Shown: positions 1 to 41,309 of the stretch, piece by piece | How positions within the stretch are numbered: position 1 is the first letter of the stretch | Layout: each line of letters begins with the position of its first letter | Source: Sporichthya brevicatena | GTDB taxonomy: Bacteria > Actinomycetota > Actinomycetes > Sporichthyales > Sporichthyaceae | Direction of reading: 5' to 3' | Assembly: GCF_039525035.1 (NCBI RefSeq) | Contig: NZ_BAAAHE010000034.1 | Coordinates: forward strand, 1 to 41,309 | Length of the DNA stretch: 41,309 nt | Position numbers and translations under genes: made by a program | The notes under the pieces: model-generated | Told to the model about the DNA's origin: nothing | Seen by the model: only the letters and a program-made list of their open reading frames with translations | Databases searched by the model: none

Positions 1-57
1 CTGACCATGACCCCGAGCCTGGCCGAACTTCCCCTCAGATCACTTGATCAACACGCC

Positions 58-1686
58 CTAGGGCTGCGGCTCCACGAGGTCAGACCGCCAAGCGGCCCCC
101 TCGCTACCTTCCTGGTCCGTCGCGGTGTCATCGTCCGAGGGAGGAGGCGACGAGACAGGGCCGCGGATTGAATCGGTCCGCGGCTGGGTCGCGTCGGCAT
201 CCTCTCGCTGCGAGAGCCAGGCTGCGGGCACCTCATCGGTTGTCTCCTCGCCGGCGGCGGAGGAGCCCGTTTCGCAAGGGGCTGGTCCCGGCTCGGTCGC
301 GGCCGCCGTTCCGAGGTCCTCGTGTGACGTTTGCGAATGAGCGTCTCGGTCGCTTGTGCTCGCACCGTCCTGGGAGCTCAAGCTCGTGCTGACGAGCTGG
401 TCGTCCACCGCGGGCTGTTCGTGGCGCTCTTCGCGGAGCTTGGGCGGAGCGGCGGTCCAGGCCTTTATCCGACCGAGGACGTCAGCGTAGAAGGCATCGG
501 CAGCGTCGAGAACGCTGTCGATAGCGCCCCCGCGCCCGCGGCCGCGCTTGGCTCCCAGCTGATTGGTGAGGGCGAGACGGAAGGTACGAATCTCCTTGGT
601 GGGATCAGCGACCAGGACCATCGGATTCGGCCGCACGTCCCGGAGGAGCTCGGCGGTTCCCCCACGGGCGTAGGCGCTGAAAGCCTCCACGCGAAGGCTT
701 TCGGGCGCGTCCTTGAGTTGGCGGATAAGCCAGTTGACCCGTGTGGCGGGCCGGCCCTCTCGGGGTGCGTCGACATCGACATGGCAGGTGACGCGGCCAG
801 CACGCAAGTCCATCGTGACCGTCAGGTCCCCGACGGTGTTAGGTATCCGAACGGCACCCGACATCGTCCCGTTCGTGGCGAGGGACTGAACCAGCGACTG
901 GGTCCGCAGCGCGGGGTCTGCGGCATCCTTCCGGCTGACCACTGGCGTTACTTCGGTTCCGAGCTGGCGTCCCATCCGCAGGGCGAGGAATCGGACCAGC
1001 GCGTCGAAACGTGCAGCCACCTCGGGAGCCGTCTTGTCGCTGGCCCGCAGGGTGCCGGCTGCGACGGCGTCGCGTACGCCCACCCAACTGGCGCCCATGT
1101 CGTCGAACTCCAGTGCACCCGATCGAGGGTGCTCCAGGTACCGGATCAGCTCGCCCAGGATCCACGCCTGATCGGGATCTGCGACGCCGCGATGCTCCTT
1201 CTGCATCACGGCTTCAGCGAGGACCTGGGTCCACGAGAGGTGATGCAGGGTCACCTTCTTGAGCTTGCGCTTGTCGACTTTTGTCGGGTGCATGCCCGCC
1301 GCCGGCGGGATCTGGTTCGAGATGGTGAGCAGCGTGTCGAAGCCCTGCTCCTTGGCCACATCCAGGTATGTCTCAAGCTGCTCGGTCTCGAGTTCATTAG
1401 CGCCGGTCTTCACCTCGACGAGGCAGGTCCACGAGCGGCTGCCCCGCGCAACCCGGATCAACCCATCCGGATAGCAGCGCCGTCCATCGAGCAGGAACGG
1501 CACTTCGATGTAGGTCGTCACAGTGCCTGCGGGGGCGCCGAGTGGTGCCGTGATCGCGCGACCGAACTCTTTCACCGCGGACAGCACGGCCAGCAGTGCC
1601 GAGGTGGCCCGGCGTTCCTGCTCTTCTGCGCCGGAAATGCCTGAGGTCGGAATGAGACGCGCCTCGTGCCAGCCTTCCTCGCTCAT
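58..1686 (-). CDS. PD-(D/E)XK nuclease-like protein with acidic tail
   Basis: Predicted 542-residue protein. The start is ATG 1686, with a GCGAGGA Shine-Dalgarno just upstream; the TTG one codon earlier is less likely. The N-terminal part has the core of a PD-(D/E)XK nuclease fold: a PDG motif at residues 73-75 inside a beta-strand context, followed by LVEVKTG at about 89-95, which supplies the E91-x-K93 pair. The middle region (about 150-400) is not recognised. The last 120 residues are rich in Asp, Glu, Ser, Thr and Pro and look disordered. Homing, repair and restriction enzymes share this fold, so DNA cleavage is an inference and no specificity can be given. It is a single gene, not coupled to the catabolic units, and may belong to resident chromosome or to an island boundary. 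Confidence 0.7.
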   Translation of the reverse strand: MSEEGWHEARLIPTSGISGAEEQERRATSALLAVLSAVKEFGRAITAPLGAPAGTVTTYIEVPFLLDGRRCYPDGLIRVARGSRSWTCLVEVKTGANELETEQLETYLDVAKEQGFDTLLTISNQIPPAAGMHPTKVDKRKLKKVTLHHLSWTQVLAEAVMQKEHRGVADPDQAWILGELIRYLEHPRSGALEFDDMGASWVGVRDAVAAGTLRASDKTAPEVAARFDALVRFLALRMGRQLGTEVTPVVSRKDAADPALRTQSLVQSLATNGTMSGAVRIPNTVGDLTVTMDLRAGRVTCHVDVDAPREGRPATRVNWLIRQLKDAPESLRVEAFSAYARGGTAELLRDVRPNPMVLVADPTKEIRTFRLALTNQLGAKRGRGRGGAIDSVLDAADAFYADVLGRIKAWTAAPPKLREERHEQPAVDDQLVSTSLSSQDGASTSDRDAHSQTSHEDLGTAAATEPGPAPCETGSSAAGEETTDEVPAAWLSQREDADATQPRTDSIRGPVSSPPPSDDDTATDQEGSEGAAWRSDLVEPQP

Positions 1687-2036
1687 CAATCCTCGCTTCT
1701 GTGGCGTGCGATCTCCCGGACGACCCTAGGTGGGGTCTGCGCGGGGCGGTAGAGCCTGAACCCGCGGAGGGGATGATCCGTGGCGTCCGCACGGACCTCG
1801 ATAGCCGAATTGCTGGTGCGTCCGGCGCGACCCGAACCTAGGCGCACCCGCTTCAGGAGGACGGCGCACCACGTTGACCGTGGCCTCTGACGCTCACTGC
1901 AGTTGCAGTCCAGGCATCGACAGTCGCTGCGAGCGCCGGGAACCGCTGGAGTTCACGCCGCATTTCATGCCACGCGCTTGCGGGTTGCTGAACTCGGAGG
2001 CGAGAGATCGCGCCAGTGGTGGTGCGACGAGCGGGA
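1687..2036. other. non-coding gap between nuclease gene and TetR gene
   Basis: About 350 bases without a convincing gene. It holds short direct repeats (TGCAGTTGCAGT near 1898-1910) and the imperfect repeat at 1948-2003 that is listed separately. A 24-codon minus-strand frame starts at ATG 1968 and resembles the first seven codons of the integrase at the right end of the window, but it soon stops. I see no clear terminator or promoter. It may be a decayed integration junction. Confidence 0.4.
1948..2003 (+). repeat. left copy of integrase-start/att-like repeat
   Basis: The 29 bases at 1948-1976 match 41140-41168 at 26 of 29 positions in the same orientation. Weaker similarity continues to about 2003, including a shared TGAACT block at 1989-1994 versus 41180-41185. 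Inside it are two copies, one degenerate, of TTCATGCCACG at 1952-1962 and 1964-1974, spaced 12 bases. At the right end the same block forms the start of the integrase gene. It could be an integrase arm site, an island end, or the remnant of a second integrase gene. Confidence 0.5.
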
Positions 2037-2675
2037 TCAGCGGTCGGCGCCCCGCAGGACTACTGAACTGCGAACCGCGCCGACGGCGACGGCGCGGACC
2101 CCGAGACGGAAGCGGTCCTCCGCATCGACGGAAGAATCGGCGGCGGCGGCGCGGGCGAGGTGGGGATTGACGTCCTCGCGCTCAGTGGCGAACGGCGGGT
2201 CGGTGAGACCGGCGGTCGCGGTGATCAGGCCGGAGCTGATGGTGTAGGTCTCCAAGCTGTCGAGCACGAGGCATTGGAGAGCCAGCGGTACTCCGGCGAT
2301 GGTGAGGATCCCCGCCCCGATGTTGTAGTACGAGGTGAGAAGGTCGCGCGGGAGGTGCTCCAGGAGCACCGGCGCCGCGTTGGGGTGCCGCAGAATCGCC
2401 CGTCGCAGACTGGTGCAGCCGTCGACCAGCCAGGCCACCCAGTCGTCGCCGGGCTGGTAGGGCGGTAGGCGCGTCTCCCGCACCACCAGTTCGGCGACAC
2501 CGGCGAGGATCTCGGCGCGGCTTTGGACGTGGTGGTACAGCGAGGGTGCGCGGACTCCGAGCCGACGGGCAAGCCGGACAGTACTGAACGCGCCCAGACC
2601 TTCCTCGTCGATCAGGGCGAGCGCGCTCGCCGTGATGAGTCGGCGGTCCAGGATCGGCAGGACAGGGCGGGGCAT
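2037..2675 (-). CDS. TetR family transcriptional regulator (TetR_C-like)
   Basis: Predicted 212-residue TetR-type repressor starting at ATG 2675, with GGGACG as a Shine-Dalgarno 9 bases upstream. The DNA-binding part is residues 10-55: an N-terminal helix and a helix-turn-helix ending in the typical LYHHV recognition segment (47-51). The C-terminal ligand domain resembles the tetracycline-repressor type, and its ligand is unknown. It lies 14 bases downstream of the thioesterase gene on the same strand, so the two form an operon. It may regulate its own operon. Because a copy of the cluster-wide operator lies at the thioesterase start, it could also be a second regulator of the catabolic cluster. 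Confidence 0.85.
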   Translation of the reverse strand: MPRPVLPILDRRLITASALALIDEEGLGAFSTVRLARRLGVRAPSLYHHVQSRAEILAGVAELVVRETRLPPYQPGDDWVAWLVDGCTSLRRAILRHPNAAPVLLEHLPRDLLTSYYNIGAGILTIAGVPLALQCLVLDSLETYTISSGLITATAGLTDPPFATEREDVNPHLARAAAADSSVDAEDRFRLGVRAVAVGAVRSSVVLRGADR

Positions 2676-2689
2676 GGTGATCGTCCCGG

Positions 2690-3286
2690 TCAGGGCTGGC
2701 CGGGACGGAGGGCGACGAAGAAACCCTTGGCCGTGGTGAGCACACGGGTGCCGTCGCTCATGCAGCCCGAGGTGAAGATCTTCCGTCCGTTGAGCTCGTC
2801 GATCCACCCCTCGATGTAAAGCCTGCGAGCGACCGGGGTGACCGCTTCGTAACTCACCTCCAACGAACGCGTCCGGGCGACAGGGACGACGCTGCGTGCG
2901 GCAAGGCGGCCGAGGACGTCGTCGTAGACTAGAGGGATCACGCCGCCGTGCACGGCTCCTCCGCTGCCGTGATGCGCGGCTCCGAACGTCACCTCCGCGC
3001 GGACGCGACCTTCGCACAGCTCGGTGACGACGACCGCCGGCAGGAGGGGGTGGCCCTGGCCCGGGAGATCCGGCCGGCGCCCTGCCGGCGCCTCGTCCCG
3101 GTCCACGGTGTGGGAGCGGAGCTCCGCGGCGGCGGATCGCAAGGTCTGAGCGACCCCGCGTTGCAGATCCTCGGGTGCCTCGGACGCGCACAGCGCATCC
3201 ACGAAGTCGCGCGCCGAAGTCACCAGGTCGGCGAAGCCGTCCACGACGCCCGGAGCGACCGCATGGGGAGGGAGTTGCTGGACCAT
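2690..3286 (-). CDS. PaaI-like hotdog-fold thioesterase
   Basis: Predicted 198-residue protein starting at ATG 3286, with AAGGGA as a Shine-Dalgarno 8 bases upstream. A longer in-frame start exists, but it would place translation through the probable operator. The C-terminal two thirds form a hotdog domain. The segment AHHGSGGAVHGGVI is the usual PaaI/4HBT active-site helix region, where a Gly-rich turn and His/Asn positions contact the thioester. Family members hydrolyse acyl-CoA or aryl-CoA esters and recycle CoA when intermediates accumulate. That would suit a cluster with two acyl-CoA synthetases, but the substrate is unknown. It is the first gene of the two-gene minus-strand unit with the TetR gene, diverging from the importer operon. 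Confidence 0.8.
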   Translation of the reverse strand: MVQQLPPHAVAPGVVDGFADLVTSARDFVDALCASEAPEDLQRGVAQTLRSAAAELRSHTVDRDEAPAGRRPDLPGQGHPLLPAVVVTELCEGRVRAEVTFGAAHHGSGGAVHGGVIPLVYDDVLGRLAARSVVPVARTRSLEVSYEAVTPVARRLYIEGWIDELNGRKIFTSGCMSDGTRVLTTAKGFFVALRPGQP

Positions 3287-3302
3287 ATGACGTCCCTTGT
3301 CA
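3279..3302 (-). promoter_or_regulatory. possible operator copy at thioesterase start
   Basis: On the minus strand this reads TGACAAGGGACGTCA and then runs into the ATGGTC start. It keeps the ACA block, GTC at +9 and GTC at +17 of the element found at the other transcription units, and forms an imperfect TGAC-N7-GTCA inverted repeat. It overlaps the ribosome binding site and start codon. This is the least certain copy, because part of it is constrained by the Shine-Dalgarno and start codon. Confidence 0.4.
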
Positions 3303-3493
3303 TTCGTCGAAGCGGCGGCGTTGCGGCGACACAGTAGACACGCCAACGGAATTCGTTCCGCGTCTCCCGCAATCGTGCCGACATTCGCTGGCGTCTTCAC
3401 GGGCAACGGTGCGGAAGCCCGAAGACCAGCTCGGACGCCGTCGTCTTTGGTCAGCGCTGCCCGAACGCTGTCCGGAGCTCATGCAAGTGGCGC

Positions 3494-3527
3494 TGGACAC
3501 ATGTAACACAAATACGTAGAGTGTCAG
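3494..3527 (+). promoter_or_regulatory. promoter and operator-like element of importer operon
   Basis: TGGACA (3494-3499) and TAGAGT (3517-3522) are separated by 17 bases, a good sigma-A-type promoter 56 bases before the GTG start at 3578. Overlapping it at 3504-3527 is a degenerate copy of the cluster-wide element. ACA is at 3506 and GTC at +17 (TGTCAG) is intact, while the middle GTC is displaced by one base. A further GTCAG follows at 3531. Confidence 0.55.
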
Positions 3528-3577
3528 CATGTCAGGCCCGGAGGTCGGGCTAGCCCCCGTGGAAGAGGTCGTTCGGA

Positions 3578-5209
3578 GTGCGCGACAGGGTGTTTCTCTC
3601 GCGGCGCAAGTCGGTTGTCGCCGCCTTGCTGACCCCGCTTGTACTGGCCTCGTGCGGCCACCGGCTGGACGACGCCGAACTCGGTCTCGGTGACGGAGTC
3701 GCGGTGACCCAGGACGGCGGGGCTGCCGTCGGCGCCGTCGGCGACTCGGGAGCCGCTCCGGCCGGCACTGGCGCCGGCGCGGGAACGTCCGGCGCGGCTG
3801 CCCCGGGCGTCACCGCTCCGCAGACGGGCGGCGGAACCGCAGGTCCGTCCCAGGGGAGCACCGCCGGCACCGGCAATGCGGGTGGCTCGGCCGTGGCACC
3901 GGGCGGCGGGAAGAGCAGTACCGCGGGCGGTGGCGCGTCAGCCTCGGGTGGATCGAGCGCGCCGTGCGCGAAGACGCTCGACCCGATCCTTCTCGGGCAG
4001 AACGGCACCTTCAGTGGTTTCCTTCAGGGCTCGCTTCAGGGCTTCCGCCCTGGCCTCGCCGCTTGGGCCGCTGACGTCAACTCGCGCGGCGGCGTGCAGT
4101 GCCACCCGGTGAAGCTCTTCCAGGTCGACGACGGGTCCAACCCCGCCAAGACGGTGTCCAACACCAAGGACCTGATCGAGAACAAGAAGGTCGTGGCCAT
4201 GGTGGCCGCGGTCGTGCCCTTCAACATCACCTCCTACCGGTCCGTGGTCGATCCGGCAGGCATCCCGACCATCGGCGGCGACAACGTCGACTCCCAGTGG
4301 GGCCAGGATCCGCTGATCTATCCGACTGGTGTGACCCTCCTGCCCGGTATGGCGCTGGCGATGAAGGCCTCGGCCGAGCGGACCGGGCTGAAGAAGTTCG
4401 CGGTCGTGTACTGCGTGGAAGCTGCGCCCTGCGCCCAGGCGAATCAGCAGGCGAAGAATCTCGCCGAGGCGGCGGGCGTGCAGATTGTCAACCAGCAGTC
4501 CATCTCCTTGACACAGACCGACTACACCTCGAACTGCCAGACCGCCAAGAACGCCGGTGCTGAATCGGTGCTCGCGGTGTTCGACTCCTCGGCCTTGCAG
4601 CGGTTCTTCCGTTCGTGCGCGGCGATCGGCTACTACCCGCCGTCGGCCACGATCGGTCTGGCTGTGGGCGCCGCGGCGGCGGCGGACCCGAACGTGCGCA
4701 AGTCGACGGTCACCGTTACCCCGGTGAACGCGCCGCACTTCAATACCTTCACCCCTGGTGTGGCCGACTTCGTGCGGGTGATGAAGCGCTACGCGCCGGG
4801 TGTCGAGCTGGACAGCTCGTCCATGTCCGCCTACACGGCGGGGCGCCTCTTCGAGGCGGCGCTGGCCAAGGTCGCCTCTGAGGCGCGAAGTGGGCCGGTC
4901 ACCACCGCGATGATCCTCAAGGGCCTGAACAGCATCAAGAACGAGCGTCTGGATGGTCTGGTGGCAGCGCCGCTGACGTTCAAGGCGGGCGAACCGCACC
5001 CGGCGCAGCCGTGCGCCTACATCACGGTCGTGCTTGCGAACGGCATCGCGGACCCGTCCAAGGGCAAGGCGTCCTGCCTGGCCAAGAACCTGACCGCGAA
5101 TGGTGCGCAATCGGGCGCCGCCTCCCCGCATCAGGCGCCGGCCAGTGAGGCGAAGACCTATCTGCGACCCGCCGCAACGGCGACGCGCCAGGGGAGGCGA
5201 GTGGCATGA
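3578..5209 (+). CDS. ABC importer substrate-binding lipoprotein (Peripla_BP_6/LivK type)
   Basis: Predicted 543-residue lipoprotein. The GTG 3578 start has GGAAGAGG 9 bases upstream. Residues 1-25 are a lipoprotein signal peptide with lipobox LASC; Cys26 would be lipidated. Residues about 43-130 are an unusually long Gly/Ala/Ser/Thr-rich linker, then a two-lobed LivK-like binding domain (about 132-500) begins with DPILLGQNGTFSG. Family members bind branched-chain amino acids, but in catabolic clusters they often bind aromatic acids or other hydrophobic acids. The gene heads a seven-gene operon with a fused permease and two ATPases, so it is the receptor of that importer. It overlaps the next gene by 4 bases. 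The ligand is unknown. Confidence 0.9.
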   Translation: MRDRVFLSRRKSVVAALLTPLVLASCGHRLDDAELGLGDGVAVTQDGGAAVGAVGDSGAAPAGTGAGAGTSGAAAPGVTAPQTGGGTAGPSQGSTAGTGNAGGSAVAPGGGKSSTAGGGASASGGSSAPCAKTLDPILLGQNGTFSGFLQGSLQGFRPGLAAWAADVNSRGGVQCHPVKLFQVDDGSNPAKTVSNTKDLIENKKVVAMVAAVVPFNITSYRSVVDPAGIPTIGGDNVDSQWGQDPLIYPTGVTLLPGMALAMKASAERTGLKKFAVVYCVEAAPCAQANQQAKNLAEAAGVQIVNQQSISLTQTDYTSNCQTAKNAGAESVLAVFDSSALQRFFRSCAAIGYYPPSATIGLAVGAAAAADPNVRKSTVTVTPVNAPHFNTFTPGVADFVRVMKRYAPGVELDSSSMSAYTAGRLFEAALAKVASEARSGPVTTAMILKGLNSIKNERLDGLVAAPLTFKAGEPHPAQPCAYITVVLANGIADPSKGKASCLAKNLTANGAQSGAASPHQAPASEAKTYLRPAATATRQGRRVA

Positions 5210-6636
5210 CGCGACGTCGTAAGCCGGCTCGGCGTCGGCGGCTCGCTCTGGCAGTCGTTCCGGTCACCGTGCTGTCGGCCGGAGCCCACCTGTTCCTCTC
5301 GGCCGGGACTGCTCAGGCGGAAGGCGCCGTGTTCGACGCCTTCGCCCAGGGCATCGGTGTGCAGGCGACCTTGAGTAACCAGTCGTTGCCGTTGGGCCTG
5401 GTCATCGAGGGCATCGGTCCGGAGGCTTCCTCTCGGGTCACCTCCTTCGGACAATCCGATGCCGAGGCGTCCTTCCCCTACACGGGGACGGTGGTTCCGG
5501 GTCTGTTCGGTCTCGGGCCGCCGCTCCTGCTGGGGCTCCCGGGGATCGAGTACCCAGCGCAGGCCGCCACCGGCGCGGGCCAACCTCCTCAGGACATTGA
5601 CTTCCCCGGGGTGTCGCTGCACGCCGAGAGTGGGACCGCCAGCAACGTCGCCGAGGCGGTCGTCGGGGACGCCGGGGCAGGTATTGCCGGTGGTCGATCG
5701 GCATCGCGCATCGACCGCGACGAGTCGGGGAATGTCGTGTCGACCGCGACCGCGCACTTCGACTCGCTGAAGCTCGGCGGTTCTCTGACGCTCAGCAACG
5801 TGCATTCCACCGTCTGGGTTCTCGCGGACTCGACCACGGGCAAACTGACCCGTAAGTCCTCGTTCAGCATCGGGCGGCTGACCGTGCCCGGGCTGTCGGT
5901 GACGGTGCCGGAGAAGTCCCCCGCCCAGCTCTCGCTGCCGAACCCGTTGCCGGGCCTGCCGCAGGCTCCTCCGGTGGCACTCCCGTCGATTCCGCTGCCG
6001 ATGGCGGGGCAAACCCTGCCCGCCCCGGAGATCGGATTCATCGACGGAACGTTCACCACCACCCTGCCGGGATTCGGGAGCCAGAAGTTCGCGATTCCGG
6101 CCCAGGCCGTGCTCGACGGGTTGAAGGCCGCGGGCGTCGAGCTGGCCTACCAGCCAGCAGTCGAGACGGCCACCGGTGTGCAGGGCGGCGTCTTCACCGC
6201 CAAGTACACCTTCGCCGACCTGCCGGACAATCAGTACTTCTCGGGTCCGGTCCCGGTGACCTACAACGTTGCGTCGGCCGTGGCGAGTGTGAACCTGACG
6301 CCGGTGGGCCTGGCGCCTGCGACCGGCGCAATCGACGCCGGAGTCGACACCGGTGTCGTCGCTGCTCCGGCCCCCGCGGGGGTCGATGGGGCCAGCGCGC
6401 CCGACCTGGCCGGTCTCGGGACCGACCTGGGCGGCGCGGTGCCCGGTGAGGTCCCGGCCACGGTGAATCTCGCCCCCGCTCCGTCCGCGGGCGGCCAGCC
6501 GATCGCGCAGGCCGGTTCCACCAGCTCACTGCCCTTGAACAGCGACCTGAACAACCTCTACTTCCTCCTCGTTCTCCTCGTCGTCGGTCAGCTCGTGGTC
6601 ACGACGGTCCTGCGCTTGCTGGGGGTTCGCCGATGA
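5206..6636 (+). CDS. secreted, C-terminally membrane-anchored protein of unknown family
   Basis: Predicted 476 residues, not recognised. The N-terminus is very basic (RRRKPARRRR), followed by a hydrophobic stretch and an AQA site at about residue 38, so it should be exported and cleaved. Residues 40-430 are rich in Gly, Ser, Thr, Val and Pro, with repeated short hydrophobic strands (for example LGLPGIEYP, LPNPLPGLP), suggesting beta structure. A single hydrophobic helix (about 449-471) ending in Arg-Arg would anchor it in the membrane with the bulk outside. It overlaps the binding protein upstream and the small membrane protein downstream by 4 bases each. It is therefore made with the importer and may help pass a poorly soluble ligand to it. 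That role is inference from context only. Confidence 0.75.
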   Translation: MTRRRKPARRRRLALAVVPVTVLSAGAHLFLSAGTAQAEGAVFDAFAQGIGVQATLSNQSLPLGLVIEGIGPEASSRVTSFGQSDAEASFPYTGTVVPGLFGLGPPLLLGLPGIEYPAQAATGAGQPPQDIDFPGVSLHAESGTASNVAEAVVGDAGAGIAGGRSASRIDRDESGNVVSTATAHFDSLKLGGSLTLSNVHSTVWVLADSTTGKLTRKSSFSIGRLTVPGLSVTVPEKSPAQLSLPNPLPGLPQAPPVALPSIPLPMAGQTLPAPEIGFIDGTFTTTLPGFGSQKFAIPAQAVLDGLKAAGVELAYQPAVETATGVQGGVFTAKYTFADLPDNQYFSGPVPVTYNVASAVASVNLTPVGLAPATGAIDAGVDTGVVAAPAPAGVDGASAPDLAGLGTDLGGAVPGEVPATVNLAPAPSAGGQPIAQAGSTSSLPLNSDLNNLYFLLVLLVVGQLVVTTVLRLLGVRR

Positions 6637-7040
6637 GCGACTTGATGAAACTGACCCGTAATCAGTGGGACCGTGCTGCGGCGGCAGCCTTGGTGGCCGC
6701 CGGCCTGGTGGCTCTGCTGCTCGGGTGGGTCGGAATCAGCGGTGCCGACGCGGTCGTCAAGCAGTTGCCTTACATGATCTCGGGCGGGATCGGCGGCATC
6801 GCTCTGGTCGGCGTCGGGGCCGCCCTGTGGGTGGCCTCGGACATGCGGGACGAGTGGAGTGAGCTGCGCCGCCTGCGGCTCACCGTGGACCGGCTCGAGA
6901 CCGAGCGGGTCGCCCTGGCCCAGGTCGAGGTCCTGACCCACGAGGAGTCCGGTGCACGGCACGGGCGGACGCAGGCCGCGCACAATGCGGTTCCGGTGGC
7001 GTCGCACGCCGGGCGCGAGAACTCCTCCTCGGCGTGGTGA
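6633..7040 (+). CDS. small two-TM membrane protein with coiled-coil segment
   Basis: Predicted 135 residues, ATG 6633 in a 4-base overlap with the gene before. There are two hydrophobic helices at about 14-37 and 48-71. A charged heptad-like stretch follows (about 75-105, RDEWSELRRLRLTVDRLE), suggesting a short cytoplasmic coiled coil, and then a His/Arg/Ala-rich tail. No family is recognised. Its place between the importer's binding protein and its permease, and the second small 2-TM protein that follows, suggest an accessory or assembly subunit of the transporter. Confidence 0.75.
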   Translation: MSDLMKLTRNQWDRAAAAALVAAGLVALLLGWVGISGADAVVKQLPYMISGGIGGIALVGVGAALWVASDMRDEWSELRRLRLTVDRLETERVALAQVEVLTHEESGARHGRTQAAHNAVPVASHAGRENSSSAW

Positions 7041-7405
7041 CGGGGCGTCGTCGCCCCGCGCCGTCCGAGGAACTGTGGACGCGGGGTGAGGTGAGACTGG
7101 CAGGCGGGCTCGGCGTCATCGGCGCGATCGGGCTGGTCTTCTGCTGGTGGGGCGGTAGCGGCGAGCGGACCTTCGAGGACGGTAAGGACTGGGTGGTCGG
7201 CGCGGTAGTCGCGGCCGCCCTGATCATCCTCGCCGCGGTTCACCTGCTCCTGCGCGGATTCCGGCGGCTGCGGGAGGCTAAGGACGATGCCGTCAACCGC
7301 CTGCTGATCGCCCTCCCGCCCGTCGCTGTGCACTTCGAGATCCCGGCCGAGCGCCCGCGCCCGGTGGCTGAACTCGCTCCCGTCTCCGAGGTGGCGCTCC
7401 GATGA
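7034..7405 (+). CDS. small two-TM membrane protein
   Basis: Predicted 123 residues starting at GTG 7034, overlapping the preceding gene by 7 bases and the permease gene by 4. Hydrophobic helices lie at about 20-41 (containing FCWWGG) and 53-76, and the C-terminal 45 residues are soluble. It is not clearly homologous to its neighbour, although the topology is the same. No known family is recognised. The tight overlaps on both sides make it a real, co-translated part of the importer operon. Confidence 0.7.
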   Translation: MVTGRRRPAPSEELWTRGEVRLAGGLGVIGAIGLVFCWWGGSGERTFEDGKDWVVGAVVAAALIILAAVHLLLRGFRRLREAKDDAVNRLLIALPPVAVHFEIPAERPRPVAELAPVSEVALR

Positions 7406-9423
7406 ACGAGTACCTGCCGTATCTGATCTTCGGCCTGACGGCCGGCTCGATCTACGGCATCTCCGCTATGGGTCTGGTCCTGACCTACAAGACCTCCGGC
7501 GTGTTCAACTTCGCGCACGGCGCCGTGAGCGCGGTCAGCGCGTACGTGTTCTACGAGTGCTGTCAGGTCCGTGGGCTTCCGTGGCCGATCGCCGGTTTCA
7601 TCGCGGTGTTCGTCTTCGGCCCGCTCGCCGGACTGATCCTGGAACGTATGGCGGTCCAGCTCGCCAAGGTCACGGTCGCCAACCGGATCGTGGCTACCGT
7701 CGGTCTGCTGGTGTGCATCCTGGCCCTGGCCGGGATCTACTACGGCCCGAACTCGACGTTCGTCTTCGAGAGCTTTCTGCCGAGCGAGGCGGCGTTCACC
7801 ATCTCCGGCGTCGCGGTCAGCTGGGACAACGTGGTCAACCTGGCTTTCGGCATCGCGCTAGCCGTCGCGCTGTGGTTGTTCTTCACCTTCAGCCGGCTGG
7901 GTCTGCAGATGCGGGCCGTCGCCGACGACCCGGATCTGCTCGACGTCGCTGGCGTTGCACCGGCACAGGTGCGTCGGCTGGCGTGGGTAATCGGCTCCAT
8001 GCTCGCCGCTCTGTCCGGCGTGCTGTTCGCTTCCGCCCAAGGGCAGCTCGACATCAACCTGCTTTCGCTGCTGGTCGTGCAGGCCTTCGGCGCGGCGGCA
8101 ATCGCCCGCTTCACCAGCCTGCCGATGGCCTTCGTCGGCGGCATCATTGTCGGTCTGGCCCAGAAGATCGTGGCCAAGTTGATCGTGGGACACGATCAAT
8201 TGCAGGGCATCGACCTGAACGTGCCGTTCATCGTGCTGTTCATCTTCCTGCTGGTCGCCTCGAAGAACTCGCTGGTCGAAGCGGGACGCACCATCAAGGC
8301 CCAGGCCCCGCGGCCCAGCCTGTTCCCGCCCCAGGTCCGCACGGTCGGCTACGCAGCCCTCGCGGTCTTCGCGTTGTTCGTGCCGCACTTCGGCTTCGTC
8401 GGGTCTCACCTGACCGCTTGGAGCCAGGCGGTCGCGGCCATGGTTCTGTTCCTTTCGCTCGGTCTGCTGGTCCGGACCTCCGGTCAGATCTCCCTGTGTC
8501 ACATCGCCTTCGCGGCGATCGGCGCCAGTACGTTCGCGCACACCCAGTCCGACGGGCTGCCGTGGGTGGTCTCCGTGCTGCTCGCCGGCATTGCCGTGGT
8601 GCCCCTCGCGGCATTGATCGCCATCCCCGCCATCCGTCTGTCCGGACTCTTCCTCGGCCTGGCGACTCTCGGGTTCGGCATCTTCATCGCCCAGTACGCG
8701 TACCCGAAGAGTTACATGCTGGGCGGCGGCGTGATCCAGACCCCGCGCCCGCAGTTCTGGGGCATGGAGGACGACAAGCGGTACTACTACCTGCTGCTCG
8801 CCGTCACCGTGCTCGCGATCGCGCTCGTCGTGTCGATCGAGCGCTCGCGCTTCGGACGCCTGCTGCGCGGCCTCGGTGACTCGCCCACGGCGCTGGTCAC
8901 CGTCGGAGTGAGTATCAACGTCACTCGCGCGTTGGTCTTCTGCGTGGCGGGCTTCCTGGCCGGCATCAGCGGGGCGACGACGGCCTCGTTGTTCCGGAGT
9001 TCCAGTATCGACACCTACAACTACGTCCAGTCCCTGCTGCTGCTGGCCGTGCTGGCGATCTCGGGACGGCGCACGGTGCCCTCAGCGGTCGTCGCATCGC
9101 TCCTGCTCTACGTGGTTCCGAACTATCTCGACAACGCCACGGCCGGGTACTGGCTGCAGTTCGGCTTCGGCTTCTTCGCGATTGTGGCCGCCTGCGCGTC
9201 CTCCGGCGGTGTCGGAAGGTGGATCGATCGACTCACGGCGATCTCCGGCGCGGCGCCGGACGCGGGCAGTGGTGTGCCGGCACCGGGTGAGCCGACGTCA
9301 CGCTTGGCGGCCCGCACCGGCGACGTGTCGCGGGTATCCGTGCGGCGCGACCGGGTCCGGCGAGGTGACAGCGAACGCGAACGGGTGCTGGCCGGTGCCG
9401 GCGCTGATGAGGGGCGGCATTGA
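7402..9423 (+). CDS. fused LivH-LivM ABC permease
   Basis: Predicted 673-residue integral membrane protein. The first ~290 residues are a LivH-type permease, starting with YLIFGLTAGSIYGISAMGL and containing the GVFNFAHGA segment typical of LivH. Residues about 310-610 are a LivM-type permease (GQISLCHIAFAAIGA, then RLSGLFLGLATLGFG). The last ~60 residues are hydrophilic, Arg-rich and probably cytoplasmic. In many bacteria these are two genes; the fusion fixes their 1:1 stoichiometry. It follows the two small membrane proteins by a 4-base overlap and precedes the LivG-type ATPase by a 1-base overlap (TGATG). It forms the membrane channel of the importer. Confidence 0.92.
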   Translation: MNEYLPYLIFGLTAGSIYGISAMGLVLTYKTSGVFNFAHGAVSAVSAYVFYECCQVRGLPWPIAGFIAVFVFGPLAGLILERMAVQLAKVTVANRIVATVGLLVCILALAGIYYGPNSTFVFESFLPSEAAFTISGVAVSWDNVVNLAFGIALAVALWLFFTFSRLGLQMRAVADDPDLLDVAGVAPAQVRRLAWVIGSMLAALSGVLFASAQGQLDINLLSLLVVQAFGAAAIARFTSLPMAFVGGIIVGLAQKIVAKLIVGHDQLQGIDLNVPFIVLFIFLLVASKNSLVEAGRTIKAQAPRPSLFPPQVRTVGYAALAVFALFVPHFGFVGSHLTAWSQAVAAMVLFLSLGLLVRTSGQISLCHIAFAAIGASTFAHTQSDGLPWVVSVLLAGIAVVPLAALIAIPAIRLSGLFLGLATLGFGIFIAQYAYPKSYMLGGGVIQTPRPQFWGMEDDKRYYYLLLAVTVLAIALVVSIERSRFGRLLRGLGDSPTALVTVGVSINVTRALVFCVAGFLAGISGATTASLFRSSSIDTYNYVQSLLLLAVLAISGRRTVPSAVVASLLLYVVPNYLDNATAGYWLQFGFGFFAIVAACASSGGVGRWIDRLTAISGAAPDAGSGVPAPGEPTSRLAARTGDVSRVSVRRDRVRRGDSERERVLAGAGADEGRH

Positions 9424-10220
9424 TGGCGCAGGTTGACGGGCTCTCTGTCGAGGGACTGGTCGTTCGCTTCGGTGGCCTCACTGCGGTCGACGGACAGACT
9501 CTGACGGCCCCCCGGGGCAGGATCACCGGGCTGATCGGGCCGAACGGTGCGGGCAAGACCACGACGTTCAACGCCTGCACCGGCATGCTCCGACCCACCG
9601 CCGGCAGGGTCAGCCTGTTCGGAGAGAACGTCACGTCGTTGCCGCCGCAGGCCAGGGCTCTACGTGGACTGGGTCGCACGTTTCAGCGCATGGAACTCTT
9701 CGACACCTTGACCGTCCGGGAAAACGTCCGAATGGGCAAGGAAGGCGGCATGGCGGGACGCAACCCGCTGCGACATCTCCGGGCTCCGCGCGGGCAGGCG
9801 GCGCTCGTCGACCGACTGGCTGATGATGCCCTCGACATGTGCGGCATCGGCCACCTGGCTCATCGCCGGCCCAGCGATCTGTCGACCGGGCAGCGTCGGC
9901 TCGTCGAGCTCGCACGATGCATTGCGGGTGAGTTCACGATCATGCTGCTGGATGAACCCTCCAGCGGTCTTGACGGGGAGGAGACCGAGGAGTTCGGGCG
10001 GATCCTGCGTTCCCTGGTCGCCGATCGTGGCGTCGGGATCCTGATCGTGGAACACGACATGGCCCTCGTCATGAGCACGTGCGAGTACATCCATGTCCTC
10101 GACTTCGGCAAGCCCATCTTCGAAGGCACACCGCCGCAGGTCGCCAGCAGCCCCTTGGTCCGCGCGGCGTATCTCGGCTCGGAAGCCTCCGAGCTCGAAC
10201 TGGTCGAGGAAGGTGCCTGA
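9423..10220 (+). CDS. livG: ABC importer ATPase, LivG type
   Basis: Predicted 265-residue ATPase. I choose ATG 9423, which overlaps the permease stop by one base and has GAGGGGCGG upstream, over a TTG one codon earlier. Walker A is GPNGAGKTT (about 41-49), Walker B is IMLLDEPSSGLD, and the H-loop is VEHDM. The signature is LSTGQ rather than the usual LSGGQ. The insertion typical of LivG after the Q-loop (about 100-130) is present. It pairs with the next ATPase to drive the fused permease. Confidence 0.92.
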   Translation: MAQVDGLSVEGLVVRFGGLTAVDGQTLTAPRGRITGLIGPNGAGKTTTFNACTGMLRPTAGRVSLFGENVTSLPPQARALRGLGRTFQRMELFDTLTVRENVRMGKEGGMAGRNPLRHLRAPRGQAALVDRLADDALDMCGIGHLAHRRPSDLSTGQRRLVELARCIAGEFTIMLLDEPSSGLDGEETEEFGRILRSLVADRGVGILIVEHDMALVMSTCEYIHVLDFGKPIFEGTPPQVASSPLVRAAYLGSEASELELVEEGA

Positions 10221-10915
10221 TGCTCGAACTCTCCGGGGTCGACGCTCACTACGGCGCGACTCAGGTGCTGCGCGGGATCGACATCCAGGTGCCGGTCTCC
10301 TCTGTCGTCGCGCTGCTCGGGCCCAACGGGGCCGGCAAGACTACGCTGCTTCGCGTTGCCAGCGGACTGCTCAAGCCCACCCGTGGACGCATGAGTATCG
10401 ACGGTGTGGACGTGACGGGAGCGGCGCCCCATCAGCTGGTGGACAAAGGGCTCTGCCTGGTGCCGGAGGGTCGCGGCATCTTCGGCTCCCTGACGGTGCG
10501 TGAGAACTTGGTTCTCTGCTCGCGCCGCGGCGGCGAGAAGGAAGCGATCGAGCGCGCGGTCGACGCGTTTCCGCGTCTTGGTGAGCGCCTCGATCAGGTC
10601 TCGCGGACGATGAGTGGTGGCGAGCAGCAGATGCTCGCTCTCAGTCGGGCGTACATCCAGCGCCCGCGATTCGTCCTGCTCGACGAGGTCAGCATGGGTC
10701 TGGCGCCCAAGATCGTCGACGAGATCTTCGAGTTCCTTGCCCGTCTTGCCCAGGAGGGGACGGCGCTGCTCCTGGTTGAGCAGTACGTCACTCGGGCTCT
10801 GGCGGCCGCCGACTACGTCTACCTCCTCAACCGCGGACAGGTCGGGTTCGCGGGTGAGCCCAGTCAGCTCGACGCGGACGCCCTGGCCGAGCATTACGTC
10901 GGGGCCGGCCAGTAG
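10220..10915 (+). CDS. livF: ABC importer ATPase, LivF type
   Basis: Predicted 231 residues, ATG 10220 in a 1-base overlap with the preceding gene's stop (TGATG). Walker A is GPNGAGKTT, the signature is MSGGEQQ, Walker B is VLLDEVSMGLAP, and LLVEQY is the H-loop region, with Gln at the switch position as is usual in LivF. Its length is normal for LivF. It is the last gene of the importer operon; the next gene is 113 bases away and has its own promoter. No strong terminator is visible behind it. Confidence 0.92.
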   Translation: MLELSGVDAHYGATQVLRGIDIQVPVSSVVALLGPNGAGKTTLLRVASGLLKPTRGRMSIDGVDVTGAAPHQLVDKGLCLVPEGRGIFGSLTVRENLVLCSRRGGEKEAIERAVDAFPRLGERLDQVSRTMSGGEQQMLALSRAYIQRPRFVLLDEVSMGLAPKIVDEIFEFLARLAQEGTALLLVEQYVTRALAAADYVYLLNRGQVGFAGEPSQLDADALAEHYVGAGQ

Positions 10916-10949
10916 CACGTGCTGCGAGTAAGTCTGCGTGAGTCTGGCT

Positions 10950-11011
10950 TGACGCCCCGGCCACTCCGGGCGAGAATGCGGACGAGCGGACAAAAAGCGT
11001 CTGTGTGTCAG
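10950..11011 (+). promoter_or_regulatory. promoter and operator of the Rieske oxygenase unit
   Basis: TTGACG (10950-10955) and GAGAAT (10973-10978) are 17 bases apart. The cluster-wide element follows at 10988-11011, over the expected transcription start. It has ACAA at 10990, GTC at +9 (10999) and GTC at +17 (11007). A repressor bound here would block the promoter. Shine-Dalgarno AAGGA is at 11016-11020, 8 bases before ATG 11029. Confidence 0.6.
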
Positions 11012-11028
11012 AACTAAGGATGTCACTC

Positions 11029-12033
11029 ATGCACGGATTCCCTCACGGTTACGCCAGCGGTTGGTACCAGGTGGGGTGGAGCGGAGAGTTCGGTCCCGGG
11101 GCGGTCGTCCCGCTTCGGTACTTCGAGAAGGACCTCGTGTGCTTCCGAACCGAGTCCGGCGACCTACGGATCAGTGACGCCTTCTGCCTCCACTTCGGCG
11201 CGCACCTCGGTTACGGGGGCAAGGTCGAAGGAGACTGCATCGTCTGCCCGTTCCACGGCTGGAAGTGGGACGCCGAAGGTCGCAACGTCGACATCCCGTA
11301 CAGCGACCCCGAGCGGATGAAGCTGCAGATCAAGCACTGGCCCGTCGCCGAGGTCGACGGCCTCGTGCTGATGTGGTTCGGGGCGAACGGCGAGGCGCCG
11401 ACCTGGGACCCGCCGCGGATGCTGCCGGAGGGCGCCGACCACCTCACGGATTTCTGGCCGGTCTACCCGGACACGTGCCACGTCTGGCCCGGTCTGCGAT
11501 TCCCGCCGCAGGTCGCCACCGAGAACAGTGGCGACGCAGCCCACTTCCACTATGTCCACGGCGCCGCGTCAGTGCCGGACGTCGAGGAGTGGTCGGAGGG
11601 CGAGCACTGGTTCACCACGGGGTTCAAGGTGACCTTCGGGGGCCACGCCCCGACCACCTGGGCCACACCCAACGGGCCGGTGGACGGGCGGATCGTCACG
11701 ACGTGCCACGGGATGGGACTCGCTGCGGGGCGCATCGAGTCCTTCGACCTCGTCTACACGCTCGCCTCGACGACGCCGATCGACCGCCACACCTCCGACC
11801 ACCGCGCGACGGTGTGGGTCCCCAAGGTGCGGGGTGACGGTTCGAAGCTGGACGAGTCGGTACGTGACCGCTGGGCACGCCAGCAGACCACGCAGCACGT
11901 CGCCGACTTCCCGGTGTGGGAGAACATGACCTACATCGCGAAGCCGCCGTTCGCGGCCACCGAGGTCAAGTCCTTCCACGCCCTGCGGCGGTGGATCGAG
12001 GGGCAGTACTCGAACTCCGGCGGGGCCGCGTGA
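11029..12033 (+). CDS. Rieske non-heme iron oxygenase, KshA-like
   Basis: Predicted 334-residue terminal oxygenase. ATG 11029 is chosen because AAGGA sits 8 bases upstream; in-frame starts at 11005 and 11020 lack a well-placed Shine-Dalgarno. The Rieske [2Fe-2S] site is C53-x-H55 and C73-x2-H76 (CPFHGW). The mononuclear iron site is in ENSGDAAHFHYVH (D169, H172, H177). Length and layout resemble 3-ketosteroid 9-alpha-hydroxylase oxygenase (KshA) and similar single-component oxygenases that hydroxylate alicyclic compounds. No reductase lies beside it; the reductase at 29998-31677 or a distant gene could supply electrons. It heads a seven-gene unit. The substrate is not known. Confidence 0.88.
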   Translation: MHGFPHGYASGWYQVGWSGEFGPGAVVPLRYFEKDLVCFRTESGDLRISDAFCLHFGAHLGYGGKVEGDCIVCPFHGWKWDAEGRNVDIPYSDPERMKLQIKHWPVAEVDGLVLMWFGANGEAPTWDPPRMLPEGADHLTDFWPVYPDTCHVWPGLRFPPQVATENSGDAAHFHYVHGAASVPDVEEWSEGEHWFTTGFKVTFGGHAPTTWATPNGPVDGRIVTTCHGMGLAAGRIESFDLVYTLASTTPIDRHTSDHRATVWVPKVRGDGSKLDESVRDRWARQQTTQHVADFPVWENMTYIAKPPFAATEVKSFHALRRWIEGQYSNSGGAA

Positions 12034-12977
12034 CCCCGACCGACTCGCTCGGCTTCGGGCTGCTCGTTCCTACCCTCGCAGAGTTCGAGCCGTGCGGCCT
12101 TTCGGACTTGCGGGCGGCTGCGGAACTCGGCGACCGTTCTGACGTCGATGTGCTGTGGGTGGGCGACCACCTCATGTACAGCGCACCGATCCACGACGCC
12201 ACGGTGGCCACGGCGGTGCTCGGGGCCCTCACGTCGCGGGTCAAGGTGGGCACCAACGTGCTTCAGCTTCCCCTCCGTCGGCCGGTGGACGTGGCGAAGA
12301 GTTACGCCTCGATCAGCCAACTGACCTCGGGTCGCGTGGTGCTCGGCATCGGCGTGGGTGGCGGGTTCGAGCCCGAGTGGATCGCGGCCGGCGTGAGTCT
12401 GCGCGATCGCGGCGCGCGCTGTGACGAGGCCATCGACGCGCTGCACTGGTACTGGAACGGTGAGGAGCGCGCGGGCCGGTACGCCGTCAGCCCGGGTGTG
12501 GCGATCGACCCTCCGCCGGTCGGCGGCCGCGTCCCGCTGTGGGTGGGCGGCCGCGCCGGGGCGGCAGTCCGCCGGGCGGCGCGATGTGACGGCAGCCTGA
12601 ACATCTGGGTCAGCCCACAGCGGTGCGCGTCGATCCGAGAGGAAATTACCGACCTGCGCGATGGCGACATCGCCGAGTTCACCTTCGGCCTCGAGCTGCT
12701 TGCCCACGTGCACGACGATCTCGCCACGGCGCGGGAGAACACGCGAACCGCGATCTCGCGCCTGAACCTCGAACCCGATGCGCTGGAGAAGTACACCGCG
12801 TACGGACCGCCGGAGGTCGTGGCCGAGCGGGTCCTCGCGTTCGTGGAGGCCGGCGTGCAGCACGTCAGCTTCTACCTGCCGACGGAGGGCTGGCTTCCCC
12901 AAGCGACCCGCATCGTCGACGAGGTGATCCCGCTGGTGCGCGCCGCCCGCCCCTCGCTCGTCGCCCTGGAGGCATGA
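12030..12977 (+). CDS. LLM-class (luciferase-like) flavin or F420 oxidoreductase
   Basis: Predicted 315 residues, starting at GTG 12030 in a GTGA overlap with the Rieske gene's stop. It has the luciferase-like TIM-barrel hallmarks: VDVLWVGDHLMY near residue 45, VKVGTNVLQLPLRRP, then SGRVVLGIGVGGG, and PLWVGGR in the second half. Family members use FMNH2 or coenzyme F420, and actinobacteria commonly have F420 versions. The reaction could be a monooxygenation, a Baeyer-Villiger-type oxidation or a hydride transfer. The cofactor cannot be decided here. Confidence 0.82.
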   Translation: MTPTDSLGFGLLVPTLAEFEPCGLSDLRAAAELGDRSDVDVLWVGDHLMYSAPIHDATVATAVLGALTSRVKVGTNVLQLPLRRPVDVAKSYASISQLTSGRVVLGIGVGGGFEPEWIAAGVSLRDRGARCDEAIDALHWYWNGEERAGRYAVSPGVAIDPPPVGGRVPLWVGGRAGAAVRRAARCDGSLNIWVSPQRCASIREEITDLRDGDIAEFTFGLELLAHVHDDLATARENTRTAISRLNLEPDALEKYTAYGPPEVVAERVLAFVEAGVQHVSFYLPTEGWLPQATRIVDEVIPLVRAARPSLVALEA

Positions 12978-12981
12978 CGTC

Positions 12982-13878
12982 ATGACGGATTACGGATTCC
13001 TCATCTACGAGGAGATCGACGACGCGTCGATCGTGCGGATCCTGCTGAACCGGCCGGAGACCCGTAACGCCCAGAACCGTGGGCTGCTGGTCGAGCTCGA
13101 TGAGGCCTTCGCCCGTGCCGAGGAGGACGACCGCGTCCGCGTCGTCATCCTCGGCGGTGTGGGTCCGCTCTTCTCCTCCGGCCACGACCTGGGCTCGAAG
13201 GTGCATCTGGCCGAGCTCAACGAGGGGCCCGAACAGCACCCCAGCCGCCGGATCAACGGTGGCACGAAGCCCGCCACCGAGAAGCGAATGCGTCAGGAGT
13301 GGCACTACTTCTTCGACAACACGCGACGCTGGCGCAACCTCCGGAAGATCACCATCGCGCAGGTTCAGGGCAAGGTCTTCGCGGCCGGGCTCATGCTGAC
13401 CTGGGCCTGCGACCTCATCGTCGGTGCCGATGACGTCGAGTTCGCCGACGTGGTCGGCAGTCGACTCGGCATGTGCGGCGTCGAGTACTTCGGGCACCCC
13501 TGGGAGTTCGGACCTCGTCGCGCCAAGGAGCTGCTCCTCACCGGCGACACGCTGACCGTGGACGAGGCGTACCGCATCGGCATGGTGAGCAAGGTCTTCC
13601 CGCGCGCGGAGCTCGAGGAGTCGACGCTGGCCTTCGCGCGGCGCATTGCGCGCATGCCGTCGATGGCGGCTCTGCTCATCAAGGAATCGGTGAACCAGAG
13701 CGTCGACAACATGGGTTTCTACAACGCTCTCAACGCCTGCTTCACCCTGCACGAACTGAACCACGCCTACTGGGCCGAGGTGAGCGGCGGCAAGGTGATC
13801 CTCGGAACCGAGGAATTCGGCCTTCCCGGGTGGAAGGACGCAGGTCCGCCCCGACCGCGGGACGCAGCGACCCCATGA
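12982..13878 (+). CDS. enoyl-CoA hydratase/isomerase family protein
   Basis: Predicted 298 residues of the crotonase fold, starting at ATG 12982, 4 bases after the preceding stop. SSGHDL (about 65-70) and the GKVFAAG segment provide the two oxyanion-hole NH groups. CDLIVGADDVEFAD follows as usual. The region that normally holds the second catalytic Glu reads VVGSRLGMCG, so it may not be a classic hydratase; isomerase, hydrolase or C-C-cleaving crotonases are alternatives. A long insert (about 75-110) and a C-terminal extension (GWKDAGPPRP) are present. It probably acts on a CoA-ester intermediate of the pathway. Confidence 0.85.
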   Translation: MTDYGFLIYEEIDDASIVRILLNRPETRNAQNRGLLVELDEAFARAEEDDRVRVVILGGVGPLFSSGHDLGSKVHLAELNEGPEQHPSRRINGGTKPATEKRMRQEWHYFFDNTRRWRNLRKITIAQVQGKVFAAGLMLTWACDLIVGADDVEFADVVGSRLGMCGVEYFGHPWEFGPRRAKELLLTGDTLTVDEAYRIGMVSKVFPRAELEESTLAFARRIARMPSMAALLIKESVNQSVDNMGFYNALNACFTLHELNHAYWAEVSGGKVILGTEEFGLPGWKDAGPPRPRDAATP

Positions 13879-15068
13879 CCGGCACCAGCCTCGCCCCGAC
13901 GGTCCTCGATGCGATCCAGACCCTCACGGACTTCGCCGCCGGTAACGCCGACGTGGACCAGGTTCTCCGGCGTCAGTACGAACTCGGTCTCGCCTGGCCG
14001 CACTTCCGCGTCGGGGAAGGGGGCCTCGGCCTGAGCCGCGCGGAGGCCCGCGCGGTCCGAGCGCGACTGACCGAGATCGACCTCCCGCGGACACCGGCCA
14101 GCTTCGTGGGACTGCACCAGGCCTCGGCGCTGTTCCACGACTTCGGCTCCGACCGCCAGCGGGCCCTGATCCCGCGCATCTTCACGGGGGAGGACCAGTG
14201 GTGTCAGCTCTTCAGTGAGCCCGGCGCCGGATCCGACCTCGCGAACGTCGGGTGCCGCGCCGAACTGCGCGGCGGGACCTGGCACATCGACGGGCAGAAG
14301 GTGTGGACGAGCAACGCTCGCCACGCCTCCCATGCTCTCCTGCTCGCGCGGACCGATCCCGGCGAGGTGAAGCACCGCGGCATGACCATGTTCGTCCTCG
14401 ACATGCGGCAGCCCGGCGTCGAGGTCAGGCCGCTGCGGCAGATGGACGGCGGCGCGCGGTTCAGCGAGGTGTTCCTGGTCGACGCGCGGGTCAGCGATAC
14501 GGACCGGGTCGGTGACGTCGGCGCCGGCTGGGCGATGGCGATGCACATCCTGACCACGGAGCGGGACGGCGCCAGTGAGCTCTTCGACCGGCCTGTGGAG
14601 GAGATCCTCGAACTGTGGCGCACGAGCTCACCGCGGCCTGCGCCTGCGCTCCGGGACGAGGTCGTACGCCTGTGGGTCTCCTCGCGGGTGAACCAGCTCT
14701 CCGGGGCCCGGGCCCGGCGGAGCGGTGATCCGGCGGAGAAGGCCCGACTCGGCGGCATCGCGAAGATCGCCGCGAGCGAGCATGCGCAACGGCACGCTGA
14801 TCTCCTCGCGGTCCTCCTCGGGCCCTCCGCCGTCGCCGCCGCCGACTACGAGGCGGCGTTCGAGGACGACCTCGATCCACGCTCCACCGCGGCCAAGGAC
14901 TTCGGCAGCCTTTCGCCGCACCGCTTCATCCTGCGCTGTCGAGCTATGTCCATCGAGGGCGGCACCAATGAGATCGCGCGCAACGTGGCGGGTGAGCGTG
15001 TTCTGGGCCTTCCGCCCGAGCCCCGCGCGGACAAGGGACGCCCATGGCGGGATCTGCTCAAGTCATGA
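13875..15068 (+). CDS. acyl-CoA dehydrogenase
   Basis: Predicted 397-residue FAD enzyme beginning at ATG 13875 in an ATGA overlap. It has the family motif SEPGAGSDLAN and, near the C-terminus, IEGGTNEIARNVAGERVLGLP, both of which contact FAD or the substrate. The N-terminal helical domain is short (ACAD proteins commonly have a longer one). It would introduce a double bond into an acyl-CoA. Some actinobacterial steroid dehydrogenases of this family work as alpha2beta2 pairs. The second full-length member at the end of this unit could be its partner, but this is a guess. Confidence 0.88.
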   Translation: MTGTSLAPTVLDAIQTLTDFAAGNADVDQVLRRQYELGLAWPHFRVGEGGLGLSRAEARAVRARLTEIDLPRTPASFVGLHQASALFHDFGSDRQRALIPRIFTGEDQWCQLFSEPGAGSDLANVGCRAELRGGTWHIDGQKVWTSNARHASHALLLARTDPGEVKHRGMTMFVLDMRQPGVEVRPLRQMDGGARFSEVFLVDARVSDTDRVGDVGAGWAMAMHILTTERDGASELFDRPVEEILELWRTSSPRPAPALRDEVVRLWVSSRVNQLSGARARRSGDPAEKARLGGIAKIAASEHAQRHADLLAVLLGPSAVAAADYEAAFEDDLDPRSTAAKDFGSLSPHRFILRCRAMSIEGGTNEIARNVAGERVLGLPPEPRADKGRPWRDLLKS

Positions 15069-16672
15069 CTGATCGTCAGGTCTCCTTCGCGTTCGGCGAT
15101 CTCTGGGAACTGGTGAGTGCGGCGGTTCCGGATCGCACCGCGTTGGTCTGCGAATCGACGCGCCTGACCTTCGCTGAGCTGGACGAACGGGCCGCCCAGT
15201 TGGCCGGCTGGCTCGCCGCGCAGGGCGTCGTCCCGGGGAGTTACGTCGGCGTCCAGATGCGTAACCGGTCCGAGCACGTCGAGACCATGCTCGCGGCCTA
15301 CAAGCTGCGCGCCGTCCCGGTGAACATCAATTACCGCTTCGGGCCGCAGGAGTTGCGGTACCTGTACGCCGATGCCGGCCTGAGCGGCGTCGTCCACGAC
15401 GAGGACCTGCGCGAGGCCGTCGACGAGGCAAGGCAGGACGTCCCGGGTCTGACCTGGACGCTGGAGGCCGGTACCGACTTCGGTGCGGCGGTGGGTGCGA
15501 GCTCACCGGCGGCAGTTCGGCCCCGCTCCGGGGACGACGTGTACGCCCTCTACACCGGCGGCACGACCGGGCACCCGAAGGCAGTTGAGTGGCGGATGGA
15601 GGACGCGTTCTTCGCGTGCGTCGGCGGCGGCGATCCAACCGGTGACCGCGGCCCGGTGTCGACCCCCACGGAGCTCCTGGACCGTCTGCTCGAGGATCGA
15701 GCGTTCCTCCCCGCCCCGCCGTTGGTGCACGCGGCCGGTATGTGGACCACCCTGCGGTGGCTGTTCGCTGGGTGCAAGGTTGTTCTCGTTCCTCGGTTCG
15801 ATCCCGCTGACATCTGGCGGCACATCGCCCGGGAGCGGGTCACGACCATGAACATCGTCGGTGACGCGATGGCGCGCCCGCTGGTTTCCGCCGTGCCGGA
15901 AAGTGCGGACCTCACGTGCCTGCGCACCGTCGCGACCGGGGGAGCGGGACTGAGCCCCGCGGTGCGATCGCAGCTGCTCGCCGCACTGCCGTGGCTGACG
16001 GTCAAGGACAGCTACGGGTCGTCGGAAACCGGCGTCCACGGCTGGGGTGTATCCGACTCCGGCCGCACGGCAACCGGCTTCTCTGTCGTGGACACCGTCC
16101 TGTTCGACCCGCAGACGCGTGCCCCCAAGCCGGCCGGTGCTCCCGGCCCGGGCCTCGTGGCCCGCCGCGGCCGGGTCCCGCTGCGCTACCGAGGTGATGC
16201 CGCCAAGAGCGGCGATACCTTTGTGACGATCGACGGGGAGCGCTACGCCCTCACCGGCGACCTCGCCGAGCTCGACCCGGACGGCCAGTTGCGCCTCATC
16301 GGACGAGGGTCCCAATGCATCAACTCGGGCGGGGAGAAGATCTTTCCCGAGGAGGTCGAGCAGATCCTGCGCGAACATCCGGACGTGATCGACGCGGTCG
16401 TGGTCGGTTTGCCCGACGAGCGGTGGGGTCAGAAGGTTGCGGCCCTGGTGGCTCCGTCTGACGGGGCGTCACCCAACGAGACGAACCTGCGTAGATATTG
16501 CCGGGAGCGGCTCGCGGGTTACAAGGTGCCCAAGCACGTGTTCGTCGTTCCGGCGGTGGAACGGACCATCGCGGGCAAGCTCGACTACCGGTGGGCCTCC
16601 GGCCGCGCCGCCACCCTGGCCCGAGCTCAGCAATCCTCCGGGAGCGCGCCGATGGAGGCGATTTCCTCATGA
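15065..16672 (+). CDS. AMP-forming acyl-CoA synthetase
   Basis: Predicted 535 residues, ATG 15065 in an ATGA overlap. It is an ANL-superfamily enzyme. The phosphate loop reads YTGGTTGHPKAVEW, with Gly for the usual Ser, followed by DSYGSSETG, YALTGDLAELDPDG, GRGSQCINSGGEKIFPEEVE and the C-terminal Lys region VERTIAGKLDYRW. It should adenylate a carboxylic acid and join it to CoA, and resembles FadD enzymes of the FadD3/FadD19 kind. It may activate a side-chain or ring-opened acid. Substrate unknown. Confidence 0.87.
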   Translation: MTDRQVSFAFGDLWELVSAAVPDRTALVCESTRLTFAELDERAAQLAGWLAAQGVVPGSYVGVQMRNRSEHVETMLAAYKLRAVPVNINYRFGPQELRYLYADAGLSGVVHDEDLREAVDEARQDVPGLTWTLEAGTDFGAAVGASSPAAVRPRSGDDVYALYTGGTTGHPKAVEWRMEDAFFACVGGGDPTGDRGPVSTPTELLDRLLEDRAFLPAPPLVHAAGMWTTLRWLFAGCKVVLVPRFDPADIWRHIARERVTTMNIVGDAMARPLVSAVPESADLTCLRTVATGGAGLSPAVRSQLLAALPWLTVKDSYGSSETGVHGWGVSDSGRTATGFSVVDTVLFDPQTRAPKPAGAPGPGLVARRGRVPLRYRGDAAKSGDTFVTIDGERYALTGDLAELDPDGQLRLIGRGSQCINSGGEKIFPEEVEQILREHPDVIDAVVVGLPDERWGQKVAALVAPSDGASPNETNLRRYCRERLAGYKVPKHVFVVPAVERTIAGKLDYRWASGRAATLARAQQSSGSAPMEAISS

Positions 16673-17646
16673 GCAGCGACCCCAAGACTCCACCGACCAT
16701 CGAGACGGTCCGGGAGATGGCCGCACGGTGGAGCAACTGGGGGCGCTGGGGTCCGGAGGATCAGCTCGGCACCCTCAACCACCTCCGCCCGGAACACCGG
16801 GTGGCCGCGGCCCAGCTGGTTCGCACCGGCGACGTGCTCTCGCTGGCCATCCCGCTCGGCGAGGACGGGCCGCAGACGGCCGGGAGCGGCCGGTTCAACC
16901 CCATCCATCTGATGCGTTACGACGGTCGGGACTTCACCGCCCCGGGATCGGCCGATCGCGACCCGCGCCGCGGATACCTGCAGAACGCCGACGACATCCT
17001 CATTCTGCCGCTGCAGGCGGCGACGCAGTGGGACGGCCTCGCGCATGTCTTCTTCGACCAACAGATGTACAACGGGTACTCCGCCGCCGAGGTCTCCAGT
17101 TCCGGTGCGCGTCGCAACGCCATCACCACGGCGACCGACCGGATGGTGGGACGTGGAGTACTACTCGATGTTCCGGCCGCGGCCGGAGTCGCTTCGCTAC
17201 CGCCTGGGTACGCCATCGGGTCCGCCGATCTCGAGCGCGCCGCTTCACACGCGGGTGTGACGGTGGGTTCCGGCGACTTCGTCCTTGTGCGCACGGGCCA
17301 TCTCGCGCGTGCTCGGGCCGGCGAGGGCTGGGGGGACTACGCCGGGGGCTCCGCGCCCGGCATCGGACTCGACAGCGTGAGCTGGATCGCGGAGCACGAG
17401 ATTGCGGGCCTGGCGACGGACACGTGGTCGGTCGAAGTCATCCCGGCCGAGACGCCGGACGTGATGTGCCCGGTCCACATCCTGCTGATCGTCATGCTCG
17501 GCCTGTGGGTCGGGGAGATCTTCGACCTGGAAGCGCTCGCCGAGCGTTGTGCCACCGACGGTCGCTACGAGTTCCTGTTCCTGGCGCCGCCGCTGCCGGT
17601 CACCGGCGGGGTCGGGTCGCCGATCAATCCGCAGGTGGTGCTGTGA
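16669..17646 (+). CDS. cyclase-family (kynurenine formamidase-like) metal hydrolase
   Basis: Predicted 325 residues, ATG 16669 in an ATGA overlap. It matches the cyclase/kynurenine formamidase fold: VLLDVPA, GDFVLVRTGH and EVIPAETPDVMCPVH are typical blocks. The normal HxGTHxDxPxH metal motif is replaced by TQWDGLAHVFFD (from residue 119), keeping D122 and H126. This TQWD form seems to define a subfamily common in actinobacteria. Relatives hydrolyse amides, lactones or cyclic ketones. Next to a BVMO-containing cluster, lactone or 1,3-diketone hydrolysis is attractive but unproven. Confidence 0.75.
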   Translation: MSSDPKTPPTIETVREMAARWSNWGRWGPEDQLGTLNHLRPEHRVAAAQLVRTGDVLSLAIPLGEDGPQTAGSGRFNPIHLMRYDGRDFTAPGSADRDPRRGYLQNADDILILPLQAATQWDGLAHVFFDQQMYNGYSAAEVSSSGARRNAITTATDRMVGRGVLLDVPAAAGVASLPPGYAIGSADLERAASHAGVTVGSGDFVLVRTGHLARARAGEGWGDYAGGSAPGIGLDSVSWIAEHEIAGLATDTWSVEVIPAETPDVMCPVHILLIVMLGLWVGEIFDLEALAERCATDGRYEFLFLAPPLPVTGGVGSPINPQVVL

Positions 17647-18869
17647 GTCTTCCTCCTCTCGACGAGTTCGTCCGCCGGGCGCACGACTGGCTCAGCTCCG
17701 AGTGCCCGCGCGCGGCCGCGGACCGGGGCCTCAACGACGTCGCGGTGTTCCACTCCCTTCCGCACGACCGGGAGCGGGCGCTGATCTCCGGTGCGGGGGA
17801 GTGGCAGCGGCGCAAGATGGACGCCGGCTACGGCGCCATCGCCTGGGCGCCGAAGTTCGGTGGCGCGGGGCTCACCCCCGCGCACGCGCGGGCCTTCACG
17901 GCTGCGGAGGCGCAGTACGCGACGCCGGCCGACCACGAGCTGCGCCGGATCACGGTCAATCTCGTCGCTCCCACCGTTCGAGACTGGGGTACGGAGCAGC
18001 AGCGTGAGCGCTTCGTCCGGCCCTTCCTCCGCTGCGAGGAGTTCGTCTGTCAGTTGTACTCCGAGCCGGGAGCAGGGTCGGACCTCGCGGGGTTGGCGAC
18101 ACGGGCCGCCGCCGACGGGTCGGACTGGGTGATCAACGGCGCGAAGATCTGGGTCTCCGGTGCGCAGTTCGCGGACTGGGGATTCCTGCTTGCGCGGACC
18201 GATCCCGACCAACCGAAGCACCGTGGGATCACGGCGTTCCTGCTTCCCATGAACGTCGAAGGCATCGAAGTCCGACCGATCCGTCAAATGACTGGTGGTG
18301 CCTCGTTCAACGAGGTCTTCCTGACCGATGTGCGGCTGGCCGACGAGTTTCGCCTCGGCGCGCCGGGCGAGGGCTGGCGCGTGGCAACGTCGATGCTCGC
18401 CTTCGAACGTAGCCAGAGCGGATCGCGCGCGGGTGTCGGAGCATCGGCGGAACAACTCCTGCAGCTGGCGCGTCGCAGCACGCGAATCGACCCAGCAGTG
18501 CGTGATCAGGTGGTCCGCGCGTACGTGCACGAGCGCACGCGGATGCTGACGCGGCAGCGTGCGGATGAGCGATCTCTTCATTCGACCGCCCCAGGACCTG
18601 AAGGTTCCATGGGCAAATTGCTCTGGGTCCAGGGGCTGCAGGCGATCGGCGACGCAGCTGCTGCAGTCCTCGGGCCTCGGATCGTCGCGGACGACGGAGG
18701 TCCCGGCACGTACGCCTGGTCGGAACACCTGCTGGGAGCGCCAGGCTTCCGGATCGCGGGCGGGAGTGACGAGATCCAGCGCAACATCCTCGCGGAACGC
18801 GTCTTGGGTTTGCCGGCGGAGCCGGGCCCGGCCCGGTCGCTCCCGTGGCGCGATCAACGGCGGATCTGA
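17643..18869 (+). CDS. acyl-CoA dehydrogenase
   Basis: Predicted 408 residues, starting at GTG 17643 in a GTGA overlap. It has a full-length helical N-terminal domain, YSEPGAGSDLAGLA in the beta-domain, KHRGITAFLLPM, RPIRQMTGGASFNEVFL, and C-terminal AGGSDEIQRNILAERVLGLP. It is a FAD-dependent acyl-CoA dehydrogenase, as in FadE17/FadE26-type actinobacterial proteins. It is the last gene of the unit that starts with the Rieske oxygenase and may pair with the dehydrogenase at 13875-15068. Confidence 0.88.
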   Translation: MSLPPLDEFVRRAHDWLSSECPRAAADRGLNDVAVFHSLPHDRERALISGAGEWQRRKMDAGYGAIAWAPKFGGAGLTPAHARAFTAAEAQYATPADHELRRITVNLVAPTVRDWGTEQQRERFVRPFLRCEEFVCQLYSEPGAGSDLAGLATRAAADGSDWVINGAKIWVSGAQFADWGFLLARTDPDQPKHRGITAFLLPMNVEGIEVRPIRQMTGGASFNEVFLTDVRLADEFRLGAPGEGWRVATSMLAFERSQSGSRAGVGASAEQLLQLARRSTRIDPAVRDQVVRAYVHERTRMLTRQRADERSLHSTAPGPEGSMGKLLWVQGLQAIGDAAAAVLGPRIVADDGGPGTYAWSEHLLGAPGFRIAGGSDEIQRNILAERVLGLPAEPGPARSLPWRDQRRI

Positions 18870-18913
18870 CGATCCATAAATTCTTGTTCCGACCGGTTGC
18901 CAGGCAGACGTAC

Positions 18914-18937
18914 TGACAAATATGGTCAGTTCGTCAG
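18914..18937 (+). promoter_or_regulatory. operator-like element upstream of oxidase-like unit
   Basis: The element begins TGACAAATATGGTCAG, with the third block CGTCAG at +16 from ACA (18916). GTC occurs at +9 and at +17 exactly as in the other copies. A candidate promoter is TTGCCA (18897-18902), 18 bases, TATGGT (18921-18926), so the element would overlap the -10 box. The promoter assignment is less certain than the element. Confidence 0.55.
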
Positions 18938-18961
18938 CGTTATTCGTCGGCGGAGGTCGTG

Positions 18962-19750
18962 GTGGATCAGCACTTCACAATGCAACGCGTGTGCACGTGG
19001 GCGGCGCCCGCGTGCACGCTCGTGTTCTTCGGAGCGTTTGCCATCGCGGGGTACCTGGTGCCTCCGAGCCCCGGGGCCAGTCCGCAGGAGACTGCGGACT
19101 TCTACGCGAACAACACCGACACCATCCGCCTCGGTCTGGTGCTGATGTGTTTCGCCGGCGGCTTGTGGATCATCTGGAGTGCGCAGATGACCAACCAGAT
19201 GCTCCGCATCGAGGGGCGTAGCGCGCCGTTGGCCTGGACTCAGCTCGCGATGGGCACGTGCGCGTGCATCGAGTTCATCATGCCGGCCTACTTCTGGTTG
19301 ACGGCGTCCTACCGGGAGCGGGACCCGGAGATGCAGCAGATGCTCAACGACATGGGTTGGTTGCCCTTCGACGGCTTCGTGTGGACCATCATCTGGCAGA
19401 ACGCTGTCATCGGCGCCGCCGTGCTGATGGACAAGCGTGCGACGCCACTCTTCCCCCGGTGGTACGGCTACATGAGCATCTGGGTCGCGTTCCTGTACCT
19501 GCCGTCAGGCTTCAACGTGTTCTTCAAGGACGGGCCGCTCGCGTGGAACGGGGCGATCTCGTGGTGGCTCCTGCTGGCCTCGATCTTCGGTTGGCTCATG
19601 GTGACCACGTACCTGCTCCTGCAGGCGGTTGCACGCCAGGAGCGCGAGACGGCGGCTGGGACCCTGGCCGGCGACCCCATCTCAGACCTCGAACGCCGCG
19701 TGGCTCTGCTTGAGCGGCAGGCGCAGGCGGAGGAGCGGGTTCACGCATGA
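18962..19750 (+). CDS. six-TM membrane protein of unknown family
   Basis: Predicted 262 residues. GTG 18962 follows GGAGG (18952-18956) by 5 bases; a GTG one codon earlier is too close. Six hydrophobic helices lie at about 11-33, 55-77, 90-115, 140-157, 168-190 and 200-224, rich in Trp and aromatic residues. A short C-terminal coiled coil follows (ISDLERRVALLERQ). No cofactor motif is obvious. It is translationally coupled (ATGA) to a cytochrome oxidase subunit III-like protein, so it may be a partner of that pair, or the actual membrane enzyme or transporter that they support. Confidence 0.75.
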   Translation: MDQHFTMQRVCTWAAPACTLVFFGAFAIAGYLVPPSPGASPQETADFYANNTDTIRLGLVLMCFAGGLWIIWSAQMTNQMLRIEGRSAPLAWTQLAMGTCACIEFIMPAYFWLTASYRERDPEMQQMLNDMGWLPFDGFVWTIIWQNAVIGAAVLMDKRATPLFPRWYGYMSIWVAFLYLPSGFNVFFKDGPLAWNGAISWWLLLASIFGWLMVTTYLLLQAVARQERETAAGTLAGDPISDLERRVALLERQAQAEERVHA

Positions 19751-20355
19751 CCGTGCTGGCGACCGAGTCGCTCGAGGAGCCCGGCGCGCGCGTTTCGACG
19801 CGCCGCCGGGTCCCCGGCGAGGTGGGCATCTGGGTCCTCATCCTGGGCGACCTGGTGGTTTTCACCTACATCTTTGCCGTCTTCCTCGCGGAGCGGAGCA
19901 ACGAGCCGGTAGTGTTCGCCGCCGGCTCCGAGCACCTGAACCAGAACTACGGAATCATCTACACGCTGATTCTTTTGCTCAGCTCCTTGTACGTCGTCCG
20001 CGCTCTCCACCGGCTGCGGTCGGCGGACGGGCATGCGGCCGCGCGAAACTTCCTCGGCGCTTTCGCCTGTGGCCTGGCGTTTCTCGCTCTGAAGGTCACG
20101 GAGTGGATGCATGAGGCGGACGCGGGGCACACCCTGACGTCCGATCACTTCTTCACCTTCTACTTCCTGATGACCGGTCTCCATGCGCTTCACCTGGTGA
20201 TCGGCCTGTTCCTGCTGATCTACCTCGCGGTTCTGGCTCGGCGTCCGGCGCCGGGCAGGAGCCAGTGGATCCTGTTCGAAGGCGGTGCGTGTTTTTGGCA
20301 CATGGTGGACTTCCTCTGGATGGTCATCTTTCCGCTGCTGTACCTGATGCCATGA
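19747..20355 (+). CDS. cytochrome c oxidase subunit III / NorE-like protein
   Basis: Predicted 202 residues with five membrane helices. It has GEVGIWVLILGDLVVFTYIF at the start of the conserved region, TFYFLMTGLHALHLVIGL, and a C-terminal FEGGACFWHMVDFLWMVIFP. These are heme-copper oxidase subunit III signatures. The short form without the first two helices is that of NorE-like proteins. Subunit III carries no redox centre. No subunit I or II is encoded anywhere in the window, so it must serve another complex, perhaps the 6-TM protein before it. ATGA overlaps occur on both sides. Confidence 0.82.
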   Translation: MTVLATESLEEPGARVSTRRRVPGEVGIWVLILGDLVVFTYIFAVFLAERSNEPVVFAAGSEHLNQNYGIIYTLILLLSSLYVVRALHRLRSADGHAAARNFLGAFACGLAFLALKVTEWMHEADAGHTLTSDHFFTFYFLMTGLHALHLVIGLFLLIYLAVLARRPAPGRSQWILFEGGACFWHMVDFLWMVIFPLLYLMP

Positions 20356-20690
20356 GTGCAACCGAGACGGTGCAGACGGGTGCGTCGATGCCACCAGAGG
20401 ACTCGATCGACGTCGTCGTCCACCCCAGCCAGCGCGCGATTCTCGTGGTCTGGGTGATGCTGATTCTTGCCACCTGTGCCTCGTGGGTCATCGGCATCAA
20501 CGAGGAGGGCACTCCGGGCGACGTGCACCCGATGAACACGTTGCTGCTGGTGATCGCCCTCGCGAAGGTGCGCTTCGTCGGTATCTACTTCATGGAGCTC
20601 GCGACCGCGCCGAGGGTGCTCCGCGGCATCTTCGAGGCGTGGGCCGTCCTGGCGGCCGCCCTGCTCTGCCTGCTGTACGTACTGCTGTGA
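20352..20690 (+). CDS. prokaryotic cytochrome c oxidase subunit IV-like protein
   Basis: Predicted 112 residues, ATG 20352 in an ATGA overlap. Three hydrophobic helices (about 28-49, 62-82 and 92-112) with the KVRFVGIYFMEL segment match small subunit IV/NorF-like proteins that accompany NorE/CtaE-type subunits. It carries no cofactor. It is the last gene of the three-gene membrane unit. Confidence 0.75.
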   Translation: MSATETVQTGASMPPEDSIDVVVHPSQRAILVVWVMLILATCASWVIGINEEGTPGDVHPMNTLLLVIALAKVRFVGIYFMELATAPRVLRGIFEAWAVLAAALLCLLYVLL

Positions 20691-20716
20691 GCTCGGTGTA
20701 AGCGCACGTACCGGCG

Positions 20717-20749
20717 TTGACATGCTGACAGATTTTGACCTATCGTCTC
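20717..20749 (+). promoter_or_regulatory. promoter and operator of the SDR-ALDH-P450 unit
   Basis: TTGACA (20717-20722) and TATCGT (20741-20746) are 18 bases apart, the best -35 box in the window. The cluster-wide element lies between and over them at 20726-20749. It starts TGACAGATTTTGACC, has GAC in place of GTC at +9 and an intact GTC at +17. Shine-Dalgarno AGGAGAGG lies before ATG 20800. Confidence 0.6.
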
Positions 20750-20799
20750 ATTGTCGCCTACGCCACATGCGTTCGTAACCAGGAGAGGCATCCAGCACG

Positions 20800-21624
20800 A
20801 TGGCAAAGCTTGAGGGCAAGGTTGCCCTGATCACCGGAGCGGCTCGTGGCCAGGGGCGTGCACACGCCCTGCGTCTGGCCCAGGAGGGCGCCGACATCGT
20901 CGCCGTCGACATCTGCGCGGACATCGCCGAGAACCCGTACTCCCTCGCGACTGCGGCGGATCTTGAGGAGACGGTTCAGGCCGTCAAGGCGCTCGACCGC
21001 CGAATCGTCGCGGCTCAGGTCGACGTGCGCGACGCCGCGGCTATGGAGGCGGTCGTCCGCGACGCCGTGGCGGAGCTCGGCCGACTCGACATCGTGGTGG
21101 CGAACGCGGGCATCTCCCCGTTGACGAAGACCCCCGAGGACCCGGTGGCGACCTGGCAGGCCGTCATCGACGTCAACCTGACCGGTGTGTTCAACACGAT
21201 CCAGGCTGCGGTGCCGGCGATCGTGGCCGGCAGCGCCGGCGGCAGCATCGTCATCACCAGTTCGGCGGCCGGTCTCAAGGGCAACCTGACGATGAAGACG
21301 ATCGGTGGCTTCGGGTACACCGCGGCGAAGCACGGTGTTGTCGGGCTGATGCGGGCTTTCGCCAACGACCTCGCCGAGCACAGCATCCGCGTCAACACCG
21401 TCCACCCCTGCGGCGTCAACACCGCCATGGTGAACAACCCCGCCGTGGGTGAGCTGCTGCAGAGCGACCCCTCCGCCGGGATGGCGCTCGTCAACCTGCT
21501 GCCCGGTGTGGCGATGATCGAGCCCGAGGACGTCAGTGCCGCGGTGGCCTGGCTGGCCTCGGACGAGGCTCGGTACGTCACGGGCGTCGCGCTGCCGGTG
21601 GACGCCGGTTTCACCGTCAAGTAA
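20800..21624 (+). CDS. mycofactocin-coupled SDR family alcohol dehydrogenase
   Basis: Predicted 274 residues, ATG 20800 after AGGAGAGG. It is a classical SDR with TGAARGQGRAHA (cofactor loop), an acidic VDIC after strand 2, NAGIS and YTAAK (catalytic Tyr and Lys). The insert NPYSLATAADLEETVQAV after the VDI strand is the hallmark of the carveol-dehydrogenase-like group that uses mycofactocin to reoxidise a tightly bound NAD. It probably oxidises a secondary or allylic alcohol made by one of the oxygenases. A close paralogue lies at 24572-25387. It heads a six-gene unit. Confidence 0.88.
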   Translation: MAKLEGKVALITGAARGQGRAHALRLAQEGADIVAVDICADIAENPYSLATAADLEETVQAVKALDRRIVAAQVDVRDAAAMEAVVRDAVAELGRLDIVVANAGISPLTKTPEDPVATWQAVIDVNLTGVFNTIQAAVPAIVAGSAGGSIVITSSAAGLKGNLTMKTIGGFGYTAAKHGVVGLMRAFANDLAEHSIRVNTVHPCGVNTAMVNNPAVGELLQSDPSAGMALVNLLPGVAMIEPEDVSAAVAWLASDEARYVTGVALPVDAGFTVK

Positions 21625-21687
21625 CCGAGCGCTCCTGCGCGTCGACGTCGGACCTCCGCCCTGTCTTTCGTTCCTAAAGGACGCCTG

Positions 21688-23169
21688 ATGACTCTCACGT
21701 CTCCACCGCTCGAGCGCCTGCCGAAGGCCGGCCTGCTCATTGGTTCCGACCGGGTGCTGTCGAGCAGCGTCGGAAGCATCGACCACGTCTACCCGGGCAC
21801 GGGGGAGGTCACCGGCAGCGTCCCGCTTGCCGGCCCGGCCGAGATCGACCAGGCGGTGGCGGCCGCCCGCAGCGCGTTCGCGGAGTGGCGCGTTGTGGCG
21901 CCGAATGTCCGCCGACGGGCGATGCTGCGTCTGGCCGCCCTCGTGCGTGAGCACGCGGAGGAACTCTCCGAACTGTGCATCATCGAGAACGGAACGCCGC
22001 GCCCCTTCGCGGACTCCTACCCCGAACTCGTCGCTGACCTCCTGGAGTACAACGCCGGCTGGACGGACAAGATCGGTGGTGAGGTCGTCCCGACCTGGCC
22101 GCTACGCGCACTTGATTACACCGTCGAGGAGCCGTACGGGGTCGTCGGCATTCTCATCCCGTGGAACGGGCCCTTCGGCTCGGCGGGCATGACGATGGCG
22201 CCCGCTCTCGCCGCGGGCAACTGCGTTGTGGTGAAGCCGCCGGAGCTCGCGCCCTGGTCCGTTCTGCGGCTGGGCGAGCTCGCGCTGGAGGCGGGCTTCC
22301 CGCCCGGGGTGATCAACGTGGTCCCGGCCGGTCCGGTCGGTGGAGAAGCGCTGGTGCGGCACCGAGGTGTCGACTACGTCCACTTCACCGGCAGCGGAGT
22401 GACGGCTCGTCATATCCTCACCGCTGCGGCGGAGACGCTGAAGCCGGTCGGGCTCGAGCTCGGTGGGAAGTCTCCGCGCATCATCTTTCCGGACGCCGAC
22501 CTGCAGGGTGCCGTGGTCGAGTCGATCGGCAACCTCGCCGTGCTGTCCGGCCAGGGCTGCATCTACGGCATGCGCGTCCTGGCACACGTGGACGTCTACG
22601 ACCAGGTCGTGGGCATGGTGCAGGCCTTCTCCGGCCACATCGCCCTGGGGGACCCGTTCGCCCCGACCACGCAGATGGGGCCGGTGATCAACACGGCCGC
22701 ACGCGACCGGATCCTGGGGATGGTCGAGCGGGCGCAGGCCGAGGGCGCGCGGCTCGTGGCGGGCGGTACGCCCGGGGAGGGTGACCTCGCCCGGGGGTCG
22801 TTCGTCGCACCGACGGTCTTCGCCGACGTCGCCCCCGGTAGCGAGCTGGCTCGCGAGGAGGTGTTCGGCCCGGTCATCGCGATCACTCCGTTCTCCGACG
22901 AGGAGGAGGCGGTTCGGCTGGCCAACGACACGGACTTCGGGCTCGCCGCGTACATCTGGACCAACGACCTGCGCCGTGCCCATGTGGTCGCGGACCGCCT
23001 TGAGGCCGGGAACGTATGGATCAACGGGTTCCTCGGAATCCCGGCGGGCGCGCCGTTCGGTGGTCACAAGCAGAGCGGCTACGGCCGGCTCGGCGGCCGT
23101 GAAGGCGTCCGAGAGTTCACACGCACGAAGAACGTGTACACGCCCTTCGATCCCCTCCCGTCCCTGTGA
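21688..23169 (+). CDS. NAD(P)-dependent aldehyde dehydrogenase
   Basis: Predicted 493 residues, ATG 21688 with AAAGGACG upstream. The catalytic Glu is E257 in LELGGKSP and the catalytic Cys is C291 in SGQGC. PWNGPF (159-164), FTGSG (233-237) and the C-terminal GGHKQSGYGRLGG are typical of the family. It should convert an aldehyde, perhaps the product of a P450 and SDR acting on a methyl group, into an acid for CoA activation. It lies 63 bases after the first SDR and overlaps the ferredoxin gene by 4 bases. Confidence 0.92.
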   Translation: MTLTSPPLERLPKAGLLIGSDRVLSSSVGSIDHVYPGTGEVTGSVPLAGPAEIDQAVAAARSAFAEWRVVAPNVRRRAMLRLAALVREHAEELSELCIIENGTPRPFADSYPELVADLLEYNAGWTDKIGGEVVPTWPLRALDYTVEEPYGVVGILIPWNGPFGSAGMTMAPALAAGNCVVVKPPELAPWSVLRLGELALEAGFPPGVINVVPAGPVGGEALVRHRGVDYVHFTGSGVTARHILTAAAETLKPVGLELGGKSPRIIFPDADLQGAVVESIGNLAVLSGQGCIYGMRVLAHVDVYDQVVGMVQAFSGHIALGDPFAPTTQMGPVINTAARDRILGMVERAQAEGARLVAGGTPGEGDLARGSFVAPTVFADVAPGSELAREEVFGPVIAITPFSDEEEAVRLANDTDFGLAAYIWTNDLRRAHVVADRLEAGNVWINGFLGIPAGAPFGGHKQSGYGRLGGREGVREFTRTKNVYTPFDPLPSL

Positions 23170-23393
23170 GCAGCGCGATGAACGAGCAGCAGACCGTAAC
23201 TGTCACGGTGGACGCCGAGCTCTGCCTCGGATCCAGGACCTGCCAGCACATGGCACCGCACCTGTTTCGCGTCGACGGCGAGGTCTCCGCGCCGATCCGC
23301 AGCGAGCTCGTCGAGCAGAGCGACATCGACCGGGCCCGCGACACCGCGCACGCCTGCCCCTTCGGCGCGATCCTGATGTCCGATGACCACTGA
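23166..23393 (+). CDS. ferredoxin, probably 3Fe-4S, P450-partner type
   Basis: Predicted 75 residues from GTG 23166 (GTGA overlap); an ATG at 23178 would shorten it by four residues. Three cluster cysteines are visible: C20 and C26 (C-L-G-S-R-T-C) and C64 before Pro (CPFGAI). Ser occupies the position of the fourth cysteine of 4Fe-4S ferredoxins. This pattern is typical of small actinobacterial ferredoxins that pass electrons to cytochromes P450. It likely serves the P450s at 25413-26642 and/or 28737-29993. Confidence 0.85.
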   Translation: MSSAMNEQQTVTVTVDAELCLGSRTCQHMAPHLFRVDGEVSAPIRSELVEQSDIDRARDTAHACPFGAILMSDDH

Positions 23394-24540
23394 GCTCGTC
23401 GCTGCGACGTCGGCGAACGCCGAGGTGGACACCCTCCTGCTGACCGAGGAGCAGTCCTACCTGGCGACCACGATCCGGGAGCTCCTGGCGGAGCGGTCGC
23501 CGGAGACCCGCGTCCGCGACGTCATGGATTCCTCCGAAGGCATCGACCGACCCCTGTGGCGGACGATGGCGCAGGAACTCGGTGTCGCCGGGCTGTCCGT
23601 GCCGGAGGAGTTCGGTGGTGGGGGTGCTTCGTTCGTCGAGGTCGCCGTTCTCTGCGAAGAGCTCGGCCGATCGCTCGCGGCGGTTCCGCTGTTGTCGACT
23701 GCAGTGCTCGCGCAGACGCTGCTGCTCGACTCCGCGGACGAGCAGGCCCAGGCCCGGTGGCTGCCGGACCTCTGCTCCGGCGCAAGCATCGCCGGCGTCG
23801 CGTTGACCGAGCCGGACGGCGCGTGGCACGCGGCCGACTCGACGACTCAGGCCGTGCTCAGCGGCGGTCGATGGACCCTCAGCGGCCGCAAGACGTACGT
23901 GGTCGACGGTGCTGCCGCCGATGTCGTCTTCGTCGTCGCGCGTACGGGCGACGGCCTGGCCACGTTCGCGGTGCCGGGCGACGCGCCGGGGCTGACGCGC
24001 ACGGCGCTGCCCACGATGGACCAGACCCGGCGCCTCGCGGACCTCACCTTCGACAGTGTCCCGGCGGAACTGGTCGGGGAGCCGGGGGCGCAGGAGCGGG
24101 TCGCCAAGCTGGTGGACGTCGCGGCGGTCGCGTTGGCGGCGGAGAGCGTCGGCGGGGCCGACCGTGTGCTGGAGATGGCGGTGGAGTACGCGAAGGTCCG
24201 CGTGCAGTTCGGTCGCCCGATCGGCAGCTTCCAGGCGATCAAGCACAAGTGCGCCGACATGCTGCTGCAGGTCGAGACGGCGCGCTCGGCGGTGGCCTAT
24301 GCCCGCAAGTGCGTCGAGGCGGACGAGCGCGATCGTGCCCTGGCCGCCTCGACGGCCAAGTCGCGGGCATGTGACGCGTTTGCGTTCTGTGCGGCGGAGA
24401 ACATCCAGGTCCACGGTGGAATCGGCTTCACCTGGGAGCACCCCGCTCACCTGTACTTCAAGCGGGCCCGATCCAGTTCCGTGCTGTTCGGCGACTCGTA
24501 CCAGCACCGTGAGCGCATCGGCGATCTCCTCAATCTCTGA
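23383..24540 (+). CDS. acyl-CoA dehydrogenase, divergent
   Basis: Predicted 385 residues, ATG 23383 overlapping the ferredoxin gene by 11 bases. The N-terminal helical domain (LTEEQSYLATTIRELL) and C-terminal FGRPIGSFQAIKHKCADM and QVHGGIGFTWEHPAHLYFKRA are clear. The usual EPGAGSD loop is replaced by LTEPDGAWHAAD, as in FadE-type proteins that are often one half of alpha2beta2 steroid dehydrogenases. No partner is adjacent. It may pair with another acyl-CoA dehydrogenase of the regulon. Confidence 0.86.
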   Translation: MTTELVAATSANAEVDTLLLTEEQSYLATTIRELLAERSPETRVRDVMDSSEGIDRPLWRTMAQELGVAGLSVPEEFGGGGASFVEVAVLCEELGRSLAAVPLLSTAVLAQTLLLDSADEQAQARWLPDLCSGASIAGVALTEPDGAWHAADSTTQAVLSGGRWTLSGRKTYVVDGAAADVVFVVARTGDGLATFAVPGDAPGLTRTALPTMDQTRRLADLTFDSVPAELVGEPGAQERVAKLVDVAAVALAAESVGGADRVLEMAVEYAKVRVQFGRPIGSFQAIKHKCADMLLQVETARSAVAYARKCVEADERDRALAASTAKSRACDAFAFCAAENIQVHGGIGFTWEHPAHLYFKRARSSSVLFGDSYQHRERIGDLLNL

Positions 24541-24571
24541 CGGCAACGACGAAGAACATCAGGAGACCGAC

Positions 24572-25387
24572 GTGGGGATTCTCGACGGCAAGGTCGCGTT
24601 CATCACCGGCGCGGCCCGTGGCCAGGGTCGTCGGCACGCGATTCGCATGGCGGCCGAGGGTGCGGACATCCTCGCCGTGGACCTGTGCGAGCAGTACGAC
24701 ACCGTCCCGTACGCGATGTCCACCGACGCCGACCTTGCGGAGACCGTCCGGGAGGTGGAGGGGCTCGACCGCCGGATCGTGGCCGTCAAGGCAGATGTCC
24801 GTGACCGGTCGGCCCTCGCCGCGGCCGCCGAGAAGGGGCTGGCCGAGCTGGGCCGCCTCGACATCGTCGTCGCGAACGCCGCCATCGCTCCGTTGGAGCT
24901 GGCGCCGGCGTCACCGACCCGTTCGTGGCAGGACATCATCGACACGAACCTGACCGGCGTCTTCCACACGGTCGAGGTCAGCCTGCCCGCGATGATCTCC
25001 GGCGGTAACGGCGGCGCCATCGTGCTGATCAACTCCACCGCCGGGTTGAAGGGCACCCTGGCGATGAAGACCGTCGGTGGCTACGCGTACTCCGCGTCCA
25101 AGCACGCGATGGTCGGCCTGATGCGCGCCTACGCCACCGAGTTGGCGCAGCACTCGATTCGCGTCAATACCGTCCACCCGGCGGGTGTGGACACGCCCAT
25201 GGTCGTCAACCCGGCTATGGCGGAACTGATGGCCAACCGCGACCTGTCGGCGTGGACCAACCTGCTTCCGGTCGGGCGGATGAGCCCCGATGACATCAGC
25301 AGTGCCGTCCTCTGGCTCGTGTCGGACGCCGCCCGGTACGTAACCGGGGTCACCTTGCCGGTGGATGCCGGCTTCACCACCAAGTGA
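24572..25387 (+). CDS. mycofactocin-coupled SDR family alcohol dehydrogenase (second copy)
   Basis: Predicted 271 residues from GTG 24572, 6 bases after AGGAGA. It has TGAARGQGRRHA, VDLC, the PYAMSTDADLAETVREV insert, NAAIA and YSASK. It is clearly paralogous to the SDR at 20800 (for example HSIRVNTVHPAGVDTPM versus HSIRVNTVHPCGVNTAM). It probably handles a different alcohol of the same pathway or the opposite stereoisomer. The insert again points to mycofactocin dependence. Confidence 0.87.
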   Translation: MGILDGKVAFITGAARGQGRRHAIRMAAEGADILAVDLCEQYDTVPYAMSTDADLAETVREVEGLDRRIVAVKADVRDRSALAAAAEKGLAELGRLDIVVANAAIAPLELAPASPTRSWQDIIDTNLTGVFHTVEVSLPAMISGGNGGAIVLINSTAGLKGTLAMKTVGGYAYSASKHAMVGLMRAYATELAQHSIRVNTVHPAGVDTPMVVNPAMAELMANRDLSAWTNLLPVGRMSPDDISSAVLWLVSDAARYVTGVTLPVDAGFTTK

Positions 25388-25412
25388 TGCAACGCCCCCT
25401 GAGAGGAACCCG

Positions 25413-26642
25413 ATGAGCGAGCCCGCAGCGTCCGCCAGCGAACCCACGTACCCGGTTGTCGATTTCGCGCCGCTGGACCCGCGGGTGCACGACGACTACT
25501 GGAACGTGCTGACCGAGGTTCGGGAGAAGTGCCCAGTCGGTTGGTCGACGTCGCAGTGGAGCATGACCGAGTCGGGTCAGTGGATCATCAACACCCACCG
25601 GGACGTGATGGCCGCGGCGACGGACTGGCAGACCTTCAGCAGCGCCGACGGTGTGTCCTCGGTTCAGTTGCCGCTCGACATTCTTCGCCTGATCCCTGTC
25701 GAGACCGACCCGCCCACCCACCGCGAGATCCGGAAGGCCCTTAATCCGTTCTTCACCCCGTACGCGTTGGAGGAGAAGGTCGGGGAGATCAACGAGGTCG
25801 TGGCGGGCCTGCTGGAGGGCTGTCTGGCCCAGGAGGGCCCAGTGGACTTCGTGTCGTCGTTCACCGCGAAGCTGCCGCCGGTGGTGTTCCTCGGTCCAGG
25901 GTTCCTGGACTCGACGGAGGAGCAGGGGCGCCAGCTGTTGGAACTGGTCGACATCATGCTCACCAAGCCCGAACTGACGATGGAGGCGGCGCCCAAGCTG
26001 CTGGCGTGGTGCGGGGAGCTGCTGGAGAGCCGTCGTGCCGCCGGACGTAAGGAGGACCTCGCCGGCGTCATCGCTCACATGGGGTTCGGTGAGGGCGGCC
26101 TGCACATGGACGAGAAGCAGCGCATCGAGACCATCAACCTCGCTGTCATGGCGGGCATGGAGACGACCATGGGCGGCCTCGGAGCGACCGCGTGGCTCCT
26201 GGGAACCCGTCCGGAACTCCGCGCCCGCCTGCGCGACGCCGACGAGCGCACCATCGACCGCGCCATCGAGGAGTTCCTGCGCTTCGCGACGCCCGTTTCG
26301 CAGCTGTCGCGAACGGCGACCAAGGACGTCGAGATGGGTGGATGCCCGATCCAGAAGGGCGACCGCGTGATGCTGAACTGGGCTGCGGCCAACCTGGACC
26401 CGGCGCAATTCCCGGATCCGCTCACGATCGACATCGACCGACCGAACGTGGCGTCCCACGTAGCGTTCGGAAGCGGTATTCACCGCTGCCTCGGCGCGCA
26501 CCTCGCTCGCCGGGAGATCAAGGCGATGGTTCGGGCAATCTGTGCTCTGTCACGCTTCGAGGTCGTTCCCGACGCCGAGATCAAGTGGCGCGCGTCGATG
26601 GCCCGCGGGCCAGTGGCTGTCCCCGTCCTGCTTGCTCGCTAA
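25413..26642 (+). CDS. cytochrome P450
   Basis: Predicted 409 residues, ATG 25413 after GAGAGGAA. The I-helix reads AGMETT (247-252), ExxR is E287-R290 and the heme loop is FGSGIHRCLGAHLAR with Cys359 as the axial ligand. It is a soluble bacterial class I P450 that needs a ferredoxin and a reductase. A ferredoxin lies two genes upstream in the same unit, and an FprB-like reductase is in the next unit. It should hydroxylate a hydrophobic substrate. It ends 10 bases before a strong hairpin. Confidence 0.92.
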   Translation: MSEPAASASEPTYPVVDFAPLDPRVHDDYWNVLTEVREKCPVGWSTSQWSMTESGQWIINTHRDVMAAATDWQTFSSADGVSSVQLPLDILRLIPVETDPPTHREIRKALNPFFTPYALEEKVGEINEVVAGLLEGCLAQEGPVDFVSSFTAKLPPVVFLGPGFLDSTEEQGRQLLELVDIMLTKPELTMEAAPKLLAWCGELLESRRAAGRKEDLAGVIAHMGFGEGGLHMDEKQRIETINLAVMAGMETTMGGLGATAWLLGTRPELRARLRDADERTIDRAIEEFLRFATPVSQLSRTATKDVEMGGCPIQKGDRVMLNWAAANLDPAQFPDPLTIDIDRPNVASHVAFGSGIHRCLGAHLARREIKAMVRAICALSRFEVVPDAEIKWRASMARGPVAVPVLLAR

Positions 26643-26652
26643 GGCTCTCAGA

Positions 26653-26682
26653 GACGGCGGGTCAATGACTTGACCCGCCGTC
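26653..26682 (+). terminator. hairpin terminator after P450 gene
   Basis: A perfect 12-bp stem: GACGGCGGGTCA (26653-26664) pairs with TGACCCGCCGTC (26671-26682) around a 6-base loop. Only two Ts follow, so termination may be weak or Rho-assisted. The -35 box of the next unit (TTGACC, 26670-26675) lies inside its 3' arm. Confidence 0.7.
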
Positions 26683-26730
26683 TTGGCGTCGCGATACTGG
26701 ACAAAAGGACAAGAATTGTCAGAACGTCAC
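26670..26730 (+). promoter_or_regulatory. promoter and operator of the BVMO unit
   Basis: TTGACC (26670-26675) and GATACT (26693-26698) are 17 bases apart. The operator-like element at 26707-26730 covers the expected start site. Its core is a perfect inverted repeat, GACAA-GAA-TTGTC (26708-26720), followed by CGTCAC with GTC at +17. The same promoter pair with the same spacing occurs at 34050-34078. Confidence 0.68.
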
Positions 26731-26744
26731 CACCGGAGCTCTCC

Positions 26745-28724
26745 ATGACCGTGCACGCGCCGTCGCCCGTCGACGCGGGAATCGACGACGCCGCCGTGCG
26801 GGCCGCCGTGGCGGAGGCCAACGTCCCCACGTTGCTGATGGTGCTCGTCCACCTGACCGGAGACCTGGCCTGGCTGGAACCGCCGTACCAGCCCACGCGG
26901 ACCAAGGGCATGGCGGACCACGACGACGGGGGACTTCCGTCCGAGGTGCAGGTCACCGTTCGCAGTGCGGCTGCCGAGGCGATCGTGGCCTGGCGTCGCG
27001 GTCGTCCGATGGCCCTCCCGAACCCGGACCCTGAGCTCCTGGTCCGCATGCTGGGCGTCAGCATGGGTGAGCAGGTCCCGTCCGAGTACGGCGAGGTCCT
27101 CCTGGAGGAACTCTCTGCCGGAATCGGAACGTCCCCGCCGCCGAGCCGGGTGCAGGTACCGACCGGCTTCTCCGCGGTCATCATCGGAGCAGGCATCTCC
27201 GGGGTCGCCGCCGCGGTAAAGCTGCAGGAGCTCGGCATCCCGTTCGTCGTGCTCGAGCGTGCGCCGGCGCCCGGCGGTGTCTGGCGCGACAACCGGTACC
27301 CCGGAGCAGGTGTCGACACTCCGAGTCACCTGTACTCGTACTCCTTCGCGACGAAGGACTGGACTCAGTACTTCGCGATGCGGGACGAGATCGTCGAGTA
27401 CGTCGAGAGCGTCGTCGACGCCCGCGGTCTCGACGCGCACATCCGTTACGGCTGCGAGGTGGAGCTCGCCGAGTTCGACGCCGAGGACTGCCGCTGGTCC
27501 GTCCGAGTTCGCGACACGACCGGATCCGTCGAGGTACTGCGACCGAACGTCGTCCTCAGCTGCGTGGGTGCCTTCAACCCCCCGGTGATTCCCCAGGTGC
27601 CGGGTCTCGACTCGTTCGAGGGTCCGCTGTTCCACACGGCCGACTGGCCGGACGACCTGGACATCAACGATAAGTCGGTGATCGTCGTCGGCAGCGGCGC
27701 GAGTGCGATGCAGGTCGTGCCGGCCATCGCGGAGTCCGTGGCGAAGCTGACGATCATTCAGCGATCGCCGCAGTGGGTGCAGCCGTTCGAGAAGCTGCAC
27801 AAGCCGGTGCCGGATGCCCTCCGTGTGCTGTTCCAGGCGGTCCCCGTTTACCGGGCCTGGTACCGACTGCGACTGAGCTGGATCTTCCACGACAAGCTCT
27901 ACCAGGCCCTGCAGCGCGAACCGGGCTGGTCGGACGAGCGGACCATCAACGCCGTCAACGAGATGCACCGGGCGTACTTCACCGACTACATCCGCAGCGA
28001 GATCGGCGACCGGCCGGATCTTCTCGAGAAGGTGGTCCCCAGCTACCCGCCGTTCGGCAAGCGGATGCTTCAGGACAACGGCTGGTTCAAGACTCTGACC
28101 CGGGACAACGTCGAGCTCGTCACTGCCGGCGTGGCCGAGGTTCGGCCCGACGGCGTCGTGACCGCGGACGGCGTCCACCACGCCGGCGACGTCGTGGTGT
28201 TCGCGACCGGGTTCGACGTGGTGCGCTTCGTGTCGACGTTCCGCGTCCTCGGCCGGGACGGCCGGGACCTGCGCCAGGAGTGGGACGACGACGACTGCCG
28301 CGCCTACCTCGGCCTCACGATCCACGGCTTCCCGAACTTCTTCACGGTGTACGGGCCGAACACCCAAACCGGCCACGGTGGCAGTTTCATCTACACGGCG
28401 GAAGCTCAGCTGAACTACATCGCCAGTCTGATCACCGCGATGGTGGAACAGAACCTGGCTGCTGTGGAAGTCCGACAGGACGTGTACCGGGAGTACGCCG
28501 AGACGGTCGACAGGATGCACGAAGGCATGGTCTGGACGCATCCCGCGATGACGACCTACTACCGGAACTCGCGCGGCCGGGTGGTCGCGATCAGCCCATT
28601 CCGCAACGTCGACTTCTGGCGGATGACTCGGGCGGCTGATCTCTCGGAGTACATCGTGGTTCCCCAAGCGGACTCGGCAGCCGCGAACACCTTGGGTCTT
28701 TCGTCGACGGCATCGCATCAATGA
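26745..28724 (+). CDS. type I Baeyer-Villiger monooxygenase, HAPMO-like
   Basis: Predicted 659 residues, ATG 26745. Two Rossmann motifs are present: GAGISG (148-153) for FAD and GSGASA (316-321) for NADPH. Between them the BVMO fingerprint FxGxxxHxxxWP is exact (FEGPLFHTADWP, 291-302). An N-terminal extension of about 140 residues precedes the FAD domain, as in 4-hydroxyacetophenone monooxygenase and related enzymes. It would insert oxygen next to a ketone, giving an ester or lactone. The ketone could come from the SDRs. It heads the unit BVMO, P450, reductase, acyl-CoA synthetase. Confidence 0.92.
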   Translation: MTVHAPSPVDAGIDDAAVRAAVAEANVPTLLMVLVHLTGDLAWLEPPYQPTRTKGMADHDDGGLPSEVQVTVRSAAAEAIVAWRRGRPMALPNPDPELLVRMLGVSMGEQVPSEYGEVLLEELSAGIGTSPPPSRVQVPTGFSAVIIGAGISGVAAAVKLQELGIPFVVLERAPAPGGVWRDNRYPGAGVDTPSHLYSYSFATKDWTQYFAMRDEIVEYVESVVDARGLDAHIRYGCEVELAEFDAEDCRWSVRVRDTTGSVEVLRPNVVLSCVGAFNPPVIPQVPGLDSFEGPLFHTADWPDDLDINDKSVIVVGSGASAMQVVPAIAESVAKLTIIQRSPQWVQPFEKLHKPVPDALRVLFQAVPVYRAWYRLRLSWIFHDKLYQALQREPGWSDERTINAVNEMHRAYFTDYIRSEIGDRPDLLEKVVPSYPPFGKRMLQDNGWFKTLTRDNVELVTAGVAEVRPDGVVTADGVHHAGDVVVFATGFDVVRFVSTFRVLGRDGRDLRQEWDDDDCRAYLGLTIHGFPNFFTVYGPNTQTGHGGSFIYTAEAQLNYIASLITAMVEQNLAAVEVRQDVYREYAETVDRMHEGMVWTHPAMTTYYRNSRGRVVAISPFRNVDFWRMTRAADLSEYIVVPQADSAAANTLGLSSTASHQ

Positions 28725-28736
28725 GGAGTTGAGGAC

Positions 28737-29993
28737 ATGGCCTCGGTGGACAAGGCACAGGAAGCCGCCGCGCCGGCGGACTACGCGTCGCCCGGCGTTG
28801 CGGCCTGCCCGTACGACTTCTACGACCGCGCGCGGGTCGAGACGCCCGCCTACCCCGTCCCCGCCATGGGCGGGTTCATGGTGACGCGGTACGACACGGT
28901 GTGCGCCGTCGCAAAGGACACTGCGACATTCAGCAGTTTGCGTCCGACGATGGGGGCCGGCGACCCCGAGTTCGACGCCATCCGCGCCAACGGCTACCCC
29001 GCCGTGGCTGCACTCGTGACGTGTGACCCGCCGGAGCACATGCGTTACCGGAAGCTGGTCAACAAGCCTTTCACACCGAAGTCGACCCTGGCGCATGAGC
29101 ACCTGATCCGGAAGACGGTCGCCGACCTCATCGACCGGTTCGAGGCCGACGGGCACGTCGAGATCATGAGCCAGTTCGCACTGCCGTTCCCGACCACGAT
29201 CATCGGCGCGATCCTGGGGGTTCCCGAGGACGGCCTGCAGAACTTCGGCCGCTGGGCCGACATCATCGCGGAGATGGCATCCGGGGCACTGCCTCGCGAG
29301 CGCGGCCTCGAGTGCGCCCGCGGGATGGTTGAGATGCAGCTCTACTTCGCCGACCTGATCGAGCAGCGGCGGGCCGAACCGGGCGACGACCTCCTCAGCG
29401 CGATGATCACGGCGAGGGCCGACGAGGAACGGCCGCTCGACCTGCCGGAGATCCTCGAACTGATCCGAATCTTCGTGGCCGGTGGGACCGAGAGCACGGC
29501 GAGTCTGCTCGGGTCGGCGATGTACCTGCTGCTGACGCACCCCGAGCAGTTCGAGGCCGTGCTCGCCGACTTCAGCCTGATTCCCGCGATGCTGGAGGAG
29601 GTCCTGCGCCTGGAGTCGCCGGTGCAGTGGAACCCGCGGATGGTCTACACCGAGGGCGCGCAGATCGGCGACGTCCCGATTCCGGCCAACTCGCGCGTGA
29701 TGCTCGGCTGGGGTGCGGCGAATCGCGACCCCGAGATCTACGGTCCGGACGCCGACCGCTTCGACATCTTCCGGAAGGGCCCGAGCCACACGGCATTCGG
29801 GCACGCCAACCACATGTGCCTCGGTGCACCGTTGGCCCGGCTCGAAGCCCGGATCGCCTGTGAGCAACTCTTCTCGCGGCTGGAGGACATCCAGCTGGCC
29901 GTGGCTGCGGAAGACGTCCAGTTCGTGGCTCACGGCGTCGTCCGGCGGGTGACGGGGCTGCCGCTGACCTTCCGCCCGGCGCGTAAGGATTGA
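28737..29993 (+). CDS. cytochrome P450 with variant heme loop
   Basis: Predicted 418 residues, ATG 28737 after GAGGAG. The I-helix is AGGTEST (248-254), ExxR is E288-R291 and the axial ligand is Cys361. The heme loop reads FGHANHMCLG, where Ala replaces the usually conserved Gly of FGxGxHxC. The rest of the fold is complete, so it is probably active. It differs clearly from the P450 at 25413-26642. The reductase gene follows after 4 bases, which suggests a direct electron path. Confidence 0.9.
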   Translation: MASVDKAQEAAAPADYASPGVAACPYDFYDRARVETPAYPVPAMGGFMVTRYDTVCAVAKDTATFSSLRPTMGAGDPEFDAIRANGYPAVAALVTCDPPEHMRYRKLVNKPFTPKSTLAHEHLIRKTVADLIDRFEADGHVEIMSQFALPFPTTIIGAILGVPEDGLQNFGRWADIIAEMASGALPRERGLECARGMVEMQLYFADLIEQRRAEPGDDLLSAMITARADEERPLDLPEILELIRIFVAGGTESTASLLGSAMYLLLTHPEQFEAVLADFSLIPAMLEEVLRLESPVQWNPRMVYTEGAQIGDVPIPANSRVMLGWGAANRDPEIYGPDADRFDIFRKGPSHTAFGHANHMCLGAPLARLEARIACEQLFSRLEDIQLAVAAEDVQFVAHGVVRRVTGLPLTFRPARKD

Positions 29994-29997
29994 CCAG

Positions 29998-31677
29998 ATG
30001 ACCTTCGTCATCACTGCGCGTTGCTGCAACGACGCGTCCTGCGTTCCGGTCTGTCCGGTGAACTGCATCCACCCCGCGCCGGGGGAGCCTGGGTACCTCA
30101 CCACGGAGATGCTTTTCATCGACCCGGAGTCGTGCATCGAGTGCTCGGCCTGTGTCCAGGTGTGTCCGGTGGACGCCATCAAGGCCGAGGAGGACCTGGA
30201 AGGCGCTGAGACGCAGTATCTCGACATCAATGCCGCGTTCTACGCCCGCAATCCCCTGGAAAGCTTCGGCGACCCGCCGGTCCCCGCGCGCTCCGACGTC
30301 GACGTCCGGGGTCTGCGGGTCGCGGTGGTCGGGTCCGGGCCGGCCGGAAGTTACGCGGCGGCCGCCCTGCTCGATCGGCCCGGCGTCGAGGTCGACCTCT
30401 ACGAACGTCTGCTCACGCCGTACGGCCTGGTCCGGTTCGGGATCGCGCCGGACCACCAGCAGACCAAGAAGGTCGTGCAGGCGTACCCGTACAACGCCAT
30501 GCGAGGGCTGCGCCTGCGACTGGGGGTCGAGGTCGGGACGCAGATCACCCACGAAGAACTGTCGCGGTACTACCACGGCGTGATCTACGCCGTCGGAGCC
30601 GACTCGGACCGCCGACTGAGCATCCCCGGCGAGGACCTCGCGGGTTCGTACTCGGCGACCGACTTCGTCGGCTGGTACAACGGCCACCCTGCGCGGGCGG
30701 ATCTTGCGGTCGATCTCAGCGAATGTCGGCGTGTGGTCATTGTCGGCAACGGCAACGTCGCGCTCGACCTCGCCCGCGTGCTGGCCGGCGATGTCGATCG
30801 CCTTGCTGCCACCGACATCGCGGATCACGCGTTGCAGGTGCTGCGGGACAGTGCGGTGGAAGAGGTTGTCGTCCTGGGGCGGCGCGGTGCTGCTCAGGCG
30901 GCCTTCACCACCCCGGAACTGCTGGATCTGCTGGAGTTACCCGGCGTCGAGGTGGTCGTCGACCCGCAGGATCTGGAGCTCGACGAACACACGGCTGCCC
31001 AGGAGGCGTCCGGGACGCTGGATCTGACGGTGGCTCGGAAATTGGCCGTGCTTCGGGAGATCGCGGATCGGCCGGCCGGCGAGGCGTCGACCGGCTACCG
31101 GCGGATTGTCCTTCGCTTCCTGGCCTCGCCCACAGAGGTGCTCGGGGGTGACGGCGTCGACAAGGTCGAGATCGTGCGCAACCGCCTGACGGTCGACCCC
31201 GACGGGTCCGTCACGGCCGTGCCGAGCGGAGAGACCGAGGTCCTCGAAGCGCAGTTGGTGCTGCGATCTGTGGGGTACCGAGGGCAGCCGATCCCTGGTC
31301 TTCCGTTCGACGAGCGGCGGGGAACCGTCCCGCACGAGCACGGGCGGGTTCGGGCGGAGTCCGGGGGAGACGCCGGTACGTACGTCACCGGGTGGATCAA
31401 ACGCGGACCGACCGGCGTGGTCGGGACCAACAAGCACTGCGCGTCGGAGACCGTTGCCGCGCTTCTGGAGGACTGGGCCGCGGGTGCGTTGACGCCTCCG
31501 TCCGGAAGTCTGGACGAGCTCGACGCTCTGCTCGCCGAACGCGGGGTCGTCCCGCTCGGACTTCCGGAGTGGTCGAGGATCGACGCGGCCGAACGGAACG
31601 CGGGGGCCTCCGCGGGGCGCCCGCGCGTGAAGCTCGTGACCACCGTTGACCTAGTTGCTGCCGCTTCCGCCGATTGA
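29998..31677 (+). CDS. ferredoxin-NADP reductase with N-terminal 2[4Fe-4S] ferredoxin, FprB-like
   Basis: Predicted 559 residues, ATG 29998. Residues 1-65 are a bacterial ferredoxin domain with cysteines at 10, 15, 19 and 23 and at 46, 49, 52 and 56. From residue 105 follows an adrenodoxin-reductase-type flavoprotein with GSGPAG (112-117, FAD), VIVGNGNVALDLAR (NADP) and the C-terminal GWIKRGPTGVVGTNK. This is the FprB arrangement of actinobacteria. It would pass electrons from NADPH through its own clusters to a ferredoxin or P450. Its position directly behind a P450 supports that; it may also feed the Rieske oxygenase. Confidence 0.9.
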   Translation: MTFVITARCCNDASCVPVCPVNCIHPAPGEPGYLTTEMLFIDPESCIECSACVQVCPVDAIKAEEDLEGAETQYLDINAAFYARNPLESFGDPPVPARSDVDVRGLRVAVVGSGPAGSYAAAALLDRPGVEVDLYERLLTPYGLVRFGIAPDHQQTKKVVQAYPYNAMRGLRLRLGVEVGTQITHEELSRYYHGVIYAVGADSDRRLSIPGEDLAGSYSATDFVGWYNGHPARADLAVDLSECRRVVIVGNGNVALDLARVLAGDVDRLAATDIADHALQVLRDSAVEEVVVLGRRGAAQAAFTTPELLDLLELPGVEVVVDPQDLELDEHTAAQEASGTLDLTVARKLAVLREIADRPAGEASTGYRRIVLRFLASPTEVLGGDGVDKVEIVRNRLTVDPDGSVTAVPSGETEVLEAQLVLRSVGYRGQPIPGLPFDERRGTVPHEHGRVRAESGGDAGTYVTGWIKRGPTGVVGTNKHCASETVAALLEDWAAGALTPPSGSLDELDALLAERGVVPLGLPEWSRIDAAERNAGASAGRPRVKLVTTVDLVAAASAD

Positions 31678-31717
31678 CCGTGTGACCGTGGGACGTCTGA
31701 CCGACCGTAGGAGAACG

Positions 31718-33307
31718 ATGGACCTCGAGACGCCGCTGCCCGTTCTCATCGCCGATCTTGCCGAGAAGGAGCCCGGGCGAACCTTCATCGAGGAGATCGA
31801 CGGCCCGACCCACACGTACGGGGACTTCCATGACTCGGTTCGTCGGTGGGCGGACGGCTTCGCCGCGGTCGGCGTTCAGGCCGAGGCGGTCGTCGCCACC
31901 ATGTTGCCCAACAACATCACCTCGTACCGCTGCTGGCTCGGGCTGAGCTGGCTGCGCGCCATCGAGGTGCCGATCAACCCGCAGTTTCTCGGCCAGACCC
32001 TGGCGTACCCGCTGAATCACTCTCGGGCCGAGGTGCTGGTCATCGCCGAGCGTTTCGTCGAACGCCTGGACCTGCTGCGGGACAGCCTTCCGCACCTGCG
32101 TACCGTCGTGGTGCCGGACGCCACGGGCGCACTCCCGGACCTGCCGTGGCGAGTTCTCTCCGGGGAGGAATTCCTGGCGAACGGGATCCAGGCGAGCTAC
32201 TCGACGCCGAGGTACCACGACACCCACGCGGTCATCTACACCTCCGGGACGACCGGGCCCTCGAAGGGTGTGCTCCAGCCGTGGGTCAACCTGCACGGGA
32301 TGGCGTGGGGCATGTTCCCCGACGACAACCCGGCGAACTACGACAACGGTGCGATCTTCACCTGCTGGCCGACCTTCCACAGCAGCGGCAAGTTCGGCAT
32401 GGTCGCAGCGCCGATGTTCGACCTCCGTATGGTTTTCCGCGAGGGCTTCAGCCTCAGTGCGTTCTGGTCGGACATCCGCAAGTACGGCTGCACACATGCG
32501 CCGCTCCTCGTGGTCTCCGGCCTGCTGATGAACGAGCCGGAGAGGGCGGACGACGCTGACAACCCGTTGGTTCGCGTCGGCATGTACCCGCTGATCCCGG
32601 CCTTCCGCGACTTCGAGCGTCGATTCGGGGTCCGCGTCAGCGCGGGCTTCGGCAACACCGAGGTCGGGTGGGCGGCGACGACGTCCGCGCCGGCGGACCA
32701 CAAGGTCAACGGCCGGCCGGCGCCGGGCTACCACATTCGGATCGCGGACGAGTTCGGCGAAGCGCTCCCGACGGGCACCGTCGGCGAGATCCTCGTCCGC
32801 CACGACAAGCCCTGGCGTCTGAACAAGGGGTATCTCGGGATGCCCGAGGCGACGGCAGACGCCTGGCGGGACGGCTGGTTCCACACCGGGGACGCGGGCC
32901 GCTTCGACGAGGAGGGCAACCTCTACTTCGTCGACCGGCTCAAGGACAGCCTGCGCCGCCGCGGGCACAACATCTCGAGTTTCGAGGTTGAGGCCGAGGC
33001 CCTCGCGCATCCCGACGTCGTCGAGGCCGCGTGCGTGGGTGTCCCGTCCGAGCTCGCGCACGAGAACGACGCGGTCAAGGATGACGACGTGAAGGTCTTC
33101 GTCGTCCTGGCCGAGGGCTCGACGCTGACGGGGGAGCAGTTGGTGGAGTTCCTGCTGCCGCGGGCGCCGAAGTTCATGGTCCCGCGCTACGTGGAGATCG
33201 TCCCCGCGCTTCCGAAGACGCCCACGGGCAAGGTGAAGAAGGTCGACCTCCGTAACCAGGTGGCCGGACCGACGTGCTACGACCGGGGACCGGACCGACG
33301 TCGGTAA
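31718..33307 (+). CDS. AMP-forming acyl-CoA synthetase
   Basis: Predicted 529 residues, ATG 31718 after GTAGGAGAA. ANL-family motifs: YTSGTTGPSKGV, GFGNTEVGW, GWFHTGDAGRFDEEG, DRLKDSLRRRGHNISSFEVE, and a C-terminal Lys region TPTGKVKKVDL. It resembles carnitine/crotonobetaine-CoA ligase-like synthetases (the CaiC group), but the substrate is open. It lies at the end of the BVMO unit. Its stop codon is inside a large hairpin shared with the convergent TetR gene. Confidence 0.87.
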   Translation: MDLETPLPVLIADLAEKEPGRTFIEEIDGPTHTYGDFHDSVRRWADGFAAVGVQAEAVVATMLPNNITSYRCWLGLSWLRAIEVPINPQFLGQTLAYPLNHSRAEVLVIAERFVERLDLLRDSLPHLRTVVVPDATGALPDLPWRVLSGEEFLANGIQASYSTPRYHDTHAVIYTSGTTGPSKGVLQPWVNLHGMAWGMFPDDNPANYDNGAIFTCWPTFHSSGKFGMVAAPMFDLRMVFREGFSLSAFWSDIRKYGCTHAPLLVVSGLLMNEPERADDADNPLVRVGMYPLIPAFRDFERRFGVRVSAGFGNTEVGWAATTSAPADHKVNGRPAPGYHIRIADEFGEALPTGTVGEILVRHDKPWRLNKGYLGMPEATADAWRDGWFHTGDAGRFDEEGNLYFVDRLKDSLRRRGHNISSFEVEAEALAHPDVVEAACVGVPSELAHENDAVKDDDVKVFVVLAEGSTLTGEQLVEFLLPRAPKFMVPRYVEIVPALPKTPTGKVKKVDLRNQVAGPTCYDRGPDRRR

Positions 33308-33323
33308 GACGCTCGGTCCGGTC
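33288..33323. terminator. bidirectional hairpin between convergent genes
   Basis: GACCGGACCGA (33288-33298) pairs perfectly with TCGGTCCGGTC (33313-33323). Inside, CGTC and GACG extend the stem around GGTAA, with one unpaired C. It sits over the stop of the acyl-CoA synthetase and 9 bases beyond the stop of the TetR gene. It could end transcription from both sides. No T-tract is present. Confidence 0.6.
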
Positions 33324-33331
33324 GACGGTAG

Positions 33332-33994
33332 CTACCGGCGGCTCTTGCTGGTCTTGCTGGTGGCACGCGGCGCCTTCGTCTCCTCTGGCGCATAGTCGGG
33401 GGAGACGAAGGCAGGGACGACGAACTGTCGGACCAGCTCGCGCATGGCCTTGGGGTTCGGGATCTCCTCGCGGTCCAGGATGCTCATGAGCATCAGCCCG
33501 ACGCTGCCCAACCACACGTGGATGTCGTGCCGGCTCAGGCTGGACCGCAGTTCGCCGCGCTTCTCGGCGGCGTCGAGGAACGGGTCCCAGAACTCGGCTG
33601 TCAGCGTCGCGAACGCGTCAGTGTCGGCGACCCGGCGACCGAAGTCGCTGTCGTCCATCGACGCGAGGTAGCGGGTGAATTCGTCCCGGTGGCCGTGCTC
33701 GGCGATGTAGACGAGGCCCTCCACGAGCCCTTCTTCGACGGTGGGGAACTGGTCGATGAACTTGCGAGCGCGCTCGGTCAGTGCGCGTGAACGTTCGTCA
33801 AGAAGGGCGAGGAGCAGGTCCTCGCGGTCCGCGAAATAGCGGTACACGCTCGGGCGTGAGATGCCCGCTTCGCGCGCGATGTCATCCATCGTCGTCTTGC
33901 GGATGCCGTGGCGCTGGATGCAACGTTCGGCGGCGCGCAGCACCGTCCCCCGCACGTCGCCATTGCTGGTTCGGGAGCTGCTGCGTCGGGACAA
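33332..33994 (-). CDS. TetR family regulator, candidate master repressor of the cluster
   Basis: Predicted 220 residues. The start is probably TTG 33994 with AGGAGG 4 bases upstream; longer frames would translate through the promoter and operator. The helix-turn-helix is at about 33-54 (KTTMDDIAREAGISRPSVYRYF), and the C-terminal domain should bind a small molecule, perhaps a CoA ester or the inducing substrate. It diverges from the amidohydrolase unit. The 134-base gap holds a perfect 7-bp inverted repeat (34028-34044) in its own promoter and a related element in the opposite promoter. The same element occurs at the other units of the window, which makes this the best candidate for their common regulator. 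Its C-terminus is Lys/Arg/Ser/Thr-rich. Confidence 0.88.
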   Translation of the reverse strand: MSRRSSSRTSNGDVRGTVLRAAERCIQRHGIRKTTMDDIAREAGISRPSVYRYFADREDLLLALLDERSRALTERARKFIDQFPTVEEGLVEGLVYIAEHGHRDEFTRYLASMDDSDFGRRVADTDAFATLTAEFWDPFLDAAEKRGELRSSLSRHDIHVWLGSVGLMLMSILDREEIPNPKAMRELVRQFVVPAFVSPDYAPEETKAPRATSKTSKSRR

Positions 33995-34017
33995 GGAGCC
34001 TCCTGAAGGTCGATCAC

Positions 34018-34044
34018 ATGATACAGCGTGACAAAGGTTGTCAC
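34018..34044 (-). promoter_or_regulatory. autoregulatory operator and -10 box of the TetR gene
   Basis: GTGACAA-AGG-TTGTCAC (34028-34044) is a perfect 7-bp inverted repeat with a 3-base spacer, the cleanest operator in the window. On the minus strand a -10-like TATCAT lies at 34018-34023, so the repeat falls in the promoter spacer region. Read on that strand, the element also keeps ACA and GTC at +9, and has GTA in place of GTC at +17. Confidence 0.68.
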
Positions 34045-34049
34045 AGCGC

Positions 34050-34112
34050 TTGACGGCCTCCCGTGTGCGACGGATACTGCTGACTAAGTAACAAGAATCG
34101 TCAGTCTGTCGC
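34050..34112 (+). promoter_or_regulatory. promoter and operator of the amidohydrolase-mftD unit
   Basis: TTGACG (34050-34055) and GATACT (34073-34078) are 17 bases apart, matching the BVMO promoter box for box. The element at 34089-34112 begins TAACAAGAATCGTCAG and has GTC at +17 (34108). GAAGG (34116-34120) is the Shine-Dalgarno for GTG 34129. Confidence 0.65.
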
Positions 34113-34128
34113 ATCGAAGGTGGGCCTG

Positions 34129-35001
34129 GTGGCAACGCGGTTTCCCATGATCGACCCCTGGGTAAACCCGAACTTCGCGGTGACGGAGGTCGACCCGGCG
34201 GTGGCTGGTCTTTTCCGCGGGTTGGCGGAGCGCCGACGTCGCGGAACCACGTTGCCGCAGTTGGTCGACGAGATGGATGAGGCCAACGTCCGGCGGGCGA
34301 TCCTCTGCGCGGGCTACCGCGGCGCCGACAACCTGCCCTGGGTCGCCGAGGCGATTCAGATGCACCCCGATCGATTTGCCGGCTCCTTGGTCGTGGACCC
34401 GCGGACCGGCATGGCGGCGGTGCGAGCGATCGAGCACGTCGTTCGCGACCTCGGTTTCGTCCTGATCCGTGTGCTCGCGCTGGAGACCCAGCTCCCGTAC
34501 GACCACGCGTCCTACTTCCCCGTCTACGCGAAATGCGCCGAGTTGGGCGTGCCCATCACCGTGAACGTCGGCATCCCCGGGCCGCGGGTTCCGGGCCGGG
34601 TGCAGGACCCCATCTCCCTCGACGAGGTCTGCTGCTTCTTCCCCGAGCTCACGGTGGTCATGTCGCACGGCGGGGACCCGTGGGCGGACGTCTGCGTCAA
34701 GCTCATGACCAAGTGGGAGAACCTCCACTACATGACGTCGGCGTACTCGCCGCGGCGCATCCCGACGCCGGCCGTGGACTACCTCAGGGGCCGGGGCCGC
34801 AAGCGGGTCATGTGGGCCAGCGACTACCCCATCCTCGAATTCTCGCGGTGTCGGGAGCAGATCGCCGCGATGGACCTCGACGAGCAGACACGGTTCGACT
34901 TCGCCTACGGCAACGCGGCGCGCATGTTCTTCCCGGACATCGCGGACGTTGCGGACGTTGCGGTCGAGGGGCCTGGGGCTACGGCAGGGGCGGCCCGATG
35001 A
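34129..35001 (+). CDS. amidohydrolase_2 (ACMSD-like) family protein lacking HxH
   Basis: Predicted 290 residues. GTG 34129 is 8 bases after GAAGG; a GTG at 34120 directly abuts that site and is less likely. The fold is the metal-dependent amidohydrolase_2 type: the MSHGGDPWAD block (about 183-192) and MWASDYPIL (about 228-236) carry the expected His and catalytic Asp. The N-terminal HxH, which normally follows Ile-Asp and binds the metal, is replaced by IDPWVNPNF. It may have an altered metal site or another activity. Relatives are decarboxylases, lactonases and ring-fission product hydrolases. It heads the last unit of the cluster and overlaps the DUF35 gene by 4 bases. Confidence 0.8.
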   Translation: MATRFPMIDPWVNPNFAVTEVDPAVAGLFRGLAERRRRGTTLPQLVDEMDEANVRRAILCAGYRGADNLPWVAEAIQMHPDRFAGSLVVDPRTGMAAVRAIEHVVRDLGFVLIRVLALETQLPYDHASYFPVYAKCAELGVPITVNVGIPGPRVPGRVQDPISLDEVCCFFPELTVVMSHGGDPWADVCVKLMTKWENLHYMTSAYSPRRIPTPAVDYLRGRGRKRVMWASDYPILEFSRCREQIAAMDLDEQTRFDFAYGNAARMFFPDIADVADVAVEGPGATAGAAR

Positions 35002-35462
35002 CGCGCGCCATGCCGGCCGCCCGCGCGATGGCGTCGAGACCATCGCTGGAGGATCTCGCCGTCCTCGGCGTACGTCCGGCGATCACTCCGGAGTCCAAGC
35101 CGTTCTGGGACGCCGCCGCACAGAGCCGCCTCGTCGTCGAACGGTGCGACGACTGCGGGCTCCACGTGTTCCCGCCCCGGGGCATCTGCCGCCGGTGTCT
35201 CGGCCGGTCGCTGTCCTGGGTCGACGTCGCGCCGCCGGCGGTGCTCCACGCCTTCACACACAACCACCACCCGTGGGCGCCGGGTCTCGGCGTCTACACG
35301 GTGGGTCTGGTGGAACTTCCCGAACACGACCGCATCCGCATGGTCGGCGTGCTCGACCAGTTGGAACGCGAACCCCGCATCGGGGACCTTCTCGACTTCA
35401 CCTTCACGCCCTTTTCCGAAGGGCTCACCCGGATCGGCTTCGTACCCTGGCTCGGCGCATGA
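34998..35462 (+). CDS. DUF35 OB-fold/zinc-ribbon acyl-CoA binding protein
   Basis: Predicted 154 residues, ATG 34998 in an ATGA overlap. The rubredoxin-like zinc ribbon is C50-x2-C53 and C64-x2-C67, and an OB-fold follows (HAFTHNHHPWAPGLGVYTVGLVEL). Such proteins pair with thiolase-like proteins of the lipid-transfer group. In cholesterol side-chain degradation Ltp2 with the DUF35 domain of ChsH2 makes a retro-aldolase. The thiolase-like gene follows with a 4-base overlap, so the same complex is likely here. Confidence 0.87.
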   Translation: MTRAMPAARAMASRPSLEDLAVLGVRPAITPESKPFWDAAAQSRLVVERCDDCGLHVFPPRGICRRCLGRSLSWVDVAPPAVLHAFTHNHHPWAPGLGVYTVGLVELPEHDRIRMVGVLDQLEREPRIGDLLDFTFTPFSEGLTRIGFVPWLGA

Positions 35463-36637
35463 CGGACAAGCCCCACGCGATCATCACGGGAATCGGACAG
35501 TCAGCCATCGGGCGGCGCCTACCGCAGACCGCGTACCAACTGACGATCGACGCGATCCTCGCGGCGATCGATGACGCCGGCCTCTCGGTCCGGGACATCG
35601 ACGGCCTCGTCACGTACCCCGGCAACGCCGTGCCACTGAATCCGGGCTTCAACGGACCTGACCTCTACGAGATCCAGGACGGGCTCGGGCTGTCCCTCAA
35701 CTGGCACCTCGGCGTGTGTCAGGGGCCGGCTCAATTCATGTCCGTCGCGGCGGCGGCGGGAGCGGTCAGCCTGGGACTCTGTCGCCATGCGGTGGTCTTT
35801 CGCACGACCACGGAGGCGAGCGCGCAGAGCGGCGGCCGTCGTGGGGGGCTCGGGTCTCCTGGGTTCGAGATGGAAGGGGTCCTGTCCTGGTTGCTTGCAT
35901 CGGGAGCAGTGTCCGCCGCCAACTGGACCGCCTTCTACACCCAGCACCACATGCGGGCATACGGCACCACCAAAGAACAGCTCGGTGCGGTGGCCGTGGC
36001 GCAGCGTGCCGCGGCGATGCTGAACCCGCACGCCATCATGCGTGAACCGATGTCGATGCACGACTACCTGTCGAGTCGGATGATTTCGACCCCGTTGTCG
36101 CTGCTGGACTGCGACATCCCGGTGGACGGATCGCTCGCGATCGTGGTCTCGCACCCCGACACGGCTCCCGATGCGCGGCACTACGCGACCATCGAGGCCT
36201 TGGGTACGGCCATGCGTCATCGGCCGTACTGGGAGCACTGGCCCGATCTCACGGAGATGGCGACCCACGACGCCGCCGACCACATGTGGAGCCAGACCGA
36301 TCTACGGCCGTCGGACGTCGACGTCGTGCAGATCTACGACGCGTTCAGCCCGTTCGTGCTCTTCTGGCTCGAAGCCTTGGGGTTCTGCAAGCCCGGCGAG
36401 AGCGGCCCATTCGTCGAAGGTGGACATCGCATCGGCTTGAACGGCGAGCTCCCGATCAACACCTGGGGTGGACAGCTCTCCGGGGGACGACTGCACGGCT
36501 GGGGCTTCCTGGCCGAGGCGTTGCACCAGCTCTGGGGTCAGGCCGGGCTGCGCCAGCTCGACAAGGCCGAGGTCGCCGTCGCGGGAGTCGGTGGAGGCGC
36601 GTCCGCGAGTTCAATGCTGTTGACCGCAGGGAGGTAA
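35459..36637 (+). CDS. thiolase-fold lipid-transfer protein, probable retro-aldolase (Ltp2-like)
   Basis: Predicted 392 residues, ATG 35459 in an ATGA overlap. It is a thiolase fold of the SCP2/Ltp group: IITGIGQSAIGR at the start, a QIYDAFSPFVLFWLEALGF block and GGQLSGGRLHGWGFLAEALHQL near the end. The last is where Ltp2-type aldolases have lost normal thiolase catalysis. C87 (GVCQGP) sits near the position of the thiolase nucleophile, but its environment differs. With the DUF35 protein it probably cleaves a beta-hydroxy acyl-CoA by retro-aldol reaction, releasing a ketone or aldehyde and a short acyl-CoA. The substrate is unknown. Confidence 0.86.
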   Translation: MTDKPHAIITGIGQSAIGRRLPQTAYQLTIDAILAAIDDAGLSVRDIDGLVTYPGNAVPLNPGFNGPDLYEIQDGLGLSLNWHLGVCQGPAQFMSVAAAAGAVSLGLCRHAVVFRTTTEASAQSGGRRGGLGSPGFEMEGVLSWLLASGAVSAANWTAFYTQHHMRAYGTTKEQLGAVAVAQRAAAMLNPHAIMREPMSMHDYLSSRMISTPLSLLDCDIPVDGSLAIVVSHPDTAPDARHYATIEALGTAMRHRPYWEHWPDLTEMATHDAADHMWSQTDLRPSDVDVVQIYDAFSPFVLFWLEALGFCKPGESGPFVEGGHRIGLNGELPINTWGGQLSGGRLHGWGFLAEALHQLWGQAGLRQLDKAEVAVAGVGGGASASSMLLTAGR

Positions 36638-36641
36638 GTGG

Positions 36642-37628
36642 GTGGTCACCGCCTCCGTGATCCTGGAGGACGACTATTCCCACCCCCGAGCACGAGATCC
36701 GCTCTGGCGCGAGAGCGCCTGGTTCACCATCAGCGTTCCCGAGCGGAAGCTGCACGGGTTCATCTGCGTCGACCTCCGGCCGCGCCTGCGCACCGCTTCG
36801 ACCGGCGTCGTCCTCTACGAGCCGGTCGGTGAGGAGGTCTACGACTGCGTCCACTACGACTGGGTGGAACGTCCGGCGGTGGACGTGGAAGCTGCGCTGT
36901 TCGAGTTTTCCAAGCCGGACAACCTCGCCGTCCGGTGCGTCGAACCGGGCAACAGATACCGGATCACCTATGACCGCAACGACGTCGAACTCGACGTGGA
37001 GTTCAACGGACTGGCCCCCGTCGTGACGAGCCCGTTCGAGCCCGGATCGGACGGGTGGGGATCGGGCCAGGACGAGCAACCGGGTCGGATGACCGGCGTT
37101 CTCTGGATTCGAGGCGAGAAGCATTCGATCTCGTGCGTTTCCAGCCGCGGTCGCATGTGGGGAGTGCGCGACTATCGGCGCCGTTCGTGGGCCGAGTTCC
37201 CACGCCACGACCGGCCGTGGTTCAACGACGGCGCCGGTCGCGCGATGAGCATGTACACGGTGCCGACGAGAGAGCCCGAACGCGACTTCGTCCACTACGC
37301 CAGCGATCGTCTGTTGTCCGGCTGGTTCCACGACGGTGTCCGAACTGCTGCTCTAGTTCGGGGAGACCGGAAGGTGCTGGAGAGGCGGCGTGACGGGGTG
37401 GCGACGGTCGTCGCGATAGAGGGCGAGGACGAGCTGGGTCGCCGCTTCGCCGCCGAAGGCCGGCGCGTGGCCCTGCTCAAGTGGTCCGGACTGCCGGGTC
37501 TGATTGCGTTCCCGGCGCTCTACGAATGGCAGCTCGACAGTGGCGATCAGGTCTGGGGCGGGACCTGCGAGGTGTTCCCGGCCGACTTCTTCCGCCAATT
37601 CGTCCGGCGCAGCCGAGGAAGGTACTGA
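36642..37628 (+). CDS. protein of unknown function, possibly lipocalin/AttH-like
   Basis: Predicted 328 residues from GTG 36642, 7 bases after GGGAGG. It has no signal peptide or membrane helix. It has many Trp, Arg and Glu residues and alternating strand-like segments: WFTISVPERKLHGFICVDLRP near the start, GVLWIRGEKHSI and GMWGVRDYRRRSW in the middle, and LYEWQLDSGDQVWGG at the end. The pattern recalls AttH-like, hydroxyneurosporene-synthase-like double lipocalin proteins, which can bind or isomerise hydrophobic compounds. That similarity is a weak impression. It is part of the mftD unit; the 18-codon ORF overlaps its stop. Confidence 0.75.
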   Translation: MVTASVILEDDYSHPRARDPLWRESAWFTISVPERKLHGFICVDLRPRLRTASTGVVLYEPVGEEVYDCVHYDWVERPAVDVEAALFEFSKPDNLAVRCVEPGNRYRITYDRNDVELDVEFNGLAPVVTSPFEPGSDGWGSGQDEQPGRMTGVLWIRGEKHSISCVSSRGRMWGVRDYRRRSWAEFPRHDRPWFNDGAGRAMSMYTVPTREPERDFVHYASDRLLSGWFHDGVRTAALVRGDRKVLERRRDGVATVVAIEGEDELGRRFAAEGRRVALLKWSGLPGLIAFPALYEWQLDSGDQVWGGTCEVFPADFFRQFVRRSRGRY

Positions 37629-37684
37629 TGATCCGACAGATTCTGCCCGGCGCCGGAAATGCCCCAGTGGTGGTGGCCCTGTGA
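37628..37684 (+). CDS. 18-residue ORF translationally coupled to mftD
   Basis: ATG 37628 overlaps the preceding stop by one base (TGATG), and its TGA overlaps the GTG start of mftD (37681). It is preceded by a good Shine-Dalgarno, GAGGAAGG, 5 bases upstream, whereas mftD has only a weak GGTGGTGG-like site. The predicted peptide is MIRQILPGAGNAPVVVAL. It does not look like the mycofactocin precursor MftA. It may only deliver ribosomes to mftD, or be a remnant of a lost gene. Confidence 0.4.
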   Translation: MIRQILPGAGNAPVVVAL

Positions 37685-38853
37685 ATACATGGTTCGAGAC
37701 GGTCGCGCAGGCGCAGCGGCGGGCCAAGCGGCGGCTGCCGCGGTCGGTGTACAAGGCACTGATCGCCGGGTCGGAGCGTGGTCTGACGCTGGAGGACAAC
37801 CTCAAGGCGTTCGGTGAGCTCGGGTTCGCCCCGCACGTGGCCGGTGCGTCGGCCAAGCGTGAGCAGGGCGTGCGGGTGCTGGGCCAGGACATCTCGATGC
37901 CGGTGCTGATCTCCCCGACGGGTGTGCAGGCCGTGCACCCCGACGGTGAGGTGGCGGTGGCCCGGGCCGCGGCGGCGCGGGGGATCGCGATGGGGTTGTC
38001 CTCGTTCGCGTCCAAGCCGATCGAGGACGTCGTGGCGACCGGGGTGCCGACGTTCTTCCAGCTGTACTGGTCCGGGTCGCGGGAGGCGATGATCGCGCGG
38101 CTGGACCGCGCGCGTGCGAACGGGGCGAAGGGAATCATCCTGACGCTGGACTGGTCGTTCTCCCACCAGCGCGACTGGGGTTCGCCCTCGATCCCGCAGT
38201 CGATCGATGTCAAGACCGCGGTGAAGTTCGCTCCCGAGGTGGCGATCCGGCCGCAGTGGCTGCTGGCCTTCGCCAAGACCGGCAAGCTGCCGGACCTGGG
38301 CGTGCCGAACGTGCGCCCGCGCACGGAGCCCTCGCCGGGGTTCTTCGAGGCGTACGGCGAGTGGATGATGACCCCGCCCCCGTCGTGGGAGGACGTGGCC
38401 TGGCTGCGTTCGCAGTGGGACGGGCCGTTCCTGCTCAAGGGCGTGTGCCGGGTCGATGACGCCAAGCGCGCGGTCGATGCGGGGGTCTCGGCGATCTCGG
38501 TGTCCAACCACGGTGGGAACAATCTGGATGGCACCCCCGCGGCGATCCGGGCGCTGCCGGCGGTCGCGGACGCGGTCGGTTCCCAGATCGAGGTTCTCTT
38601 CGACGGCGGTATCCGCCGTGGTTCGGACGTGGTCAAGGCCGTTGCCCTCGGCGCCCGTGCGGTGATGATCGGCCGCGCCTACCTGTGGGGCCTGGCGGCC
38701 AACGGCCAGGCCGGGGTCGAGAACGTCCTGGACATCCTGCGTGCGGGTATCGACTCCACCATGCTCGCCACCGGCAAGTCCGAGGTCAGCGAGTTCTCCC
38801 GTTCCGACATCCTCATCCCCGACGGGTTCACCCGCGCCCTCGGCGCGGACTGA
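37681..38853 (+). CDS. mftD: MftD, pre-mycofactocin synthase (FMN-dependent)
   Basis: Predicted 390 residues, GTG 37681. It is a lactate-dehydrogenase-type FMN TIM barrel. Several stretches are as I remember them from mycobacterial MftD (Rv0694): WFETVAQAQRRAKRRLP, GLSSFASKPIE, SNHGGNNLDGTPA and GRAYLWGLAANGQAG. MftD oxidatively deaminates the premycofactocin intermediate to give the redox-active alpha-keto group. No mftA, B, C, E or F is present in the window, so the rest must be elsewhere. It is the last gene of the unit controlled by the element at 34089 and is convergent with the truncated flavoenzyme. Its link with two mycofactocin-type SDRs is functionally sensible. Confidence 0.9.
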   Translation: MNTWFETVAQAQRRAKRRLPRSVYKALIAGSERGLTLEDNLKAFGELGFAPHVAGASAKREQGVRVLGQDISMPVLISPTGVQAVHPDGEVAVARAAAARGIAMGLSSFASKPIEDVVATGVPTFFQLYWSGSREAMIARLDRARANGAKGIILTLDWSFSHQRDWGSPSIPQSIDVKTAVKFAPEVAIRPQWLLAFAKTGKLPDLGVPNVRPRTEPSPGFFEAYGEWMMTPPPSWEDVAWLRSQWDGPFLLKGVCRVDDAKRAVDAGVSAISVSNHGGNNLDGTPAAIRALPAVADAVGSQIEVLFDGGIRRGSDVVKAVALGARAVMIGRAYLWGLAANGQAGVENVLDILRAGIDSTMLATGKSEVSEFSRSDILIPDGFTRALGAD

Positions 38854-38879
38854 CCCGTAGGCCCGGAACGCTCGGTCTC

Positions 38880-39656
38880 TCAGAGCGGCTGACGGCGCCG
38901 GACGCGATCAGCGCCGATCTCGCGGACCGAGGATGAACCCAGGAACGCAAGCGTCCGATCGATTTCGGCGAGGAGGATGTCGAGCACCTTCCTCACCCCG
39001 GGTTCTCCGCCAGCTCCGAGGCCGTAGTGGTACGGCCGACCGATGCAACACGCCGTCGCGCCGAGGGCCAGGGCCTTCGCTATGTCGCTGCCCCGCCGGA
39101 TGCCGCCGTCGAGCAGGACATCACCGCGTCCGGCGACCGCGCTGGCAATCTCCGGCAGCACGGACAGGCTGGCGGGCGCACCGTCGAGAAGCCGACCGCC
39201 GTGGTTCGAGACGATCACGCCGTTGGCGCCGCGCTCGATGCACTGAACCGCGTCGCTGGGGTCGAGGATGCCCTTCACCAGCAGCGGGCGGTCCCATCGG
39301 TCGCGAACCCGCTGCAGGTCGTCCCAACTCCGCTTCGGGCCACTGGACAACGCCTGGCCGGGAATGACGGGCCGCGGTGGGAACTTGCGTTTCACCTCCG
39401 CCTCGCCGAGGTTGCGTGCGGCGATGAGGTGCGCGGTCCGCAGGAAGCCCGCCGCCCACTGCGGTCGCGACGCCACATCGAGCACGTTGCGCACCGTGTA
39501 CTTGGCCGGGATCGCGCCGCGGCGTAGCGAGCGCTCAAGGCTCCCGCCGACCGGGGCGTCGACCATCATCACGAGCGCCTCGTAGCCGGCGGCGTAGGCA
39601 CGCTTGACCAGAGACTCCATCAGTCCGGCGTCCGGAATGATCGGACGCCCGACCAT
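38880..39656 (-). pseudogene. 5'-truncated lactate dehydrogenase-type FMN enzyme
   Basis: The C-terminal two thirds of an alpha-hydroxy-acid dehydrogenase/oxidase survive: GYEALVMMVDAPVGG, SNHGGRLLDGAP, LLDGGIRRGSDIAKA and GRPYHYGLGAGG. Full members are about 380 residues and start with a ~120-residue segment that is missing here. From ATG 39656 about 258 residues remain; the frame continues upstream only into the 3' end of the integrase gene. The break at about 39,640-39,700 coincides with the integrase gene's end, so an insertion or deletion probably removed the 5' part. It is related to but clearly different from mftD. Confidence 0.75.
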
Positions 39657-39708
39657 CACAGGATTGCTCTGTGAAGCGGTCGCGGCGCCTGAGTGACGGC
39701 TCGTCAGT

Positions 39709-41160
39709 TCAGGTGTGCGATTCTGAGCGGCCGACAACGATCGCTCGGCGGCCGCGCTCGGCTGACACGAGTCCCTCGTCCTTGAGCATCGCGATGGCCC
39801 GTGCTGCGGTGTTGGGTGCCATGTTGTGTTCAGACGCCAGCTCGGCGAGGGTCGGCAACTGGGCACCGACGGGCAGAGCGCCGGACAGGATCGACGCCCG
39901 GAGGCTGGCGGCCAGCTGCTCGTAGGGCGATTGCGGCCGCCGAAGGGCGGGCTCCGGTCGCGGGATCAGCCCCGCGATCTTCTCCGCGGCCCGGCGATCG
40001 GCGTCGGCACTCCACCCGGCGTAGGTGCGCAATGTCGTGGTCCCACCGCTGCCGTGGCCGAGTCGGCCGGCGACTGTCCGGACGTCGACGTTCGCGGCGA
40101 TCAGCTCGGTGGCGGAGTAGTGCCGCAAGGAGTGCAGGCGCGTGCTGCGGAGATCCAACTTCACCGCGAGCTTTCGGTATCGCTGGGTGACGCTGGAGGG
40201 CGTGAGTGGGGTCGTTCCGTCCGCGGCCCGGGAAAAGACGAAGGAATCGCGGGACCACTCGACGCCCAGCGCTGCGCACGCGGCTTGCCGTCGCTTGCGC
40301 AATTCCTGCAGCTGGTCGACCGAGTGCTGGTCCAGTGCCACACGCCGGGTCTGATTCGTCTTCGTCCGCTTCTCGACGCCGCCCCAGTGGCTCCGCTCGA
40401 TCGTGATGTAGCCGTCCTTCAGATTCACGTCGGTCCACCGGAGGGCGCAGAGCTCGCCGCGACGCCAACCGAGCACCATGGTGAGGAAGAGCAGAAGCGC
40501 CCAGTCGGGATCGCGGGATGCCTCGGCGAGGAGCGCCCGGGCCTCCTCCGGCGTCGGAGGGTCGGGCTCGTGCCGGTGAGACGCCGGCGGTTCCGCCAGT
40601 TCTGCTTCGTTCACGGACAGGAACTTCCACCGCACGGCGCGGTCGAGGACCGAGCGGATGATGAAGTGCACCTTGCGAACCGTGTTCGGCGCCAGAGGCT
40701 CGCACTGGTGCCCGGCCTTCGGGCGGCCGCTGCACAGCGCCCGGCACTTGAGCAGACGCGAGTAGAGCAGCTCCAGCTGTTCGGCCGTGATCTTGTGAAC
40801 CGGCTTCTTGCCCAGCGTCGGCTCGATGTACAGCCGGATCAGCTGCTCGTTGCGCTCCCGAGTACTGGCCTCGTGTCGGACCACCTCGCGCCACTGCTCG
40901 ATTGCTTGCGCCATGGAGATCGACGCTTTCGGCTGGCGCCGGTCGTGAATCTGGCTGACCAGGCGGGCGAGTTCCGCCTTAGCTTCGGTCTTGGTGCGGG
41001 CTGTGGCCCGGAGGTACATCTGCCGCCCGGTCAAGGCGTCCCGGCCGGCGTACACGCGGACGCGATACCGGCCCGAGGGGAGCAGCTCGATGCTCCCCTC
41101 CGCGCGTCCCCCGGACCACCGCCACATCTGCAGGCTACGGGAGTTCATGCCACGTTTCAT
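39709..41160 (-). CDS. tyrosine recombinase/integrase fused to a GntR-type winged helix
   Basis: Predicted 483 residues from ATG 41160; AAGGTGAG lies 9 bases upstream. There is an N-terminal arm-binding-like domain (about 20-75), a SAM-like core-binding domain (about 80-185), and a catalytic domain with R233 (GWRRGEL), H343-S-L-R346-H347 and the nucleophile Y380 in TLRTYAGW. Residues about 412-475 are a second module: YEQLAASLRASILSGALPVG, LPTLAELASEHNMAPNTAAR and LKDEGLVSAERGRRAIVV form a GntR-type winged helix. The catalytic residues are intact, so it may be active. The fused domain could bind its own promoter or attachment site. Confidence 0.88.
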   Translation of the reverse strand: MKRGMNSRSLQMWRWSGGRAEGSIELLPSGRYRVRVYAGRDALTGRQMYLRATARTKTEAKAELARLVSQIHDRRQPKASISMAQAIEQWREVVRHEASTRERNEQLIRLYIEPTLGKKPVHKITAEQLELLYSRLLKCRALCSGRPKAGHQCEPLAPNTVRKVHFIIRSVLDRAVRWKFLSVNEAELAEPPASHRHEPDPPTPEEARALLAEASRDPDWALLLFLTMVLGWRRGELCALRWTDVNLKDGYITIERSHWGGVEKRTKTNQTRRVALDQHSVDQLQELRKRRQAACAALGVEWSRDSFVFSRAADGTTPLTPSSVTQRYRKLAVKLDLRSTRLHSLRHYSATELIAANVDVRTVAGRLGHGSGGTTTLRTYAGWSADADRRAAEKIAGLIPRPEPALRRPQSPYEQLAASLRASILSGALPVGAQLPTLAELASEHNMAPNTAARAIAMLKDEGLVSAERGRRAIVVGRSESHT

Positions 41161-41195
41161 GCCACGCGGCTCACCTTGGTGAACTTTGTGGAGAC
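41140..41195 (+). repeat. right copy of att-like repeat at integrase start
   Basis: This matches 1948-2003 in direct orientation (26 of 29 identical in the first part). It contains two exact copies of TTCATGCCACG at 41144-41154 and 41156-41166, spaced 12 bases. They overlap the integrase start codons. The spacing of about one helical turn suits protein binding, for instance by the integrase itself. Confidence 0.5.
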
Positions 41196-41216
41196 AAACC
41201 CGCAGGTCAGAAGATG

Positions 41217-41254
41217 TGCCCCCGCGCAGATTCGAACTGCGGACACCCGCTTTA
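41217..41254 (-). tRNA. 3'-half tRNA remnant, probable attachment core (not a full tRNA)
   Basis: On the minus strand the order is: TAA of an anticodon loop, AGCGG (3' anticodon stem), GTGTC (variable loop), CGCAG-TTCGAAT-CTGCG (T-arm), CGGGGGC (acceptor 3' strand) and A (discriminator). No matching 5' half (GCCCCCG, D-arm) exists upstream. An anticodon ending in T with this acceptor would suit tRNA-Lys, but this is tentative. Integrases often use the 3' half of a tRNA as their attachment site, and the integrase gene begins 57 bases away. Confidence 0.65.
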
Positions 41255-41309
41255 GCCTCGATCTTTCGTGAGGCTGTCGGTGTCGCGGGCTTGCGCGGTT
41301 GACCGAGGC

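Follow-up and report, generated by a model that had tools for sequence, protein, structure and literature searches.

An operon of seven ORFs, all with coding-type GC3, occupies positions 3578–10915 on the forward strand of the 41,309-nucleotide Sporichthya brevicatena contig analysed here (hereafter the window). On balance, we favor the view that it represents a distinct Actinomycetota subfamily of Liv/HAAT importers with an accessory module of its own, which would import catabolic, probably hydrophobic or cyclic substrates; an exported, membrane-anchored protein (ACC) and two small two-helix proteins (TM-A and TM-B, the hairpins) would be subunits of this importer. The preliminary description had listed a substrate-binding lipoprotein, a 476-residue anchored protein, two 2-TM proteins and a fused permease, and all seven ORFs are indeed present. 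It had also placed overlaps of 4–7 bases at the junctions from the lipoprotein to the permease, in agreement with the 4-bp overlaps at 5206, 6633 and 7402 and with the TM-A/TM-B junction, which measures 7 bp with a GTG start at 7034 or 4 bp with an ATG at 7037. The LivG and LivF ATPase genes share a single base (TGATG). Since the cassette is found 30 times in the Sporichthya genome, the arrangement is far from chance.

The core parts are of the Liv/HAAT (LivKHMGF) type. The substrate-binding lipoprotein (SBP; 543 aa; 3578–5209, +), with a signal sequence, the lipobox LASC and the lipobox cysteine Cys26, matched PF13458 (Peripla_BP_6) at 142.4 bits against a cut-off of 31.7 in the Pfam scan (E = 3.5e-41), as befits a Liv/HAAT binding protein; genome-wide, PF13458 has 64 matches, this one included. 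A Gly/Ala/Ser/Thr/Pro linker (3656–3976, +; 85% GASTPQND) connects the lipid-anchored cysteine to the binding domain. At ~107 residues it is longer than the ~85 residues first estimated, and its proposed specificity to this operon was rejected: the genome-wide median length is 103 for SBPs beside ACC and 101 for those elsewhere, indicating a general trait of the SBP set of the genome. The permease (LivHM; 673 aa; 7402–9423, +) matches PF02653 (BPD_transp_2) in two stretches of a single chain (181.8 bits; E = 1.9e-53), and its LivH and LivM HMM halves, together with the permease tree, identify it as a fusion that supplies the LivH + LivM pair in one polypeptide. The LivG-type ATPase (9423–10220, +; alternative TTG start at 9420) and the LivF-type ATPase (10220–10915, +) both match PF00005, the former also matching PF12399 (BCA_ABC_TP_C) at 29.9 bits vs a cut-off of 25.5, so that the two ATPases of Liv/HAAT are accounted for. 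The operon nonetheless departs from the standard five-gene Liv/HAAT composition, which has no further subunits, by its fused permease and by the presence of ACC, TM-A and TM-B, as do most of the 30 paralogous operons. The best NCBIfam models, LivG for the first ATPase and UrtE/LivF for the second, scored below cut-off. UrtABCDE shares the permease and ATPase superfamilies, and UrtB and UrtE are among the best models, but identity with the Urt urea importer was rejected on the NCBIfam equivalog cut-offs (UrtB, 83.1 vs 250.3; UrtE, 195.5 vs 285.8).

ACC (476 aa; 5206–6636, +) has an N-terminal signal at about residues 13–31 and, near its C-terminus, a hydrophobic helix (residues 451–469; 6556–6612, +) that hydropathy identifies as a putative membrane anchor, followed by a short basic tail. 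It belongs to a protein family conserved across paralogues and relatives, with no Pfam or NCBIfam match, and ACC profiles matched no PDB sequence. A model predicted from a two-row alignment contains a helix at 449–471, with low confidence overall (pLDDT 32). A narrow ACC alignment used as a profile against genome contigs returned a single match, on one Sporichthya MAG contig, and searches of plasmids found nothing.

TM-A (135 aa; 6633–7040, +) and the homologous TM-B (123 aa; 7034–7405, +) each contain two hydrophobic helices, and hydropathy and charge predict an N-in/C-in topology. An alignment of 29 paralogues defines the TM-A motif QWDR...Q-PY-SGG...ADLRDEW; TM-A has no Pfam or NCBIfam match, and all database matches of TM-B are below cut-off. 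Most TM-B hairpins end in an H-x3-C...C-x2-C tail on the predicted cytoplasmic side. This tail is found in 25 of 27 aligned TM-B proteins of the genome, and its HCCC residues are invariant in 41 of 41 tails in a set selected for tail presence. It is missing from TM-B of the window, and the HCCC site is therefore not essential. The tails align to all four ligand positions of the Ada N-terminal zinc domain; a hairpin profile searched against the PDB gave Ada as all of its top four matches (E = 0.006 to 0.024), while a tail-only profile was not significant (E = 0.82). They differ from Ada in having His in place of the first Cys and in their membrane-protein context. A model of one paralogous hairpin (L133, four alignment rows) showed fairly confident helices at 38–63 and 73–129 and no tail fold.

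The accessory genes recur with the fused permease throughout the Sporichthya genome. Thirty operons containing ACC and fused LivHM were mapped, such that fused permeases of the window clade are accompanied by ACC in 30/30 and by a 2-TM protein in 29/30 cases; the four split-permease Liv operons of the same genome have neither (Fisher p = 0.0009). All true ACC loci inspected in other Actinomycetota families fall within Liv operons, and the permease is fused in almost every case; the sole exception among the earlier loci of relatives, L148, was a spurious match. A search for this gene order in further genomes, as suggested previously, gave the same picture, with a Liv operon at 20 of 20 new ACC loci, fused LivHM at 19 and a TM protein at 18. 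In the permease tree, 66 of 67 ACC-linked permeases form one group apart from the sampled non-ACC sequences (support 0.605); as ACC served to find the relatives placed in the first tree, the association beyond the Sporichthya genome is partly ascertained.

The notion that the extra genes might often be absent from otherwise identical operons was mostly refuted by these counts, the part that stands being one operon (L253) that retains a tailed hairpin and lacks ACC, the single exception of its kind. Absences otherwise fall mainly in operons that are not identical. ACC and the hairpin are both missing in 13 of 13 operons whose permease is additionally fused to LivG (LivHMG), which form one clade (support 0.999) nested among ACC operons, and the accessory set is also missing from four operons that are more distant, although a tail-less hairpin alone is retained in three of these. 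Judged by gene content and phylogeny, ACC and the hairpins are inherited together with the fused-permease clade.

Among ~30 paralogues, ACC distances correlate with those of LivHM (r = 0.855, Mantel) and of the SBP (r = 0.783). Because ACC divergence tracks both proteins, these correlations suggest contact or shared specificity. They also bear on a different reading, in which ACC has an envelope, adhesion or sensing function and is expressed together with the importer but stands outside the transport path, and the hairpins are regulatory, for example a metal or redox switch. Several features fit such roles: the three ACC homologues outside Sporichthyaceae that match the middle part of the function-unknown choice-of-anchor P family (NF040603; E = 7.5e-06 to 0.014), the frequent location of ACC at the operon end farthest from the SBP gene, in both this genome and relatives, and the Ada-like HCCC tail, which could sense metal or redox state. 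However, every NF040603 score is sub-threshold (26.0 bits at best vs a cut-off of 27) and ACC of the window gives no match, ACC divergence follows the permease and SBP, and the joint loss of ACC and TM proteins accompanies a change in the permease. We consider this reading improbable.

Genes around the operon provide clues to the substrate. A catabolic run identified by Pfam (11005–18869, +) starts ~90 bp downstream and encodes, in order, a KshA_C/Rieske oxygenase, an LLM monooxygenase, an enoyl-CoA hydratase, an acyl-CoA dehydrogenase, an acyl-CoA synthetase, a cyclase and a second acyl-CoA dehydrogenase; two P450s and an FMO-like monooxygenase lie in the same cluster. Upstream, a divergent gene (2693–3406, −) is 4HBT thioesterase-like (PF03061; E = 8.9e-05). 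Among 133 proteins flanking ACC operons, we counted 13 TetR, 9 P450, 9 LLM, 8 SDR, 6 AMP-binding, 6 ECH, 5 ACAD and 4 thiolase proteins, and none of these families was listed at two or more among 133 control proteins. The flanks of ACC operons are thus rich in oxidative, CoA-ester and β-oxidation genes, with no amino-acid context. Together with the recurrence in 30 operons, these flanks bear out the earlier proposal of a specialized importer with genuine accessory genes, tied to catabolism. From the neighboring genes, the substrate is probably a catabolic compound, hydrophobic or cyclic.

The usual annotation of a Liv-type importer is branched-chain amino-acid transport, and an ordinary importer of branched-chain or other amino acids with ACC and the small proteins as hitchhiking genes would account for core parts that are all of Liv/HAAT type. 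It would not account for the repeated presence of these accessory genes, in 30 operons here and in several families, and the NCBIfam scores stay below the Liv and Urt cut-offs. The catabolic gene context likewise argues against an amino-acid substrate, and we regard this explanation as very improbable.

A further proposal had the operon doing the work of Mce4, importing sterols or very poorly soluble lipids, with ACC shuttling lipids across the envelope like Mce proteins. The nearby KshA_C/Rieske, P450 and FMO-like genes are compatible with it, although KshA_C-type Rieske enzymes also use non-steroid substrates and are not confined to steroids. In three of the 30 ACC operons the vicinity contains no ATPase gene, a pattern that would fit sharing of ATPases. 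By analogy, the combination of a multi-part importer, accessory membrane proteins and adjacent steroid-type catabolic genes resembles Mce4, which consists of two YrbE permeases, six Mce proteins and two Mam accessory subunits (PMC5487216). However, the Pfam scan found MlaD (PF02470) in none of the operon proteins, the domain is absent from the 31 ACC homologues searched, and the permease matches PF02653 rather than a YrbE/MlaE-type family in a whole-Pfam scan, so that membership among Mce transporters was rejected. The genome's six MlaD matches all lie on contig C19 in a separate cluster of six Mce genes, and the operon's SBP is an ordinary lipoprotein; its closest relatives of solved structure are Liv-type binding proteins of a generic kind. 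The suggested poor solubility of the substrate and the Mce4/cholesterol role are conjectural, and functional replacement of Mce4 appears unlikely.

Returning to the Liv/HAAT subfamily with its accessory module, we propose a tentative mechanism. First, the SBP on its long tether would capture an extracellular substrate that is small and either hydrophobic or cyclic. ACC, anchored on the outer side through its C-terminal helix, might then receive or position the loaded SBP or its ligand at the permease, while the hairpins would pack alongside LivHM. The long helix that the hairpins have on the cytoplasmic side, together with the metal-type tail in those that carry it, may help to hold or couple the ATPases; this idea stems from the joint absence of ACC and TM proteins in all LivHMG fusions, a loss pattern that possibly reflects one event. 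ACC is predicted to be extracellular, and its loss in these fusions is therefore not explained by ATPase tethering. Finally, the imported substrate would be activated and then oxidized by the products of the adjacent CoA-ester, P450 and Rieske genes. The most specific version, in which ACC hands hydrophobic ligands from the tethered SBP to the fused permease, the hairpins recruit shared ATPases, and ~30 parallel importers serve many catabolic substrates, is possible but doubtful.

We found no paper describing a Liv importer with ACC and hairpins in the literature searched. The operon belongs to a large, coherent Liv subfamily with ~30 copies in one genome and two unannotated partner families, set amid oxidative catabolic genes. 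If our reading is correct, many 'amino-acid transporter' annotations in Actinomycetota would be wrong, ABC importers would gain another kind of subunit, and the subfamily would offer a concrete candidate for steroid, terpenoid or aromatic uptake outside the mycolic-acid bacteria.

The importer operon of the window comprises seven genes joined by short overlaps, as the preliminary description had laid it out. In order, these encode the lipoprotein substrate-binding protein SBP (3578-5209; Pfam PF13458), the exported protein ACC (5206-6636), the small hairpin proteins TM-A (6633-7040) and TM-B (7034-7405), the fused LivH-LivM permease LivHM (7402-9423; PF02653 in two stretches), and two ATPases recognised by Pfam, LivG (ending at 10220) and LivF (10220-10915); successive genes overlap by 4, 4, 7 (or 4), 4, 4 (or 1) and 1 bases. 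ACC, which carries a signal segment and is anchored at its C-terminus, and TM-A yielded zero matches in Pfam and NCBIfam, and TM-B matched only under the cut-off. Basic residues flank both termini of each two-helix hairpin in hydropathy and charge analysis, suggesting an N-in/C-in topology for TM-A and TM-B. By its parts (SBP, LivH/LivM and ATPases) the operon resembles Liv/HAAT importers, but it differs from their five-gene form in composition.

The 5.2-Mb host genome contains 64 Peripla_BP_6 matches; many of these SBPs are orphans, with the permease absent from the stretch read. Iterated HMM searches identified 31 ACC proteins. For 30 of them, the stretch read around ACC also holds a fused LivHM as its partner (the permease of the 31st falls outside its stretch, and that protein is left out of the 30 operons). 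At least one hairpin gene, and usually two, is present in 29 of these 30 operons, with ACC located either at the head of the cassette or behind LivF. Neither ACC nor a hairpin occurs in the four host Liv operons in which LivH and LivM are separate proteins, and both are missing alongside four fused permeases on deeper, divergent branches. Across the host operons, ACC distances correlate with those of the permease (r 0.855, n = 30 operons) and of SBP (r 0.783, n = 28 operons). The operon is a genuine and recurrent variant within a known class of importers. Elsewhere in the host genome, one ACC operon adjoins a row of five SBP genes (L060, G000:C16:104209-111587), a single 1264-aa ORF holds LivH, LivM, LivF and LivG domains (L096, G000:C8:120354-124145), and an 843-aa LivHM-ATPase fusion is found at C14:146781.

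A first permease tree set 66 of its 67 ACC-linked permeases apart from the non-ACC sequences with modest support (0.605), part of the latter being single halves of split permeases and hence poor comparators. Because the relatives in this tree had been collected via ACC, a second search was started from the permease. Its close relatives in three further families of the same class are LivH-LivM-LivG fusions (L234-L246; mostly about 905-990 aa). These fusions form one clade (support 0.999) nested among ACC operons, and ACC and the hairpin are missing in 13 of 13 of their operons. Four more distant operons are without ACC, three of them keeping a short, tail-less, weakly matching hairpin, and the L253 operon retains a tailed hairpin with ACC missing. 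Thus, the ACC/hairpin module is stable inside its own permease clade, yet has been lost at least once, there as a set.

A search for the gene order in other genomes, suggested in the preliminary description, found that ACC recurs in Liv operons outside the genus. Single-sequence matches to ACC are confined to five members of the host's family. Profiles detected it in 21 of the 297 genomes sampled within the class and in 11 of the 396 sampled within the phylum, among them all five that represent one further class, figures that come from genome samples and in which copies per genome are lower bounds, since few candidates per genome were scored. All ACC loci read in the genomes reached by profiles lie inside Liv operons except L148, which was dismissed as a spurious match. 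Among the papers searched, none was found to describe an accessory-bearing importer of this kind.

Among the 27 host TM-B proteins that were aligned, 25 carry an H-x3-C...C-x2-C tail (HCCC), whose four residues are invariant in 41 of 41 homologues picked for having the tail. The best four PDB matches of the hairpin profile are all to the E. coli Ada zinc domain (E 0.006 to 0.024); all four ligand positions align, with His replacing the first Cys of Ada. A tail-only profile did not reproduce the match (E 0.82). On these results the tail likely binds metal, and descent from Ada is only a lead. TM-B of the window has lost this tail, and no substitute was seen in its TM-A or the LivHM C-terminus. 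In many non-host lineages a single hairpin protein, not two, joins a TM-A-type hairpin to the HCCC tail, so the tail-less TM-A and tailed TM-B look like the products of a duplication in which the two parts were shared out.

Downstream of the operon, on the same strand, lie genes for a KshA_C/Rieske oxygenase, an LLM monooxygenase, an ECH, two ACADs, an acyl-CoA synthetase and a cyclase. Farther downstream are SDRs, an ALDH, an ACAD, two P450s, an FMO-like monooxygenase, a ferredoxin/pyridine-nucleotide reductase-like protein, a second acyl-CoA synthetase, a TetR protein, an amidohydrolase and a thiolase. A predicted membrane protein beside a COX3-like protein (PF00510) is located inside this cluster (18959-20355), and a 483-aa ORF at 39712-41160 (minus strand) appears by eye to be a putative phage-type integrase with a GntR-like C-terminal part. 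The preliminary description had also proposed noting the accompanying catabolic genes: the 133 proteins flanking all ACC operons are enriched in the same families, none of which reaches two or more among 133 control proteins from arbitrary other host-genome regions (pooled Fisher p about 3e-14 with the control credited with one per family; any protein matching two families would be counted twice). These flanking families argue for oxidatively degraded, CoA-activated compounds as substrates, not amino acids; the neighbourhood points to a substrate class, not to a specific substrate.

Membership in the Mce system, to whose cholesterol importer Mce4 the operon had been likened, was rejected: it has no MlaD protein, and its permease is of another family. 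Mce4 comprises two YrbE permeases, six Mce proteins and two Mam subunits (PMC5487216). A cluster of six Mce genes lies elsewhere in the host genome, apart from the operon. That the importer might work like Mce4 is an analogy.

Our data establish the parts, hydropathy topology, co-inheritance and gene context of the importer. In the mechanism we propose, the long-tethered SBP would capture the ligand, ACC would mediate between SBP and the permease at the outer face, and the hairpins would lie alongside the permease. At the weakest step, the hairpins may hold the ATPases, a role suggested by their disappearance once LivG fuses to the permease and by operons without any ATPase gene within 6 kb (3 of 30 in the host). 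A LivG-labelled gene is missing over the same distance in 10 of 30. The labels derive from cross-matching profiles and some flanks are short; the gaps hint that ATPases are shared between importers. The function of the importer is one we infer; its accessory families, and the scale on which they occur, are surprising and testable.
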